Source: Pseudomonadota bacterium
GTDB lineage: Bacteria; Pseudomonadota; Gammaproteobacteria; Burkholderiales; Thiobacillaceae
Direction of reading: 5' to 3'
DNA: 64,000 nt
Assembly (NCBI GenBank): GCA_021811235.1
Contig: JAJZPG010000002.1
Span: forward strand, 124,001-188,000
Positions 1 to 64,000 of the stretch are shown piece after piece. The notes below the pieces were generated by a model, which did not search any database, was not told where the DNA came from, and saw only the letters and a program-made list of their open reading frames with translations. How positions within the stretch are numbered: position 1 is the stretch's first letter; each line of letters opens with the position of its first letter. Made by a program: the position numbers and the translations under genes.

Positions 1-1246
1 TCTCGACCACTTCAAGCTGATCAACGACAGCCTCGGCCACCACGTCGGCGACCGCCTGTTGCTGGAGGTCGCCGACCGTCTCATCGCCTGCGTGCGTGGC
101 CACGACAGCGTGGGGCGCCAGGGCGGCGACGAGTTCGTGCTGGTTCTCACCGAGATGCACGACGACAACGAAATCGTCTCCATCGTCAGCCGCCTGCTCG
201 AAGTGATCTCGCAACCCTGGGTCGACAATGGCCAGGAATACGGCCTCAGCTGCAGCGTCGGCGTCAGCTGCTTCCCGCAGGACGGCGACGACCCGGACGC
301 GCTGCTGCGCTGCGCCGACGCCGCCATGTACAAGGCCAAGGCGACCGGGCGCGGCACCTACCATTTCTACACGCCCGAACTGAACCAGGCGGTCAGCGAA
401 CGCCTCGAACTCGAAAACAGCCTGCGCCATGCGCTGGAACGCGGCGAATTCCGCGTCCATTACCAGCCGCGCATCGAGGTCGTCAGCGGCCGCATCATCG
501 GTGCCGAGGCGCTGATCCGCTGGGACTGCCCCGGCAAGGGCCTGGTCCAGCCCGACAGCTTCATCTCGATCGCTGAGGAGACCGGACTCATCATCCAGAT
601 CGGACAATGGATCCTGCAGGAGGCCTGCCGCCAGAACAGCGCCTGGCAGCGCGCCGGCCTTGCGCCCATCGTCGTCTCGGTGAACCTCTCGCCGATCCAG
701 TTCCGCCATGCCGGGCTGGTGTCGTCGGTGGCGGACGCGCTGGTGCAGGCCAGGCTCGATCCGTCGTATCTGGAACTCGAGCTGACCGAATCCTTCGTCA
801 TGCACGACGCCGAGCGCATCAACGTCGCCATGCAGTCCCTGAAACGGCTCGGCGTCGACATCGCGGTGGACGACTTCGGCACCGGCTATTCGAGTCTCAG
901 TTATCTCAAGCGCTTTCCGGTCGACCGCCTCAAGATCGACAAGAGCTTCGTACGCGACATCGACAGCGATCCCGACGACGCCGCCATCGTGCGCGCCATC
1001 ATCACCCTCGGCCACGCCCTCGGCCTGAAGGTGGTGGCCGAGGGTGTGGAAACCCCGGCCCACCTCGAATTCCTGCAGCAGCACGACTGCGACGAACTGC
1101 AGGGCTACTATTTCAGCCGGCCGGTTCCCGCAGCCGACATGGAAGCCTTGCTGCATGGCCAGGCGGACGGCGGCTGCCGCTGCCGGGCCGGCCTGGATGC
1201 CCACGCGGCCGCCCCCTGCAACTGCGGCGGACACCCCGGCGAATGA
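1..1246 (+). CDS. GGDEF-EAL cyclic-di-GMP protein (5' partial)
   Basis: C-terminal part of a cyclic-di-GMP signalling protein; the reading frame is open at the window edge, so the N-terminus and any sensor domain are missing. The visible part begins inside a GGDEF domain, with an intact GGDEF motif and an RGHD inhibitory-site motif five residues before it. An EAL domain follows: GAEALIRW, then DDFGTGYSSLSYL, KIDKSFV and AEGVE, the metal and substrate residues expected of an active phosphodiesterase. Both domains look catalytically intact, so synthase and hydrolase activity are both possible. The stop overlaps the next start (ATGA), which suggests translational coupling. Confidence 0.93.
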   Translation, partial: LDHFKLINDSLGHHVGDRLLLEVADRLIACVRGHDSVGRQGGDEFVLVLTEMHDDNEIVSIVSRLLEVISQPWVDNGQEYGLSCSVGVSCFPQDGDDPDALLRCADAAMYKAKATGRGTYHFYTPELNQAVSERLELENSLRHALERGEFRVHYQPRIEVVSGRIIGAEALIRWDCPGKGLVQPDSFISIAEETGLIIQIGQWILQEACRQNSAWQRAGLAPIVVSVNLSPIQFRHAGLVSSVADALVQARLDPSYLELELTESFVMHDAERINVAMQSLKRLGVDIAVDDFGTGYSSLSYLKRFPVDRLKIDKSFVRDIDSDPDDAAIVRAIITLGHALGLKVVAEGVETPAHLEFLQQHDCDELQGYYFSRPVPAADMEALLHGQADGGCRCRAGLDAHAAAPCNCGGHPGE

Positions 1247-2064
1247 CGGCACGCATGCCTGTTCCGCTCGCGGACCCGACCGACCCGCCGCCTCCGGTGC
1301 CTGTGCCCTATCTCGGCGTGTGGCGGCGCAGCCTGCTCGAAACGCCCACCACGCAGGACACGACGAGCCGCGTGCTGTGGCTGCAGACGCCTCGCTGGCA
1401 TGCCGACTTGCGCATCCCGGAAGGCCGGCCCGACTTCTCCGGCGTGAACCGCCTCGCCGGATGCGACGACGCCCAACTCGCCTGGCTCGCCACCCAGCAG
1501 GGCTTCTGCGGTCTCACCCAGGTTGACGGCGAACGCTGCACCTGGCACCGGCAGATGGATTTTCAGCCCGCCAACGGCAGCCGCGACGCCGGCCGCATGG
1601 CTTTCGACGGCGAGCGTGTCGTCGAGACCGGCATCGAGGCGGACTATCTGGAAATCTGGGAACGCCTGCCCGAGAGCCGCGGCGGTACCGCCGCCCTCCA
1701 GCTGGCTGCGGAAAACGGCGAACGGCCGCTGCGCCCCGCCTGGCTGCTGATCGCCGGCGACTGCTTCATGTTCGTGCGCGGTCGCGCCCTGACCTTGCCG
1801 CGCGCCGCCGACCTGTCCTCGCTCATCGCACGAACCCGACCCGAGCGGACCCAGCTGCTGGCCTGGCTCGACGTCGAGATCAGTTTCGGCCGCCGCAACG
1901 GCCCCGCGCCCTGGCGCATCGAACACTCGACCCTCCCCTTCCGCGAGGGGCAGACCGTCACTTCTCCCGGCGCGTTGCAGCGCCGCGGCCATCAGCTGGT
2001 CGTCGAGGGTGAAGCGGGGCGGCGCTGGATGATCCTCGACTGGACACTCGACGCCGGGCTGTGA
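1243..2064 (+). CDS. Conserved protein of unknown function
   Basis: I do not recognise this 273-residue protein. The ATG overlaps the stop of the upstream GGDEF-EAL gene by four bases, so the two are probably translated together. It has no signal peptide, membrane segment or cofactor motif. It is rich in Trp and Arg, starts with a proline-rich stretch, and reads like a soluble beta-rich domain (for example GVWRRSLLETP, LWLQTPRWHADLRIP, RWMILDWTLDAGL). Its 3' end converges on the next minus-strand gene with 16 bases between. A role linked to the adjacent cyclic-di-GMP enzyme is only inferred from position. Confidence 0.75.
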   Translation: MTARMPVPLADPTDPPPPVPVPYLGVWRRSLLETPTTQDTTSRVLWLQTPRWHADLRIPEGRPDFSGVNRLAGCDDAQLAWLATQQGFCGLTQVDGERCTWHRQMDFQPANGSRDAGRMAFDGERVVETGIEADYLEIWERLPESRGGTAALQLAAENGERPLRPAWLLIAGDCFMFVRGRALTLPRAADLSSLIARTRPERTQLLAWLDVEISFGRRNGPAPWRIEHSTLPFREGQTVTSPGALQRRGHQLVVEGEAGRRWMILDWTLDAGL

Positions 2065-2080
2065 ACCGGTCCGGCGCGCA

Positions 2081-4321
2081 TCAGCGCGCGGCGTCTGCCA
2101 GCCCGTCGTCCAGCCGCCCATGGCAGGCGGCCACAAACTCGGCAAAGTCGGCGGCGGGCGACGGCCGTGCATGCAGGTAGCCCTGCACCTTGTCGCAGCC
2201 GATCCACGCCAGATAATCCTGCTGCTCCCGGGTCTCGATGCCTTCGGCAATGGAATCGAGACCCAGCGTGCGGGCGAGCCCGATGACGGCGGCGGCAATC
2301 GCGCAATCGTTGGCATCGCCCGGGATATCGCGCACGAACGAGCGGTCGATCTTCAGAATGTCGATCGGCAGCTGCTTCAGGTAGCTCAAGCTCGAATAAC
2401 CGGTGCCAAAATCGTCGATGGCGACCCGAATGCCGTGCTCGCGCAGGTGCGTGAGCACCCAGGCGCACAACTCGATATCGTGCATCAGCACATTCTCGGT
2501 CAGCTCGATCTGCAGCTGATGGCCGGGCACCCCGCTTTCGTTCAGCAGCGCGATGACGCGATCCGGGAAACCGGGTTGCGCCAGTTGCACGGCCGAGATG
2601 TTCACAGACACATATTCGAGCCCAAGGTCGCGAGCATGCCAGGCACGCATGCTCGCCAGCGCCTCGCGCAGAATCCACTCGCCCAGCGGCACGATGAGGC
2701 GCGTCTCCTCCGCCAGCGGAATGAAGCAGTCCGGCGTGTTCGCCCCCGCGGGCCCCTGCGACCAGCGCACCAGCGCCTCGCCGGCGATGACCCGGCCGCT
2801 CTGGATATCCATGATCGGTTGATAGTGCAGTTCGAAACCGCCATCGCGCACGGCGGCGCGCAGCGCATTCTCGATCGCGACCTTGTTGCGCGCCGCCTCG
2901 GACAATTCCGCGCTGTAGCGCACGTGGCCGTCGCGGCCGGCTTCCTTGGCACGATACATCGCGGTATCGGCGTTCTTCAACAGGGCCACGGCGTCCATGC
3001 CATCCTCGGGATACAGCGTGATGCCGATGCTGCAGCCGATGTGCAGATCGATCCCGTTGACCTCGAAAGGCTGCCGGAATGCGGCCACCATCTCGTCGGC
3101 CAGCCGGACGGCCGCAGCGGGGGTGGCCTGGCCTTCCATCAGCACGACGAATTCGTCGCCGCCGAGGCGGGCGAGCGTATCGGCCCGGCGCACCAGCCCC
3201 TTGAGTCGCCGCGCCGCCTCGATCAGCAGCTGGTCGCCGATCTGGTGGCCGAGGCTGTCGTTGATGTTCTTGAAGCGGTCGAGGTCGATGAAGAGCAGGG
3301 CGACGGCGCCCCCTTCGCGCTCGGCGCGTTCGATGACGTGATTCAGCCGGTCGCCGAACAACAGCCGGTTGGGCAGTTCGGTGAGCGCATCGTGGTGGGC
3401 GAGGAAATCGAGCCGGCTCTGGGTTTCCTTGATCGACGAGATGTCGGTCATCACCGAGATGTAGTGGGTCAGCCGCCCCTCGGCGTCGCGCACTGCGCTG
3501 ATGGTCTGCAGCAGCGGCAGCACGCGCCCGTCGCGGGTGCGGTCGAGGATCTCGCCTTGCCAGTAGCCGGTCCGGTGCAGCGCGTCCCACAAGGCCTGGT
3601 AGAACGACGGTTCGTGCAGCCCCGACTTGAACGTGCCCGGCGTCGCGCCGATCAATTCCTCGCGGGCGTAGCCGGTGATGCGCGAAACCGCGGCGTTAAC
3701 CTCGACGATGCGGTTGTCGGCATCGCTGATCAGGACGCCCTCGCCGATGTGGCCGAACACCTCGGCATAGAGCTGCAGGTGGCGCTCGGTTTCCTTCTGC
3801 GGCGTGATGTCGGTGAACAGCATCACCGTCTTCGCGTGGCGGCCGGCCTCGTCAAGAATCCGCGACGCGACGATCTGCACGTCGCGGCTGTGCAGATCGA
3901 CGACATGGCAGGCACCGTCCGCCGAGCGGCGGATACCGACCAGCTTGTCTGCGGTGTCGCACACCTCGTTCGCCAGCCGGCCGACGATCTGGTTGCGAGC
4001 CGAACCGCGGAACAGCCACTCGAGCGCACGGTGGTTGCAGTCGTCGATGCGGTCGTCGAGGTCGAGCACGACCACGGCGGCACCCAGCGTGTCGAAGATG
4101 GCGCGGATCTCGCCGGTGGCGAGGTCGAAGCGGCGATTGGTCTCGTTGAGATGGGCGATCACCTGGGCGAAAGCCTCGGCGACGATGCCGATGGGATCGA
4201 GCTCGATCAGCGTGTCGTCGTCGAGCTCATCGGAGCGCAGCGGCTGCGTACCCATTACTGCCAGCAGCTGGTCGATCTTGGCGCGTATGTAGCGGAAGGC
4301 GTCCTGCTGGCTGGTCGGCAT
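2081..4321 (-). CDS. PAS-PAS-GGDEF-EAL cyclic-di-GMP protein
   Basis: A 746-residue soluble sensor enzyme. Order: an N-terminal helical region (1-60), a first PAS-like domain (about 65-190, ending VMLFTDITPQKETE), a second PAS domain (about 195-310, ISDADNRIVEVNAAVSRITGY, ending MTDISSIKETQ), a GGDEF domain (about 310-475) and an EAL domain (about 485-735). GGDEF is intact with RRAD five residues upstream as a product-inhibition site. The EAL part has GEALVRW, DDFGTGYSS and LKIDRSFVRDI. I chose the ATG at 4321 because a longer frame would begin with TTG inside the upstream TusA-like gene. No good Shine-Dalgarno is visible. The PAS domains suggest redox, light or ligand sensing. Confidence 0.92.
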   Translation of the reverse strand: MPTSQQDAFRYIRAKIDQLLAVMGTQPLRSDELDDDTLIELDPIGIVAEAFAQVIAHLNETNRRFDLATGEIRAIFDTLGAAVVVLDLDDRIDDCNHRALEWLFRGSARNQIVGRLANEVCDTADKLVGIRRSADGACHVVDLHSRDVQIVASRILDEAGRHAKTVMLFTDITPQKETERHLQLYAEVFGHIGEGVLISDADNRIVEVNAAVSRITGYAREELIGATPGTFKSGLHEPSFYQALWDALHRTGYWQGEILDRTRDGRVLPLLQTISAVRDAEGRLTHYISVMTDISSIKETQSRLDFLAHHDALTELPNRLLFGDRLNHVIERAEREGGAVALLFIDLDRFKNINDSLGHQIGDQLLIEAARRLKGLVRRADTLARLGGDEFVVLMEGQATPAAAVRLADEMVAAFRQPFEVNGIDLHIGCSIGITLYPEDGMDAVALLKNADTAMYRAKEAGRDGHVRYSAELSEAARNKVAIENALRAAVRDGGFELHYQPIMDIQSGRVIAGEALVRWSQGPAGANTPDCFIPLAEETRLIVPLGEWILREALASMRAWHARDLGLEYVSVNISAVQLAQPGFPDRVIALLNESGVPGHQLQIELTENVLMHDIELCAWVLTHLREHGIRVAIDDFGTGYSSLSYLKQLPIDILKIDRSFVRDIPGDANDCAIAAAVIGLARTLGLDSIAEGIETREQQDYLAWIGCDKVQGYLHARPSPAADFAEFVAACHGRLDDGLADAAR

Positions 4322-4334
4322 GGTCCGGAAGGCG

Positions 4335-4574
4335 TCAGGTCCGGCCGAAAATGCGGATGCGGTAGGCCCCCTCAAGGCGGTCGATATCCGTGTGGAAGCC
4401 CATGCGGTTGACCGTTGCGGGTATGGTGGCCGTGGCCTGGCGATCGTCGGTCAGCACGACCACCTCGGCATTGCCGGCACGGATATCCGCGCCGACGCGG
4501 TTGATTTCCTTCAGCGTCAGCAGAAGACAGGAAGGACAGATCTGACCGCGGATGTCGATATCGAAGGTCTGCAT
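4335..4574 (-). CDS. TusA/SirA-family sulfur carrier-like protein
   Basis: A 79-residue protein of the TusA/SirA/YeeD family, which carry persulfide sulfur on a conserved Cys near the N-terminus. The motif here is RGQICPSCLLLTLKEIN. The sulfur-carrying Cys of the CPxP signature is present, but the usual Pro is replaced by a second Cys (CPSC). The rest fits the small alpha-beta fold (VVVLTDDRQATATIPATV). It lies between a YeeE-like membrane gene and a PAS-GGDEF-EAL gene on the same strand. TusA-like and YeeE/YedE proteins often pair in thiosulfate or sulfur-compound uptake, so this is probably the cytosolic partner of the short YeeE-like protein. Confidence 0.85.
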   Translation of the reverse strand: MQTFDIDIRGQICPSCLLLTLKEINRVGADIRAGNAEVVVLTDDRQATATIPATVNRMGFHTDIDRLEGAYRIRIFGRT

Positions 4575-4580
4575 GAGTGC

Positions 4581-4931
4581 CTACCGTATCACGAAACGCG
4601 TCTGCAGGCGGGCGCCGACCCAGGTGCCCGGTACCAGCCCCGAGACGAACAGCAGACGCTGCAGGGCGAGAATCGGCAGCCCGCCCCACAGGCGCCAGAC
4701 GCAGCACGACGGCGCCAAGCGCGCGGCCAACCCCAGCAGGATCATCTGGCGCATCAGGAAGAAATCGCGGAACAGGAACAGACCGCGGAACGAAGCGGCC
4801 GTGCAGAAATCGGCACGATGCATGACGAAACCTGCGGCGAGGCCGATGGCGAGCGAAGCGGCAATGATCAGAAAAAAGCCCTGCTCCATGACTGGCGTTC
4901 CCGACTGATGACGGACACGATACGCGATCAC
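4581..4931 (-). CDS. Short YeeE/YedE-like membrane protein, possibly truncated
   Basis: A 116-residue membrane protein with YeeE/YedE (DUF395) features: an N-terminal helix (FFLIIAASLAIGLAAGFVMHRADFC) followed by a loop such as SFRGLFLFRDFFLMRQ. Full family members are about 350-400 residues and half-size ones about 140. The helix carrying the family's GGC motif is not visible, so this may be a decayed or internally deleted copy. Two starts are possible: GTG at 4931, with GGTGGGG eight bases upstream, or ATG at 4889, which begins right at the hydrophobic helix. The stop lies six bases before the TusA-like start, consistent with a two-gene sulfur-uptake unit. Confidence 0.6.
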   Translation of the reverse strand: MIAYRVRHQSGTPVMEQGFFLIIAASLAIGLAAGFVMHRADFCTAASFRGLFLFRDFFLMRQMILLGLAARLAPSCCVWRLWGGLPILALQRLLFVSGLVPGTWVGARLQTRFVIR

Positions 4932-5129
4932 CGCTCATTCCCCACCCTGCGCCGAACGCAGTTGCGAGAAGACCGATTCGATGCTTAACGGCCGATCTGC
5001 GGAAAATCTGAATTGCCGCCGCCGTCCCGGCACGGTTGGCACGAACCCGGGGACATGCCATAGCCCCGACGGAATCAGGGCTGCGCCAGACCCTCACGGC
5101 GATGCCGAACCGCGCGGTCGGCGTGCCCG

Positions 5130-6491
5130 TCACATCCCCGCCACGCCGGGGATCCAGTTGGTGCCCGCCAGCGGCACGCGCGCCATCGCCGCCGCTTCCA
5201 GCGTCAGCGCCACCAGATCCTCGCGCTCGAGGTGGTGCACGTTCTGTTTGCCGCAGGCGCGCGCGATGGTGGTGAGCTCCATGTTCAGTGTCTTCAGATA
5301 GTTCTTCAGATGTCGCGCGCCGACCTCGGGCGTCAGCCGCTGCTCCAGCACGGCGTCCTGGGTGGTGATACCGACCGGGCACTTGCCAGTGTGGCAGTGA
5401 TGGCAGTAGCCGGGCGCAGTGCCGAGCGCGGCATAGCCGGCGGTGGCGTCGTGGTGCGCACCATTCTGGAAGTAGCTGTCGTGGTTGCAGCCCAGCGCGA
5501 TCAGCACGCCCTGTCCGATCGACACGGCGTCGGCGCCCATCGCCAGCGCCTTGGCGACATCGGGGCCGCTGCGGATGCCGCCGGAGACGATGAGCTGCAC
5601 CTTGTCCTTCATGTCGAGGTCTTCCAGTGCGTCGACCGCCTGGCGCAGCGCCGCCAGGGTGGGAATGCCGACGTGCTCGATGAAGCAGGTCTGGGTCGCC
5701 GCGGTGCCGCCCTGCATGCCGTCGACCACCACCACGTCGGCGCCGGAATGCACCGCGAGCTTGACGTCGTTGAAGGTGCGGGTGGCGCCGACCTTGACGT
5801 AGATCGGCTTCTCCCAGTCGGTCAGTTCGCGCAGTTCCTGGATCTTGATCGCGAGGTCGTCGGGGCCGGTCCAGTCGGGATGGCGGCAGGCCGAACGCTG
5901 GTCGATGCCGGCCGGCAGCGTGCGCATCTGCGCGACGCGCGGCGACACCTTCTGCCCCAGCAGCATACCGCCGCCGCCCGGCTTGGCGCCCTGGCCGATC
6001 ACCACCTCGATGGCGTCGGCGCGGCGCACGTCGTCCGGGTTGAAGCCGTAGCGCGACGGCAGGCACTGGTAGACCAGGGTCTTCGACGACTGCCGTTCCT
6101 CCTGCGTCATGCCGCCGTCGCCGGTGGTGGTCGAGGTGCCGACCTCGCTCGCCGCGCGGCCGAGCGCTTCCTTCACGTTGGCGGACAGCGAGCCGAAGCT
6201 CATGCCGGCGATGGTGATAGGGATATCGAGCTCGACCGGCTTCTTCGCGAAACGCGTGCCGAGCACGGTTTTGGTCGAGCATTTCTCGCGGTAGCCCTCG
6301 AGCGGATAGCGCGACAGTGAGGCGCCGAGGAAGACCAGGTCGTCGAAGTTCGGCAGCGCGCGCTTGGCGCCCATGCCGCGTATTTCGTAGAGGCCGTGCG
6401 CCGCGGCGTTGCGGATATAGGCGATGGTCTTGCTGTCGTAGCCGAAAGATTCCTCTTTGGCGACAGGTTTGGAATGTTCGTTGCTGCTCAT
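5130..6491 (-). CDS. mgsC: N-methylglutamate synthase subunit C (FMN-binding GltS-like)
   Basis: A 453-residue protein matching the FMN-binding glutamate synthase domain as a stand-alone polypeptide. Visible family features are TIAGMSFGSLSANVKEALG, TTTGDGGMTQEER, the glycine- and Lys-rich GQGAKPGGGGMLLGQK, and ADVVVVDGMQGGTAATQ. A C-terminal Cys cluster (YCHHCHTGKCPVGI) fits the Fe-S ligands of glutamate synthase. With the amidotransferase and GXGXG subunits upstream it completes an MgsABC-type enzyme, which makes N-methylglutamate from glutamate and methylamine. A GlxD-type glutamate synthase is the main alternative; gmaS and the MgdABCD set favour the N-methylglutamate assignment. Last gene of the operon, one base after mgsB. 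Confidence 0.82.
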   Translation of the reverse strand: MSSNEHSKPVAKEESFGYDSKTIAYIRNAAAHGLYEIRGMGAKRALPNFDDLVFLGASLSRYPLEGYREKCSTKTVLGTRFAKKPVELDIPITIAGMSFGSLSANVKEALGRAASEVGTSTTTGDGGMTQEERQSSKTLVYQCLPSRYGFNPDDVRRADAIEVVIGQGAKPGGGGMLLGQKVSPRVAQMRTLPAGIDQRSACRHPDWTGPDDLAIKIQELRELTDWEKPIYVKVGATRTFNDVKLAVHSGADVVVVDGMQGGTAATQTCFIEHVGIPTLAALRQAVDALEDLDMKDKVQLIVSGGIRSGPDVAKALAMGADAVSIGQGVLIALGCNHDSYFQNGAHHDATAGYAALGTAPGYCHHCHTGKCPVGITTQDAVLEQRLTPEVGARHLKNYLKTLNMELTTIARACGKQNVHHLEREDLVALTLEAAAMARVPLAGTNWIPGVAGM

Positions 6492-6492
6492 G

Positions 6493-7200
6493 TCAGTACT
6501 CCTGATCCGCGTCGGCGTTCCAGTGGTAGAGGCTGCGGGCCGAGGCCACGCGCTTGAAGTCCCTAGGGTCGTGTTTTAGGCCGGCGTCGTGCTGCAGGCC
6601 GGCAGCGTCGAGCAGTTCCTTCACGGCGGCGTAGTCGGCCTCGCTCATCGGCTCGATACGCGCGTCGGCGCCGAGCGACTTGATACTGCCCTTCACGTAG
6701 AGCACGGCTTCGTACAGCGAGTCGCCCAGCGCGTCGCCGGCGTCGCCGCAGATCACCATGCGGCCGGCCTGCGCCATGAAGGCGGAGAAACTGCCGACCG
6801 AGCCGCCGACGACGATGTCGCCGCCCTTCAGGGAGATGCCGCAGCGCAGGCCGGCGTCGCCGTCGATCACCAGCAGGCCGCCGTGCATCGAGGCGCCGGC
6901 GCCGTTGGAGGCGAAGCCCTTCACCTGCACGCGGCCGCTCATCATGTTCTCGGCGACGCCGGTACCGGCGCTGCCAAAGATCGTGACCGTGCCGGTCTTG
7001 TTCATGCCGCCGGCGTAATAGCCGGCGTGGCCGTGCACCTCGACGTCGATCGGACAGTCGAGGCCGACGGCGATGTTGTGGGCGCCGTCCGGATTGGTCA
7101 CCACCACCTTCTGCACGCCTTGGGCTGGCGCGTCCCGGTGGAGGAAGGCATTCAGCTCGCGCAGCGGAACCTGGGCGAGATCGAAGTTCATGCGTTCCAT
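6493..7200 (-). CDS. mgsB: N-methylglutamate synthase subunit B (GXGXG domain)
   Basis: A 235-residue protein made almost wholly of the right-handed beta-helix GXGXG repeat found at the C-terminus of glutamate synthase large subunits (GYYAGGMNKTGTVTIFGSAG, GGLLVIDGDAGLRCGISLKG, GGSVGSFSAFMAQAGRMVIC). It probably packs against MgsC in the ammonia-channelling complex. Start choice: ATG at 7200 has GAGGAG eight bases upstream. A second ATG at 7191 forms an ATGA overlap with the mgsA stop but has no close ribosome site. Either way the gene overlaps mgsA and is one base from mgsC. Confidence 0.82.
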   Translation of the reverse strand: MERMNFDLAQVPLRELNAFLHRDAPAQGVQKVVVTNPDGAHNIAVGLDCPIDVEVHGHAGYYAGGMNKTGTVTIFGSAGTGVAENMMSGRVQVKGFASNGAGASMHGGLLVIDGDAGLRCGISLKGGDIVVGGSVGSFSAFMAQAGRMVICGDAGDALGDSLYEAVLYVKGSIKSLGADARIEPMSEADYAAVKELLDAAGLQHDAGLKHDPRDFKRVASARSLYHWNADADQEY

Positions 7201-8096
7201 ACGTACATCTCCTCGGGAGCCGGCTCGAACACCTTGGCATGCGCGATGTCGGGCAGGTGGGCCAGCGAACGGAATTCGGAAGCGATCGCGACGTAGTCGT
7301 CGGTTTCCGCCACCACGGCCGGTTTGCAGGCGAAGGGATCGCGGATCAGCGCCAGCTTGTCGGCGGTGCCCATGAGAAAGGTGTAGAAGCCGTCGAGCGC
7401 CTCGAAGCCTCTCTGCAGCGCGGTTTCCAGATCATCGCCCTCGCGCAGCCGCCATTCGAGAAAACGGCAGGCGGCCTCGGTGTCGTTGTCGGTTTCGAAG
7501 CGGATGCCGTGCGGCTCCAGCATGCGGCGCACGCCGTAGGGATTCGACAGCGAACCGTTGTGCACCAGGCAGAAATCCTCGCCGGCGGTGAAGGGATGGG
7601 CGCGATCCGGCGTCACTGCCGATTCGGTCGCCATCCGCGTGTGGCCGACCAGATGGCTGCCGGCGAGCCCGCTGAAAGCATAGCGCGCGGCCACCTCGGC
7701 CGGCGTGCCGATGTCCTTGTAGAGGTCGATTGCGCGCCCGGTGGAGAGGATGTGCAGTTTCGGGTAGCGCTCCTTGATCCAGCGCTTGACCGGTTCCGGC
7801 ACGATGGATGCGGTGACGATCGCGTGGTTTCCCTGCGCCGCGATCGTCGCATCAATTCCAAGATGCTCCTTCAATTCATGGCTGAGGCCGAGCCAGTTGA
7901 AGTCCGCGCCTTCCTCGCACATTCCGGAGTACAGGCTGATCTTGCGCCTGCTCTCCGCTAGCGGTTCGGTGAACACGGCGAGCCCGGCCGAATCGGGGCC
8001 GCGCTCGGTCATGCCGATCAGCATCGGCACCATAAGTTCGCCGAGGCGGGGTCTTAACGCCGGCTTTTTCACCAGCAATCCAACGATTCCACACAT
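7188..8096 (-). CDS. mgsA: N-methylglutamate synthase subunit A (class II amidotransferase)
   Basis: A 302-residue class II (Ntn-type) glutamine amidotransferase. The nucleophile Cys follows the initiator Met (MCGIVGLL), and the family signatures GMTERGPDSAGLAVF, HTRMATESAVTPDRAHPF and LVHNGSLSNP are present. In glutamate synthase this domain takes the amide from glutamine. In the Mgs complex its counterpart is thought to act on gamma-glutamylmethylamide made by the gene just upstream. It corresponds to the N-terminal third of GltB split off as its own gene; a GlxB-type annotation would be the alternative. Confidence 0.82.
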   Translation of the reverse strand: MCGIVGLLVKKPALRPRLGELMVPMLIGMTERGPDSAGLAVFTEPLAESRRKISLYSGMCEEGADFNWLGLSHELKEHLGIDATIAAQGNHAIVTASIVPEPVKRWIKERYPKLHILSTGRAIDLYKDIGTPAEVAARYAFSGLAGSHLVGHTRMATESAVTPDRAHPFTAGEDFCLVHNGSLSNPYGVRRMLEPHGIRFETDNDTEAACRFLEWRLREGDDLETALQRGFEALDGFYTFLMGTADKLALIRDPFACKPAVVAETDDYVAIASEFRSLAHLPDIAHAKVFEPAPEEMYVWNA

Positions 8097-8108
8097 GGCT
8101 GCGTCCTT

Positions 8109-9437
8109 TCAGAAAAATTCCAGGTAGCTGTCGACTTCCCACTCGGAGACATGGCGCATGTACTCGACCCATTCCATGTGCTTGAGCTTGAGGAATTCGT
8201 CGGCGACCGGGCCCAGCGCACCGCAGATCACCTTGTCCTTCTCCAGCGCGGTGAGCGCCTCGTGCAGGTTCTGCGGCAGGATGGAAATCTTTTCCTTCCT
8301 CAGCTCGGCGTCGGAAAGTTCGTAGAGGTTCATGTTGTGCGGTTCGCCCGGATCGAGCTTGTGCTCGATGCCGTCGAGGCCGGCGGCGATCACCGCAGCG
8401 GTGGCGAGATAGGGGTTGCAGGCGCCGTCGGGCAGGCGCAGTTCCAGCCGGCCGCCGGGGATGCGCACCATCGACGAGCGGTTGTTGTCGCCGTAGCTGA
8501 TATAGGCCGGCGCCCAGGTGGCGCCGGTCAGCGAACGGCCGACGACCAGGCGCTTGTAGGAGTTCACCGTCGGCGCGCAGATTGCTGCCAGTGCCGGACC
8601 GTGCTTGAGCAGGCCGGCGGCGAACTGGTAGGCCAGCGGCGACAGGTCGAGGCCGCGTTTGTCCTTCTTGTCGAGGAACAGGTTCTTCTTGCCGTCCGAC
8701 AGGCTCATGTGCATGTGCATGCCGTTGCCCGGCCGGTTGGCGAAGGGCTTGGGCATGAAGGAGCAGATCAGGCCCATTTCGCTGGCGATCTCGGCGGCCG
8801 CCATCTTGAAGAAGATGTAGTGGTCGCACGAAGTCAGGCAATCGGCATAGGTGTAGTTGATCTCGAACTGGCCGTTGGCGTCCTCGTGGTCGACCTGGTA
8901 GACGTCGATTCCGACCGCGACCAGGCTGTCCACCAACTTGTCGAGGAAGGCGCGCGAGCGCGACAGGCCCTTGTAGTCGTAGCAGGGCTTGGCCAGCGTG
9001 TCGCTGTCCTCGCACGGTTCGATCTTGCCGGCGACGCTGCGCTTCAGCAGCGAGAACTCGGGCTCGAGTCCGGTCATCAGGGTCATGCCCAGCTTGTCCA
9101 GGCGTGCGATCTGCTTCTTCAGCGTGACGCGCGCATCAAAATCCCAGGGCTTGCCGTGCACGTGACCGTCGCAGACGATGCGCGCGTAGCCGGGCTGCCA
9201 CGGCACCAGCGACAGCGTGGACAGGTCGCCGACCGCCATGTAGTCGGGGCCGTGCGGCTCGATGCCCAGCCCCCACACCGCGAAGCCGGCGAACCCGGCG
9301 CCGGCGGTGAGGATGTCCTCGAAGTGCGAAGCCGGCACCGATTTGGCCTTGGCCGTGCCGTGGATGTCGACGAACTGGGCGAGCACCGATTTGACGTTGT
9401 TCTTGGCGAGGAATTTCCTGGCTTCTGCAAGATTCAT
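8109..9437 (-). CDS. gmaS: Gamma-glutamylmethylamide synthetase (GS family)
   Basis: A 442-residue glutamine-synthetase-family ligase. It has the N-terminal beta-grasp ([18 protein letters not shown]), LEPEFSLLK with the metal-binding Glu, [10 protein letters not shown], the metal-His segment [20 protein letters not shown], and the C-terminal [11 protein letters not shown]. Its position between mgdD and mgsA indicates the ligase that joins methylamine to glutamate with ATP. I chose the ATG at 9437: AGGGGG lies eight bases upstream and the start forms an ATGA overlap with mgdD. A paralogue sits in the guanidine operon at 25846-27222 and shares the [19 protein letters not shown] and [10 protein letters not shown] blocks. 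Activity on other amines, such as ethylamine, cannot be excluded from sequence. Confidence 0.83.
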
Positions 9438-9952
9438 GATGTAGCCCCCTGATGGTGTGATTGGCTGGATTGCGTGAGATCGGCGGCGACGCCGGCCAGT
9501 GTTTCGAGTAACCATTCGCCGTAGGTGCCGTCGCACCACAGGCGGATGCACGGCACGCCGGCGTCGTCGCCCGGAATGGCGGTGACGCCGACGCCGGCCA
9601 TCGAGGTCAGCACCACCGGGCGCGCGGCGCGATCGAGCGCGCGGAAATCGACGCTGCAGGTTTCCAGCAGCAGATCGTTGAGTCGCGCGCCTTTCAGCAC
9701 CAGTGCCGTGTCCTGGCGCAGTACCGGGTAGACGCCGTGGACGGGGGGCGCGGCGAGCTTCGCGGCCTCGGGCCCCTCGACCAGGAATTCGGTGAGGCCG
9801 AGGCGCGCAACGAGCCCGCCGGGCAGTGGCAGCCAGCTGTTGGGCAGGTCCGGCACCGGCACACCGAGACTCGTCAGCCAGGCAGCGGCGCCCGGCCCCT
9901 TCACCCCGGCGCGCGGCGTGCGCGAAACGTTCTCGAAAACGATCTCGCTCAT
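9434..9952 (-). CDS. mgdD: N-methylglutamate dehydrogenase subunit D (SoxG-like)
   Basis: A 172-residue protein with the size and features of the gamma subunit of heterotetrameric sarcosine oxidase (SoxG): an N-terminal strand rich in charged and aromatic residues, a [11 protein letters not shown] turn, and a C-terminal [15 protein letters not shown] helix. Overlaps of four bases on both sides (ATGA with mgdC upstream and gmaS downstream) place it in the middle of a tightly coupled operon. Gene order beta-delta-alpha-gamma matches both soxBDAG and mgdABCD; the adjoining gmaS and mgsABC favour N-methylglutamate dehydrogenase. Confidence 0.8.
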
Positions 9953-12789
9953 GCCGCCTCCTTCTGGCGCAGGTTGTCCGGATCGTAGAAAGGCGTCCTC
10001 ACCACCTCGGCGATGACCATGGCGCCGTCCGTCAGACGAATCGAAAATTGGCTTCCTGCCTGCGCCCTGTCCGGCTGGACGTAGGCGAGACCGATATGGC
10101 GCGCGAGCGTCGGCGACCAGGCGACGCTGGTGACGCGGCCGGTGATCTCGCCGTTTTCGATCACCAGATGACATTCCTTCGGCGCTTCGCCCGCATGGCC
10201 GGCAGGCAGCATGAAGCCGACCAGCTGCTGGCGGCGCGGCTTGGCGGCGATGGCCATGAGGCTGCGCTGGCCGACGAAGAAGGGCTTGTCCATCTTCACC
10301 GCCCAGTCGAGCGCCGCTTCGCCCGGCGTGGTGAGGCCGTCGGTATCCTGGCCGATGATGATGTGGCCTTTCTCCAGCCGCAGCAGGCGCTGCGCCTCGA
10401 CGCCGAAGGGACGGATGCCGTGGGCTTGGCCGGCGGCCATCAGCGCGTCCCACACCGCCGCGCCGTGCTCGGCGGGCACGTGGATCTCGACGCCCCACTC
10501 GCCGACGAAGCCGACCCGTAGCAGCCGCGCCGGCACGCCGGCAACTGTGCCCTCGCGCACCGCGAGATAGGGGAAGGACAGGTCGACGTCGGTGAGGCCA
10601 GCCAGCACCGCCCTCGCCTTCGGCCCGGCGAGGTTCATCGCCGCCATCGCGCCGGTCAGGTTGACGATGCCGCAGTCCAGCTTCCACAGCGTGTTCCAGC
10701 GCGACAGTTCGCGGTAGATCAGCGCCGCGCCGGAGGTCGTGGTGGTGAAATAGAAGTGATCGTCGGCCAGCCGCGCCACCACGCCGTCGTCGATCACCAC
10801 GCCGGCCTCGTCGCACATCACGGCGTAGCGCGTCATCCCGACCTTGAGGCCGGCGTACTTCGAGATGTATACGCGCTCAAGGAACTCCGCTGCCTGCGGG
10901 CCGCGGATTTCCAGCTTGCCCAGGGTGCCGACGTCGATCAGGCCGACGCCGTTGCGCACCGCCTTCACCTCGCCGTGGATGCAGTCGCTGCGGGAAAGCC
11001 CGGCGACCGCGTAGTACTCGGGCCGCTGCCACGCGCCGGCGGGCATCCATAGCGCGCCGGCGGCGGCGTGACGGGCGTGCATCGGCGTGCGCCGCTCGGG
11101 CGTGAAGCCGCGGCCGGCCAGATGCGACATCGGCACCGGATGGAAGAACGGCCGCGCCGTCGTGGTGCCGACCGCGCCCGGCGTCGAGCCGGTGGCGCGC
11201 GCCAGCACCCGCAGCGCGTTCATGTTGGAGTGCTTGCCCTGGCTCGGCCCCATGCCGACGGTCGAGTAGCGCTTCATCAATTCGATGTTGTCGAAGCCTT
11301 CCTGGATGGCGTTCTCGAGATCGGCGAGCTGCAGGTCCTCGTCGAAGTCGATGAAGTTCTTGCCCTTGGGGTGCGGCACGATGGGCCAGGGGTGGGTCGG
11401 CGATGCCGTCTCGGCGGGCACGACGACCGGCTTCGCCGCGCCGCAGCCGCAATACGCCGCCGCCGCGCTGCCGGCACGCTCGCCGTCGAGCAGGCGCGCG
11501 GACGGCGTGTGGATGCCGTTGACGCGGCCGCAGGCGAAGACGCCGTCTGGCAAGGTGTCGGGGACGAACTGCTGCACGCCGTCGTCGTAGCGCATCTTCG
11601 TTCCCGCCTGGTAGAGCAGCGGCGCGGCGGGCGCCCAGCCGACGCTCATGAAGACGCCGTCGCAGGCGATCTCGGCGCTGGCCTCGCGCGTAGCCACGGC
11701 GGCGATGCGCACGCCGGCGACGCGCTTGTCTCCTTTGGCGGGCAGCGCCTCGGTGATGACATGCCCCGCATGCAGCGGAATGCCACGTTCAGCCAGCACG
11801 GCAGCCTGTTCGGTCGGTACGGCGTCGCGCAGGTCGATCACCGCCGCCACCTCGATCCCGGCCTCGATGAAATCCTGCAGCGCCCGGTAGGCGTCGGCAT
11901 TGGCGGCGAGCACGACGACACGCTGCGCCGGGCGGATCGCATACCGGCGGATCATGCGCTGGGCGGCAGACGCGAGCATGATCCCCGGCAGGTCGTTGTT
12001 GCGGAACACCGCCGGCTGCTCGTAGGCGCCCGCCGCGACGACGACGGCGCGGGCGCGCATCTTGGTGATGCGGCCGGGCTCGACCAGCGGCACCCAATGG
12101 TCGGCGTAGTAGCCGGCGGCATAGGTATCGGTGAAGATGCGGATGCGCGGATGCGCCACGACTTGTTTGATCAGCTCCGACGCACCGTGCGTGCTGCCGC
12201 CGAGCCGCGCGTTTTCGTCGACCAGCGCGACGTCCGCCCCTTGCTCCGCTGCCGCCAGCGCGGCGCTCAAGCCGGACGGCCCGGCACCGACCACCAGCAC
12301 GTCGCAGAAGCCGTAGCGCTTGGGCGTGCGCAGGCGCGGCGTGGCGAAGTCGACCCGCCCCAGCCCGGTCATCGCGCGGAACATGCGCTCCCACAGCGGG
12401 AACAGACGCTTGCTGTGGAAGGCCTTGTAGTAGAAGCCGACCGGCAGGAAGCGGGCGAACCAGCCGAGGAAGCGGCCGGCATCGCGTTCCAGCGTGCCGA
12501 AGGTGTTCACCGCCGTCAGCGCCATGCCGGCCTGCAACGGCGTCGCGTCGGCCCGCACGTTGGGCGTGCCGCCCGCCTGCATCAGCGCGTTGACGTCGTG
12601 GTTGGCGGCGGACAGGATGCCGCGCGGGCGGTGGTACTTGAAGGAATGGCCGAGCACGTGGACGCCGCCGGCCCACAGCGCGCTGGCGACGGTGTCGCCT
12701 TCGAAGCCCGCGTATTCACGGCCCTCGAAGCGGAAGCCGAGCGGCTTGCTGCGGATTATCCATTCGCCGGACTGGGGCGGCAGGCGCAT
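9949..12789 (-). CDS. mgdC: N-methylglutamate dehydrogenase subunit C (SoxA-like)
   Basis: A 946-residue SoxA-type alpha subunit. Domains: an N-terminal ferredoxin-like segment (about 1-100, [20 protein letters not shown]), a dinucleotide-binding domain (about 145-460, [20 protein letters not shown]), a middle connecting region, and a C-terminal GcvT/aminomethyltransferase-like domain (about 560-940, [32 protein letters not shown]) that binds tetrahydrofolate and takes the C1 unit as methylene-THF. The ATG at 12789 is preferred: it has GGGAG about ten bases upstream and follows the delta stop. A longer version from 12807 would overlap delta. Oxidation of N-methylglutamate regenerates glutamate. 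Confidence 0.85.
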
Positions 12790-12790
12790 C

Positions 12791-13048
12791 TCAGTTGTCT
12801 CCCGCATATAAATAGGTGCGCACGATCACGTCGCGCGCGGTATCGCGCTCGGCGACGAACCAGGTGTTGGACGGCGTGTGGCACCACCACTCGCGCTTCA
12901 CCCCGGGCGAGCCGTTGCGGTTGAACACGTAGTCGGCCCAGGCATCGTCGCTGCAGGTCGCGGGGTCGGGCATGGGCCGGATCTCGCCGCCGTAGGCGAA
13001 TTCGGAAATGGCGCGCGGGCCGTTGACGGGACAGGTCATGATCTTCAT
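12791..13048 (-). CDS. mgdB: N-methylglutamate dehydrogenase subunit B (SoxD-like)
   Basis: An 85-residue protein of the SoxD (delta) family, recognised by MTCPVNGPRAISEFAYGGE near the N-terminus and the later DDAWADYVFNRNGSPGVKREWW block. In the zinc-binding delta subunit of true sarcosine oxidases the N-terminal motif reads CPxCG; here the second Cys is Asn (CPVNG). This suggests a degenerate metal site and fits an N-methylglutamate or other N-methyl amino acid dehydrogenase. It lies one base from both flanking subunit genes. Confidence 0.82.
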   Translation of the reverse strand: MKIMTCPVNGPRAISEFAYGGEIRPMPDPATCSDDAWADYVFNRNGSPGVKREWWCHTPSNTWFVAERDTARDVIVRTYLYAGDN

Positions 13049-13049
13049 T

Positions 13050-14291
13050 TCAGTGGCCCACCGAGGCGGCGCCTTTCTCGCCGGTCAATTCGAAATTGCG
13101 GAAGCGGTCGAGCGTGAAGCCGGTGATGAGGTCGTGGTTGCGGTCGTGGGCGACGGTGTACGACATCGTCTTGCCGCAGACGGGGGTGGCCTTGAAGCCC
13201 CAGGTGCCCCAGCCGCCGTCGAGGTAGAAGCCCTCGACCGGCGTCCTGCCCATGATGGGCGCGAAGTCCGGCGTCATGTCGGCCATGCCGGCCCACTGGC
13301 GCATGACTTTCACATTCGACAGGAAGGGGAACATGTCGAGCATGTGGCTCGACAGGCCTTCCGGAAAATCGAAGGTCGAGCGCGTGCTCTGCACCTCGTA
13401 GGGATCGAGCGACGCCCCCATCACCAGTTCGCCGCGCGCCGACTGGCTGATGTAGACGTGCAGGCTGCCCGACACCAGGATGGGGTCGAGCCAGGGTTTG
13501 ACCGGCTCGCTGACCATGGCCTGCAGTGGGTGGATGTAGATCGGCGAGCGGATGCCGACCATGTCGAGGACGCGCGGCGTCGAGCCGGCGACCGCGCACA
13601 GCACCTTGCCGGTGGAAATGTTGCCGCGATTGGTGCGCACGCCGGTGACCTTGCCGCCGGCCACGTCGATGCCGAGCACCTCGGTGCGCTGGTGGATTTC
13701 CACCCCGCGCAGGTCGGCGCCGCGGCCGTAGCCCCAGGCCACCGCATCGTGGCGCGCCACCGCGCCGGGGGCGTGATAGAGCGCGCCGAGGATGGGCGCA
13801 TGGCCGCCGCACGAGAGGTCGATCATCGGCGCCGCCTGCTTCACCACCTCAGGGCCGACCACCTCCGATTCGATGCCGAAATGCTTGTTCACCTCGGCGC
13901 GCCAGCGGCTGGTGCGCAGCGCCGCGTCGGTGTGCGCCAGGGTGAAGTGGCCGCGGTTCGAGTAGAACAGGTTGAGGTCGAAATCCGTGGAGAGGTCCTG
14001 CCACAGCCGCACCGATTCGTCGTAGAACTTCACGCCCTCGGGCGTCAGGTAGTTGGAGCGGATGATGGTGGTGTTGCGGCCGGTGTTGCCGCCGCCGAGG
14101 TAGCCCTTCTCCAGCACGCAGACGTTGGTGATGCCGTGGTCGCGCGCGAGGTAGTAGGCCGCCGCGAGGCCGTGTCCGCCGCCGCCGATGATGACGACGT
14201 CGTAGGCCGGCTTGAGCGCGTCGTGGCGCGTGAACATGCGCGGTTCCGGGTGTTTGTCGGACAGCGCGAAGCGGAGCAGTCTCCAGGGCAT
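13050..14291 (-). CDS. mgdA: N-methylglutamate dehydrogenase subunit A (SoxB-like)
   Basis: A 413-residue flavoprotein of the DadA/SoxB family. The N-terminal Rossmann motif YDVVIIGGGGHGLAAAYYLA binds the FAD adenine. The GGNTGRNTTIIRSNYL and WAGMADMTPDFAPIMG blocks and the C-terminal YLDGGWGTWGFKATP are typical of heterotetrameric sarcosine oxidase beta subunits, where the N-methyl amine is oxidised. AGGAG lies six bases before the ATG at 14291. It follows purU by nine bases and begins the mgdABCD set. Whether the substrate is N-methylglutamate or sarcosine is decided by context (gmaS, mgsABC), not by residues I can see. Confidence 0.85.
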   Translation of the reverse strand: MPWRLLRFALSDKHPEPRMFTRHDALKPAYDVVIIGGGGHGLAAAYYLARDHGITNVCVLEKGYLGGGNTGRNTTIIRSNYLTPEGVKFYDESVRLWQDLSTDFDLNLFYSNRGHFTLAHTDAALRTSRWRAEVNKHFGIESEVVGPEVVKQAAPMIDLSCGGHAPILGALYHAPGAVARHDAVAWGYGRGADLRGVEIHQRTEVLGIDVAGGKVTGVRTNRGNISTGKVLCAVAGSTPRVLDMVGIRSPIYIHPLQAMVSEPVKPWLDPILVSGSLHVYISQSARGELVMGASLDPYEVQSTRSTFDFPEGLSSHMLDMFPFLSNVKVMRQWAGMADMTPDFAPIMGRTPVEGFYLDGGWGTWGFKATPVCGKTMSYTVAHDRNHDLITGFTLDRFRNFELTGEKGAASVGH

Positions 14292-14300
14292 GACGGTCTC

Positions 14301-15161
14301 CTAGCGGAACACCACGGTCTTGTTGCCGTGGGCCAGTACCCGGTCTTCCAGGTGGTAGCGCAGGCCGCGCGCCAGCACTGTCTTCTCGATGTCCTTGCCG
14401 TAGCGCACCATGTCCTCGGGCGAATCCGAATGGTCGATGCGGATCACGTCCTGCTCGATGATCGGTCCCTGGTCGAGCGCCTCGGTGACGTAGTGGCAGG
14501 TCGCGCCGATCAGCTTGACGCCGCGCTCGTAGGCCTGGTGGTAGGGGCGCGCGCCGACGAAGCTGGGCAGGAAGCTGTGGTGGATGTTGACGATCCGCCC
14601 CGGGTAGGCGCGGCACAGCTCGGGGGAGAGGATCTGCATGTAGCGCGCGAGCACCATGGTGTCGCCGCGCACCGACTCGAACAGGCGCTGCACCTCGGCG
14701 TAGGCGGCGTTCTTGTTGTCCGGCGTCACCGGCACGTGGTGGAACGGTATGCCGTGCCACTCGACGAAGCCGCGGAAGGTCTCGTGGTTGGAGATCACGC
14801 AGGGAATCTCGATGTCGAGCTCCTTCGACTGCCAGCGCGCCAGCAGGTCGTACAGGCAATGCTCCTGCTTCGATACCAGGACCACCACCCGCTTCCTCAC
14901 CGCCGAATCGCTGATGCGCCAGTCCATGCCGTACTCACTGGCAATCGGGGCGAACTTCTCCTTCAGCGTGGCGAGATCGAAGGGCAGCGAGTCGGCCAGG
15001 ATTTCCTGGCGCATGAAAAAGCGCTGCGCCGGTTCGTCGGCGTGGTGGCTGGCCTCGACGATCCAGCCCTGGTGTTGTGCGATCAGCCCGCTCACGGCTG
15101 CGACGATGCCGACCCGGTCGGGGCAGGACAGCGTCAGGGTGTAGCGGCGGGCAGCGAGCAT
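14301..15161 (-). CDS. purU: Formyltetrahydrofolate deformylase
   Basis: PurU hydrolyses 10-formyl-THF to formate and free THF. The 286-residue protein has an N-terminal ACT domain (residues 4-80, TLSCPDRVGIVAAVSGLIAQ) and a C-terminal formyltransferase-fold domain with the catalytic region NIHHSFLPSFVGARPYHQA and the ensuing GATCHYVTEALDQGPIIEQD. As first gene of the NMG operon it would drain the C1-folate produced by the Mgd dehydrogenase. The start is the ATG at 15161; GTG immediately precedes it and no strong ribosome site is visible. Confidence 0.93.
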   Translation of the reverse strand: MLAARRYTLTLSCPDRVGIVAAVSGLIAQHQGWIVEASHHADEPAQRFFMRQEILADSLPFDLATLKEKFAPIASEYGMDWRISDSAVRKRVVVLVSKQEHCLYDLLARWQSKELDIEIPCVISNHETFRGFVEWHGIPFHHVPVTPDNKNAAYAEVQRLFESVRGDTMVLARYMQILSPELCRAYPGRIVNIHHSFLPSFVGARPYHQAYERGVKLIGATCHYVTEALDQGPIIEQDVIRIDHSDSPEDMVRYGKDIEKTVLARGLRYHLEDRVLAHGNKTVVFR

Positions 15162-15164
15162 CAC

Positions 15165-15269
15165 GTTTTCTCACAAGGAAACATTTGTTCACATGATGCA
15201 TCACACGATTAACTCAGGTCAACTATTTTTCTTCACATGAATCTTTTTGCGCGTGCCATAATTCCGCCC
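15165..15269. promoter_or_regulatory. Divergent control region, purU / XRE-cupin regulator
   Basis: A 105-base AT-rich spacer between divergent genes. Minus strand: a sigma-70-like pair TTGACC (15217-15222) and CATCAT (15193-15198), spaced 18, points to purU. A perfect palindrome TGATGCATCA (15194-15203) overlaps that -10 box. A direct repeat TTCACATGA occurs at 15188-15196 and 15232-15240. Plus strand: CATAAT at 15257-15262 is a good -10 box only eight bases before the regulator ATG at 15270, so that mRNA may be nearly leaderless. The palindrome and repeats are candidate operators for the XRE-cupin protein; this is inference. Confidence 0.5.
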
Positions 15270-15899
15270 ATGAGCACCTCGCCCGACCCCCTCGACCCGG
15301 AAGCGCCGGAAGCGGCGACCGGCACGCTGGAGCGCTATCTCGGCAACGCCATCCGCGACCTGCGCCAACGCCACGGCCTCACCATCGCCGAAGTCGCCGA
15401 CCGCGCCGGCATCAGCCGCGGCATGCTGTCCAAGATCGAGAACGCGCAGACCGCGACCAGCCTCGACGCCCTCCACCGTCTGGCGCAGGCGCTCGGCGTC
15501 TCGCTGTCCACCCTGTTCCGCAACTACGACGTGCCCGAAGGCAGCGCCCAGCTGGTGAAGAAGGGCGAGGGCATGGAAGTCGTGCGGCGCGGCACCAAAC
15601 GCGGCCACACCTATCACCTGCTGGCGCACGAACAGGGCCCAACCAAGCTGTTCGAGCCCTTCCTCATCACCATCGATTCACCGGACGCGACCTTCCCGGT
15701 GTTCGAGCACCCCGGCACCGAGTTTCTCTACATGCTGGAGGGGCGCATGGAATACCGCCACGGCCAGCACACCTATCTGCTCACGCCGGGCGACGCGCTG
15801 AGCTTCCGCGGCGAAGTGCCGCACGGCCCGGAAAAACTGATCGAACTGCCGATCCGCTTCCTTGCCACCATCGTCTATCCCACGCCGGTCGAGACATGA
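15270..15899 (+). CDS. XRE-cupin transcriptional regulator
   Basis: A 209-residue regulator with an N-terminal XRE helix-turn-helix (about residues 18-75, GLTIAEVADRAGISRGMLSK, then IENAQTATSLDALHRLAQAL) and a C-terminal cupin (about 120-195, FPVFEHPGTEFLYMLEGRME, YLLTPGDALSFRGEVPHGPE). Proteins of this build usually sense a small ligand in the cupin and control a neighbouring catabolic operon. Its divergence from purU-mgd-gma-mgs suggests it is that operon's regulator. I chose the ATG at 15270 over one at 15237 because a -10-like CATAAT lies between them. The stop overlaps the next gene (ATGA). Confidence 0.9.
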   Translation: MSTSPDPLDPEAPEAATGTLERYLGNAIRDLRQRHGLTIAEVADRAGISRGMLSKIENAQTATSLDALHRLAQALGVSLSTLFRNYDVPEGSAQLVKKGEGMEVVRRGTKRGHTYHLLAHEQGPTKLFEPFLITIDSPDATFPVFEHPGTEFLYMLEGRMEYRHGQHTYLLTPGDALSFRGEVPHGPEKLIELPIRFLATIVYPTPVET

Positions 15900-16357
15900 A
15901 GAACGTGACGATCACCCCGGCCAGCGAGGCCGACATTCCCGAGCTGATCGAACTGCTCGGCGTGCTGTTTTCCATCGAGCAGGACTTCGCGCCCGACACC
16001 GACAAGCAGCGCCGCGGCCTCGCCGCCCTGCTCGCCTCGCCGGGCGGGCACATCGCGATCGCCCGCGACGAGGCCGCACACGCCGTCGGCATGGCCACGG
16101 CGCAACTGGTGATTTCCACCGCGGAGGGCGCGCCTTCGGCGTGGATCGAGGATGTGGTGGTCAGGGAAGACTGGCGCGGCCGCGGACTCGGGCGCACCCT
16201 GCTCGACGCCGTGGTGGCCTGGGCGCGCAGCCAGGGCGCGGTGCGCGCACAGCTGCTCGTCGACCTCGACAACGCGCCGGCCCTCGCCTTCTACGACAGG
16301 CTGGCCTGGCAGCCCACGCGGCTGGGCGCGCGGCGGCTCATGCTGGACACGCAATAA
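15896..16357 (+). CDS. GNAT-family N-acetyltransferase
   Basis: A 153-residue GNAT acyltransferase. The acetyl-CoA pyrophosphate-binding motif A is REDWRGRGLGRTLLDAVVAW (about residues 91-110), followed by the C-terminal LVDLDNAPALAFYDRLAWQP segment. It overlaps the XRE-cupin stop by four bases and is probably cotranscribed, so it may act on an amine or amino acid linked to the divergent N-methylglutamate pathway. The substrate cannot be told from sequence. Confidence 0.88.
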   Translation: MKNVTITPASEADIPELIELLGVLFSIEQDFAPDTDKQRRGLAALLASPGGHIAIARDEAAHAVGMATAQLVISTAEGAPSAWIEDVVVREDWRGRGLGRTLLDAVVAWARSQGAVRAQLLVDLDNAPALAFYDRLAWQPTRLGARRLMLDTQ

Positions 16358-16484
16358 CCCGGCCGCACGCCTCCCCTGCAACGGCCCGGCACCGCGCATA
16401 CGCTTGTGGATCGGCTGATCGGGCACGCATAATGTCCGCGCTGAAAAATCAGCATCGTCATTTCAACGGGGAGAATCAATCAAG

Positions 16485-17105
16485 ATGAACGGAAAAACAC
16501 TGGCCCTCGCCTGCTGCGTGGCCATGGCCGGCCTGTCGGGCTGCGCACTCACCACCGAGCAGGTCGAGATCGGCTACACCCAGCAGGCCGGCGTCTCCAA
16601 AATCGCGGGCGCCGAGAACGTGGCCGTGAACGTGCAGGTCACCGACCAGCGGCTCGACCGCAGCAAGGTCAGCAGCAAGAAGAACGGCTACGGCATGGAG
16701 ATGGCGCCCATCACCGCCGCCGAGGACGTGGCCGTCACCGTGCGCCGCGCCATCGAGAAGGAACTCCAGGCGCGCGGCTTCCAGCCCGGTTCGGACGCGG
16801 CACGGGTCGACATCGCTGCCGACATCACCCGCTTCTACAACGATCACAAGATGGGCTTCTTCGCCGGCGACGCCGTGGCCGACCTCAACCTGTCGGTCAG
16901 CGTGAAATCGAGGAACGGCGCACTGCTGTACTCGAAGCAGATCGTTGCCCAGGGCATGGAGAAGAACACCCAACTCGCAAGCGGCAACAACGCCAGGATC
17001 GCGCTGGAGCGCGCCCTCGAAAACGGCATGAAGACGCTGTTCGATGACCGCGCCTTCGTCTCCGCCTTGCTGGTGTCGACCGACTCCAAAGCGGCGTCGA
17101 AATAG
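16485..17105 (+). CDS. YajG-family lipoprotein
   Basis: A 206-residue predicted outer-membrane lipoprotein. The signal peptide ends in a lipobox (AGLSGC, Cys at residue 20). The mature part has VAVNVQVTDQRLDRSKVSSK, the AEDVAVTVRRAIEKELQARGF helix and YSKQIVAQG, typical of the YajG family of unknown function. GGGGAG lies about eleven bases upstream of the ATG. It stands alone between a GNAT gene and an intrinsic terminator. Confidence 0.82.
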   Translation: MNGKTLALACCVAMAGLSGCALTTEQVEIGYTQQAGVSKIAGAENVAVNVQVTDQRLDRSKVSSKKNGYGMEMAPITAAEDVAVTVRRAIEKELQARGFQPGSDAARVDIAADITRFYNDHKMGFFAGDAVADLNLSVSVKSRNGALLYSKQIVAQGMEKNTQLASGNNARIALERALENGMKTLFDDRAFVSALLVSTDSKAASK

Positions 17106-17125
17106 ACCCCGCAACGCGAAACGAG

Positions 17126-17152
17126 AAGCGCGCCCACGGGCGCGCTTTTTTA
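17126..17152 (+). terminator. Intrinsic terminator after the YajG-like gene
   Basis: Nine-base-pair stem AAGCGCGCC/GGCGCGCTT with a CACG loop, followed by TTTTTTATT, starting 21 bases after the lipoprotein stop. Textbook Rho-independent signal on the plus strand. Confidence 0.92.
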
Positions 17153-17236
17153 TTGCCGCACGGCCCGCGCGGGAATCTATATTTCAAACCTCGGTGAATT
17201 TTTCATGCGGAATCGACGCCGCAGAAAGGAACGGCC

Positions 17237-17707
17237 ATGGAACTGAGCTCGAGCGCATTCGCCCACCATGCCGACATCCCCAGCCTCCACACCTGCGAGG
17301 GCCGCGACCAGTCGCCGCCCCTGGCCTGGTCCGGCGTGCCGGCCGGCACCGAAAGCCTGGCGCTGATCGTCGACGACCCCGACGCCCCCGATCCTGCCGT
17401 GCCGAAAATGACCTGGGTGCACTGGGTGCTCTACAACCTCCCGCCCGACACCACCGGGCTCCCTGCCGGCGTGTCCCACGCAAGCCTGCCGCCCGGCACG
17501 CGCGAAGGCCTCAACGACTGGAAGCGCGAAGGCTACGGCGGCCCCTGCCCGCCCATCGGCCGCCATCGCTATGTCCACAAACTTTATGCGCTCGACACCG
17601 TCCTGCCGGTTCTCCAGCCGGCGACCAAGGCCGCCCTGGAAAAGGCGATGCAGGGACACATCCTGGGGCGAGTGGAATTGGTGGGGTATTACAAGAAGAA
17701 AAAATAA
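17237..17707 (+). CDS. YbhB/YbcL family (PEBP-like) protein
   Basis: A 156-residue cytosolic protein of the phosphatidylethanolamine-binding / Raf-kinase-inhibitor-like family. It has the anion-site motifs VDDPDAPDP and IGRHRYVHKLYALD, plus the TWVHWVLYNLPPD strand. The bacterial function is unsettled. AAAGGA lies eight bases before the ATG at 17237. It appears monocistronic. Confidence 0.93.
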   Translation: MELSSSAFAHHADIPSLHTCEGRDQSPPLAWSGVPAGTESLALIVDDPDAPDPAVPKMTWVHWVLYNLPPDTTGLPAGVSHASLPPGTREGLNDWKREGYGGPCPPIGRHRYVHKLYALDTVLPVLQPATKAALEKAMQGHILGRVELVGYYKKKK

Positions 17708-17860
17708 TGCGTATCGCCGCTGCCGCGCCCAGCCACCGGCCGCGCTTGAAGGAATGGCGACTTCCTGCCGGAACGGAAATCCGGTTGTGCATTGTTTTGC
17801 CCACGCGCATGGCGTCGGCTTTCTTTACATCACCCTCCTGCACCCCCCGAACGAATAATG

Positions 17861-17908
17861 CAAACAATTGATTTGTATTTGTTTTTTAAACATGGAGCGT
17901 ATCTTGCT
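17861..17908 (+). promoter_or_regulatory. IHF site and sigma-54 promoter of PEP-CTERM gene
   Basis: TGGAGCGTATCTTGCT at 17893-17908 has the GG-N10-GC spacing of -24/-12 sigma-54 promoters. A perfect match to the IHF consensus (CAA-N4-TTGATT, 17861-17873) is centred 27 bases before the -24 GG. The predicted start site is near 17919, giving a leader of about 70 bases to the PEP-CTERM gene. PEP-CTERM genes in PrsK/PrsR-bearing bacteria are known to have sigma-54 promoters. The other non-coding bases from 17708 to 17860 show nothing I can name. Confidence 0.75.
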
Positions 17909-17991
17909 TAGCCTGCAACGACGCTCGGGGCTGACCTTAAAGACACGCCGAAGTGCGCCTGTAAAGCACCTGTTTAATCAAGGAGAACATG

Positions 17992-18786
17992 ATGAATTCC
18001 AAACATAAAATTCTGGCATTGGCCCTTGCCATCGTTGGCAGCACCTCGGCACACGCGGGCGTCGTCACGATCTGGGGTGAGACACCGTTTAGCCTGAACC
18101 AAACGGCAATGAATAATTTCTACAACAACTTGCCCGGCCATTCTTCCTCCATTGCGACAGGCACGCTGGACACGGTCAACCTGTCCGGAGTCAATCTCCT
18201 CTGGGCAACCCAACCTGCGGACGCCTACACGGCTGCCGAACTGAACACCATGTCGAATTTCCTGGCTGGTGGTGGGCGCATCGCCTTCATGGGCGAGCAT
18301 GGCGGCATCGCCCCCAGCCAAAACGCACGCATCAATGATGCGCTGGTTGCCTTGGGCAGCACCATAACCATCACCGGCGCTGTCCTGGATGGCGGGTTCC
18401 GCAGTGCGAGTGTGGGCGATGGCCAGATTTTGAATCACTCCCTCACCGTCGGCGTCAATTCGTACGAATATGCCGCATTCGCCCCTCTTACCATCAGTGG
18501 CACAGCAGAAGCACTGATGCTGGGCGAACAGCTCTATCAAGGCAATCCCAGCATCATGATGGCCTACCAGAACATCGGTCCCGGCAGCATTTTCCTGATC
18601 ACCGACCAGAACGTCTGGGACAACGCCCCGACGTGGGGTGCTTTTGACAACGAACGCATGTTCGAAAACCTGCTGATCGGCAGAACGGGCGCACCGCCGG
18701 TGAATGGCGTTCCCGAACCCGCTTCGCTCGCTCTTCTGGGACTCGGACTGGCCGGTCTGGGCTTTGCCCGTCGCCGCAAGGCCTGA
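17992..18786 (+). CDS. PEP-CTERM sorting domain protein
   Basis: A 264-residue secreted protein. A signal peptide (HKILALALAIVGSTSAHA) is followed by a Ser/Thr/Asn-rich body with no recognised enzyme motif. The C-terminal sorting tripartite signal is VPEPASLALLGLGLAGLGFA then RRRKA. Such proteins are recognised by an exosortase and sent to the surface or exopolysaccharide. Parts of the body (LAGGGRIAFMGEHGG, NQTAMNNFYNNL) suggest a glutamine-amidotransferase-like fold but without a convincing catalytic set. I prefer the second of two adjacent ATGs because AGGAG is six bases from it. Confidence 0.9.
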   Translation: MNSKHKILALALAIVGSTSAHAGVVTIWGETPFSLNQTAMNNFYNNLPGHSSSIATGTLDTVNLSGVNLLWATQPADAYTAAELNTMSNFLAGGGRIAFMGEHGGIAPSQNARINDALVALGSTITITGAVLDGGFRSASVGDGQILNHSLTVGVNSYEYAAFAPLTISGTAEALMLGEQLYQGNPSIMMAYQNIGPGSIFLITDQNVWDNAPTWGAFDNERMFENLLIGRTGAPPVNGVPEPASLALLGLGLAGLGFARRRKA

Positions 18787-18805
18787 TCCAGCCAGTTCTG
18801 ACCAC

Positions 18806-18837
18806 GAAAAAGCCCAGCTCGAAGCTGGGCTTTTTTT
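18806..18837. terminator. Bidirectional intrinsic terminator
   Basis: Stem AGCCCAGCT/AGCTGGGCT with a CGA loop (18811-18831), flanked by seven T on the plus strand and by five A before the stem. It can therefore end transcription of the PEP-CTERM gene on plus and of the guanidine operon on minus. Confidence 0.9.
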
Positions 18838-18962
18838 CGTTTCCAGGCCGCCTCAAATTCCCCATGAGCCCGGGATAGAAGCCTGCTGTCTGCCTCTGCC
18901 CACTTATTACCTGAAAACCTGAAACCTTCCTTTGATAGGCAGGCCGGTTCTCGCTTTCTCAG

Positions 18963-20756
18963 TCATTTATCCTGCGCAGCCAACCACGCCCGCCACCCCC
19001 CAAGCGCTGTGATGTCCTTCGCATCGGCCACCCCGATGCCTTCGCAGATGAACCCGTTCACCACCGATCCATCGGCCAGTTCCAGCTTGCCGATGCCGAG
19101 CGGCGCGGGGATGCCGGCGACGAAGGAGCCGAACTGGCTGGCGGGCATTTCCCAGACTTCGCAGGCGATCGATGCGCCGCCCGTTTCCACCTTGATGAGG
19201 CCGGGGCGCTTGCCGTCGGGCAGGGCATAGAAGCGGTATGTGGGCGCGGTCTGCGTCGCGCTCAGCAAACGCGCGTTGCGCTCGGTGAGCTGGTGATTGA
19301 GCGGCAGTCCGGAGAGGTGGGCGCCGACGACGGCGACCCGGACCTGGCCGTCCGGCAACAGGTTCAGTTTCCCGGCCGGCGGCAGCGCGTGATCGGTGGC
19401 ACCGAGCTTGCCGCCCAGCGTCTGCTGCATTCTGGAAGCCAGATGCAGCAGCGGGCCGTCCTGGTGCAGCGGCGCAATCAGCGTCACGCCGAACGGCAGG
19501 CCGTCGTCCTGGAACCCGGCCGGCACGGCGGTGGCGGCCAGATCGAGCAGGTTCATGAAGTTGGTGTAATAGCCGAGGTTGGCGTTGAGGCGGATGGGGT
19601 CGGCCTGCATTTCTTCAATGCGATAGATCGTGCCGGCGGTGGGGGTGAGCATCACGTCGATGTCGTTCCACACCGCATCGCACACGCGCTTGAACGCACG
19701 CAGCGTGTAGAGGTGGGCGAAGGTGTCGGCGGCGCTGATGTCGCGGCCGCCCGCGATGATTTCGCGCACCGGCGGAAAGACTTTCTCGGGCTGCGCGTCG
19801 AAGAAATCGCGGATGGCGAGATAGCGCTCGGCGACCCAGGGGCCGCCGTAGAGCAGGCGCGCGGTGTCGAGAAAGGGGGCGAGGTCGACTTCCACCGGCG
19901 TGCCGCCGAGTGATTTCAGCCTGGCCACTGCTTCGCCGAACAGTCGCTCCGCCTCGGCGTTGCCGAAGAACTCCAGGTCCTTCTGCATCGGCACGCCGAA
20001 GCGGAAGCCGGCCGCGCGGCCGAAGTCGAAACCGTGCGGCGCCAGCGGGCGCGAGTATTCGTCGGCGGCATCGAAGCCGGCGGCGACCGCCAGCACGCGC
20101 TCGGCGTCCTCGGCCGTCAACGCGAAGATCGACACCGCGTCGAGCGAGCGGCAGGCGGGCACCACGCCGCGGGTGGAGAGCGCGCCGCAGCTCGGCTTAT
20201 GGCCGACCAGGTTGTTGAACGCGGCAGGCACGCGCCCGGAGCCGGCGGTGTCGGTGCCGAGCGAGAAGCTCGCCAGGCCGAGCGCCACGGCGACGGCAGA
20301 GCCGGAGCTGGAGCCGCCGGAAATGAAGTTCGGGTCGAAGGCATTGCGGCACGCGCCGTAGGGCGAGCGGGTGCCGTTGAGGCCGGTGGCAAACTGGTCG
20401 AGGTTGGTCTTGCCGAGCGGGATCGCACCGGCGTCGATCAGGCGCTGCACCACGGTCGCGCTGCGTTCCGGCGTGTAGGCATACTCGGGGCAGGCGGCGG
20501 TGGTCGGCAGGCCGGCGAGGTCGATGTTGTCCTTGATGGCGAAGGGGATGCCGTAGAGCGGCAGGCTCGCGATGTCCCTGCCTTCGAGGCTTCTCGCGTG
20601 GGCACGCAGGGTGTCGGCATCGAGGCGGCTGATCCAGATGCGGTGGCTGTCATCGCCGGCCATGCGGGCAAGCAGGTCGTCCACCAGGGCGAGCGGCGTG
20701 AGTTCGCCGGACTGATAGCGCTGGCGCAGGCTGGCCATGTCGAGCGATGCGTTCAT
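18963..20756 (-). CDS. atzF: Allophanate hydrolase
   Basis: A 597-residue amidase-signature enzyme that splits allophanate to ammonia and CO2. The catalytic triad region is present: IPFAIKDNIDLAGLPTT (Lys), SGGSSSGSAVAVALG (cis-Ser), and LGTDTAGSGRVPA (nucleophile Ser). The C-terminal third (about 470-597, RVAVVGAHLSGLPLNHQLTE to the end) is the gamma-glutamylcyclotransferase-like domain typical of full-length AtzF. It is the last gene of the operon, ten bases after the carboxylase, and completes guanidine or urea breakdown to ammonium. Confidence 0.95.
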   Translation of the reverse strand: MNASLDMASLRQRYQSGELTPLALVDDLLARMAGDDSHRIWISRLDADTLRAHARSLEGRDIASLPLYGIPFAIKDNIDLAGLPTTAACPEYAYTPERSATVVQRLIDAGAIPLGKTNLDQFATGLNGTRSPYGACRNAFDPNFISGGSSSGSAVAVALGLASFSLGTDTAGSGRVPAAFNNLVGHKPSCGALSTRGVVPACRSLDAVSIFALTAEDAERVLAVAAGFDAADEYSRPLAPHGFDFGRAAGFRFGVPMQKDLEFFGNAEAERLFGEAVARLKSLGGTPVEVDLAPFLDTARLLYGGPWVAERYLAIRDFFDAQPEKVFPPVREIIAGGRDISAADTFAHLYTLRAFKRVCDAVWNDIDVMLTPTAGTIYRIEEMQADPIRLNANLGYYTNFMNLLDLAATAVPAGFQDDGLPFGVTLIAPLHQDGPLLHLASRMQQTLGGKLGATDHALPPAGKLNLLPDGQVRVAVVGAHLSGLPLNHQLTERNARLLSATQTAPTYRFYALPDGKRPGLIKVETGGASIACEVWEMPASQFGSFVAGIPAPLGIGKLELADGSVVNGFICEGIGVADAKDITALGGWRAWLAAQDK

Positions 20757-20766
20757 TTTCTATTCC

Positions 20767-23700
20767 TCACTCGCTCACCAACACCAGTAGATCCTGCCCC
20801 GCACTCACCTGCCCACCCTCGCGGCAGAACACCTTGTGGATGCGGCCGTCGCACGGCGCCATCACGGCGAATTCCATCTTCATCGATTCGACGATGACGA
20901 GGGTATCGCCCTGCTTCACTGCGGCGCCCTCCTCCACTTCCACCTTCCACACGTTGCCGGCCACGTGGCTGGCGATGGCGCGGCCGTTCTCCGGCAAGTC
21001 GAGTTCGCTGTCGGGTGCGGCTTCGGCCACCGTCATATCACTGGCGTACTCGGCCTGACCGCTCGCGCGCCAGCGCTCGCGCTCGGCGTCGAACGAAGCC
21101 TGCTGCTGCGTCTTGAAGGCGGCGATGGAATCGTTGTTGTCGGCGAGGAAGCGGTTGTACTCGCGCAGGCTGAAGGTGGTCTCTTCCACTTTCAATTGAT
21201 AGCGGCCGAGCGGGAAGTCCTCGCGGATTTTCAGCAGCCCTTCCTCGCTCACCGGGAAGAAGCGCACCTGGTCGAAGAAGCGCAGCAGCCACGGCTTGCC
21301 GTCGGTGAAGTCGGCGGTCTGCCGCCAGCGGTTCCACATCTGCAGGGTGCGGCCGACGAACTGGTAGCCGCCGGGGCCTTCCATGCCATACACGCACATA
21401 TAGGCGCCGCCGATGCCGACCGCGTTTTCCGGGGTCCAGGTGCGGGCGGGGTTGTACTTGGTGGTGACGAGGCGATGGCGCGGATCGACCGGGGTCGCCA
21501 CCGGCGCGCCAAGGTAGACGTCGCCCAGCCCCATCACCAGATAGCTGGCGTCGAAGACGATGCGCTTCACCTCTTCGATCGAGTCGAGGCCGTTGATGCG
21601 GCGGATGAACTCGATGTTGCTCGGGCACCAGGGCGCGTCCTTCCGCACCGACTGCATGTATTTCTCGATGGCCAGCTTGGTTGCGGCGTCGTCCCACGAC
21701 AGCGGAATGTGCACGATGCGGGTGGGCACCTGCATGTCCTCGATCGCGGGCAGCGCCTTTTCCGCGGCCAGCAGCAGGTCCATCAGTTTCGCCAGCGGCA
21801 GCACGCGCGAGTCGTAGTGCACCTGCAGCGAACGGATGCCGGGCGTGAGGTCGAGTATGCCCTGCACCGCCTTCGCCTGAAGGTGCGACATCAACGCGTG
21901 CACGCGGAAGCGCAGGTTGAGGTCGAGCACCAGCGGGCCGTATTCGATCAGCAGGTACTTGTCGCCGGCGCGGCGGTAGACGACGGCGACGGGGTTGTCG
22001 GTTTCGGGGGTGCGGTGGAGGACGGGTTCCGCGAGCGGCCCGTTGTCATTGATCAATTCAGGCGCAGCGAGGCCGGCGATGGCGGCGTCCTGCGCCGCTT
22101 CCATGCGCTCGGCCTGCGTCTGGCTCAAGCGCTTGAAGCGCACCGTGTCGCCCGGGCGCAGCTGGCCCATCTTCCACAGTTCGGCCTGCACGATGGTGGC
22201 CGGGCAGACGAAGCCGCCGAGGCTGGGGCCGTCCGGGCCCAGGATCACCGGCATGTCGCCGGTGAAGTCGACCGCGCCGATGGCGTAGGCGTTGTCGTGG
22301 ATGTTGGACGGATGCAGGCCGGCCTCGCCGCCGTCCTTGCGCGCCCATTCGGGGCGCGGGCCGATCAGGCGGACGCCGGTCCGGCTGGAGTTGTAGTGCA
22401 CTTCCCAGTCGGTGGCGAAGAACATCTCAATGTCGGCGTCGGTGAAGAAGTCCGGCGCGCCGTGCGGGCCATAGAGGACGCCGATTTCCCAGGCATGAGC
22501 ATAGGCCGGGACCAGCGCGGCGGGCAATGCGGTGCCGATGTTCGAGGCGTCCGCTGCCAGGATGTGCAGCACGTCGCCCACCCGCAGCGTGCGCCCGGCG
22601 TGGCCGCCGAACTGACCCAGCGTGAAGGTGGCCTTGCTGCCCAGATACTCGGGCACGTCGAAGCCGCCGCGCACCGCGAGGTAAGTGCGGCAGCCGGTGT
22701 CCTTGATCGCGCTGAGTTTCAGGATCGAACCGGCCTTCACCGCATGCGCCGTCCAGTTGGCAATCGCAACGCCGTCGAGCTCGGCGCCCATATCGGCGCC
22801 CGCGAGCGCGATCACGCTGTCGCAGTTGAAGCGCAAGGTGGGGCCGGCGACAGTCAGTTCGAGCGCAGCCGCGCCCTCCGCGTTGCCTGCAAGCTTGTTG
22901 GCGAACCGCAGGGCCAGCGCATCCATCGGCCCCGACGGCGGCACGCCGACGTCCCAGTAGCCGGTGCGGCCCGGCCAGTCCTGGATGCTCGACTGCACGC
23001 CGGGTTCGATGACGTCGATGGTCGCCGGGCGGTAGTGGAAGGCATTGAGGTAGCGCGTGGTCTGGCGGCCTTCGATGAACACCCCATCGCGCACGATCTG
23101 GCCGAGGTAGCCGAGGTTGGTCTCGATGCCGGCGACGCGGGTGTTGGCCAGCACCTGCTGCATGTTTTCCAGCGCTTCGGCGCGGTCTTTACCCTTGACG
23201 ATGAGCTTCGCCACCATCGGATCGTAGAACGGCGGCACGTCGCTGCCGCGCTCGACCCAGGTTTCGATGCGCGCATCCGCCGGGAACACGACTTCGGTCA
23301 GCACGCCGGCGGCGGGCTGGAAATCCTTGCCCGGGTCTTCGGCGTAGAGGCGCACCTGCATCGACGCGCCCCTGGATTCGGCCCTGAAGCCGGCGAGATC
23401 GAGCTCACCAGCGGCTTCCTTCACCATCCACTCGACCAGGTCGACGCCGGTGACTTCCTCGGTGACGCCGTGCTCGACCTGCAGGCGCGTATTCACTTCG
23501 AGGAAATAGAACTCGCCGCTCTGTGTGTCGTAGACGAACTCGACGGTGCCGGCGGAGCGGTAGCCGACCGCTTCGCCGAGGCGCACGGCGGTGGCGAGCA
23601 GGTTGTTGCGCTGCGTGTCGGTGAGGCCGGGCGCGGGGGTTTCCTCGATGACCTTCTGGTTGCGCCGCTGCACCGAACAGTCGCGCTCGCCCAGTGCGAC

Positions 23701-24360
23701 GACGTGGCCACGGCCGTCGCCGAAGATCTGCACCTCGATGTGGCGCGCGTGCTCGACGTATTTTTCGAGGAAGATACCGGCCTCCTTGAAGTTGGCGCGT
23801 GCCAGGCGCTCGACCGACTGGAAGGCTTCGACCAGTTCGTCGGCGCTCCAGATCAGGCGCATGCCGATGCCGCCACCGCCGGCAGTGCTCTTCAGCATCA
23901 CCGGGTAGCCGATGCGTGCGGCTTCGGCCTGGGCGTGGCCGGCATCACTCAATAGGCCGGAACCGGGCAGCAGCGGCACCTTATTGTGCTCGGCGAGATC
24001 GCGCGCGGTGTGCTTCAAGCCAAAGGCGCGCATCTGCGCAGGGCTCGGCCCGATGAAGGCGATGCCGGCCGCCGCGCAGTCCTCGGCGAAGCCGGGGTTC
24101 TCGGACAGGAAGCCGTAGCCGGGGTGGATGGCCTGGGCGCCGGTGGCTTTCGCCGCTTCGAGAATTTTTTCGGCGCGCAGGTAGCTCTGCGCCGCCGGCG
24201 CCGGACCGATCTCGACCGCTTCATCGGCGAGCCGCACGTGCAGGCTGTGGCGATCGGCCTCGGAATAGACGGCGACCGACTTCACCCCCATGGTGCGCAG
24301 GGTGCGGATGATGCGGCAGGCGATGGCGCCGCGGTTGGCAATCAGGACTTTCTCAAACAT
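20767..24360 (-). CDS. Urea/guanidine carboxylase, biotin-dependent
   Basis: A 1197-residue single-chain carboxylase. Order: biotin carboxylase (residues 1-450; MFEKVLIANRGAIACRIIRT, ATP-grasp KSTAGGGGIGMRL, EVNTRLQVEHGVTE); KipA-like carboxyltransferase domain (about 455-760, PGRTGYWDVGVPPSGPMDAL); KipI-like domain (about 800-1020, LVMGLGDVYLGAPVA, YNPARTWTPENAVGIGG); biotinyl domain (about 1125-1197) with VESMKMEF as the biotinylated Lys motif. The architecture is shared by urea carboxylases and the guanidine carboxylases of the same family. The guanidine-I riboswitch and the two DUF1989 genes upstream argue for guanidine as true substrate, giving carboxyguanidine from guanidine, bicarbonate and ATP. 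A decisive substrate residue I did not verify. Confidence 0.92.
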   Translation of the reverse strand: MFEKVLIANRGAIACRIIRTLRTMGVKSVAVYSEADRHSLHVRLADEAVEIGPAPAAQSYLRAEKILEAAKATGAQAIHPGYGFLSENPGFAEDCAAAGIAFIGPSPAQMRAFGLKHTARDLAEHNKVPLLPGSGLLSDAGHAQAEAARIGYPVMLKSTAGGGGIGMRLIWSADELVEAFQSVERLARANFKEAGIFLEKYVEHARHIEVQIFGDGRGHVVALGERDCSVQRRNQKVIEETPAPGLTDTQRNNLLATAVRLGEAVGYRSAGTVEFVYDTQSGEFYFLEVNTRLQVEHGVTEEVTGVDLVEWMVKEAAGELDLAGFRAESRGASMQVRLYAEDPGKDFQPAAGVLTEVVFPADARIETWVERGSDVPPFYDPMVAKLIVKGKDRAEALENMQQVLANTRVAGIETNLGYLGQIVRDGVFIEGRQTTRYLNAFHYRPATIDVIEPGVQSSIQDWPGRTGYWDVGVPPSGPMDALALRFANKLAGNAEGAAALELTVAGPTLRFNCDSVIALAGADMGAELDGVAIANWTAHAVKAGSILKLSAIKDTGCRTYLAVRGGFDVPEYLGSKATFTLGQFGGHAGRTLRVGDVLHILAADASNIGTALPAALVPAYAHAWEIGVLYGPHGAPDFFTDADIEMFFATDWEVHYNSSRTGVRLIGPRPEWARKDGGEAGLHPSNIHDNAYAIGAVDFTGDMPVILGPDGPSLGGFVCPATIVQAELWKMGQLRPGDTVRFKRLSQTQAERMEAAQDAAIAGLAAPELINDNGPLAEPVLHRTPETDNPVAVVYRRAGDKYLLIEYGPLVLDLNLRFRVHALMSHLQAKAVQGILDLTPGIRSLQVHYDSRVLPLAKLMDLLLAAEKALPAIEDMQVPTRIVHIPLSWDDAATKLAIEKYMQSVRKDAPWCPSNIEFIRRINGLDSIEEVKRIVFDASYLVMGLGDVYLGAPVATPVDPRHRLVTTKYNPARTWTPENAVGIGGAYMCVYGMEGPGGYQFVGRTLQMWNRWRQTADFTDGKPWLLRFFDQVRFFPVSEEGLLKIREDFPLGRYQLKVEETTFSLREYNRFLADNNDSIAAFKTQQQASFDAERERWRASGQAEYASDMTVAEAAPDSELDLPENGRAIASHVAGNVWKVEVEEGAAVKQGDTLVIVESMKMEFAVMAPCDGRIHKVFCREGGQVSAGQDLLVLVSE

Positions 24361-24372
24361 TCATGCTTCCTT

Positions 24373-24416
24373 GCGGGTCGTCCCGCATGCAGTCTCCGCG
24401 GCGGGACGTCCCGCCG
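24373..24416 (-). other. Two hairpins in the spacer inside the guanidine operon
   Basis: The 66-base spacer between the carboxylase start and the upstream DUF1989 gene holds two GC-rich inverted repeats: GCGGG-TCGT-CCCGC at 24373-24386 and the perfect palindrome CGGCGGGACGTCCCGCCG at 24399-24416. All other spacers in this operon are 12 bases or less. There is no T-run, so they are not terminators. They may be mRNA processing or stability elements setting unequal levels of the carboxylase. Confidence 0.6.
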
Positions 24417-24426
24417 TGGCTTGTCG

Positions 24427-25086
24427 TTATTGGCTGGGTGCGTCCCAGATCAGGACCCGCACCGGCGTCGGGTTGTAGGCGTTGCACGGGTTGTTGAGCT
24501 GCGGACAGTTGGAGATCAGGCACAGCACGTCCATCTCGGCGCGCATCTCGACGTACTTGCCGGGCGCCGACACGCCGTCGGCGAAGGTCAGCCCACCCGC
24601 GGGGGTCACCGGCACGTTCATGAAGAAATTGATGTTGCTGGTGATGTCGCGCTTGGTCAGGCCGCCGTCATGGTGCGCCAGCGCATGCAGGAAGCTGTCG
24701 CGGCACGAATGCATCGGCCGCTTGTTCAGTGCATATCTGACGGTGTTGCTCTCGCACGAGCAGGCACCGCCGAGGGTGTCGTGGCGACCGCAGGTGTCGG
24801 CGGTGATCGTCAGCATGACCCGGCCTTCGGTCGACATCAGCCGGGTGCCGGCGGTGAGATACAAAGCACCCTGCGCGCGCACGGTGTCGGCGGCGCTGTA
24901 GCGCTCCTCGGGATCGCGCGCGTTGAAGAACAGGGTGTCGACCGCCTGGTTGCCTTCAAGGTCGAGGATGCGGAAGACCTGGCCTTTTTTGATCTCGTGG
25001 ATCCACGGATCGCCAGCGTTGACGACCGCATCGACGACAGCCTGCTTGGGATCGAAGGGACTTTCGACGAGGTTGAACGTGCTCAT
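24427..25086 (-). CDS. DUF1989 protein, probable carboxyguanidine deiminase subunit
   Basis: A 219-residue DUF1989 (urea carboxylase-associated) protein. Features: [49 protein letters not shown] with conserved Cys and His, the Cys cluster [12 protein letters not shown], and [16 protein letters not shown]. In guanidine operons the two DUF1989 proteins together form the deiminase (CgdAB) that turns carboxyguanidine into allophanate. I do not assign which subunit this is. The upstream paralogue is nine bases away; the carboxylase follows after a hairpin-bearing spacer. Confidence 0.85.
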
Positions 25087-25095
25087 GATCTCACC

Positions 25096-25833
25096 TCAAC
25101 GGTACAGGATTTCGGTTTGGTAGAAGCCGCGCTGGTTTTCCGCGCAGCTGTTGCGGCAGACGTCGTCCGCGCCCGGCGTGCCCGCCTTCCACGCGGTCAG
25201 CATGACGTCGCCCGGCGCATAGTCGGGACGCGGATCGAGTGGATGCGGCGCGGCGGACAGCACCACCAGAACGTTCATCTCGAAGCGTAGATCAAGGGTG
25301 GCGCCGGGGCGCGAATTCGTCTCGTCGAACTGTAGCCGGCCGGCCTCGTCTGCCGCCACCTTGCTGAAGAAGTTCACGTTCGGCACCACATCGCGCTTGC
25401 CCAGACCCCATTTGCCGAGCTCGACCAGCAGGCCGTCGCGGCCGTTTCGGTACATCGCGTTGCGGTGGGTCTGGTAGGTGGCCTCGCCGTATTTCGCCTT
25501 GACGATCTCGGCATTGCTCACGCCGCATACGGTGTCGTGCCAGCCGCAGCTGTCGCTGATCACCGAGCACAGCACGTGGCCCATGTCCGAATAGAGCGCG
25601 TGGCCATTGGTCAGGTGTGCGGTGTGCTGCGCCTTCAGCGTATCGGGCATGTTGTAGCGTTCGAGTTTTTCCTCGGCGTTGTAGAACAGCGCCGACACGT
25701 TGGCGCGGCCGGAAAGGTCGGTGAGCCTGAGCGCGTTGCCTCGACGCAGGATGCCCGACCAGTGGCAGCCGCCGGGCAGCGCTTCTTCCCACAGGAACAG
25801 TTCGGGGGGAATGGGGTTGAGGTTCTGTGCCAT
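25096..25833 (-). CDS. DUF1989 protein, probable carboxyguanidine deiminase subunit
   Basis: The second DUF1989 protein, 245 residues, paralogous to its downstream neighbour. Shared blocks: RRGNALRLTDLSGRANVSAL, MGHVLCSVISDSCGWHDTVC, and KRDVVPNVNFFSKVA. It has its own C-terminal Cys pair (DDVCRNSCAENQRGFY). Two unequal DUF1989 paralogues side by side next to a carboxylase is the pattern of the CgdA/CgdB heteromer. The start is the ATG at 25833; the gene follows the glutamine-synthetase-family gene by twelve bases. Confidence 0.85.
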   Translation of the reverse strand: MAQNLNPIPPELFLWEEALPGGCHWSGILRRGNALRLTDLSGRANVSALFYNAEEKLERYNMPDTLKAQHTAHLTNGHALYSDMGHVLCSVISDSCGWHDTVCGVSNAEIVKAKYGEATYQTHRNAMYRNGRDGLLVELGKWGLGKRDVVPNVNFFSKVAADEAGRLQFDETNSRPGATLDLRFEMNVLVVLSAAPHPLDPRPDYAPGDVMLTAWKAGTPGADDVCRNSCAENQRGFYQTEILYR

Positions 25834-25845
25834 ACGAATGCCTGC

Positions 25846-27222
25846 TCAGAAGAATTTGAGGTAGCGGTCCAGCTCCCACTGCGACACGTGGGTGTGATAC
25901 GCCTCCCACTCGTCGCGCTTGAACTTGACGAAGGTGTCGGCCATCAGCTCGCCGAAGACTTCCCGGGTCAACGGATCGGCTTCGAAGGCGTCGATCGCCT
26001 CTTCCAGCGAGCGCGGCAGGTGGCTGACGCCCATCGCCTGCAGTTCGGCCTCGGTGTGCTGGTACATGTTCTCGGCATGGGGTTTTCCTGGATCGAGCCC
26101 CTCGCGGATGCCTTCGAGGCCGGCGGCCAGCATCAGCGCGGCGGCCAGATAGGGGTTGCACGACATGTCGACCGCGCGGCATTCGACGCGGCCGCCGGCG
26201 AGCGGCACGCGCAGCATGTTGGTGCGGTTGTTGCTGCCGAAGGAGACGTGGATCGGCGCCCAGGTGAAGCCCGACATGTTGCCGCGCCGCACCAGGCGCT
26301 TGTAGCTGTTGACCGTGGGGGCGATGACGGCGGAGATCGCGTGCGCGTGCTTGAGCACGCCGGCGACGAACTGGTAGCCGAGCTTCGACAGCTTGAGCCC
26401 GTTGGCATCCGCCGGCGCATCGAACAGGTTCTCGCCGGTTTCCAGGCTCGCCATCGACATGTTGAAGTGGGCGCCGCTACCGGTGCGGTCGGCGAAGGGC
26501 TTGGCCATGAAGGTGGCGAAATAGCCGCGCTTCTTCGCCATCTCGCCAAGCATCAGGCGGAAGAAGGTGAAGCGGTCGGCCATGGTGAGACCGTCGGCGT
26601 ACTGGAAGTCGGTCTCGAACTGGCCGTTGGCGTCCTCGTGGTCGAAGGAATAGACGTCCCAGCCGAGGCCATCCATCGCCTGCACGATTTCGTCGAGCAT
26701 CGAATAGTTGTCGAGGAAGCCGCGCACGTCGTAGCAGGGCTTGGCCAGCGTGTCGCCCTCGCTGGTCGGGACGAGGCTGCCGTCCGGATTCTGCTTGAGG
26801 ACGAAGAACTCGGTTTCGATGCCGAGGTTGAAGCGCAGCCCCAGTTCGGCCGCAGCCGCGAGCTGCTTCTTCAGGATGCCGCGCGAGCAGGCCTCGAAGG
26901 GCTGGCCTTTCAGATAGAGGTCGCTGGCGTACCACACGACTTCCGGATTCCATGGCAGGACCGCGGCGGATGCGAGATCGGGACGCGCGGAAACTTCCTC
27001 GTCGTTGACTTCCTGCGGCACGCCGTCGAGCGCGGCGCCGGTGAAGAGCTCGGAGCCGCCGACCATCTGTTCGAAGTGGGACAGCGGCACGACCTTGCTC
27101 TTGGAGACGCCGTGCAGGTCGACAAAGCTGGCGAGCGCGTACTTCACGCCGGCACCTTCGAGTTGCGCCTTGGCGGCCAGCGTTTCGACCGCCTGGGTTT
27201 CGGATGGGGAATGACCGGTCAT
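25846..27222 (-). CDS. Glutamine-synthetase-family ligase in guanidine operon
   Basis: A 458-residue GlnT/type III-like member of the GS family. It has the beta-grasp (YALASFVDLHGVSKSKVVP), [50 protein letters not shown] and CNPYLAAALMLAAGLEG, so metal and ATP sites look intact. The ATG at 27222 has AAGGAG eight bases upstream. Family members outside ammonia assimilation join glutamate to amines (GmaS, PuuA and others). The known guanidine route does not need such a ligase, so the substrate here is open: a guanidine or methylamine derivative is a plausible inference. It is paralogous to the gmaS of the NMG operon. Confidence 0.85.
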   Translation of the reverse strand: MTGHSPSETQAVETLAAKAQLEGAGVKYALASFVDLHGVSKSKVVPLSHFEQMVGGSELFTGAALDGVPQEVNDEEVSARPDLASAAVLPWNPEVVWYASDLYLKGQPFEACSRGILKKQLAAAAELGLRFNLGIETEFFVLKQNPDGSLVPTSEGDTLAKPCYDVRGFLDNYSMLDEIVQAMDGLGWDVYSFDHEDANGQFETDFQYADGLTMADRFTFFRLMLGEMAKKRGYFATFMAKPFADRTGSGAHFNMSMASLETGENLFDAPADANGLKLSKLGYQFVAGVLKHAHAISAVIAPTVNSYKRLVRRGNMSGFTWAPIHVSFGSNNRTNMLRVPLAGGRVECRAVDMSCNPYLAAALMLAAGLEGIREGLDPGKPHAENMYQHTEAELQAMGVSHLPRSLEEAIDAFEADPLTREVFGELMADTFVKFKRDEWEAYHTHVSQWELDRYLKFF

Positions 27223-27233
27223 GCGGATGCTCC

Positions 27234-28010
27234 TTAAAACGGGGGTGGGGTGATGCCGGCACGTTCGAGGGGCGTGGCCTCGGTAAGCGCCTGGGTGAGT
27301 TGCTGCGCGAGTTCGTTCACGCAGAGATCCAGCAAATTCTGTCCGGCCTCGGCCTCGGCCCGGCTCGGCGTGCCGACGGTGCCGTGCACGCTTTCGTCGC
27401 TGACGCGGTAGGCAAAAAAACAGCCGGCCGAGCGATCGGGCTCGTCGACGACCCTGTCCATCCGCACCAGCTCGGGATGCAGGGCGAGCATCAGCGAGGT
27501 CTCGGCGCAGTTGGCGTGAAAGTTGGCGGCGTCCTCGTGATAGCGGCGATGCGCCTCGTCCGAGATGTCCCAGATCGAGCGCAGCGCAACGCGCATATTC
27601 GGAAACGTGTGGCGGACGTTCTCCAGCCCGCAGCGCAGCGGCGCCCAGTTGGTGACGTGGCCGTTCAGGATGAGCAGGCGGTCGAAGCCGGCACTGTTGA
27701 GCCACTCGGCGATTTCCAGCACCAGCTTCGACAAGGTTTCCGGGCGCAGCGAAATCGTGCCCGGCCATTTCGGCGAATGCCCGAGCGAGCAGCCGTAGGC
27801 GAGGCTCGGCAGCACCGGGATGCCGGTGCGCGCCGAAGCGCCCTTGGCCACCGCCTCGGCGGAAAGCGTGTCCACGCCCAATGGAAGATGAGGGCCGTGC
27901 TGCTCGGTGGCGCCCACCGGCAGGATCGCCATGGTGATCCCCCTGTCGCGTAGCGCGGCGACGTCTTCCCAGGTGAGGTTCTGCCACAGGACGGGCTGCT
28001 TTGCGTTCAT
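27234..28010 (-). CDS. Creatininase-family amidohydrolase
   Basis: A 258-residue member of the creatininase/mycofactocin-FapE-type metal hydrolase family. The metal-binding signature ATEQHGPHLPLGVDTLSAEA supplies Glu, His and Asp. Further motifs are SLGHSPKWPGTISLRPETL, LLILNGHVTNW and NFHANCAETSLMLALHPELV, with the second-metal Glu. Known family members open creatinine or similar cyclic or acyclic amides. It starts in an ATGA overlap with the ABC ATPase gene and stops twelve bases before the GS-family gene, so it is integral to the operon. A substrate related to guanidine (such as a methylated or cyclic guanidine) is inference only. Confidence 0.88.
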   Translation of the reverse strand: MNAKQPVLWQNLTWEDVAALRDRGITMAILPVGATEQHGPHLPLGVDTLSAEAVAKGASARTGIPVLPSLAYGCSLGHSPKWPGTISLRPETLSKLVLEIAEWLNSAGFDRLLILNGHVTNWAPLRCGLENVRHTFPNMRVALRSIWDISDEAHRRYHEDAANFHANCAETSLMLALHPELVRMDRVVDEPDRSAGCFFAYRVSDESVHGTVGTPSRAEAEAGQNLLDLCVNELAQQLTQALTEATPLERAGITPPPF

Positions 28011-28846
28011 ACAGTCGATCCCTGCAGGTTCAACTGATCCAGCATGCCCTGGTCGGTCTTCATGCCCGAGGTTTCGCGGATGCGCGCGAGGATCTCCTTT
28101 TTCAGGCTGAGGAATTCCGGGGTGTGCTTCATGTCCTGCTCGCGCTCGGCGGGGAGCGGCACCTCGTAGATGGTATCGATGCGACCGGGACGCGGTGCCA
28201 TCAATACAACCCGATCGGCAAGATAGATCGCCTCCTCGACGTCGTGGGTGACGAAGGCGAGCGTCGGCTTCTCCAGCCGGTGCACGTGCAGGATGAGGTC
28301 GTGCATGACCTCGCGCGTCTGCGCGTCGAGCGCACCGAAGGGTTCGTCCATCAAGAGGACCTGCGGCCGCCCCATCAGCGCGCGGGCGATGGCGACGCGC
28401 TGCTGCATGCCGCCCGACAGCTGGTTGGGCCAGGCATCGGCGGCGGCGGTCAGTCCCATCAGCGAAAGCAGGGCGTCGGCACGGCCGGAGGCGGCCTCGA
28501 CGTCGGCCGCGCTGAGGTTTTCGCGGCCGTGCCGGAGGCGGCGGCTGAACTTGATGTTCTCCATCACCGTGAGCCAGGGATAGAGGCTGTAGTGCTGGAA
28601 TACCATGGCGCGGTCGGCGCCGGGGCCCATGATGGCCTGGTCGTCGACCAGCACATCGCCGGCGGTATGGTATTCGAGGCCGCCGATGATGCGCAGCAGC
28701 GTCGACTTGCCGCAGCCGGAGGCGCCGACGAAGGTGACGAACTCGTTGTCGGCGATGTCGAGGCTGACGTCCTTGAGCGCCTCGACGCGGTGACGGCCTT
28801 CGCCAAACACCTTGCCGACGTGTTGGATGGAAATTTTCGTCGACAT
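28007..28846 (-). CDS. ABC transporter ATPase (nitrate/taurine type)
   Basis: A 279-residue ABC ATPase. Walker A GASGCGKSTLL (about residue 40), Q-loop FQHYSLYPWLTVMENI, signature LSGGMQQRVAIARAL, Walker B VLLMDEPFGALD and H-loop THDVEEA are all intact. The C-terminal extension (PLPAEREQDMKHTPEFLSLK) is common in the nitrate/sulfonate/taurine subfamily. With the permease and binding protein upstream it makes the importer found in urea/guanidine carboxylase operons. Confidence 0.95.
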   Translation of the reverse strand: MSTKISIQHVGKVFGEGRHRVEALKDVSLDIADNEFVTFVGASGCGKSTLLRIIGGLEYHTAGDVLVDDQAIMGPGADRAMVFQHYSLYPWLTVMENIKFSRRLRHGRENLSAADVEAASGRADALLSLMGLTAAADAWPNQLSGGMQQRVAIARALMGRPQVLLMDEPFGALDAQTREVMHDLILHVHRLEKPTLAFVTHDVEEAIYLADRVVLMAPRPGRIDTIYEVPLPAEREQDMKHTPEFLSLKKEILARIRETSGMKTDQGMLDQLNLQGSTV

Positions 28847-28848
28847 GG

Positions 28849-29670
28849 TCACGACCTCAGATGGAGCCAGGGGAAGGCCTTGCGATGCGCGAGGCGGAAC
28901 AGTTGGTCCATGACCAGGCCGATCAGGCCGATCAGGATGATGCCGACGAAGATCTTGTCGGTCTGCAGGAAGCGCTGCGCTTTCAGGATCGAATAGCCGA
29001 GGCCGGAGTTGGCGGCGACCAGTTCGGCCACCACCAGGTAGGTCCAGGCCCAGCCCATGGTGACGCGCAGGGTGTCGAGCAGCGCCGGCTTGGCAGCCTG
29101 AAAGATCACCAGGCTGATCGTCTCGCCTTTCTGCGCGCCCATGGTCTGCGCCGCTTCGATCTGCGCCAGCGGCACGCGTCGCACGTCCTCGGCCATCATC
29201 AGCACCATCTGGAAGAAGGTGCCGATGAAGATGATGGAAATCTTCGACGACTCCTCGATGCCGACCCACAGCATCACCAGCGGGATGAAGGCGACCGCCG
29301 GCATGTAGCGGATGAAGTCGGTGAGCGGCTCCAGCACCGCCTGCACCGGACGGAAGGTGCCGATCATCAATGCCAGGGGAAGCGCGATCACCGCCGAGAT
29401 GAGGAAGCCGGTGGTGACGCGGTAGATGCTGATGCCCATGTCGGACATCAGGTCGTCCTCGGTGAACCAGGTGACCAGCCGGTTGAACACGTCGACCGGG
29501 CCGGGCAGGAACACCTTGTCTACTGCCGCCCCGCTCGACACGCCCCACCACAGCCCCAGCGGCACCAGCAGCCCGAGCGCGGCGAACAGCCAGTACTGCC
29601 GGCGGGACAGCGGTCCGCGGATCGCCCACATGCCCGGGCGGCGCGGACGAGTGCTGGGTCTGGATTGCAT
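28849..29670 (-). CDS. ABC transporter permease (nitrate/taurine type)
   Basis: A 273-residue inner-membrane permease with about six membrane segments. The EAA loop is EAAQTMGAQKGETISLVIFQAA, of the family's canonical length. Start: ATG at 29670 is preferred over one at 29676 because GGGAG lies at proper distance only from the former. The stop is two bases from the ATPase start. Partner of the ATPase and binding protein. Confidence 0.93.
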   Translation of the reverse strand: MQSRPSTRPRRPGMWAIRGPLSRRQYWLFAALGLLVPLGLWWGVSSGAAVDKVFLPGPVDVFNRLVTWFTEDDLMSDMGISIYRVTTGFLISAVIALPLALMIGTFRPVQAVLEPLTDFIRYMPAVAFIPLVMLWVGIEESSKISIIFIGTFFQMVLMMAEDVRRVPLAQIEAAQTMGAQKGETISLVIFQAAKPALLDTLRVTMGWAWTYLVVAELVAANSGLGYSILKAQRFLQTDKIFVGIILIGLIGLVMDQLFRLAHRKAFPWLHLRS

Positions 29671-29689
29671 CGTCATTCTCCCTGTCGCT

Positions 29690-30676
29690 TTACTTGACGC
29701 CGGCGACTTCCTTGACCAGCGAAGCGTCCAGACCCTTGGCGAAATCGACCTTGCCTTCCATCAGCTTGTTGTCGAGCAGGAACTTGGAGATGGTCGGCGC
29801 CACGCCCAGGAGCGAGGTCTTGTCGGTCGCCGGACCGAAGGCCTGCAGGTTGGCCTTCTGGTCGAAGAACCGGGTGCCGGGCAGGAAGACGGCATACTCC
29901 TTGGCGCCCAGGCCAACCACCTTCGACATGATCTTCGCCGCCTCATCCGGATGGGTGCGCAGGAAGGCTTCGACGTCGTACCAGGCCTTGACCATGCCGA
30001 CGAAGTCCTTGCGCTTGGCCTTCAGCGATTTCTCCTGCACCACCAGCAGGTCGGGCACCAGGCCAGGCACATCCTTCGAGGTGAACAAGGGCTTGCCCTT
30101 GCCGCTGGTCTGGATGGTGTTCACCCAGGGGTTCCACACCACGGCGGCGTCGACGCGCCCGGCCATGAAGGCTGCGGCGGCATCGCCCGCGGAGAGGTTG
30201 ACCACCTGCACGTCCTTCAGCGTCATGCCGTTCTTGTTCAGCGCCATGGTGAGCAGGAAGTGCGACACGCTGAACTCTTCCAGCGCGATCTTCTTGCCTT
30301 TCAGATCCTTGAACGACTTGACCTTCGGCCCGACCATCAGCGCGTCGTTGCCGGCCGAGTTGTCGTTGACCAGGATGGCCTTCAGCGCGATGCCCTTGGC
30401 GAGCGGCGCCATGGTGTCGCTCCAGGTCTGCGAGTTGCCGTCGACCTGGCCGGCGGACAGCGCGCTGATCGAATCGGTGTAGTTGGCGAACCAGACCAGC
30501 TTGACGTCGGCACCGTGCTTCTTGAAAAAGCCCTTCTGCTCGGCGACATACCAGGCCACCCAGCCCGGCCAGTCGGACACGCCGATCTTGACCTGGGCAA
30601 GAGCTGCCGTGGGGTGGGCCAGCAAGGCAAAGCCGAGGCCGGCGACGAGGGTACGGGTGAGGCGCGCGATGTTCAT
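29690..30676 (-). CDS. ABC transporter substrate-binding protein, probable guanidine
   Basis: A 328-residue periplasmic binding protein of the nitrate/sulfonate/taurine (SsuA/NMT1) class. A signal peptide (MNIARLTRTLVAGLGFALLA to LAQ) is followed by KIGVSDWPGWVAWYVAEQKG and the hinge region GVAPTISKFLLDN. It is the first gene of the operon, with AGGAG seven bases from the ATG, 54 bases after the end of the guanidine-I riboswitch. This context suggests guanidine or a derivative as ligand. Confidence 0.92.
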   Translation of the reverse strand: MNIARLTRTLVAGLGFALLAHPTAALAQVKIGVSDWPGWVAWYVAEQKGFFKKHGADVKLVWFANYTDSISALSAGQVDGNSQTWSDTMAPLAKGIALKAILVNDNSAGNDALMVGPKVKSFKDLKGKKIALEEFSVSHFLLTMALNKNGMTLKDVQVVNLSAGDAAAAFMAGRVDAAVVWNPWVNTIQTSGKGKPLFTSKDVPGLVPDLLVVQEKSLKAKRKDFVGMVKAWYDVEAFLRTHPDEAAKIMSKVVGLGAKEYAVFLPGTRFFDQKANLQAFGPATDKTSLLGVAPTISKFLLDNKLMEGKVDFAKGLDASLVKEVAGVK

Positions 30677-30706
30677 GGGTGGCTCCTGGTTGGAAGGTGG
30701 AAATGC

Positions 30707-30746
30707 AAGCCGGGAAAGCGTCGCGCGATCGCGCTCTCCCGGGCTT
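30707..30746 (-). other. Probable riboswitch expression platform hairpin
   Basis: On the minus strand the 3' part of the aptamer (AGCCCGGGAGAGCG) can pair with CGCTTTCCCGGCT 13 bases further on, giving a long stem with one bulge. Formation would open the aptamer. It lies between the aptamer and the first ribosome site and is followed by only a weak T-run (CATTT), so termination may be partial or Rho-aided. Ligand-bound aptamer would block this stem and turn expression on. Confidence 0.55.
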
Positions 30747-30828
30747 TTATCCCTCCGTGGAGCCCCGCCACTGGCGGTGCCGGCAGCTCTCGGACCAGAC
30801 ATCTCTAGCGAGACCGGAACCCTAGCTG
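30731..30828 (-). ncRNA. Guanidine-I (ykkC class) riboswitch
   Basis: Reading the minus strand, the conserved elements come in the order of the guanidine-I consensus: CTAGGGTTCCGG (about 30825-30814), GGTCCGAGAG (30796-30787), an ACGG-containing linker, then GGGATAAAAGCCCGGGAGAG (30753-30734). Spacing and sequence match the ykkC aptamer, which binds guanidinium and turns expression on. It heads an operon of transport and carboxylase genes of the known guanidine catabolic type. Position relative to a sigma-54 start site near 30872 places it fully inside the leader. Confidence 0.96.
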
Positions 30829-30882
30829 CGCATTCGCGGTTATGCGGGCGACGAGCGCCGCTTTTCCCGTTGAGTCTGTATG

Positions 30883-30898
30883 AGCAACGGCTGTGCCA
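30883..30898 (-). promoter_or_regulatory. Sigma-54 promoter of the guanidine operon
   Basis: Minus-strand TGGCACAGCCGTTGCT has ideal -24 (TGGCAC) and -12 (TTGCT) boxes with GG-N10-GC spacing. The start site would lie near 30872, 44 bases before the riboswitch. A sequence at IHF-like distance (30917-30929) has several mismatches and is not claimed. Confidence 0.85.
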
Positions 30899-30983
30899 GC
30901 GCCACAAACTTCACATAAGCAACTGTATTTAAAAGAAATACATGCATGGAACTCAACACTGCACGGGATGACCTGTCGCGACG

Positions 30984-31031
30984 CGGTCCGTATTGGTGCA
31001 GACCGATCCCGACGTGCACCAAAGTGGCACA
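30984..31031. promoter_or_regulatory. Two NtrC-like enhancer sites for the guanidine operon
   Basis: TGCACCAAAGTGGCACA at 31015-31031 is close to the NtrC consensus TGCACY-N4-TGGTGCA. A second copy at 30984-31000 keeps the right half-site (TGGTGCA) but a degenerate left half. Centres are 31 bases apart, close to the spacing of the classic glnA enhancer pair, and lie about 120 and 150 bases upstream of the predicted start. Rest of 30899-31051: no gene seen. Confidence 0.7.
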
Positions 31032-31051
31032 ACAACGCACGCCCGGCGCAC

Positions 31052-31080
31052 AAAAAAAGGGGCGCCCTGCAGAGCGCCCC
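31052..31080 (-). terminator. Intrinsic terminator after amtB
   Basis: Minus strand: GGGGCGC/GCGCCCC stem with an eight-base loop, followed by seven T. It lies 24 bases after the amtB stop and ends the TorF-glnK-amtB operon. Confidence 0.92.
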
Positions 31081-31104
31081 ATACTTCCGTCGGAGAAAGA
31101 AGAA

Positions 31105-32601
31105 TTACATGGTGTAGGCCCGCTCGCCGTGGGAGGCGGTGTCCAGACCTTCGCGTTCCTGCTCTTCCGGCACGCGCAGACCCATGGTCAGGTCGACCAG
31201 CTTGAAGAGCACGAAGCTCACCACGCCCGACCACACGATCACGGTACCCACGCCCCACAGCTGGCTGATGATCTGGCCGGTGGCGTTGAACTCGGCCACT
31301 GCGCCGGCGGCGTAGTCGTACACGCCAGAGCCGCCGAGAGCCGGGTTGGCGACGATGCCGGTACCGATGGCACCGATGATGCCGCCGATGCCGTGCACGC
31401 CGAACACGTCGAGCGAGTCGTCATAACCCAGCGCACGCTTCAGACCGGTGACCCCCCAGAGGCAAGCCACGCCCGCCACTGCACCGAGGACGATGGCGCC
31501 CATGGGGCCGGCAAAACCGGCAGCCGGGGTGATCGCCACGAGGCCGGAGACAGCGCCCGAAGCAGCACCCAGCATGGAGGGCTTGCCGCGGATCATCCAC
31601 TCGGTGAACATCCAGGCGAGCGCAGCAGCGGCAGCGGCCAGCACCGTGTTCAGCAGGGCCAGCACCGTGGTGCCGTTGGCTTCGAGGTTGGAGCCGGCGT
31701 TGAAGCCGAACCAGCCGAACCACAGCAGACCGGCACCCACCATGGTGAAGGTCAGGTTATGCGGCGCCATCGCCTCCTTGCCGTAGCCGATGCGCTTGCC
31801 GATCACGTACGCACCCACCAGCGCTGCCATGGCCGCGTTGATGTGCACCACGGTGCCGCCGGCGAAGTCGAGCGCGCCCTTGGCAAACAGGAAGCCGGCC
31901 GGTGCGTCGAACGCGGACGGACCGCCCCAGAACCACACCATGTGGGCCATCGGCAGATAAGAGAAGGTGAACCACAGCGCGGAGAACACCAGCAGCGAGG
32001 AGAACTTGATGCGCTCCGCGAAGCCGCCGACGATCAGGGCGGTGGTAATCGCTGCGAAAGTCAGCTGGAACACCATGAACAGCATTTCGGGAATCACCAC
32101 GCCCTTGGAGAAGGTTTCCACCGTGACGCTGGTGTCGACTCCGGCCAGGAACATCTTGGAAAGACCGCCGATGAAACTGTTCATGCCGCCGCCGTCGGTG
32201 AAGGCCAGGCTGTAGCCGTAGATCACCCACAGGATGCCGATCAGGCAGAACACCGCGAACACCTGGGTAAGGACCGACAGCATGTTCTTGGAGCGCACCA
32301 GACCGCCGTAGAACAGGGCAAGGCCCGGGATCGTCATCAGGACCACCACCATGGTTGCGATCAGCATCCAGGTGACATCCCCTTTGTCGGGCACCGGGGC
32401 AGCCGCTTCTTCGGCCGGTGCGGCCGCTTCGGCAGCAGGCGCTACCTCGGCCGGGGCAGCTTCGGCAGGAGCAGCCGCTTCGGCCGCAGGCGCAACCTCG
32501 ACCACAACCGCTTCCGCAGCAGGGGCCGGATCTTCCGCCAGGACCAGGTTGGGAGACAGCAGGGCAAACATCAAGCCCAATGAAGCGAATAGTTTTTTCA
32601 T
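31105..32601 (-). CDS. amtB: Ammonium transporter with Ala/Pro/Glu-rich N-terminal linker
   Basis: A 498-residue Amt channel. A cleavable signal peptide (MKKLFASLGLMFALLSPNLVLA) is followed by a linker of about 50 residues of Ala, Pro, Glu and Val, then the eleven membrane helices. Visible residues: GALDFAGGTVVHINAAMAA (ammonium-site Asp and first pore His) and DVFGVHGIGGIIGAI (second pore His). Start at 32601, with GAGGAG seven bases away; a GTG further up is unlikely. It lies eleven bases after glnK, which will plug the channel when nitrogen is plentiful. Confidence 0.95.
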   Translation of the reverse strand: MKKLFASLGLMFALLSPNLVLAEDPAPAAEAVVVEVAPAAEAAAPAEAAPAEVAPAAEAAAPAEEAAAPVPDKGDVTWMLIATMVVVLMTIPGLALFYGGLVRSKNMLSVLTQVFAVFCLIGILWVIYGYSLAFTDGGGMNSFIGGLSKMFLAGVDTSVTVETFSKGVVIPEMLFMVFQLTFAAITTALIVGGFAERIKFSSLLVFSALWFTFSYLPMAHMVWFWGGPSAFDAPAGFLFAKGALDFAGGTVVHINAAMAALVGAYVIGKRIGYGKEAMAPHNLTFTMVGAGLLWFGWFGFNAGSNLEANGTTVLALLNTVLAAAAAALAWMFTEWMIRGKPSMLGAASGAVSGLVAITPAAGFAGPMGAIVLGAVAGVACLWGVTGLKRALGYDDSLDVFGVHGIGGIIGAIGTGIVANPALGGSGVYDYAAGAVAEFNATGQIISQLWGVGTVIVWSGVVSFVLFKLVDLTMGLRVPEEQEREGLDTASHGERAYTM

Positions 32602-32612
32602 GTTCACACTCC

Positions 32613-33805
<1,193 letters not shown>

Positions 33806-33850
33806 GTATCTCTCCGAAAGTGAAGGCGCGCAAAATTGCACTCCCAGCTC

Positions 33851-33896
33851 AGCATAAGCCGTGCCAGAATATTTTTTCATTCAAATCAATCAATTA
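33851..33896 (-). promoter_or_regulatory. IHF site and sigma-54 promoter of TorF-glnK-amtB
   Basis: Minus strand TGGCACGGCTTATGCT (33866-33851) is a -24/-12 promoter with GG-N10-GC; predicted start near 33841, leader about 36 bases. AATCAATCAATTA at 33884-33896 is a perfect IHF consensus (WATCAA-N4-TTR), centred about 25 bases before the -24 GG. DNA bending here would bring the upstream NtrC sites to the polymerase. Confidence 0.85.
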
Positions 33897-33927
33897 CATT
33901 TACCCCCCTGCAGAACCCAGAATAGAC

Positions 33928-33975
33928 CGCACTTTCGTGGTGCGCCATAAAAACGTCATGCACCCTCTTTGTGCC
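33928..33975. promoter_or_regulatory. Two NtrC-like enhancer sites for TorF-glnK-amtB
   Basis: CGCACTTTCGTGGTGCG (33928-33944) matches the NtrC consensus TGCACY-N4-TGGTGCA except at the outer base pair. TGCACCCTCTTTGTGCC (33959-33975) is a second site. Centres are 31 bases apart and lie about 95 and 126 bases before the predicted sigma-54 start. The rest of the gap to ubiK shows a possible TACACT -10 box at 34022-34027. Confidence 0.75.
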
Positions 33976-34049
33976 GCGCCTGCAGCCGGGTACGGCGCTA
34001 CGCCTAAGGGCGGAGAGCTTGTACACTCATCCCGTCACTGGAGGCTGCC

Positions 34050-34316
34050 ATGAACCCGAATCCGAAATTCCCCAATCCCGCTTTCATCAACGACCTGGTC
34101 GGCAAGCTGGGCGAGGTGCTGAAACAGTCCCCCGCCAAGGACATCGAGCAGAACCTCAAGGCCGGCCTCACCTCGATGCTCGGCAAGCTGGACATGGTGA
34201 GCCGCGAGGAATTCGACGTGCAGGCCGAGGTGCTGGCACGTACCCGGGAAAAACTGGCGCAACTGGAAACACGCATCGCCGAACTGGAAAAGCAGCAGCA
34301 CGAAACCGAAGACTGA
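34050..34316 (+). CDS. ubiK: Ubiquinone biosynthesis accessory factor
   Basis: An 88-residue UbiK (YqiC) protein: an N-terminal helix ([16 protein letters not shown]) and a C-terminal coiled coil ([20 protein letters not shown]). The family assists the aerobic Ubi enzyme complex at the membrane. GGAGG lies six bases before the ATG. It is followed closely by comM. Confidence 0.9.
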
Positions 34317-34320
34317 AGTC

Positions 34321-35811
34321 GTGGCCGTCGCCGTCGTCAAAAGCCGTGCATTGAACGGCATGCACGCGCCCGAGGTGGTGGTCGAGGCGCATCTGGCCAA
34401 CGGCCTGCCGGCGTTCACCCTGGTGGGCCTGCCGGAAACCGAAGTGAAGGAAGCGCGCGACCGCGTGCGCGCGGCGATCCAGAATGCGCGCTACGAATTC
34501 CCGGCACGCCGCATCACGGTCAATCTGGCGCCCGCCGACCTGCCCAAGGAATCCGGGCGCTTCGATCTGCCGATCGCGCTGGCGATCCTCGCCGCCTCCG
34601 GGCAGATTCCCGCCGACAAGCTCAAACACACCGAATTCGCCGGCGAGCTCGCGCTGACCGGCGAACTGCGTCCGGTACGCGGCGCACTGGCGATGGCGCT
34701 GGCGACCCGCGCCGCCGGCCGCCAGCTGGTGCTGCCTGCCGCGTCGGCCAGCGAAGCGGCCCTTGCGAGCGGCATCGAAACCTTCGGCGCGACGAGCCTG
34801 CTGGACGTCTGCGCGTGGCTGGCCGGCCAGGGCGCGCTGGCCGAACCGGTCTCCCCCCCCGCCGGCAGTGCGCCGGACTATCCCGATTTCGCCGACGTCA
34901 AGGGCCAGAGCGCCGCCCGGCGCGCGCTCGAAGTCGCCGCTGCAGGCGGCCATTCGGTATTGATGGCCGGACCGCCCGGCACCGGCAAGTCGATGCTCGC
35001 CGCCCGTTTCCCCGGCATCCTGCCGGCGATGGACGAGGCCGAGGCGCTGGAAGCCGCCGCGGTCGCCTCGCTCAACGGCGGCTTCCGCCAGGAACACTGG
35101 CAGCGCCGGCCTTTCCGCGCACCGCACCACACCGCCTCGGCGGTCGCTCTTGTCGGCGGCGGCAACAATCCGCGCCCCGGCGAGATTTCGCTGGCTCACC
35201 ACGGGGTGCTGTTTCTCGACGAATTGCCGGAGTTCCCGCGGCAGGTACTGGAAGTGCTGCGCGAACCGCTGGAGACCGGCCACATCACGATTTCGCGCGC
35301 GGCGCGACAGGCCGATTTTCCGGCGCGCTTCCAGCTGGTGGCGGCGATGAACCCCTGCCCCTGCGGCTATCTCGGCCACCCCACCCAGGCGTGCCGCGAC
35401 ACGCCCGACCAGATCGCGCGCTACCGCGCACGCATCTCCGGTCCGCTGCTCGACCGCATCGACATCCAGATCAGCGTGCCGGCGCTGACGCAGGACGAGC
35501 TGATGCAGGCCGGCGCAGGCGAGCCAAGCGCCGTGATCCGCGGCCGCGTCGAGGCCGCGCGCGCGCGCCAGATGCAGCGCCAGGGCAAGCCCAATGCTGC
35601 GCTCGGCACCCAGGAAATCGAACGATTCTGCACCCTCGACGCGGCAGGTGAGGGCTTGTTGAAGCAGGCCATCGCGCACCTCAACCTGTCGGCGCGCGCC
35701 TACCATCGCGTGCTGAAGCTCGCACGCAGCATCGCCGACCTGGCCGCCAGCGAGGCGATCACGACCGCCCATCTCGCCGAGGCCATTCAATACCGGAGAC
35801 AGGCTGCATGA
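34321..35811 (+). CDS. comM: YifB/ComM-family AAA+ ATPase (Mg-chelatase-like)
   Basis: A 496-residue hexameric helicase that promotes branch migration in natural transformation. The N-terminal domain (1-165, LVGLPETEVKEARDRVRAAI) is followed by the AAA core with Walker A MAGPPGTGKSML, Walker B VLFLDELPEFPR and a zinc-like Cys pair (MNPCPCGYLGHP), and the C-terminal LNLSARAYHRVLKLARSIAD domain. It starts with GTG at 34321, four bases after ubiK, and overlaps the next start (ATGA). Confidence 0.93.
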   Translation: MAVAVVKSRALNGMHAPEVVVEAHLANGLPAFTLVGLPETEVKEARDRVRAAIQNARYEFPARRITVNLAPADLPKESGRFDLPIALAILAASGQIPADKLKHTEFAGELALTGELRPVRGALAMALATRAAGRQLVLPAASASEAALASGIETFGATSLLDVCAWLAGQGALAEPVSPPAGSAPDYPDFADVKGQSAARRALEVAAAGGHSVLMAGPPGTGKSMLAARFPGILPAMDEAEALEAAAVASLNGGFRQEHWQRRPFRAPHHTASAVALVGGGNNPRPGEISLAHHGVLFLDELPEFPRQVLEVLREPLETGHITISRAARQADFPARFQLVAAMNPCPCGYLGHPTQACRDTPDQIARYRARISGPLLDRIDIQISVPALTQDELMQAGAGEPSAVIRGRVEAARARQMQRQGKPNAALGTQEIERFCTLDAAGEGLLKQAIAHLNLSARAYHRVLKLARSIADLAASEAITTAHLAEAIQYRRQAA

Positions 35812-36839
35812 GCGATCCCTACGAATCCTGGCGAGAAGAAAAGCAGTCGGCCTGGCTCTATCGCGTGGTGGCCGAGTGCGAACGCGGCACGCCGCGCGAA
35901 GCCCTGTTCAAGGAGCTGGCGCAAGCCGCCGATGAGCAGGCGGGCATCTGGCTCGACGCCATCGCCCAGAAAGGCAACCCGCCGCCCGCACCGTTCCAGC
36001 CTGATATGCGCACCCGTGTCGTCGCGCGCCTGACCCGCGTCTTCAAGCCGCGCGCGATGCGCGGCGTGCTGGCGGCGATGAAGGTGCGCGGCATGGCCCT
36101 GTATACGCAGGCAGCGCCGCACGGCATGCCGATGAAGCGCGACGACATCGGCAAACGCCACCAGAACGGTGCGGCCGGCAACGCGCTGCGCGCCGGCGTG
36201 TTCGGCGTCAACGACGGGCTGGTATCGAACGCCGCGCTGATCTACGGCGTGGCGGGCGCAGCTCAGGAACCGTCGGTGATCGTGCTGACCGGCGTCGCGG
36301 GCCTGCTGGCCGGCGCATTCTCGATGGCCGCGGGCGAATATGTTTCGGTGCGCGCGCAGCGCGAGATGTTCGAATACCAGATCGGCCTGGAGCGCGACGA
36401 ACTGGAAAAATACCCGCAGGAAGAAGCCGCCGAACTGGCGTTGATCTATGCCGCCAAGGGCATGGATGCCGCCGAGGCACGGCGGCTGGCCGACACCCTG
36501 ATGCAGGACCCCGAACGCGCGCTCGACACGCTGGCGCGCGAAGAACTCGGCCTCAATCCCGACGAGCTCGGCTCGCCGTGGGTGGCGGCGATGTCGTCGT
36601 TTTCCGCCTTCACCGCCGGCGCGGCACTGCCGCTCGTGCCCTTCCTGATCGGCCAGGACGATGCGCTGGCGACCTCGATCGCGCTCACCGCCCTCGGCCT
36701 CTTCGCCGTCGGCGCCAGCATGAGCCTCTTCACCGGCCGTCACGCACTCCTCTCCGGCCTGCGCATGCTCGGCATCGGCGGCGCAGCCGGGCTGGCGACC
36801 TACTTCATCGGCGCCTGGCTGGGGGTGGCACTGGGTTGA
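35808..36839 (+). CDS. VIT1/CCC1-type metal transporter with ferritin-like domain
   Basis: A 343-residue protein with an N-terminal rubrerythrin/ferritin-like region (about 1-125, rich in Glu: RVVAECERGTPREALFKELA) and a C-terminal VIT1/CCC1 membrane domain (RAGVFGVNDGLVSNAALIYG, FSMAAGEYVSVRAQREM with the Glu of the cytosolic metal site, then three further helices). Family members move Fe or Mn. It overlaps comM by four bases. Confidence 0.9.
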   Translation: MSDPYESWREEKQSAWLYRVVAECERGTPREALFKELAQAADEQAGIWLDAIAQKGNPPPAPFQPDMRTRVVARLTRVFKPRAMRGVLAAMKVRGMALYTQAAPHGMPMKRDDIGKRHQNGAAGNALRAGVFGVNDGLVSNAALIYGVAGAAQEPSVIVLTGVAGLLAGAFSMAAGEYVSVRAQREMFEYQIGLERDELEKYPQEEAAELALIYAAKGMDAAEARRLADTLMQDPERALDTLAREELGLNPDELGSPWVAAMSSFSAFTAGAALPLVPFLIGQDDALATSIALTALGLFAVGASMSLFTGRHALLSGLRMLGIGGAAGLATYFIGAWLGVALG

Positions 36840-36947
36840 TTTTGTTGGGCGCGAGAGGCACAGGGCCGATCACGCAGTCATTTGTCGCATCCTCCGATTG
36901 CGGGTGCGCCACAGCGTTTCTTGTGTGGATCTTCGTGGACTGAAACT

Positions 36948-37334
36948 TCAGGTCTGCTCCCACGGCAAACCATCGAAGCGCCAGCCGTTCTTCGTGCTGC
37001 GATGGCGCGTTTCGTCCATGTCGCCCTCGAACCCGTGCTGGACGTTGTATACCTCGGGGAAACCGTATTTTTCGAGGTAACGTCCGGCATCGGCCGAGCG
37101 CCGCCCGGAGCGGCAGATCAGCACCACCGGCCGGTTGACCGATGCCGCCTTGCGCGCGTGGCCGAGAAAATCGGGATTCACATCCCAGTCGGGACCATCC
37201 TGCCAGGCGATGTGGATCGCCCCCGTCGGATGGCCGACGAACAGATATTCGATTTCCGAACGGCAGTCGATGAAAACCGCTTCGGGGTGCTGCTGCAAAA
37301 AAGCGTGGGCTTCGGTTGGACTGAACTGCTTCAT
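36948..37334 (-). CDS. Rhodanese-like sulfurtransferase
   Basis: A 128-residue single-domain rhodanese. The active-site loop is ICRSGRRSADAGRYLEKYG with the catalytic Cys; the N-terminal EAVFIDCRSEIEYLFVGHP completes the fold. AGGAGG lies seven bases from the ATG. The 108 bases between it and the convergent VIT1 gene hold no gene or terminator that I can see. Confidence 0.92.
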   Translation of the reverse strand: MKQFSPTEAHAFLQQHPEAVFIDCRSEIEYLFVGHPTGAIHIAWQDGPDWDVNPDFLGHARKAASVNRPVVLICRSGRRSADAGRYLEKYGFPEVYNVQHGFEGDMDETRHRSTKNGWRFDGLPWEQT

Positions 37335-37401
37335 GCACGCCTCCTGGTTGTTCGAGTCTTCACCATAGCAGCGCGTCCGCCGCGGACGGAAAGCCGGGGC
37401 G

Positions 37402-37426
37402 AAAAAAAGCCCCGCCGTTGCGGGGC
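37402..37426 (-). terminator. Intrinsic terminator after PEP-CTERM gene
   Basis: Minus strand: GCCCCGC-AACG-GCGGGGC stem and seven T, 20 bases past the PEP-CTERM stop. Confidence 0.92.
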
Positions 37427-37446
37427 CTGGACAGACGGTAGCCGCT

Positions 37447-38202
37447 TCAGGATGCCCGGCGCCGGCGCGTCATGCGGGTCAGGCCCAACAGGCCGGCCCC
37501 CAGCAGCAACATCGTGCCCGGCTCGGGAACCTGGCCGGTGCCCCCGCCACCGCATCCCGGAGCGGTCGGGCTGCTGGCGCAGGTGGACCCCGTCACGGAA
37601 GCCAGCTTGAAGTAGTCCTTGGTGGAATCCATGCCGGAACCGGTGCCGTTGTAGGCGCCGATCAGCCAGTAGCTGGAGAAAAGCGAGCTGCTGATCGGCT
37701 TGCTGCCCGCGCTGCCGTTGCTGTTGTAATGGCCCACCAGAGACCAGCCGTTGGACGTGAGATTGGAATACGTCAGTCCGGCCACGCTGCCCGCGCCAGC
37801 CCCGGTGTAGGCGTAGACCGAGTAGTCGGAATCACCCGATACCCAGCCGAAGCTGGTCGAGGTCAGGTTGACCTTGTCGCCGGCGAAGTTGAAGAGGAAG
37901 GACTCGATGCGCCCGTCGTTGTCGGCGGCATGCTGGGGCGAGCTGGTCGATTCGCTGTCCGCATGCCGGATGCCCAGGCCGCTGCTGCCGTTATAGGTCA
38001 GATAGGCCGAGGCCAGCTGGACGTTGGCGCCGCCGACGGTGTTGGCCCATGCGGTCGCCGTGGCCGTCACCCCGCCTTGCGTGTTTGAGGCGGTATTGTT
38101 GAAGGTCCAGGTCGTCGCCATCGCTCCGCCTGCGCTGCTCATTGCCACGCCTGCCAGCAGGCAGGCGAGCCGTTTGGATGCCTGGGTTCGCATGATGTTC
38201 AT
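37447..38202 (-). CDS. PEP-CTERM sorting domain protein
   Basis: A 251-residue secreted protein: signal peptide (to GGAMA), a Ser/Thr/Asn/Tyr-rich beta-type body without enzyme motifs, a CASSPTAPGCGGGG segment, and a C-terminal [20 protein letters not shown] plus basic tail. The target of an exosortase. It lies downstream of prsT on the same strand but has its own sigma-54 promoter and terminator. Start at 38202 with AGGAG ten bases away; a second ATG is three codons later. Confidence 0.9.
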   Translation of the reverse strand: MNIMRTQASKRLACLLAGVAMSSAGGAMATTWTFNNTASNTQGGVTATATAWANTVGGANVQLASAYLTYNGSSGLGIRHADSESTSSPQHAADNDGRIESFLFNFAGDKVNLTSTSFGWVSGDSDYSVYAYTGAGAGSVAGLTYSNLTSNGWSLVGHYNSNGSAGSKPISSSLFSSYWLIGAYNGTGSGMDSTKDYFKLASVTGSTCASSPTAPGCGGGGTGQVPEPGTMLLLGAGLLGLTRMTRRRRAS

Positions 38203-38252
38203 ATTGTTAGCGCTCCTGAGAATGCTTGGATCATTGGGTTGCCCAGTTACCA

Positions 38253-38300
38253 TGCAACTTCGGTACCAGGAAATAATATTTCTTTTAAATCAAACAATTA
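38253..38300 (-). promoter_or_regulatory. IHF site and sigma-54 promoter of second PEP-CTERM gene
   Basis: Minus strand TGGTACCGAAGTTGCA (38268-38253) has -24/-12 boxes with GG-N10-GC. AATCAAACAATTA at 38288-38300 is a perfect IHF consensus centred about 27 bases before the -24 GG. Predicted start near 38243, leader about 40 bases. The layout repeats that of the first PEP-CTERM gene. Confidence 0.8.
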
Positions 38301-38363
38301 CAAAAAACATGACCGACTGAATCCGGCCGGGTGTAAAAAAAGGCGACAAACCTGCCCTGCCTG

Positions 38364-41081
38364 TCAGCGCTTACCCAGTTTGCGCAAGGCCGCGTTCAGG
38401 TGCGCCTGGATTTCCGGATCGTCCGGCGCCCGCAAGGCGGCCTCGCGCAGATAACGCAAGCCTTTCTCGGTCTGGCCCTGCTGCAGCAACACCCAACCCA
38501 GGGTGTCGTTGACCTGCGGGGCACTCGGCGCGAGCGCAAGCGCGCGTTCGGCATGGTGTAGCGCACTGGCAAGCTCGCGCTGCTGCAGCAGCACATTGGC
38601 CAGATTGTTGTGGGCGCGCGCGTCGTTGGCATCGCTGCCGACCAGTTCGCTGAAAACCGTGCGTGCACGCGGCCAGTCCCGCAGGGCGAGATGGGCCTCG
38701 CCGAGCGCGTGCCAGGCGCTGCGATCGCGCGGGTGGCGCTTGATCCAGTCCGCCATCAGGGTGGCCGCCTCGCCCGCCCGGGCCGAGGCCATCAGGGCGC
38801 GATACAGGCCGAACAGGCTGTCGCCGCTGTTCTGGCTGGCATGCGCGACGCGAAAAGCCTGCACCGCATCGGCATAGCGGCGTTGCTGCAGGCGCAGCTC
38901 GCCCAGCAAGGCGTGGGCGTCGGCCTGGGTGTCCGGTCTTGCCCGCAGGGTTTCGATGCGCTTCTCGGCATCGGCCAGCTTGCCGGTTTGCAGGTCGATG
39001 CGCGCCTGCAACAAGAGCGCGGTCGGATAGCCCGGATCGGCCAGCAACACCTTGCTCAGGCTGTAGCGCGCGGACTCGGCATCGCCGATCTGCAATTGCT
39101 GGGCGGCCACGCGGCTGAGCCAGGCGGGATCGAACGCGGCCAGCTGGCTGATGCGGCGCAGGGAGATACGCGCCAGCTCGACGTTGCCGATGGCGATTTG
39201 CGCCTGCGCCAGCGCCATCAGGGTGTTGGCCTGGTCGGGTGCAATGGCCTGCGCATCCTTGGCCGTATTGAGCGCCTGCTGGGCATTGCCCTGGCGCAGA
39301 TAGAGACCGCTCAGGGCCAGCAGTGGGCGCAGATCGCGCGACTGCAGGCTGCGCGCCTTGTCCAGCCAGCGGATCGCCTCGCCGGGGCGGCCCGCCGCCT
39401 CCTCCAGCCGCGCCAGTTCCATCATCGCGCTCGCATGCCTGGGGTCGGCCTTGAGCACGGCGAGATAACGCTGACGCGCGCGCGCCGGCTGGCCTTCGAC
39501 CTCGTCCAGCCGTCCCAGGTTGAGCCGGGCGGCGTGGAACGCCGGGGCGGCCTTGAGCACCGCCTCGTAGGCGGCGCGTGCTCCGGCGCGATCCCCCGCC
39601 GCCAGCCTGGCGACGCCCAGAAGATTGCGCGCCGCCAGATTGCCCGGCTCGCGCTTGACCACGGCCTCCATCACCGCCACTGCCTTGTTCGGCTCGCCGC
39701 GCTTGAGATGGGTGATCGCCAGCGGCGCGCCGACCTGTCCCTGCCCCGGAGCCTGCTGATAGGCACGCTGCAGGGCAGCGAACCCGTCGTCCTGCTGGCC
39801 GCGCCCGATCAGGCTGAGGCCGAGCCCCAGCTGCACGTCGGGGCTGTCTTTCGCCTGCGCCGCGTCCTGAAACAAGGACGAGGCCTTGACGTGGTTGCCC
39901 TTGCCCATGTGTGCCGAGCCTAGCATGGACAGGATGCGCGCATCGCCCGGTTGTGCCTTCAAGGCCGGCTCCAGCATGGCGATGGCACGGTCGTACTGCT
40001 TTTCGGCCAGGTAGATGGCGCCCATCACCTTGCGCGCGCCGGCATCGCGCGGGCGCCCCTTCAGATACTGGGCCAGATATCCCTTGGCACGCTCGAATTC
40101 GTTCAGCGCGTAATGCGCCAGTCCGCCCAGCAATTGCAGTTGGTCGCGACCGGCGACGAATTCGGGGGACAGCTGCGACAACGTGCGGGTGACGTCGGTG
40201 AGCGCCTCGCGTGCCCGTACCGCATCGCCCCGCCGGTCGTAGTACAGCGCCCGCAGGTAGGCGCCGCGGGGATCGAATGCAAAGCGCTTCTGCAAATAGT
40301 CGAGATCGGTCTTGGCTTCGGCATCGCGCTTCAGGTCGAGCAGCAGGCCGGCGCGCGCCAGGCGCGCCTCCAGATGATCGGGGCGGCTCGCCAAGGCACG
40401 CGCATATTCCTGCAGCGCCTGATCCAGCCTGCCTTCCGCATGCGTGATCGACGCCTGCATGTTCCAGGCGTCGGCGTCGTTCGGCGCCAGCTGCAGCGCC
40501 CGGGCCACGCTCGCACGGGCCTCCTGCGGCCGACCGGCATTGAGATGGATGCGCGCCTGCAGGGCCAGCGCGCGCGCCGTGCCGCCGGGCAACAGCTCGG
40601 CCTGCCGCGCCCCGTCCATGGCCGCGTCGAACTGGCTGAGCGCCATCTGGGCCTGCGCACGCAACAGCAGGATCTCCAGTCGCGGTGCCGGCGGCAGCCC
40701 CTCGGCACCGAATTTCTCCAGCAGCGACTTGTACTTGGCCTGCTCGAAATAGGCCTGCGCCTGATACGTCACGATCTGTCCGCGTGCCGCCCCCAATCGT
40801 TCGGCATCCGCAAATACCCGCTCGGCGGCGGCAAATTCGCCGCGCCGCAGATGCGCCTGTCCCAGCAGGACCAGCGCGGGCAGCATGCGGCTGTCTTCCC
40901 GCAACGCGTTCTTGAGCTGGATGATCGCGCCGGCATTGTCCTGTCGCTGGTAGCGCGACAAAGCATCTTCGTAATAACGGGCCGCATCGGCGGCACGATC
41001 GGCGTGGGCCAGCGGCGACAGCCCCGCTCCAGCCAGCAGCAGAATCAACAGAATAGGTTTCAGCATGAAATCGACGCTCAT
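38364..41081 (-). CDS. prsT: PEP-CTERM system TPR-repeat lipoprotein-like protein
   Basis: A 905-residue periplasmic protein. A signal peptide ([20 protein letters not shown] to HA) is followed by some twenty TPR repeats to the end (for example [17 protein letters not shown]-type helices, LGDAHMGKGN-type turns, [20 protein letters not shown]). Length and repeat pattern match PrsT of PEP-CTERM/exosortase loci, thought to aid exopolysaccharide-linked export. No lipobox is seen. Start: ATG at 41081; an alternative ATG at 41066 lies right at the signal peptide and neither has a good ribosome site. Confidence 0.85.
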
Positions 41082-41298
41082 TTTCAGAATGCACGGATGG
41101 GCAACCCGGGTTCCTGCGCCCGCCAAGCAGGCAAAACCAGGCAAGTATCGTACCCGTGTCCTGCCGCCGCGCGCGCCCCGCATGGACAGGGCGCGCGCGG
41201 TCCGCCGTCCCATCCGGCACGCCCATTCTGTCGAAAGCCGGACTGCAGCGGCAGAAACTCGTTAGCACGACGGTTCGGGGCGGGCTGCCGGACACTTA

Positions 41299-41304
41299 TA
41301 TAAT
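41299..41304 (+). promoter_or_regulatory. -10 box of metH
   Basis: A perfect TATAAT lies 35 bases before the metH start; the -35 region is poor (TTCGGG, spacing 19). The leader would be about 28 bases, too short for a cobalamin or SAM riboswitch. Confidence 0.5.
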
Positions 41305-41338
41305 GCAGGGTTTCCCCGCCCCGCTTCTGCCAGACGCC

Positions 41339-45022
<3,684 letters not shown>

Positions 45023-45049
45023 GGCTGCCATACAAACCAACACAACTAT

Positions 45050-45125
45050 CAACAATTATCAATTTGTATCAAATTGATAATTGTTGTTCTATCATTTAGC
45101 TATCAATCATTATCAATTTGATAGC
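45050..45125. repeat. 37-bp perfect palindrome and TATCAA repeats before fic
   Basis: 45050-45086 is a perfect inverted repeat of two 17-base arms (left arm CAACAATTATCAATTTG) around TAT. A second, smaller inverted repeat, GCTATCAA...TTGATAGC, spans 45099-45125. The core ATTATCAATTTG appears again at 45109-45120. No T-run follows. The array ends four bases before the Fic start, so a repressor operator is likely; it also lies just past the metH stop. Confidence 0.85.
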
Positions 45126-45128
45126 GCA

Positions 45129-46475
45129 ATGAAGATTCCGCTCTCGCCTCCACCGCTGAAAGAACTTATAAAGGAGGCCAATGCCGAGACCCTGCCCCAG
45201 CTTGCCCAACTGAGATTAGGCCCCTTGGCTAACGGGCGATATCTGCATTGGGACGACCTGCGCCACCACACGCCCCCGGAAGGATTGACTCACAAGGTCT
45301 GGTGGCTCGCGTTAAGCCTCGCGCGAAGTGTCAGCGCCCATACTCTGCCATTTTTCGACAAACAAGAGGAAGCTTTCACCTATTCGCTGCCCGAGCCCTT
45401 GTTGAAAAACCTGCATGAGATTGACCGAAGCGCGGGGCTCGTTCCAGGGGGCGCGGAAAATGCCGCATTGCGTTCCGACCAAGGGCGCTATCTATTCAGC
45501 AGCCTGATTGAGGAAGCGATCACTTCCAGCCAACTGGAGGGTGCATCGACGACTCGGCGTGTTGCCGAGGCAATGCTTCGCGAAGGGCGCAAGCCCAGCA
45601 CCTTGAGCGAACGGATGATTTTCAACAATTTCGAGGCCATGCGGCGTATTCGCGATATCTGCGGGGAAACCCTCGAACCTGAACATGTGATCGAGTTACA
45701 ACGGGTGTTAACCGCGGGCACTCTTGAACGGCCCGAGGACTGCGGGCGGTTGAGGACAAGCGATGATATTGAAGTTGTGGCACCGAACAACGACAGGTTA
45801 GTCCTCCATCGCCCCCCCGTTCATACCGAACTGCCGGCGCGACTCAAGAAACTATGTGATTTTGCCAACGCAGCGGTCGCTGACGACACCTTCATCCATC
45901 CCATCGTACGTGCGATCTTGCTTCATTTCATGGTGGGGTACGATCACCCGTTCGCCGACGGGAATGGCCGGACGGGCCGCGCCCTGTTTTACTGGTATAT
46001 GGCAAGGCAGGGCTATTGGTTGATCGAGTATCTCTCCATCTCCCGCATCCTGCGGAAGGCCCCCACACAGTATGCACGCGCCTATTTACTAACCGAGACC
46101 GACTCCGGTGACACCACTTACTTTCTCCTGCATCAGACGGAAGTGATACTTAATGGTCTGTCCGCGTTGCATCAATACCTGCAGCAAAAGCAACGAGAGC
46201 AGGCGCAATTACATATACGGCTCAGAACACTGCAGACGCGTGAGAAGCAATTGAATCACCGCCAAACGGCGTTGCTCGCGCATGCCCTCAAGCGCCCTGA
46301 AGAATATTTCACCATCGAAAGCCATCAACGTTCCCATCAGATCGCCTACGCAACGGCACGTGCCGACCTGTTGAGCCTGGCGGCCTTAGGTTTATTGAGC
46401 GAAACTAGCCACGGGGGACGCAAGAAAGTCTTCTACCCAGCTCCCGACATACGCCAGCGACTCGAAGCCGTGTAA
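45129..46475 (+). CDS. Fic-domain protein (probable AMPylase)
   Basis: A 448-residue Fic protein. The catalytic loop HPFADGNGRTGRALFYW is complete. An inhibitory helix motif TSSQLEGAST (S-x-x-x-E-G) lies N-terminal of the core, as in class II Fic proteins, which self-inhibit without a separate antitoxin. A C-terminal region with winged-helix features (FTIESHQRSHQIAYATARAD) may bind DNA. The gene and its leader are visibly richer in A+T than neighbours, suggesting transfer. No Shine-Dalgarno before the ATG at 45129. Targets unknown. Confidence 0.93.
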   Translation: MKIPLSPPPLKELIKEANAETLPQLAQLRLGPLANGRYLHWDDLRHHTPPEGLTHKVWWLALSLARSVSAHTLPFFDKQEEAFTYSLPEPLLKNLHEIDRSAGLVPGGAENAALRSDQGRYLFSSLIEEAITSSQLEGASTTRRVAEAMLREGRKPSTLSERMIFNNFEAMRRIRDICGETLEPEHVIELQRVLTAGTLERPEDCGRLRTSDDIEVVAPNNDRLVLHRPPVHTELPARLKKLCDFANAAVADDTFIHPIVRAILLHFMVGYDHPFADGNGRTGRALFYWYMARQGYWLIEYLSISRILRKAPTQYARAYLLTETDSGDTTYFLLHQTEVILNGLSALHQYLQQKQREQAQLHIRLRTLQTREKQLNHRQTALLAHALKRPEEYFTIESHQRSHQIAYATARADLLSLAALGLLSETSHGGRKKVFYPAPDIRQRLEAV

Positions 46476-46491
46476 CCGTATTGTTATCGCC

Positions 46492-47106
46492 CTACCAATC
46501 TTCGTTGAGCATCTTCTCCAGCCAGAACAGCCCGATCACGGTCTTGGTCTCGCAGATGCGGCCGTCCTTGACCCACTGCATCGCCTCAGCGAACGGCAGG
46601 CGGAAGATTTCCAGGAACTCGTCGTGGTCACGGCCGTGGGTGCCGTCCTGCAGCCCCTTGGCCAGATAGAACGCCAGGCGCTCGTCGGAATAGCCGATGC
46701 AGGGGTAGATGGTGGTGACCTCGCGCCACTCGGTCGCGGTGTAGCCGGTTTCCTCTTCCAGTTCGCGCTTCGCGCAGGTGAGGTCGTCCTCGCCCGGATC
46801 GATCTTGCCGGCCGGCAGTTCGATGAAATCGCGATGCAGCGGGTAGCGGTGCTGGCGCTCCAGCAACAGGTCGCCGTTGTCGAACACCGGGATGACGACG
46901 ACGGCGCCGGGGTGGACGATGTATTCACGCGTCGATTCCTTGCCATCGGGCAGGCGCACGCGGTCGCGCTTGACGTGCATCAGCCTCCCCTTGAAGACGG
47001 TTTCGCTCTCCAGGCCGGTTTCGGTGAGCGTGGTTGTTGACGCTTCAGCGTCTTTACAACCACGGCCGACTCCTTGCGAGCGGGGATCAGGGATGTCGTT
47101 TTTCAT
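46492..47106 (-). CDS. NUDIX hydrolase, ADP-ribose pyrophosphatase-like
   Basis: A 204-residue NUDIX enzyme. The NUDIX box GKIDPGEDDLTCAKRELEEE then TGY keeps all metal-binding Glu. Flanking blocks (VVVIPVFDNGDLLLERQHRYP, IELPAG, CIGYSDERLAFYLA) fit NudF-type ADP-ribose/NDP-sugar pyrophosphatases. Start: ATG at 47106 is chosen; upstream frame runs through a terminator. TATCAT at 47114-47119 is a -10-like box that would give a nearly leaderless message. Confidence 0.88.
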   Translation of the reverse strand: MKNDIPDPRSQGVGRGCKDAEASTTTLTETGLESETVFKGRLMHVKRDRVRLPDGKESTREYIVHPGAVVVIPVFDNGDLLLERQHRYPLHRDFIELPAGKIDPGEDDLTCAKRELEEETGYTATEWREVTTIYPCIGYSDERLAFYLAKGLQDGTHGRDHDEFLEIFRLPFAEAMQWVKDGRICETKTVIGLFWLEKMLNEDW

Positions 47107-47131
47107 GACTGCCATGATAGCGGGCACGGGC

Positions 47132-47161
47132 AAAAAAATGCCGGGTTCTTGCGAACCCGGC
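47132..47161 (-). terminator. Intrinsic terminator after LytTR gene
   Basis: Nine-pair stem GCCGGGTTC/GAACCCGGC with GCAA loop and seven T on the minus strand, 26 bases before the NUDIX start. Confidence 0.9.
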
Positions 47162-47235
47162 AAGGTTGAGGAGACACGTCCCTCATTGCGGAGAACTTCC
47201 TGCCTGCTGCCTAAACAGCAAGCGCTCGCATGGTA
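47132..47235 (-). ncRNA. Candidate small or 3'-UTR RNA with terminator
   Basis: Between the LytTR gene and the NUDIX gene, the minus strand holds three stem-loops in a row: an eight-pair stem GCTTGCTG/CAGCAGGC (one G-U) with loop TTTAGG (about 47235-47214), a GAGG/CCTC hairpin, and an intrinsic terminator (GCCGGGTTC-GCAA-GAACCCGGC at 47161-47140 then seven T). No promoter is clear, so it may be the tail of the LytTR transcript or a processed RNA. I know no family that matches. Confidence 0.4.
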
Positions 47236-47294
47236 GGGAGGCGGTCAATTTTTGGCTATACAACTTTAGTTGTAGATGAGAGATAACCAATTGT

Positions 47295-48059
47295 TTATAT
47301 TGACCTTATTTTTTCTCTCAGCGCCGAATACTGGCGCCGGCTGACCGGCAGGCGTTCGTCCAGCCCGTCCAGACGCAGGAAATGGCCGTCGTCCTCGCCG
47401 GGCGATTTGCCGATTTCGCGGATGCGCGCACCGGCCACCAGGCAGTTGCGATGGATGCGCAGGAAGGCGTCGCCGAATTCGCTTTCGAGGCGGGTGAGCG
47501 ATTCCTCGATGAGAAATTCGCGCGCGGCGGTGCGCACGGTGACGTATTTGAGCTCGGCCTTGAGGTAGAGGATGTCGTCCACCGGGATCAGCACGATGCG
47601 GCCTTTTTCGGTGACCGACAGATGGGTGCGCGTCTTCGGATGCGCCTCGCGCAACTGCTCGAGCGTCGCTGCGCTCAGTCGGTGTGCTCGCGACAGGGCG
47701 CGTACCAGGCGATCCGCGCGCACCGGCTTCAGCAGGTAGTCGACGGCATTGAGGTCGAAGGCCTGGCAGGCATAGGCATCGTAGGCCGTGCTGAAGATGA
47801 TCGCGGGCGGCGCCGGGAGCCGATTGAGATGGGCGGCGCATTCGAGTCCATCCATGCCCGGCATTCGGATGTCGAGCAGCACCGCGTCGACCGGTTGCTG
47901 CTGCACCCTATTCAGCGCGTCCAGCCCGTTGTCGGCCTCGCCGACGACGTCGACTGCCAGCTGGCCCGCGCAATCGGCCAGCACGTCGCGCAGACGGTGG
48001 CGCGCGGGGGCCTCGTCATCGACGATGAAGACGCGCAGGGGCGGGTTGGGTGCGTTCAC
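47295..48059 (-). CDS. LytTR-family response regulator (AlgR-like)
   Basis: A 254-residue regulator: receiver domain (residues 8-125, [14 protein letters not shown], phospho-Asp in VLLDIRMPGMDG, KPVRADRL) and a C-terminal LytTR DNA-binding domain (about 150-250, YVTVRTAAREFLIEESLTRL, FLRIHRNCLV). It starts with GTG and overlaps the kinase gene by 44 bases. Order argH - kinase - regulator matches the algZ/algR region of other proteobacteria; hemC, usually next, is replaced here by the NUDIX gene. Confidence 0.9.
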   Translation of the reverse strand: MNAPNPPLRVFIVDDEAPARHRLRDVLADCAGQLAVDVVGEADNGLDALNRVQQQPVDAVLLDIRMPGMDGLECAAHLNRLPAPPAIIFSTAYDAYACQAFDLNAVDYLLKPVRADRLVRALSRAHRLSAATLEQLREAHPKTRTHLSVTEKGRIVLIPVDDILYLKAELKYVTVRTAAREFLIEESLTRLESEFGDAFLRIHRNCLVAGARIREIGKSPGEDDGHFLRLDGLDERLPVSRRQYSALREKIRSI

Positions 48060-49062
48060 GGGTGTAGGGAATGACGATGTGCACCTGATAAACGGTGCCC
48101 AGCGGTTCCAACTTGAGCCGGGCGTCGAGGTCGAAATGCAGCAGCAGGCGCTCGCGGATGTTGGCCAGCGCGAGACGGTTGCCCTTGTGATGGCTGGCGT
48201 CGGTAGCGATGGGGTTGCGCACCACGATGTGCACCTTGTCGGCGCTGCGGTAGATATTGAGGCTGATTTCGCCGCCTTCGGGCTGCGGTTCGATGCCGTG
48301 GTAGACCGCGTTTTCCACCAGCGGCTGGATCACCAGCGGCGGAATCAGCGCATCGGCCGGCATCTTCTGGATATGCCAGGCCACCTGCAGGCGATCGCCG
48401 AGCCGCAGCTGTTCCAGTTCGAGGTAGGCGCGGGTGAGCGCGACCTCGTCCTCGAGCGGCGCCAGCTGGCTGGCATTCCCCATCAGCGCGCGGAACAGGT
48501 CGGCCATGTTCTCCAGCGCGCGTTCGGCGCGGCGCGGGTCGCTGCGCACCAGCGACAGCACGGCGTTGAGGCTATTGAATAGAAAGTGCGGACGGATGCG
48601 CGCCTGCAAAGCCTGCAGGCGCGCCTCGGTGATGGCAGGCGACAGCGCGCGCGCGCGCAGGTTGAAGTAGGCCAGCAGGCCCGCGCCGAGCAGTAGCGCG
48701 AACACGGCTATCCCCGCCAGTGGTATCGGCTGCGAACTGCCCAGCAGTGGGTTCAGCCATGCGGTGCTGACGACCGGCACCGCCACCCCAAGCGCCAGCG
48801 TGGCCCCCACCCCCAGTCGATAGGGCTGGCTGCGCAACCATCCTCCGGCCGCGCACAGGGCCAGGAGGGTCAGCAGGAGGATCGGCTGCGCCAGCGCCGA
48901 CAGCGAGATGAATTCGGCCAGGAAAGCGTCGACGTCGGGCACCCGCGCCACCACCCCGGCCACCAGGGCCGCTTCCACCGTCAGCGCGATGCGCAGGTTC
49001 ACCCCCAGGTGGCAGAAGTTCGGCAATTCGACCTGCCGGTTGTTATGATTCTTCCTTTTCAT
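48016..49062 (-). CDS. LytS/AlgZ-type sensor histidine kinase
   Basis: A 348-residue inner-membrane kinase. Four to five membrane segments fill residues 20-135. The His_kinase family core has the phospho-acceptor [16 protein letters not shown] and the ATP-binding [18 protein letters not shown] and [10 protein letters not shown] boxes. Start at 49062, only 15 bases from the divergent argH start; a GTG at 49002 is a shorter alternative. Partner of the overlapping LytTR regulator. Confidence 0.88.
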
Positions 49063-49077
49063 CCCCGTTTCAGCCCC

Positions 49078-50469
49078 ATGAGCACGTCATCGACGCCGCC
49101 GGAAGGCGCCTGGTCCGGCCGCTTCTCCGAGCCGGTTTCCGAAATCGTCAAACGCTACACCGCGTCGATTCCCTTCGATTATCGGCTGGCCGAGTTCGAC
49201 ATTCAGGGTTCGCTGGCGCACGCCGCCATGTTGCACCACGTCGGCGTCCTCACCAAGGACGACCTCGACGCGATCCGGCGCGGCATGGCCGAGCTGCTCG
49301 GTGAGATCCGCGCCGGATGCTTCTCCTGGTCCCTGGACAAGGAGGACGTCCACCTCAACATTGAGGCCGCACTGACCGCCAGGATCGGCGACGCCGGCAA
49401 ACGCCTGCACACCGGCCGTTCCCGCAACGACCAGGTCGCGACCGACATCCGCCTCTACCTGCGCGACGCGATCGACCGCATCACCGCGGGACTCAAGGCC
49501 TGCCAGACCTCGCTGGTCGATCTGGCCGAACTGCATGCCGACACCGTGATGCCGGGCTTCACCCACCTGCAGGTGGCGCAGCCGGTCACTTTCGGCCATC
49601 ACCTGCTGGCCTACTTCGAGATGTTGGCGCGCGACGCCGAGCGCATGGCCGACTGCCGCCGTCGGGTGAATCGCCTGCCGCTGGGCGCCGCCGCGCTGGC
49701 CGGCACCAGCTACCCGATCGATCGTGAATTCGTGGCGCGCGAACTCGGCTTCGAGGCGGTCTGCCAGAACTCGCTCGACGCCGTGTCCGACCGCGATTTC
49801 GCCATCGAATTTTCCGCCGCCGCCGCCCTGGTGATGACCCACCTGTCGCGCCTGTCGGAAGAGCTGATCCTGTGGATGAGCCCGCGCTTCGGCTTCATCG
49901 ACCTCGCCGACCGCTTCTGCACCGGCTCCAGCATCATGCCGCAGAAGAAGAATCCCGACGTCCCCGAACTGGTGCGCGGCAAGACGGGCCGGGTCAACGG
50001 CCACCTGGTGGCGCTGCTGACCCTGATGAAGGGCCAGCCGCTGGCCTACAACAAGGACAACCAGGAAGACAAGGAACCGCTGTTCGACACCGTCGACACC
50101 CTGACCGACACGCTGGCGATCTACGCCGACATGCTGCGCGGGGTGACCGTGAAGCCGGACGCGATGCGCGCCGCGGTGATGCAGGGCTTCGCCACCGCCA
50201 CCGATCTGGCCGATTACCTGGTGAAGAAGGGCGTGCCCTTCCGCGATGCCCACGAAGTCGTGGCACGCGCGGTGCGGGCGGCGGAAGCGTCCGGACGCGA
50301 CCTGGCCGACCTGCCGCTCGCAGAACTGCAGGCCTTCAGTCCCGTCATCGCGGACGACGTCTACGCCGTGCTGACCCTGGAAGGCTCGCTCGCCGCCCGC
50401 GACCATCTGGGCGGCACCGCGCCGGCGCAGGTACGCGCGGCGATCGCCCGCGCCCGCCAGCGGATCTAG
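49078..50469 (+). CDS. argH: Argininosuccinate lyase
   Basis: A 463-residue fumarase/aspartase-fold enzyme, the last step of arginine biosynthesis. Signatures: [40 protein letters not shown] (catalytic His region) and the fumarate-lyase signature [26 protein letters not shown] (49044-49049) is a likely -10 box inside the start of the divergent kinase. Length is normal. Confidence 0.96.
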
Positions 50470-51077
50470 GCCGCGCTGGCCCGCCCCAGATCCGGCTCGA
50501 GCGCCAGCGGCGGCGCGTGCTCGCGGCAGATCCGCCGCACCTCCGGACTGGAGAGTTTTTCCTGCATCAACCCGCAGAAATACGTGCGCGGCCCCAGCCG
50601 CTGATTGTGGCGGCAGGTCGCACACACCCCGAAGGTGCGCTTGCCGCTCTGCGCCTGCACCTGCGCCAGCACCTGCCGCAATACCACCACCGCCGACGTC
50701 ACCCGCGCCGGGCTCGCGGTCTGCACGATGTCGCGCCAGGCGCCGCCGGCAGAGAGCGTCTTCAGCAGCGTCGTCCCCCCTTCGGTCAGGATCAGCCGCA
50801 CCACCCGGCCGTCGCGCGGATCGGCATAGCGGGTGATCAGGCGGCGGCGCGCCAGCACCAGCACCGTCTGCGACACCGTCCCCTTGGTCAGCCCGAGATA
50901 TTCGGTCAGCGCCTGCGGCGTGTTGCTGAAGCGGTTGGCCTGGTTGAGATAGAACAGCACCTGCAGGTGCACCGGCTGCAGCCCCTGGGCCGTGCCGGCC
51001 TGCCGCAGGTCGGCACGGGTCAAGAGCGACAGCCGCTCGACCAGATCGAACAGGGTGAGCGCCTGGCTTTTCTTCAA
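50466..51077 (-). CDS. MarR-family regulator with Cys-rich C-terminus
   Basis: A 203-residue regulator. A winged helix of the MarR type (about residues 35-110, [38 protein letters not shown]) is followed by a tail with [20 protein letters not shown] and a later Cys (RRICREH). The four Cys could bind metal or a disulfide switch. It lies next to the frataxin gene on the same strand; a link to iron or redox is inference. Its stop overlaps the argH stop by four bases. Confidence 0.85.
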
Positions 51078-51081
51078 GGAG

Positions 51082-51390
51082 TCAGAAACGGACGGTGACG
51101 CCGCCCTGCGCGGCGATCAGCGCAGCCAGCTTGTCGTAGAGCGGCGCACCGTCCTTGGTGTCGACCCAGCCGCCGTCCTGCGGCCGGAAATGGAACCCGC
51201 CCGAGCGCGCGGCGACCCAGATTTCGCGGGCCACGCCGTGGCGGTTGATGATGATCTTGCTGCCGTCGTCCAGCTCGACCTCGATGATGCCGTCGGCCGG
51301 CGTCTCGAAATCCAGCTCGGCGTCTTCCAGCGCCTGCTCGATGTGGGCCAGCGTCGTGGCGGCGGCCTGGTTGAACTCGATTTCAGTCAT
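51082..51390 (-). CDS. cyaY: Iron donor/frataxin-like protein
   Basis: A 102-residue bacterial frataxin that modulates Fe-S cluster assembly. An acidic first helix (HIEQALEDAELDFETPADGI) and strand EVELDDGSKIIINRH precede EIWVAARSGGFHFRP, the conserved Trp-containing sheet. Divergent from lptM. Confidence 0.93.
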   Translation of the reverse strand: MTEIEFNQAAATTLAHIEQALEDAELDFETPADGIIEVELDDGSKIIINRHGVAREIWVAARSGGFHFRPQDGGWVDTKDGAPLYDKLAALIAAQGGVTVRF

Positions 51391-51414
51391 AGTGTCCGTG
51401 CTACCATTTCGCGC

Positions 51415-51540
51415 ATGAAATTGCGCACCCTATATATAGTGTCCCTGTTGCTGTGCAGCCTCGGTTTGACGGCCTGCGGCTCCAAGGGTGACCTGTATCT
51501 TCCCGAAAATCCTCCCGCCCCGCAACGGACTTCCAATTGA
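51415..51540 (+). CDS. lptM: LPS-assembly lipoprotein LptM (YifL)
   Basis: A 41-residue lipoprotein: MKLRTLYIVSLLLCSLGLTA then the lipobox Cys in LTACGSKGDLYLPENP, the signature of LptM, which helps mature the LptD outer-membrane translocon. It sits directly before lysA, as usual, and overlaps its TTG start. Confidence 0.92.
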   Translation: MKLRTLYIVSLLLCSLGLTACGSKGDLYLPENPPAPQRTSN

Positions 51541-52781
51541 ATACCCTGCACCGACTCAATGGCCGCCTCCATCTTGAGGACGTGGCGCTGGACACGCTCG
51601 CCGAGCGTTTCGGCACTCCGCTCTACGTCTATTCGCGCGCCGCGCTCGAGGCCGCCTATCGGGCCTACGCCGAGGCCTTCGCCGCCACGCCGCACCTGAT
51701 CTGCTACGCGGTCAAGGCCAACTCCAGCCTGGCCATCCTCAACCTGTTCGCGCGGCTGGGCGCCGGCTTCGACATCGTCTCCGGCGGCGAACTCGCCCGC
51801 GTGCTGGCCGCCGGCGGCGACGCCGGCAAGGTCGTGTTCTCCGGCGTCGGCAAGACTGCAGGCGAAATGCGCGCCGCGCTCGAGGCCGGCATCCTCTGCT
51901 TCAACGTCGAGTCGGAAAGCGAACTGCACCGGCTCAACCGCGTGGCCGGTGAACTGGGGAAGGTCGCGCCGGTGTCGTTCCGCGTCAATCCCGACGTCGA
52001 CCCCAAGACCCACCCCTACATCTCCACCGGACTCAAGGAAAACAAGTTCGGCGTGCCGATCACCGACGCGCCCGCGCTGTATCGCCTCGCCGCCAGCCTG
52101 CCGAACCTGAAGGTCACCGGCATCGACTGCCATATCGGCTCGCAGCTGATCGACCTGTCGCCGCTCGCCGATGCCGCCGACCGTGTCCTGTCGCTGGTCG
52201 ACAGCCTGGCCGCCGAAGGCATCGCCCTGCATCACATCGACCTCGGCGGCGGCGTCGGTATCCGCTACCGCGACGAAACGCCGCCCGACCTGGCCGCTTA
52301 TGGCCGCGTGCTGGCACAGAAGTTTTCCGGCCGCCGCGAAAAGCTGCTGCTGGAACCGGGCCGTTCGCTGGTCGGCAACGCCGGCCTGCTGCTCACCCGC
52401 GTCGAGTACCTGAAACCGGGCGAGGACAAGAATTTCGCCATCGTCGACGCCGCGATGAACGACCTGATGCGGCCGGCGCTCTACGAGGCCTACCACGAGA
52501 TCGTCGCCGTCGACGAAAGAAACATGCCAGCGCTGCGCTACGACATCGTCGGTCCGATCTGCGAGACCGGCGATTTTCTTGGCTTTGCGCGCGATCTGGC
52601 GATCGAGGAAGGCGATCTGCTGGCGCTGCTTTCTGCTGGCGCCTACGGCATGAGCATGGCATCCAACTACAATTCGCGGCCGCGCGCCGCCGAATTGCTG
52701 ATCGACAAGAATGAAATTCATCTGATCCGCGAGCGCGAGACTCAGGACGGCATGATGGCCGGAGAACGGCTTGCCATATGA
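51537..52781 (+). CDS. lysA: Diaminopimelate decarboxylase
   Basis: A 414-residue PLP enzyme that makes lysine from meso-diaminopimelate. PLP-Lys motif YAVKANSSLAIL, the HIDLGGGVGIRY glycine loop, the substrate-binding ICETGDFLG Cys and YGMSMASNYNSRPRA are all intact. It starts with TTG, overlapping the lptM stop by four bases (TTGA), so expression probably relies on coupling. Confidence 0.94.
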   Translation: MNTLHRLNGRLHLEDVALDTLAERFGTPLYVYSRAALEAAYRAYAEAFAATPHLICYAVKANSSLAILNLFARLGAGFDIVSGGELARVLAAGGDAGKVVFSGVGKTAGEMRAALEAGILCFNVESESELHRLNRVAGELGKVAPVSFRVNPDVDPKTHPYISTGLKENKFGVPITDAPALYRLAASLPNLKVTGIDCHIGSQLIDLSPLADAADRVLSLVDSLAAEGIALHHIDLGGGVGIRYRDETPPDLAAYGRVLAQKFSGRREKLLLEPGRSLVGNAGLLLTRVEYLKPGEDKNFAIVDAAMNDLMRPALYEAYHEIVAVDERNMPALRYDIVGPICETGDFLGFARDLAIEEGDLLALLSAGAYGMSMASNYNSRPRAAELLIDKNEIHLIRERETQDGMMAGERLAI

Positions 52782-52896
52782 GTTTCAAGGCATGCCCCAC
52801 TTGGCGACTTTCCCTGTTTTTTAGTATCGGTTCGATACATTTTGCTTGATCGCTACATTTTTCAGCGGATTATTTCCGCAAGGGATTGACTATTCA

Positions 52897-52924
52897 TTGA
52901 ACCACCGGGAAAAGTAACTAGAAT
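52897..52924 (+). promoter_or_regulatory. Sigma-70-like promoter of H1-like gene
   Basis: TTGAAC (52897-52902) and TAGAAT (52919-52924), spacing 16, predict a start near 52931 and a leader of about 150 bases. A GAGGCT/AGCCTC inverted repeat (52925-52946) spans the start. Upstream, 52782-52896 is AT-rich without a gene. Confidence 0.6.
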
Positions 52925-53082
52925 GAGGCTCACCAAGCGGAGCCTCGGTATCGCCCGTGTCTAGCGGGTTTCGGGCAAGTCGGTCGCCTGTCGGTACCAC
53001 GCTTTGGAAGTGCAAACTATGACTGCACGTGGCTTCAAGCTGTAGTGATAAGTGAATGTGTTCAACTTCTAAGGAGTGTCAG

Positions 53083-53877
53083 ATGGCAACAGTGAAAAAA
53101 CCCGCCGCCAAACCGGCGGCCAAAAAGCCCGTGGCCAAGAAAGCCGCCGCCAAGCCGGCAGTGAAGAAGGCCGCAGCCAAACCGGCAGCCAAGAAAGCCG
53201 CACCGGCGAAAAAGCCCGCCGCCAAAAAGCCCGTGGTCAAGAAAGCCGCCGCCAAGCCGGCAGTGAAGAAGGCCGCAGCCAAACCGGCAGCCAAGAAAGC
53301 CGCACCGGCCAAAAAGCCCGCCGCCAAAAAGCCCGTGGTCAAGAAAGCCGCCGCCAAGCCGGCAGTGAAGAAGGCCGCAGCCAAACCGGCAGCCAAGAAA
53401 GCCGCACCGGCGAAGAAGCCCGTCGCCAAAAAGCCCGTGGTCAAGAAAGCCGCCGCCAAGCCGGCAGTGAAGAAGGCCGCAGCCAAACCGGCAGCCAAGA
53501 AAGCCGCACCGGCGAAGAAGCCCGTCGCCAAAAAGCCCGTGGCCAAGAAAGCTGTCGCCAAGCCGGCAGTGAAGAAGGCCGCAGCCAAACCGGCAGCCAA
53601 GAAAGCCGCACCGGCGAAGAAGCCCGTCGCCAAAAAGCCCGTGGCCAAGAAAGCCGCTCCGGCCAAGAAGGCGGTCGCAGCCAAGAAGCCCGCTGTCAAG
53701 AAAGCAACGGCCAAGCCCGTCGCCAAGAAGCCCGCTGCCAAGCCGGTCGCCAAGAAAGCTGCCCCTGCCAAGAAGCCTGCAGCGAAGAAGGCGGCTCCCG
53801 CGAAGCCTGCGCCTGCTCCCGCAGCAGCGCCTGCTCCCGCACCGGCGGTACCGGTCATCAAGCCTTTTGGGCTTTAA
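53083..53877 (+). CDS. Histone H1-like Lys/Ala/Pro-rich DNA-binding protein
   Basis: A 264-residue, very basic protein made almost only of Lys, Ala, Pro and Val, like H1-type AlgP/PhaF-type tails of betaproteobacteria and pseudomonads. Residues 11-180 are five copies of a 34-residue unit (KKPVVKKAAAKPAVKK and relatives), followed by shorter AAKKPAAK-type repeats and an Ala/Pro end (PAPAPAAAPAPAPAVPVIKP). There is no folded domain. AAGGAG lies seven bases from the ATG at 53083. It probably coats DNA or other polyanions. Confidence 0.93.
   Translation: MATVKKPAAKPAAKKPVAKKAAAKPAVKKAAAKPAAKKAAPAKKPAAKKPVVKKAAAKPAVKKAAAKPAAKKAAPAKKPAAKKPVVKKAAAKPAVKKAAAKPAAKKAAPAKKPVAKKPVVKKAAAKPAVKKAAAKPAAKKAAPAKKPVAKKPVAKKAVAKPAVKKAAAKPAAKKAAPAKKPVAKKPVAKKAAPAKKAVAAKKPAVKKATAKPVAKKPAAKPVAKKAAPAKKPAAKKAAPAKPAPAPAAAPAPAPAVPVIKPFGL
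53113..53622 (+). repeat. Five 102-bp tandem repeats within the H1-like gene
   Basis: Five in-frame units of 102 bases, each 34 codons, differing only at a few sites (GTG/GCC for Val/Ala, GCC/GTC). High identity at synonymous positions indicates recent unequal crossing-over or slippage. Confidence 0.9.
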
Positions 53878-53901
53878 ACAGGTCGGGCACTGCCCAATCT
53901 G

Positions 53902-53928
53902 AAACGGGGGCTTGTCCCCCGTTTTTTA
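53902..53928 (+). terminator. Intrinsic terminator after H1-like gene
   Basis: Stem AACGGGGG/CCCCCGTT with a CTTGT loop, then TTTTATT, 25 bases past the stop. Confidence 0.9.
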
Positions 53929-53986
53929 TTGCCGCGGGATTCCCCCCGGTCCTCCCTTTGCCCCGCAAGCGCGCTTCTGCGCCGGA

Positions 53987-54607
53987 TCAGGGTCTCGCCG
54001 GAGCGAGGCGATTGCGTGCCGCCTGCAAAAAGTGGACGCCCCACGGCAGTCGCACCGCCAGCAGCAGCAGGAGCAGACTGCCGTAGATCAACGGCTCCGT
54101 CAGATCCTTCTTCACCAGCCAGAGGTAGTGGACCACGCCCAGCGTGGCGATCAGATAGACCAGACGGTGCAGGCGCTGCCAATGACGGCCGAGGCGATGC
54201 ATCATGGCCCGCGTCGAGGTCGCGGCAAGCGGGATGAGGAACAGGAAGGCTGCGAAGCCGACCGTGATGAAGGGACGCTTGACGATGTCCCGGGCGATCG
54301 CCGCCGGATCGAAGAACTGGTCCAGCCAGACATACGTGACGAAATGCAGGCTGGCATAAAAAAAGGCGAACAGGCCCAGCATGCGACGGTAGCGGATGAG
54401 GGGGGCCCAGCCTGTCAGCCGCCGCATCGGCGTGACCGACAACGTCACCAGCAGCCCGACCAGTGTCCAGGTGCCGGTCGAGCGTGTGATGAACTCGATC
54501 GGGTTTGCGCCCAGCCCCCCCGTTCCTCCCAGCACGATCAGACGCGCCAGCGGCAGCAGGCAGAGCGCGAAAACCCAGATCTTGGGATTGCGCAGAACAG
54601 GGTCCAT
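53987..54607 (-). CDS. msrQ: Heme-binding membrane subunit of MsrPQ
   Basis: A 206-residue, six-helix cytochrome of the YedZ/MsrQ family, passing electrons from the quinone pool to MsrP for repair of oxidised Met. His ligands in FFYASLHFVTYVWLD, RLGRHWQRLHRLVYL and VVHYLWLVKKD are present. Its ATG overlaps the msrP stop by one base (TGATG). Confidence 0.93.
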   Translation of the reverse strand: MDPVLRNPKIWVFALCLLPLARLIVLGGTGGLGANPIEFITRSTGTWTLVGLLVTLSVTPMRRLTGWAPLIRYRRMLGLFAFFYASLHFVTYVWLDQFFDPAAIARDIVKRPFITVGFAAFLFLIPLAATSTRAMMHRLGRHWQRLHRLVYLIATLGVVHYLWLVKKDLTEPLIYGSLLLLLLAVRLPWGVHFLQAARNRLAPARP

Positions 54608-55545
54608 CAAAAGAATTTCTTCAGGTCCATGCCGCGGTACAACTGGGCGACCTGGGCCCCGTAGCCGTTGAACATCAGCGTGTCGCGCTTGAAGAACTCA
54701 CCGATGCGGCGCTCCTTCGCCTGGCTCCAGCGCGGGTGGTCGACACTCGGGTTCACGTTCGAATAGAAGCCGTATTCCTGCGGCGCGGCTGCCATCCAGG
54801 CGGTGAGCGGCTGTTTCTCGACGAAGCGGATCTTGACGATGGACTTGGCGCTCTTGAACCCGTATTTCCACGGCACCACCAGCCGGACCGGCGCGCCGTT
54901 CTGGTTGGGCAGCACTTCGCCGTAGAGGCCGACGGCCAGCAGCGTCAGCGGATGCATCGCCTCGTCGAGCCGCAGGCCTTCCACATACGGCCAGTCGAGG
55001 ATGCGCGCCCGCTGTCCCGGCATCTGCTTGGGGTCATGCAGGGTGACGAATTCGACATACTTCGCATCGCCGGTGGGTTCGGCGCGGCGAATGAGTTCGC
55101 GCAGCGAAAACCCGACCCAGGGAATCACCATCGACCAGCCCTCGACGCAGCGCATGCGATACACGCGTTCCTCCAGCGGGGCGAGCTTCAGCAACGTGTC
55201 GATATCGTACAGCCGCGGATTGCGCACCTCGCCTTCGACTGCGACCGTCCAGGGGCGGGTCTTCAGGCTGCCCGCATTTTCGGCCGGATCGCTTTTCCCG
55301 GTGCCGAATTCGTAGAAGTTGTTGTAGCTGGTGACGTCCTTGTATGGCGTTTTCGCGTCATCCAGCTTGTAGGGGCTGGCCCGCACGCCGGCCAGCCTGA
55401 CGCCGGCCTCGGCCTCGGCTGCCGTTCCCAGGGCTGCCCCGGCTGCCAATGCCCCCATGCCCTGCATGAAGCGGCGGCGCTCGCGGTAGATTTCGGGCGG
55501 GGTGATTTCGGATGAAAGGATGTCAGCGGCGCGGCGTATCAACAT
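54607..55545 (-). CDS. msrP: Molybdopterin methionine sulfoxide reductase
   Basis: A 312-residue periplasmic enzyme of the YedY/MsrP family. A Tat signal ([20 protein letters not shown]) is followed by [20 protein letters not shown], the Mo-ligand Cys in [15 protein letters not shown], and [13 protein letters not shown]. It forms a two-gene operon with msrQ. Confidence 0.95.
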
Positions 55546-55717
55546 GGCGGGATCCTATTGAGTGGGCGGGATATATCTGTATTAACAGTCGGAACAGCCA
55601 CACTATTCCTTACACGTCGCCAAATTAATGCCCCCTCGGCGCGCGGTTTTTGTTTCCCGGCGGAACTGATAAGGTGCGCCCCTATCGTACGTCATTGTTC
55701 TCCTTGCGGAATCCGTC

Positions 55718-56767
55718 ATGCGCGCCCTGTTCACCCTCCTGCTCTTCGTTCCGGCTCTCGCCTTCGCCCAGGCGGGCGGCCCGCCCTTCATCCCCGTCAA
55801 CATGATGAAAGTAAGCGCCACGCCGGTATCCAATACGGTCGACGCGGTCGGCGCCCTCATCGCCGAAGACAGCGTGGTGCTGCGCCCGGAGATCGACGGC
55901 CGTATCGACAAGCTGCTGTTCCGCGAAGGCCAGCCAGTGAAGAAGGGCGCGGTGCTGGTGGTGCTCGATTCCGCCGAGCAGCGCGCGCGGGTGGCTGCCG
56001 CGCAGGCGGACCTGAAGCTGGCGCAAAGCCGCTACCGGCGCAGCGAGGAGCTGGTCGCGCAGAACTTCATCTCCAAGCAGGCGCTCGACGAGGCGCGTGC
56101 CAACCTCGACATCCTGCGCGCACGCCTGCGCCAGGAACAGGTGGCGCTCGACAAGACCGTGATCCGCGCGCCGTTCGCCGCCCTGGCCGGGCTGCGCCAG
56201 GTCAGCCCCGGCGCCTACGTCAGCAAGGGCGACGACATCGTGCGGCTGGACGCGCTCGGCAACCTGAAGCTGGAAGTCCCGGTTCCGGAAACCTATCTGC
56301 CGCTGGTGCGCATCGGCCAGCCCATCAACCTGACTGTCGATGCCCTGCCCGGACAAACATTCAGCGGCAAGGTGCATGCCATCGACCCGGTGGTCGACCC
56401 GGTCAGCCGCAACGTACGCGTGCGCGCCCGGATCGCCAACCCGAAAGGGCAACTCAAACCCGGCATGTTCGCGCGCGCGACCGCCGATCTCGGCGGCCGG
56501 ACGAGCGCCATCATGCTGCCCGAGCAGGTGATCGTGCCGCGCCCGGACGGCAATTACGTCTTCCTGGCGGCAGGAGGCAAGGCCGAACTGCGCAAGGTCG
56601 TGCTCGGCAAGCGCGAGCCGGGCCGGGTCGAGATCGTCTCCGGCGTGCAGGCAGGCGAGACCGTCATCCTCGACGGCCAGATCAAGCTGCGCCCCGGTGT
56701 GCCCGTGGTCACGCTCGAGCAGGCGGCGCAGATGATGAAGAAAATGCAGGCCGGCAAGCCGCGCTGA
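55718..56767 (+). CDS. RND efflux periplasmic adaptor
   Basis: A 349-residue membrane-fusion protein. Signal peptide (MRALFTLLLFVPALAFA), split lipoyl domain (VLRPEIDGRIDKLLFREGQP), alpha-hairpin (residues 90-145), beta-barrel (INLTVDALPGQTFSG) and membrane-proximal domain follow. No lipobox. First gene of an adaptor-pump operon, 19 bases before the pump. The 172 bases before it carry no gene; no partner outer-membrane factor or regulator is in view. Confidence 0.92.
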   Translation: MRALFTLLLFVPALAFAQAGGPPFIPVNMMKVSATPVSNTVDAVGALIAEDSVVLRPEIDGRIDKLLFREGQPVKKGAVLVVLDSAEQRARVAAAQADLKLAQSRYRRSEELVAQNFISKQALDEARANLDILRARLRQEQVALDKTVIRAPFAALAGLRQVSPGAYVSKGDDIVRLDALGNLKLEVPVPETYLPLVRIGQPINLTVDALPGQTFSGKVHAIDPVVDPVSRNVRVRARIANPKGQLKPGMFARATADLGGRTSAIMLPEQVIVPRPDGNYVFLAAGGKAELRKVVLGKREPGRVEIVSGVQAGETVILDGQIKLRPGVPVVTLEQAAQMMKKMQAGKPR

Positions 56768-56786
56768 TCCAGCTCAGGGCCCACCC

Positions 56787-59700
56787 ATGATCCTCTCCGA
56801 CATTTCCATCCGCCGCCCGGTGCTCGCCACGGTGATGAGCCTGCTCATCATCCTGGTCGGCCTGATTGCCTTCGACCGCCTGCCGGTGCGCGAATACCCC
56901 AACATCGACGCACCGGTAGTATCGGTGCGTACCGTCTACCCCGGCGCCTCGGCCGAGGTGATGGAAAGCCAGATCACCAAGACCCTGGAAGACTCCCTGT
57001 CCGGCATCGAAGGCATCCGCACCATCAAATCGGTCAGCCGCGAGGAAGTCAGCCAGATCACGGTGGAATTCATCCAGTCGCGCGACCCCGAAGCCGCCGC
57101 CAACGACGTCCGCGACCGGGTGGCGCGGGTGCGCGGACTGCTGCCGGACGAGGCGGAAGACCCGGTGGTCGCCAAGATCGAGGCCGACGCCCAGGCCATC
57201 ATCTGGCTGGCGTTTTCCAGCGACCGCCAGTCGCCGCTCGAAATCACCGATTACGCAGACCGCGTGGTGGCCGACCAGTTGAAGACCCTGCCGGGCGTCG
57301 CCTCGGTCATCATCGGCGGCGAGCGCCGCTATGCCATGCGGGTGTGGCTCGACCCCAGCCGCATGGCCGCGCTGGGGGTGACGGTGCAGGACGTGGAAGC
57401 CGCGCTCCGCAGCCAGAACACCGAGCTGCCCTCGGGCCGCATCGAAAGCCAGACGCGCGAATTCTCCGTGCTGGCCGAAACCGATCTCAGGACGCCGGCC
57501 GAATTCGAGCGCGTCATCATCCGGGATTCGGGCGGGGTGCTGGTGCGGCTGGCGGACATCGGCCGCGCCGAGGTCGGCGCCGAGGACGAGCGCAACATCG
57601 TGCGCGTCAACGGCCGCGCAGCCGTGGGCCTGGGCATCGTCAAGCAGTCGACCGCCAACACGCTGGAGGTCGCGCGCGCGGTGAAGGCCGAACTGCCGCG
57701 TATCCAGGCCGCCTTGCCGGCGGGCATGCAGCTCAAGGTCGGCTTCGACAGCTCGATCTTCATCGAGAAATCGATCGACGCCGTGTACGAGACCATGCTC
57801 GAAGCCATGGTGCTGGTGGTCGGCGTCATCTTCCTGTTCCTGCGAAACTGGCGCGCCACGCTGATCCCCTTCGTCACCATCCCGGTGTCGCTGATCGGCG
57901 CCTTCATCTTCCTCTACGCCATGGGCTTCACCATCAACGTGCTGACCCTGCTTGGGCTGGTGCTGGCGATCGGTCTGGTGGTCGACGACGCCATCGTCAT
58001 GCTGGAGAACATTTACCGCCACATCGAGGAAGGCATGCCGCCGTTCGAGGCGGCGATCAAGGGCGCCAAGGAAATCGGCTTCGCGGTGCTGGCGATGACG
58101 CTGACGCTCGCCGCAGTGTTCGCGCCGCTCGCGTTCGCCGAGGGCAACACCGGCAAGCTGTTCACCGAATTCGCGCTGACGGTGGCGGCCGCGGTGCTGG
58201 TGTCCGGCTTCGTCGCGCTGACGCTGACGCCCATGATGGCGAGCCGGATCCTGCGTCACGAAACCCGCCACAACGCGCTGTTCAATTTCGGCGAGCGGGT
58301 CCTGAACGGGGTGAACGACGCCTACACCCGCGGCCTGGCTCGTGTGGTCAGGCATCCGCTGATCGTCGCGCTGGTGTTCGTGCTGGCGGCGGCGGCCGCG
58401 TTCGGCCTGCTGAAATCGCTGAAATCGGAACTGGCACCGACCGAGGACCGTGGTTTCTTCATCGGTTTCATGCTGGCACCCGAGGGATCCACCCTGCAGT
58501 ACACCGACCAGTACGCCCGCCAGCTCGAGGGGATCTACCAGAGCGTGCCGGAGGTCAACACCGCTTTCGTCGTCGTCGCCCCCGGCCTGGAGCGGCCCAA
58601 CCCGGTCAACACCGCGCTCTCCTTCGTGATGTTGAAGCCGTGGGAGGAGCGCACCCGCAGCCAGATGGCCATCACCGAGAGCCTCGGTCCGCGCATGTTC
58701 ATGGGCATGCCGGGCGTGCTCGCCTTTCCGATCAACCCGCCCTCGCTCGGCCAGAGCTTCCGCAACCCGCCGCTGCAGTTCGTGGTGCAGGCGCCGAGCT
58801 ATGCCGAACTCGACAAGGCCGTCGAGGCGCTGATGACCAAGGTGCGCGCCTACCCCGGCCTGGTCAACGCCGACACCGACCTCAAGCTCAACAAGCCGCA
58901 GCTCAAGGTCGACATCAACCGCGACAAGGCCGCGCAGATGGGGGTCGGCGTCGACACCATCGGGCGCACCCTGGAAACCCTGCTCGGCGGACGCGAAGTC
59001 ACCCGCTTCAAGCAGGAAGGCGAGCAATACAACGTGGTGGTGCAGCTCGACCCGGCCGCGCGCGCCACGCCGCAGGACCTGAGCGCGCTGTACGTGCGCG
59101 GCAGCGACGGCAGCCTCACGCCGCTGTCCAATCTGGTCGCCGTCACCGAAACCGTCGCGCCGAAGGAGCTCAACCACTTCAACCGCCAGCGCGCCGCCAT
59201 CATCTCGGCCAACATCGCCCCCGGCTATACGCTCGGCGAGGCGCTCGCCTTCATGGACCAGGCGGCGCAGGAAACCCTGCCGAAATCCGCACGTACCGCG
59301 CTCGACGGCCAGTCGCGCGAATTCGGCGAATCCGGGCAGACGCTGGCGATCACGTTCGCGCTGGCGCTGGTCATCATTTATCTGGTGCTGGCTGCGCAGT
59401 TCGAAAGCTTCATTTCGCCCTTCATCATCATGCTCACCGTGCCGCTCGCCGCCACCGGCGCACTGCTGGCGCTGAAGCTTACCGGCGCCACACTCAACGT
59501 CTACAGCCAGATCGGGCTGGTGATGCTGGTCGGCCTGATCACCAAGCACGGCATCCTGATCGTCGAATTCGCCAACCAGCTGCGTGCACGCGGCAAGCCC
59601 AGGGTCGAGGCGGTGATCGCGGCCGCCGGCCTGCGGCTGCGTCCCATCCTCATGACCACCGCCGCGATGGTGCTCGGCGCCGTACCGCTGGCGCTGTCCA

Positions 59701-59867
59701 GCGGCGCCGGCGCCGAATCGCGCTCGCCGATCGGCTGGGTCATCGTCGGCGGCCTGCTGCTCGGCACCCTGCTGACCCTGTTCGTCATCCCGGTCGCCTA
59801 TACCCTGCTGACGCGCGACCGTGCCGTCGCCGCGCCTTCGCCCCAGCCCGCCCCCGCCCAAAATTGA
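56787..59867 (+). CDS. RND multidrug efflux pump (HAE1 family)
   Basis: A 1026-residue inner-membrane proton antiporter with twelve helices and two large periplasmic loops. Proton-relay Asp pair in LVLAIGLVVDDAIVMLENIY (TM4), and VGLITKHGILIVEFAN in TM10. The N-terminal ISIRRPVLATVMSLLIILVG is the family signature. Substrates are not deducible. Confidence 0.94.
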   Translation: MILSDISIRRPVLATVMSLLIILVGLIAFDRLPVREYPNIDAPVVSVRTVYPGASAEVMESQITKTLEDSLSGIEGIRTIKSVSREEVSQITVEFIQSRDPEAAANDVRDRVARVRGLLPDEAEDPVVAKIEADAQAIIWLAFSSDRQSPLEITDYADRVVADQLKTLPGVASVIIGGERRYAMRVWLDPSRMAALGVTVQDVEAALRSQNTELPSGRIESQTREFSVLAETDLRTPAEFERVIIRDSGGVLVRLADIGRAEVGAEDERNIVRVNGRAAVGLGIVKQSTANTLEVARAVKAELPRIQAALPAGMQLKVGFDSSIFIEKSIDAVYETMLEAMVLVVGVIFLFLRNWRATLIPFVTIPVSLIGAFIFLYAMGFTINVLTLLGLVLAIGLVVDDAIVMLENIYRHIEEGMPPFEAAIKGAKEIGFAVLAMTLTLAAVFAPLAFAEGNTGKLFTEFALTVAAAVLVSGFVALTLTPMMASRILRHETRHNALFNFGERVLNGVNDAYTRGLARVVRHPLIVALVFVLAAAAAFGLLKSLKSELAPTEDRGFFIGFMLAPEGSTLQYTDQYARQLEGIYQSVPEVNTAFVVVAPGLERPNPVNTALSFVMLKPWEERTRSQMAITESLGPRMFMGMPGVLAFPINPPSLGQSFRNPPLQFVVQAPSYAELDKAVEALMTKVRAYPGLVNADTDLKLNKPQLKVDINRDKAAQMGVGVDTIGRTLETLLGGREVTRFKQEGEQYNVVVQLDPAARATPQDLSALYVRGSDGSLTPLSNLVAVTETVAPKELNHFNRQRAAIISANIAPGYTLGEALAFMDQAAQETLPKSARTALDGQSREFGESGQTLAITFALALVIIYLVLAAQFESFISPFIIMLTVPLAATGALLALKLTGATLNVYSQIGLVMLVGLITKHGILIVEFANQLRARGKPRVEAVIAAAGLRLRPILMTTAAMVLGAVPLALSSGAGAESRSPIGWVIVGGLLLGTLLTLFVIPVAYTLLTRDRAVAAPSPQPAPAQN

Positions 59868-59879
59868 CGAACTCGCCAC

Positions 59880-59907
59880 CCGCCCTGACGAAGCCTCGTC
59901 AGGGCGG
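59880..59907 (+). other. Strong hairpin after the RND operon
   Basis: CCGCCCTGACGA/TCGTCAGGGCGG, twelve perfect pairs around AGCC, 13 bases past the pump stop, without a T-run on either strand. It may protect the mRNA end or mark Rho-dependent termination. Confidence 0.65.
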
Positions 59908-59990
59908 CAGCGGCCGCGCTTCATCAGTCCGTCACAGCCGCACGATTTAATGCGGCTTTCCAAGCCATCAGGCATAGATGGGAGGCTGGC

Positions 59991-60305
59991 ATGAACCCTG
60001 CTGAATTCCTTGTACAAGCAGAGCAAGGAGACACAGACATGATCGAACTGGAACCCGGAAACGCGCTGGACATCACCCTCCAGGAAGATGCCAACGGCCG
60101 CGACCGCGTGGTGGTCACGCTCGAGACGCACGGGTGCGAACTCAACCTGACCCCGCATCAGGCTCGGGTATTGGCGACCGAACTCATCATGGCCGTCAAC
60201 CGCGCAGAGGTCCGCAGCAATCTGAAGCACAGCCAGAACATGGTGCGCGGCACGCAGCCTGCCCCGCAAAAGCGCGGTCTGTTCAATCAGGCATTCGCCA
60301 AATAG
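59991..60305 (+). CDS. Hypothetical protein
   Basis: I do not recognise this 104-residue soluble protein. An acidic first half (LEPGNALDITLQEDANGRDR) and a helical centre (LTPHQARVLATELIMAVNRA) precede a basic tail (QPAPQKRGLFNQAFAK). GGGAGG lies five bases from the ATG. It comes before the structured RNA and the thioredoxin gene. Confidence 0.7.
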   Translation: MNPAEFLVQAEQGDTDMIELEPGNALDITLQEDANGRDRVVVTLETHGCELNLTPHQARVLATELIMAVNRAEVRSNLKHSQNMVRGTQPAPQKRGLFNQAFAK

Positions 60306-60313
60306 TTTTCAGG

Positions 60314-60451
60314 CCAGTCGGCTTCGACTGGACCGGGGTAGCGGGCAGCCAGGCTGGACTACCCGACAACCAGCCTCCGCATTGGCGGAGGTCCGCCATC
60401 CGTGATAGGGTGGCACTCAGGCGCGATGGATTCGTCCCTCGCGCCTTTTTA
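60314..60451 (+). ncRNA. Candidate structured RNA with terminator before thioredoxin gene
   Basis: Within 138 bases lie consecutive stems: CCAGTCG-GCTT-CGACTGG (60314-60331), GGGTAG/CTACCC (60336-60364), CCTCCGC-ATTG-GCGGAGG (60374-60391), GCCATCC/GGGTGGC with a T-G pair (60395-60414), and AGGCGCGA/TCGCGCCT followed by TTTTT (60419-60451), an intrinsic terminator on the plus strand 25 bases before the thioredoxin ATG. This dense structure fits a riboswitch-like leader or a small RNA. I match it to no family known to me. Confidence 0.5.
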
Positions 60452-60475
60452 TATCAACACTTTGCGGGAACTCCC

Positions 60476-60853
60476 ATGGCTGTCATCGAACTCACCAAGG
60501 ACAATTTCGAATCCACGATCAACGGCAACGACGTCGTCGTCGTCGACTTCTGGGCACCGTGGTGCGGCCCCTGCCGCGGCTTCGCGCCGATTTTCGAGGC
60601 GGCGTCCGACAAGCATGCCAACATCGTGTTCGCCAAGGTCAACACCGAGGTGGAACAGGAACTCGCCGGCTATTTCCAGATCCGCTCCATCCCCACGCTG
60701 ATGGTGTTCCGCGAACAGGTCATTCTCTATTCGGAAGCCGGCTCGCTGCCCGCCAACGCGCTGGATTCTCTGATCGAGCAGGTGATGGGCCTCGACATGG
60801 CTCAGGTCCACAAGGACATCGCCGACCAGCAGGCCCAGCAGGGCCAGGCCTGA
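60476..60853 (+). CDS. Thioredoxin-family protein
   Basis: A 125-residue cytosolic thioredoxin. WAPWCGPCRGFAPIF is the redox motif, IRSIPTLMVFREQ holds the cis-Pro. A short helical C-terminal tail (GLDMAQVHKDIADQQAQQGQ) is additional to standard Trx. Ends against the hda stop. Confidence 0.92.
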   Translation: MAVIELTKDNFESTINGNDVVVVDFWAPWCGPCRGFAPIFEAASDKHANIVFAKVNTEVEQELAGYFQIRSIPTLMVFREQVILYSEAGSLPANALDSLIEQVMGLDMAQVHKDIADQQAQQGQA

Positions 60854-61504
60854 TCAGGCCCCAGCGCCGGACAGCAGCTGCCGCAGCAGCGGCAGCGTGA
60901 TCGGGCGCCGCGTTTCCAGGCTGAAGCGGTCGAGCGCCTCCAACACCCGCAGCAGGCTCTGCATGTCGCGTGCGGTGTGATTCAGCAGATAGTCGGCCAC
61001 CTGGGGCTCCAGCCGGAAACCCAGGGTTTCGGCATGCTGGCCCAGGGCGGCGCGCTTTTCGGCATCGTCCAGCCCGAGCAGCTGGAACACCAGCCCCCAC
61101 CCCAGCCGGGTCTTCAGTTCCGGCATCAGCGCCAGCTCGGCTGGCGCCGCATTCCCCGCCGCCAACCACAGCCCGCCCGCCTCGCGCACGCGATTGAAAG
61201 CGGCAAAGCCGGCCCGCTGCTGCGCTTCGTTCCAGGTGTCCACCTGATCCGCGATCACCGCCTGCGCGGCCTGCTGCCCGGTCGTATCGACATTCAGCCC
61301 GCGCACCTGGCAGGCATGCGCCCAGGCCGCCAGCAAATAGCTCTTGCCGCTGCCCGGCGCGCCCCACACATACACCATGCGTTCGCTGGCCGTACCGTCC
61401 AGCATGGCCTCGAGCTGTGCCATCAGCTCGACATTGCGCCCCGCCACGAAGCGGGCGAGCTCGGGCCGGGAGGGCGGTCGGATGTCGAGGAGCAGCTGTT
61501 GCAT
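60854..61504 (-). CDS. hda: DnaA regulatory inactivator Hda
   Basis: A 216-residue DnaA-like AAA+ protein without DNA-binding domain, as in Hda, which stimulates DnaA-ATP hydrolysis with the clamp. An N-terminal MQQLLLDIRPPSRPEL contains the clamp-binding QLLLDI motif; Walker A is GAPGSGKSYLL; the sensor II Arg lies in LLNHTARDMQSLLRVLEALD. Divergent from nadA. Confidence 0.92.
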   Translation of the reverse strand: MQQLLLDIRPPSRPELARFVAGRNVELMAQLEAMLDGTASERMVYVWGAPGSGKSYLLAAWAHACQVRGLNVDTTGQQAAQAVIADQVDTWNEAQQRAGFAAFNRVREAGGLWLAAGNAAPAELALMPELKTRLGWGLVFQLLGLDDAEKRAALGQHAETLGFRLEPQVADYLLNHTARDMQSLLRVLEALDRFSLETRRPITLPLLRQLLSGAGA

Positions 61505-61657
61505 AGGGGCGCAAGGATACGGCACTTGTTCCCGGGAGGGTAGCCAGGGACAAGTCCCGCATCGCTCCTGAGAACCCCTTGACCCTTCGCGTGAAATCGC
61601 CCGCCGCGCGGCGCTATACTTGCAAACCCTTGCGTTGTCGAATCCCGAGCCGCCCTG

Positions 61658-62740
61658 ATGAAGCCTGCCTTTTCCATTCCGGTCAAACCCGTGATCCAGC
61701 CGCCGCCCATGGTGGAGGAAGTGCTCTGCGACGATGAGCGCGCCGAGCTGAAGGCGCGCATCAAGCGCCTGATGAAGGAACAGGATGCGGTACTGGTGGC
61801 GCACTACTACACGTCGGCCGACCTGCAGGACCTGGCCGAGGAAACCGGCGGCTGCGTATCGGATTCGTTGGAGATGGCGCGTTTCGGACATGCCCACCCG
61901 GCGAAGACGCTGATCGTCGCGGGGGTCAAATTCATGGGCGAGACGGCCAAGATCCTCAACCCCGAGAAGCGCGTCATCATGCCGGACCTGGCGGCCGACT
62001 GCTCGCTCGACCTCGCCTGCCCGGCGGACGAATTCGCCGCCTTCTGCGACGCCCACCCGGACCGGCTCTCGGTGGTCTACGCCAACACCAGCGCCGCGGT
62101 GAAGGCGCGCGCCGACTGGGTCGTCACCTCCGGCATCGCCGCCAAGATCGTCAAATACCTGCACCAGCAGGGCCACAAACTGCTATGGGCGCCTGACCGC
62201 CACCTGGGCGAATACGTGCGGCGCATCAGCGGCGCCGACATGCTGCTGTGGCAGGGCTCGTGCGTGGTGCACGAGGCGTTCAAAGCCGAGGCACTCGCGA
62301 AGCTGCGCGCCGAGCACCCGAAGGCCGCGGTGCTGGTGCACCCCGAGTCGCCGGAAGCGGTGATCGCGCTGGCCGACGTGGTCGGTTCGACCACGCAGCT
62401 GATCGAGGCGGTGCGCACCCTGCCGAATCCGGAATTCATCGTCGCCACCGACAACGGCATCTTCCACAAGATGCACGCCGCCGCCCCCGGCAAGATCCTG
62501 CTGGAAGCGCCGACTGCTGGCGAGGGCGCGACCTGCCAGTCGTGCGCGCATTGCCCCTGGATGGCAATGAATGGCCTCAGGAAGCTTGCCGCCGTGCTGG
62601 AGTCCCCTGAAGGGGATCAACAGGGCGGCAACGAAATCCATATCGAAGAATCCATCCGCGCCAAGGCGGCTGTCTCGATTCAACGCATGCTGGACTTCGC
62701 CGCCGCCGAAAAAGCCGGCACGATCCAGCTCGGCGATTAA
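61658..62740 (+). CDS. nadA: Quinolinate synthase
   Basis: A 360-residue 4Fe-4S enzyme that makes quinolinate for NAD. Cys ligands lie in [32 protein letters not shown] and [35 protein letters not shown] is the substrate segment. TATACT at 61615-61620 is a possible -10 box. Followed by the DUF808 gene after 13 bases. Confidence 0.95.
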
Positions 62741-62753
62741 GGGGCCGCAAACC

Positions 62754-63674
<921 letters not shown>

Positions 63675-63681
63675 TTCCCGC

Positions 63682-64000
63682 TTATTTCCGGTAAGGCTGG
63701 ATCAGCTTGCGCACCGGATCGTAGGCCGGGTCGTCGACGACCGTAAAGCCATCGCAGGCGCTGTCGAACGCCTCCAGCGTGGCCGCGCCATCGGGCGTGG
63801 TCCTGTTCAGCGCCAGCAGCGCATCGCGCAGCTGGTTGCGCACCGCCACCGGCATCGCGGGATGGACGGCGAAGACATACGACGGCAGCGGTGCGGTGCT
63901 GCCGATCACGGCGATGCCCTTGCCCTTGAAATCGTCGGCGACCGAATCCTTGAGGATGCCGCCGTCGAAGTCGCCCGCCAGCACGGCCTTGGCAATGTTG
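63682..64000 (-). CDS. PhnD-like phosphonate/phosphate ABC binding protein (5' partial)
   Basis: The C-terminal 105 residues of a periplasmic phosphate/phosphonate-type binding protein; the rest lies beyond the window. Visible: VLAGDFDGGILKDSVADD, IAVIGSTAPLPSYVFAVHPA, RNQLRDALLALNRTTPDGAA, typical for the PhnD second lobe. Whether transport genes follow cannot be seen. Confidence 0.75.
   Translation of the reverse strand, partial: NIAKAVLAGDFDGGILKDSVADDFKGKGIAVIGSTAPLPSYVFAVHPAMPVAVRNQLRDALLALNRTTPDGAATLEAFDSACDGFTVVDDPAYDPVRKLIQPYRK

Follow-up and report, generated by a model that had tools for sequence, protein, structure and literature searches.

The guanidine-assimilation operon on the minus strand of the window (the whole 64,000-nucleotide stretch of DNA analysed here) probably possesses a two-stage control region, in which an NtrC-dependent sigma-54 promoter would feed a leader RNA that responds to guanidine. 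The computed basis consists of the elements themselves, their conservation, the complementarity of the leader across loci and the presence of NtrC and RpoN in the genome. NtrC dependence has been measured by others in a Burkholderia cenocepacia operon that appears to match (accessible text of PMC5491218).

For this locus, we infer NtrC binding, a start site, a ligand response and an antitermination step. Under nitrogen limitation, phosphorylated NtrC would occupy two sites, which lie 31 bp apart and are centred near −151 and −120 of the predicted start, and would activate sigma-54 RNA polymerase at the −24/−12 element by looping, with transcription beginning near 30872. The nascent leader would then fold the guanidine-I aptamer. 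When guanidine is missing, the aptamer 3′ end and bases 30723–30710 would form a hairpin that stops or blocks expression. When guanidine is present, the stabilised aptamer would tie up the 5′ arm of this hairpin, and the freed 3′ arm would pair with the first transcript bases (30868–30852), so that the importer and catabolic genes are read.

Layout of the control region and the operon

Table 1. Features of the control region and the operon, with positions counted in the window.
Feature	Position	Strand	Evidence or remark
amtB-like ammonium transporter gene	31105..32616	−	upstream neighbour; putative identity, read from ORF translation
glnK-like P-II gene	32613..32951	−	NF007946 183.4 bits, cut-off 181
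Terminator-like hairpin with T-run, 3′ of amtB	31059..31080	−	terminator scan
NtrC-like site 1, TGTGCCACTTTGGTGCA	31015..31031	−	10/12 fixed bases; right half conserved in 5 aligned genus loci
NtrC-like site 2, TGCACCAATACGGACCG	30984..31000	−	9/12 fixed bases; left half conserved
Sigma-54 −24/−12 element, TGGCACAGCCGTTGCT	30883..30898	−	11/12 fixed bases of TGGCACG-N4-TTGCW
Predicted transcription start	30871..30872	−	predicted from −24/−12 element
Leader strand, candidate antiterminator	30852..30868	−	can pair with 3′ arm of post-aptamer hairpin; p 0.06
Guanidine-I riboswitch aptamer	30734..30836	−	RF00442, 87.8 bits
Post-aptamer hairpin, candidate expression platform	30710..30742	−	folding
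ABC importer substrate-binding protein	29690..30676	−	TIGR01728 204.5 bits, cut-off 163.5
ABC importer permease	28849..29676	−	best match under curated cut-off
ABC importer ATPase	28007..28801 (stretch tested; start codon provisional)	−	best match under curated cut-off
Creatininase-family hydrolase	27234..28010	−	PF02633 230.3 bits; TIGR04448 under cut-off
Type III glutamine synthetase family protein	25846..27219	−	TIGR03105 583.9 bits, cut-off 469.6
UAAP1	25096..25833	−	TIGR03425 364.2 bits, above cut-off
UAAP2	24427..25086	−	TIGR03424 348.6 bits, above cut-off
Urea/guanidine carboxylase	20767..24360	−	TIGR02712 1928.5 bits, above cut-off
Allophanate hydrolase	18963..20756	−	TIGR02713 812.8 bits, above cut-off

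An earlier note on this DNA had described two NtrC-like sites 31 bases apart, a near-consensus −24/−12 promoter with a start near 30872, and a complete guanidine-I aptamer before the transporter gene, and these elements were all recovered. The coordinates given there are correct, as is the spacing of the NtrC-like sites, with site 2 amounting to a half site. In the promoter TGGCACAGCCGTTGCT (30898–30883) the GG and the GC are exact and separated by ten bases, and the predicted start falls at 30872/30871. A covariance search gave a significant, full-length match to RF00442 at 30836–30734 (positions 1–107 of 107; gathering score 63, E 2.3e-14), the sole above-threshold Rfam match within the 64 kb window. 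This match identifies a Guanidine-I aptamer, for which a response to guanidine is predicted, and the importer gene that follows, with its start codon at 30676, scores above the cut-off of its model.

Between the predicted start and the aptamer lies a leader of about 36 bases, whose candidate antiterminator strand is an element beyond the earlier note. The 3′ arm of the post-aptamer hairpin comprises 30723–30710 and its 5′ arm overlaps the aptamer 3′ end; the hairpin has no clear T-run and was not flagged by the terminator scan.

The sigma-54 site could be a minor one if the operon were read mainly from another promoter, either of the sigma-70 type or by readthrough from amtB, which does stand upstream on the same strand. 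The amtB gene is, however, closed by a terminator-like hairpin with a T-run, and a simple scan, which recognises consensus sites only, found no sigma-70-like site within 30600–31200. The sigma-54 site is moreover conserved, whereas the flanking bases are not. Transcription mainly from such another promoter is thus highly improbable, and the sigma-54 element is taken as the promoter of the operon.

The guanidine-related genes downstream of the aptamer in cis are those for the importer, UAAP1 and UAAP2, the carboxylase and the allophanate hydrolase, and the operon is predicted to encode an importer together with the guanidine carboxylase pathway. UAAP1 and UAAP2, which belong to a family that we take to be COG3665, are presumably the subunits of carboxyguanidine deiminase. 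The creatininase-family hydrolase and the type III glutamine synthetase (25846–28010) are inserted between the importer and UAAP1. Farther downstream on the same strand (window 13050–15164, minus), genes for an FAD-dependent oxidoreductase (PF01266) and a formyl transferase family protein (PF00551), taken together with the creatininase-family gene of the operon, are reminiscent of sarcosine breakdown. One aspartate is said to mark guanidine-type carboxylases (accessible text of PMC12186494).

Another guanidine-I aptamer of the genome, scoring 74.9 bits, lies about 5.4 kb ahead of the window (L086:10526-15046) and likewise has an 11/12 sigma-54 site. The row of genes that follows it encodes a substrate-binding protein (31% identical to that in the window), a fatty acid desaturase family protein (PF00487) and an EamA transporter, and also, as judged by eye, a cysteine hydrolase and a metallo-beta-lactamase-fold protein. 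Desaturase-like genes similar to the one in this row also stand after Guanidine-II riboswitches in L294 and L299.

Conservation of the sigma-54 element at guanidine-I loci

A sigma-54 site of such quality, taken alone, is not very rare. On one strand, 108 of 20000 random 355-nt segments of the window held an 11/12 match, and 643 of 20000 held one of at least 10. Across the 2.85 Mb genome, the strict pattern TGGCAYRNNNNTTGCW was matched at 13 positions, as against two for a backward-read control pattern; each of the two guanidine-I aptamers found there has one of the 13 strict sites ahead of it, at a distance of 62 or 63 nt.

Guanidine-I matches turned up in the family (20 of 117 genomes), the order (50 of 399), the class (29 of 369) and a phylum sample (43 of 398). 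Conservation was scored in 85 loci among the matches listed (all 27 family loci, 29 new order loci and 29 new class loci), and a site was called if at least 9 of the 12 bases matched within −110 to −4 of the aptamer. Outside a permease clade, 74 of 77 loci carry a sigma-54 site by this measure, and 69 carry one at 10 bases or better. Control stretches of the same size gave 2/76, 1/76 and 1/75, the opposite strand gave 1/77, and dinucleotide shuffles averaged 3.4 of the 77 loci and never exceeded 9. The three loci with no site in range are L065, L066 and L078, and L066 has one at −162. Among new loci from the phylum sample, 24 of 26 have a site of at least 10/12, the exceptions being L114 (8/12) and L121.

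None of the eight permease-clade aptamers has a sigma-54 site under the same scoring. These loci (L029, L039, L041, L045, L049, L055, L056 and L083) all belong to one family (f16), and their aptamers precede a separate cluster of permease-like genes, putatively of APC type. A missing RpoN was ruled out as the cause, rpoN being present in all eight genomes.

Other riboswitches were scored for comparison. TPP riboswitch loci (30 out of 36 family matches), scored from the match starts, gave one site at 9/12 and none at 10, and a version with an anchor motif, which most of these loci lack, gave an almost equal result. The Guanidine-II control comprised 17 loci of the class sample, with exporter and desaturase labels given by eye and the upstream stretch of L296 short. 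The sigma-54 element was found in none of six Guanidine-II loci before small exporter-like genes, in one of nine before carboxylase genes and in one of two before desaturase-like genes. Because of these controls, small as they are, the link seems to be with guanidine assimilation and not with riboswitches or guanidine sensing in general; a general association of riboswitches with sigma-54 is ruled out by the TPP and Guanidine-II loci. Chance co-occurrence of site and aptamer is ruled out by the conservation controls and the genome-wide pattern count. The earlier note had singled out the coupling as the notable feature of this operon. The coupling is present, but it is not special to the operon, since a sigma-54 promoter followed by a guanidine-I aptamer is common to most sampled guanidine-assimilation loci of Pseudomonadota.

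A scan for the sigma-54 element together with the aptamer core, with one genome per species, returned at least 119 stretches; this per-species list was preselected for the sigma-54 site and therefore speaks for breadth, not for frequency. Raoultella terrigena, Erwinia rhapontici, Pectobacterium, Pantoea, Enterobacter, Pseudomonas, Psychrobacter, Herbaspirillum and Cupriavidus are among the matches listed.

Guanidine-I aptamers of carboxylase operons have been reviewed for R. terrigena, E. rhapontici and Klebsiella michiganensis (accessible text of PMC12186494), and the sequence records of R. terrigena and E. rhapontici contain the sigma-54 element too. Like those systems, the present one has a guanidine-I aptamer before importer and deiminase genes; unlike them, as far as the accessible text describes them, it adds a promoter stage and a leader strand and carries the carboxylase and allophanate hydrolase in the same gene row. 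The main text of the review contains neither "NtrC" nor "sigma". Genome-wide sigma-54 promoter predictions include COG3665 genes (PMC12316311), in a paper whose main text lacks "guanidine" and has "riboswitch" once, in a reference. Two nitrogen-limitation transcriptomes (PMC7801951, PMC5748707) have, in their accessible text, no passage on guanidine or urea carboxylase genes and are neutral here. Among the matches listed in the open-licence literature, no statement was found on a coupling of sigma-54 or NtrC to guanidine riboswitches. The study of guanidine as a nitrogen source by Sinn et al. 2021 may mention it. Each part of the layout is already known, and NtrC dependence of one such operon is in print (accessible text of PMC5491218).

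NtrC-like sites and nitrogen control

NtrC-like 17-mers were scored against the 12 fixed bases of TGCACC-N5-GGTGCA, and just one half of site 2 fits well. When five loci of the genus were aligned, the well-conserved upstream blocks read TT(G/A)GTGCA and GCACCA, the second lying 14 bases farther on in the window; they would be the facing halves of two NtrC boxes. The sigma-54 element and then the leader follow downstream of these blocks, and the flanking bases are not conserved.

Pairs of sites were counted at exact spacing in de-duplicated sets, with a summed score of at least 18 and spacings below 20 excluded. In the family, 12 of the 23 loci have a pair at 31 bp (mean 0.23 and maximum 2 at other spacings; none in 100 shuffle rounds), and such pairs were also found at 12 of 68 loci of wider searches (other spacings 0.74, maximum 3; shuffle mean 0.03) and at 6 of 67 named loci (other spacings 0.6, maximum 4; shuffle mean 0.04). 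Spacings of 13 and 18 bp are likewise raised, 13 bp exceeding 31 bp in the named set, and are attributed to the palindrome overlapping itself. Single sites scoring 10/12 or better were found at 11/23, 25/68 and 32/67 loci of the three sets, for which the shuffle means are 0.45, 1.27 and 1.2, respectively. The paired form is strong in the family and patchy beyond it, and single sites are commoner.

Independent evidence comes from an RNA-seq study of the NtrC regulon of B. cenocepacia H111, in which an ntrC mutant was transferred to 0.3 mM ammonium for one hour (accessible text of PMC5491218). The mutant gave zero reads for I35_7283 ("urea carboxylase-related ABC transporter, periplasmic protein") and I35_7285 ("urea carboxylase-related aminomethyltransferase"), and a log2 value of −6.0 for I35_7286 ("urea carboxylase"). 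Another strain of B. cenocepacia carries a guanidine-I aptamer (76.6 bits) before a substrate-binding-protein gene and, divergently, a further one (76.7 bits) before UAAP1, UAAP2 and carboxylase genes; both divergent promoters have an 11/12 sigma-54 site, 49 or 54 bases upstream of the aptamer. Because of gene content and neighbouring locus numbers, the NtrC-dependent operon of H111 appears to match this locus. The H111 regulon and the present operon have in common importer genes of the urea-carboxylase type, UAAP-type genes and carboxylase genes, under an NtrC control that is measured in H111 and predicted here. They differ in that the RNA stage is absent from the H111 paper, whose main text has neither "riboswitch" nor "guanidine", and the guanidine-I match comes from the other strain.

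The two aptamers of that strain and their sigma-54 sites stand in one intergenic region (L273:3550-4238, a B. cenocepacia replicon). Close divergent pairs of guanidine-I aptamers also occur in other genomes of the order and class samples.

The earlier reading of the control region as an NtrC/sigma-54 promoter is therefore backed by conservation, by whole-genome counts and by the published ntrC-mutant RNA-seq. The neighbouring glnK-like gene also speaks for nitrogen control. A real sigma-54 promoter might still be driven by another enhancer-binding protein, with the NtrC-like palindromes incidental or serving a relative of NtrC. The genome encodes NtrC (TIGR01818, 702 bits against a cut-off of 558.6) and RpoN (TIGR02395, E 2.6e-140, above the cut-off), and several further proteins with enhancer-binding domains match the NtrC model under its cut-off; moreover, only half of site 2 is well formed, and pairing at 31 bp does not extend generally beyond the family. 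However, the boxes fit the published NtrC box, TGCACCAnnnTGGTGCA (accessible text of PMC8743547), the family pairs at one spacing lie far above shuffles, an 11/12 box stands before a nirB gene of the same genome (TIGR02374, 513 bits for the stretch tested, under the cut-off of 578), and reads from the B. cenocepacia operon were lost in the ntrC mutant. Control by a different activator is thus unlikely, and NtrC is the preferred one.

Elsewhere in the genome, another 31-bp NtrC-like pair precedes a weak match to a substrate-binding protein. Within the window, a gene for a Gcw_chp protein (PF09694; 33032–33980, minus) lies upstream of glnK-amtB and has its own sigma-54-like element (TGGCACGGCTTATGCT, 33866) and NtrC-like site (CGCACCACGAAAGTGCG) upstream.

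The earlier note expected the operon to be expressed under nitrogen shortage with guanidine at hand, and under no other condition. Both elements are there, and a strict AND gate may be envisaged, but such exclusiveness exceeds the evidence: the H111 genes were scored in nitrogen-starved cells with guanidine unmentioned in the main text, which argues against a strict gate. In B. cenocepacia, the RNA step probably leaks or is supplied with guanidine from within the cell.

The leader strand as a candidate antiterminator

In this locus, GGGAAAAGCGGCG of the leader is complementary to CGACGCTTTCCC of the 3′ arm of the post-aptamer hairpin. The leader sequence is conserved in related loci; in distant loci it differs, yet it is often complementary to the hairpin 3′ arm. 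The pairing was scored as an ungapped helix in de-duplicated loci, with dinucleotide-shuffled leaders as the null. Set 1 was built from 74 sigma-54 loci, less three in which the aptamer end was missed (L020, L034 and L053) and five with leaders shorter than 20 nt, which left 66 loci and, after de-duplication, 41. Set 2 was built from 80 named loci less L219, and the remaining 79 were reduced to 42 by de-duplication both internally and against set 1.

The leader helix reached p≤0.05 in 14 of the 41 loci of set 1, where about 2 are expected, and in 18 of the 42 of set 2; 27 and 24 loci, respectively, miss this level. Pairs from the same locus averaged 22.9 in set 1 and 24.0 in set 2, as against 18.6 and 18.5 for cross-locus pairs. 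Helices scoring at least 24 were found in 39 of 83 loci; relative to the predicted start, 38 of them begin between −1 and +14, and in 32 the first position falls at +1 to +8. These positions near +1 support the sigma-54 start in turn. A TTTT within 14 bases past the hairpin 3′ arm is present in 33 of 83 loci and in 3 of 83 in a control stretch. The leader is probably an antiterminator strand that would be used when guanidine holds the aptamer.

An earlier form of the test, in which duplexfold energies were compared with cross-locus pairs, gave a mean z of −0.83 over 66 loci, 12 of them below −2; it was set aside and replaced because it was confounded by the hairpin 5′ arm and by related loci.

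Folding of this locus bears on whether the two stages are joined. When consensus aptamer pairs were imposed (26 of 28), the lowest-energy structure, at −67.2 kcal/mol, included a leader helix that brackets the aptamer. Free folding gave a far lower energy, −90.0 kcal/mol, and formed the competing hairpin; this large gap and the lack of a clear T-run speak against the antiterminator. Promoter and riboswitch could be independent, the riboswitch working through its own hairpin and the leader complementarity being a by-product of a GC-rich hairpin, with no role. The leader also folds on itself, holding the hairpin 5′ arm unpaired did not by itself make the leader helix appear in the fold, the first duplex test was unconvincing, the helix has a p of 0.06 in its own locus and the majority of loci fall short of p 0.05, all of which fits independence. 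Such independence sits less easily with the advantage of own over cross-locus pairs in two sets, although the strands differ between lineages, and with 32 of 39 strong helices beginning at +1 to +8 of the predicted transcript. Independence is a serious possibility, though on the doubtful side, and an antiterminator role for the leader is the preferred reading.

This preferred reading can be extended to a single evolved unit. The guanidine-I switch and the NtrC/sigma-54 promoter of Pseudomonadota assimilation operons would then have evolved together: the sigma-54 start would fix the 5′ end of the RNA, the first 10–15 bases of which would be the antiterminator strand, and the whole would be a two-input gate that reads nitrogen at initiation and guanidine at elongation and leaves exporters free of nitrogen control. 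We regard the chances of this broader proposal as evenly balanced because of the energy gap between the two folds. The general plan resembles that of the Klebsiella nasF operon, an Ntr-controlled nitrate-assimilation operon with leader antitermination by NasR, in that general nitrogen control would act at the promoter and a specific inducer on leader termination. The reader of the leader is a protein in nasF, whereas in the present operon this part would fall to a guanidine aptamer, and the transcript's own 5′ end would be the antiterminator strand.

If the proposal is true, the use of guanidine belongs to the general nitrogen-starvation response across a broad spread of Pseudomonadota, and the region is a compact natural two-input switch in which, within 300 bp, the DNA carries the enhancer logic and the RNA the ligand logic. 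The distribution of the promoter, found at sampled assimilation loci and at none of the six exporter loci, is relevant to the question of when guanidine serves as food and when it acts as a poison. It also suggests that much of the regulation may escape guanidine riboswitch tests carried out in ammonium-rich medium.

The distance between promoter and aptamer varies among loci. In L061, L071, L075, L076, L118, L120 and L123 the sigma-54 site stands just 20–27 bases upstream of the aptamer; the start is predicted at the first bases of the aptamer, and these seven transcripts would therefore have no separate leader strand.
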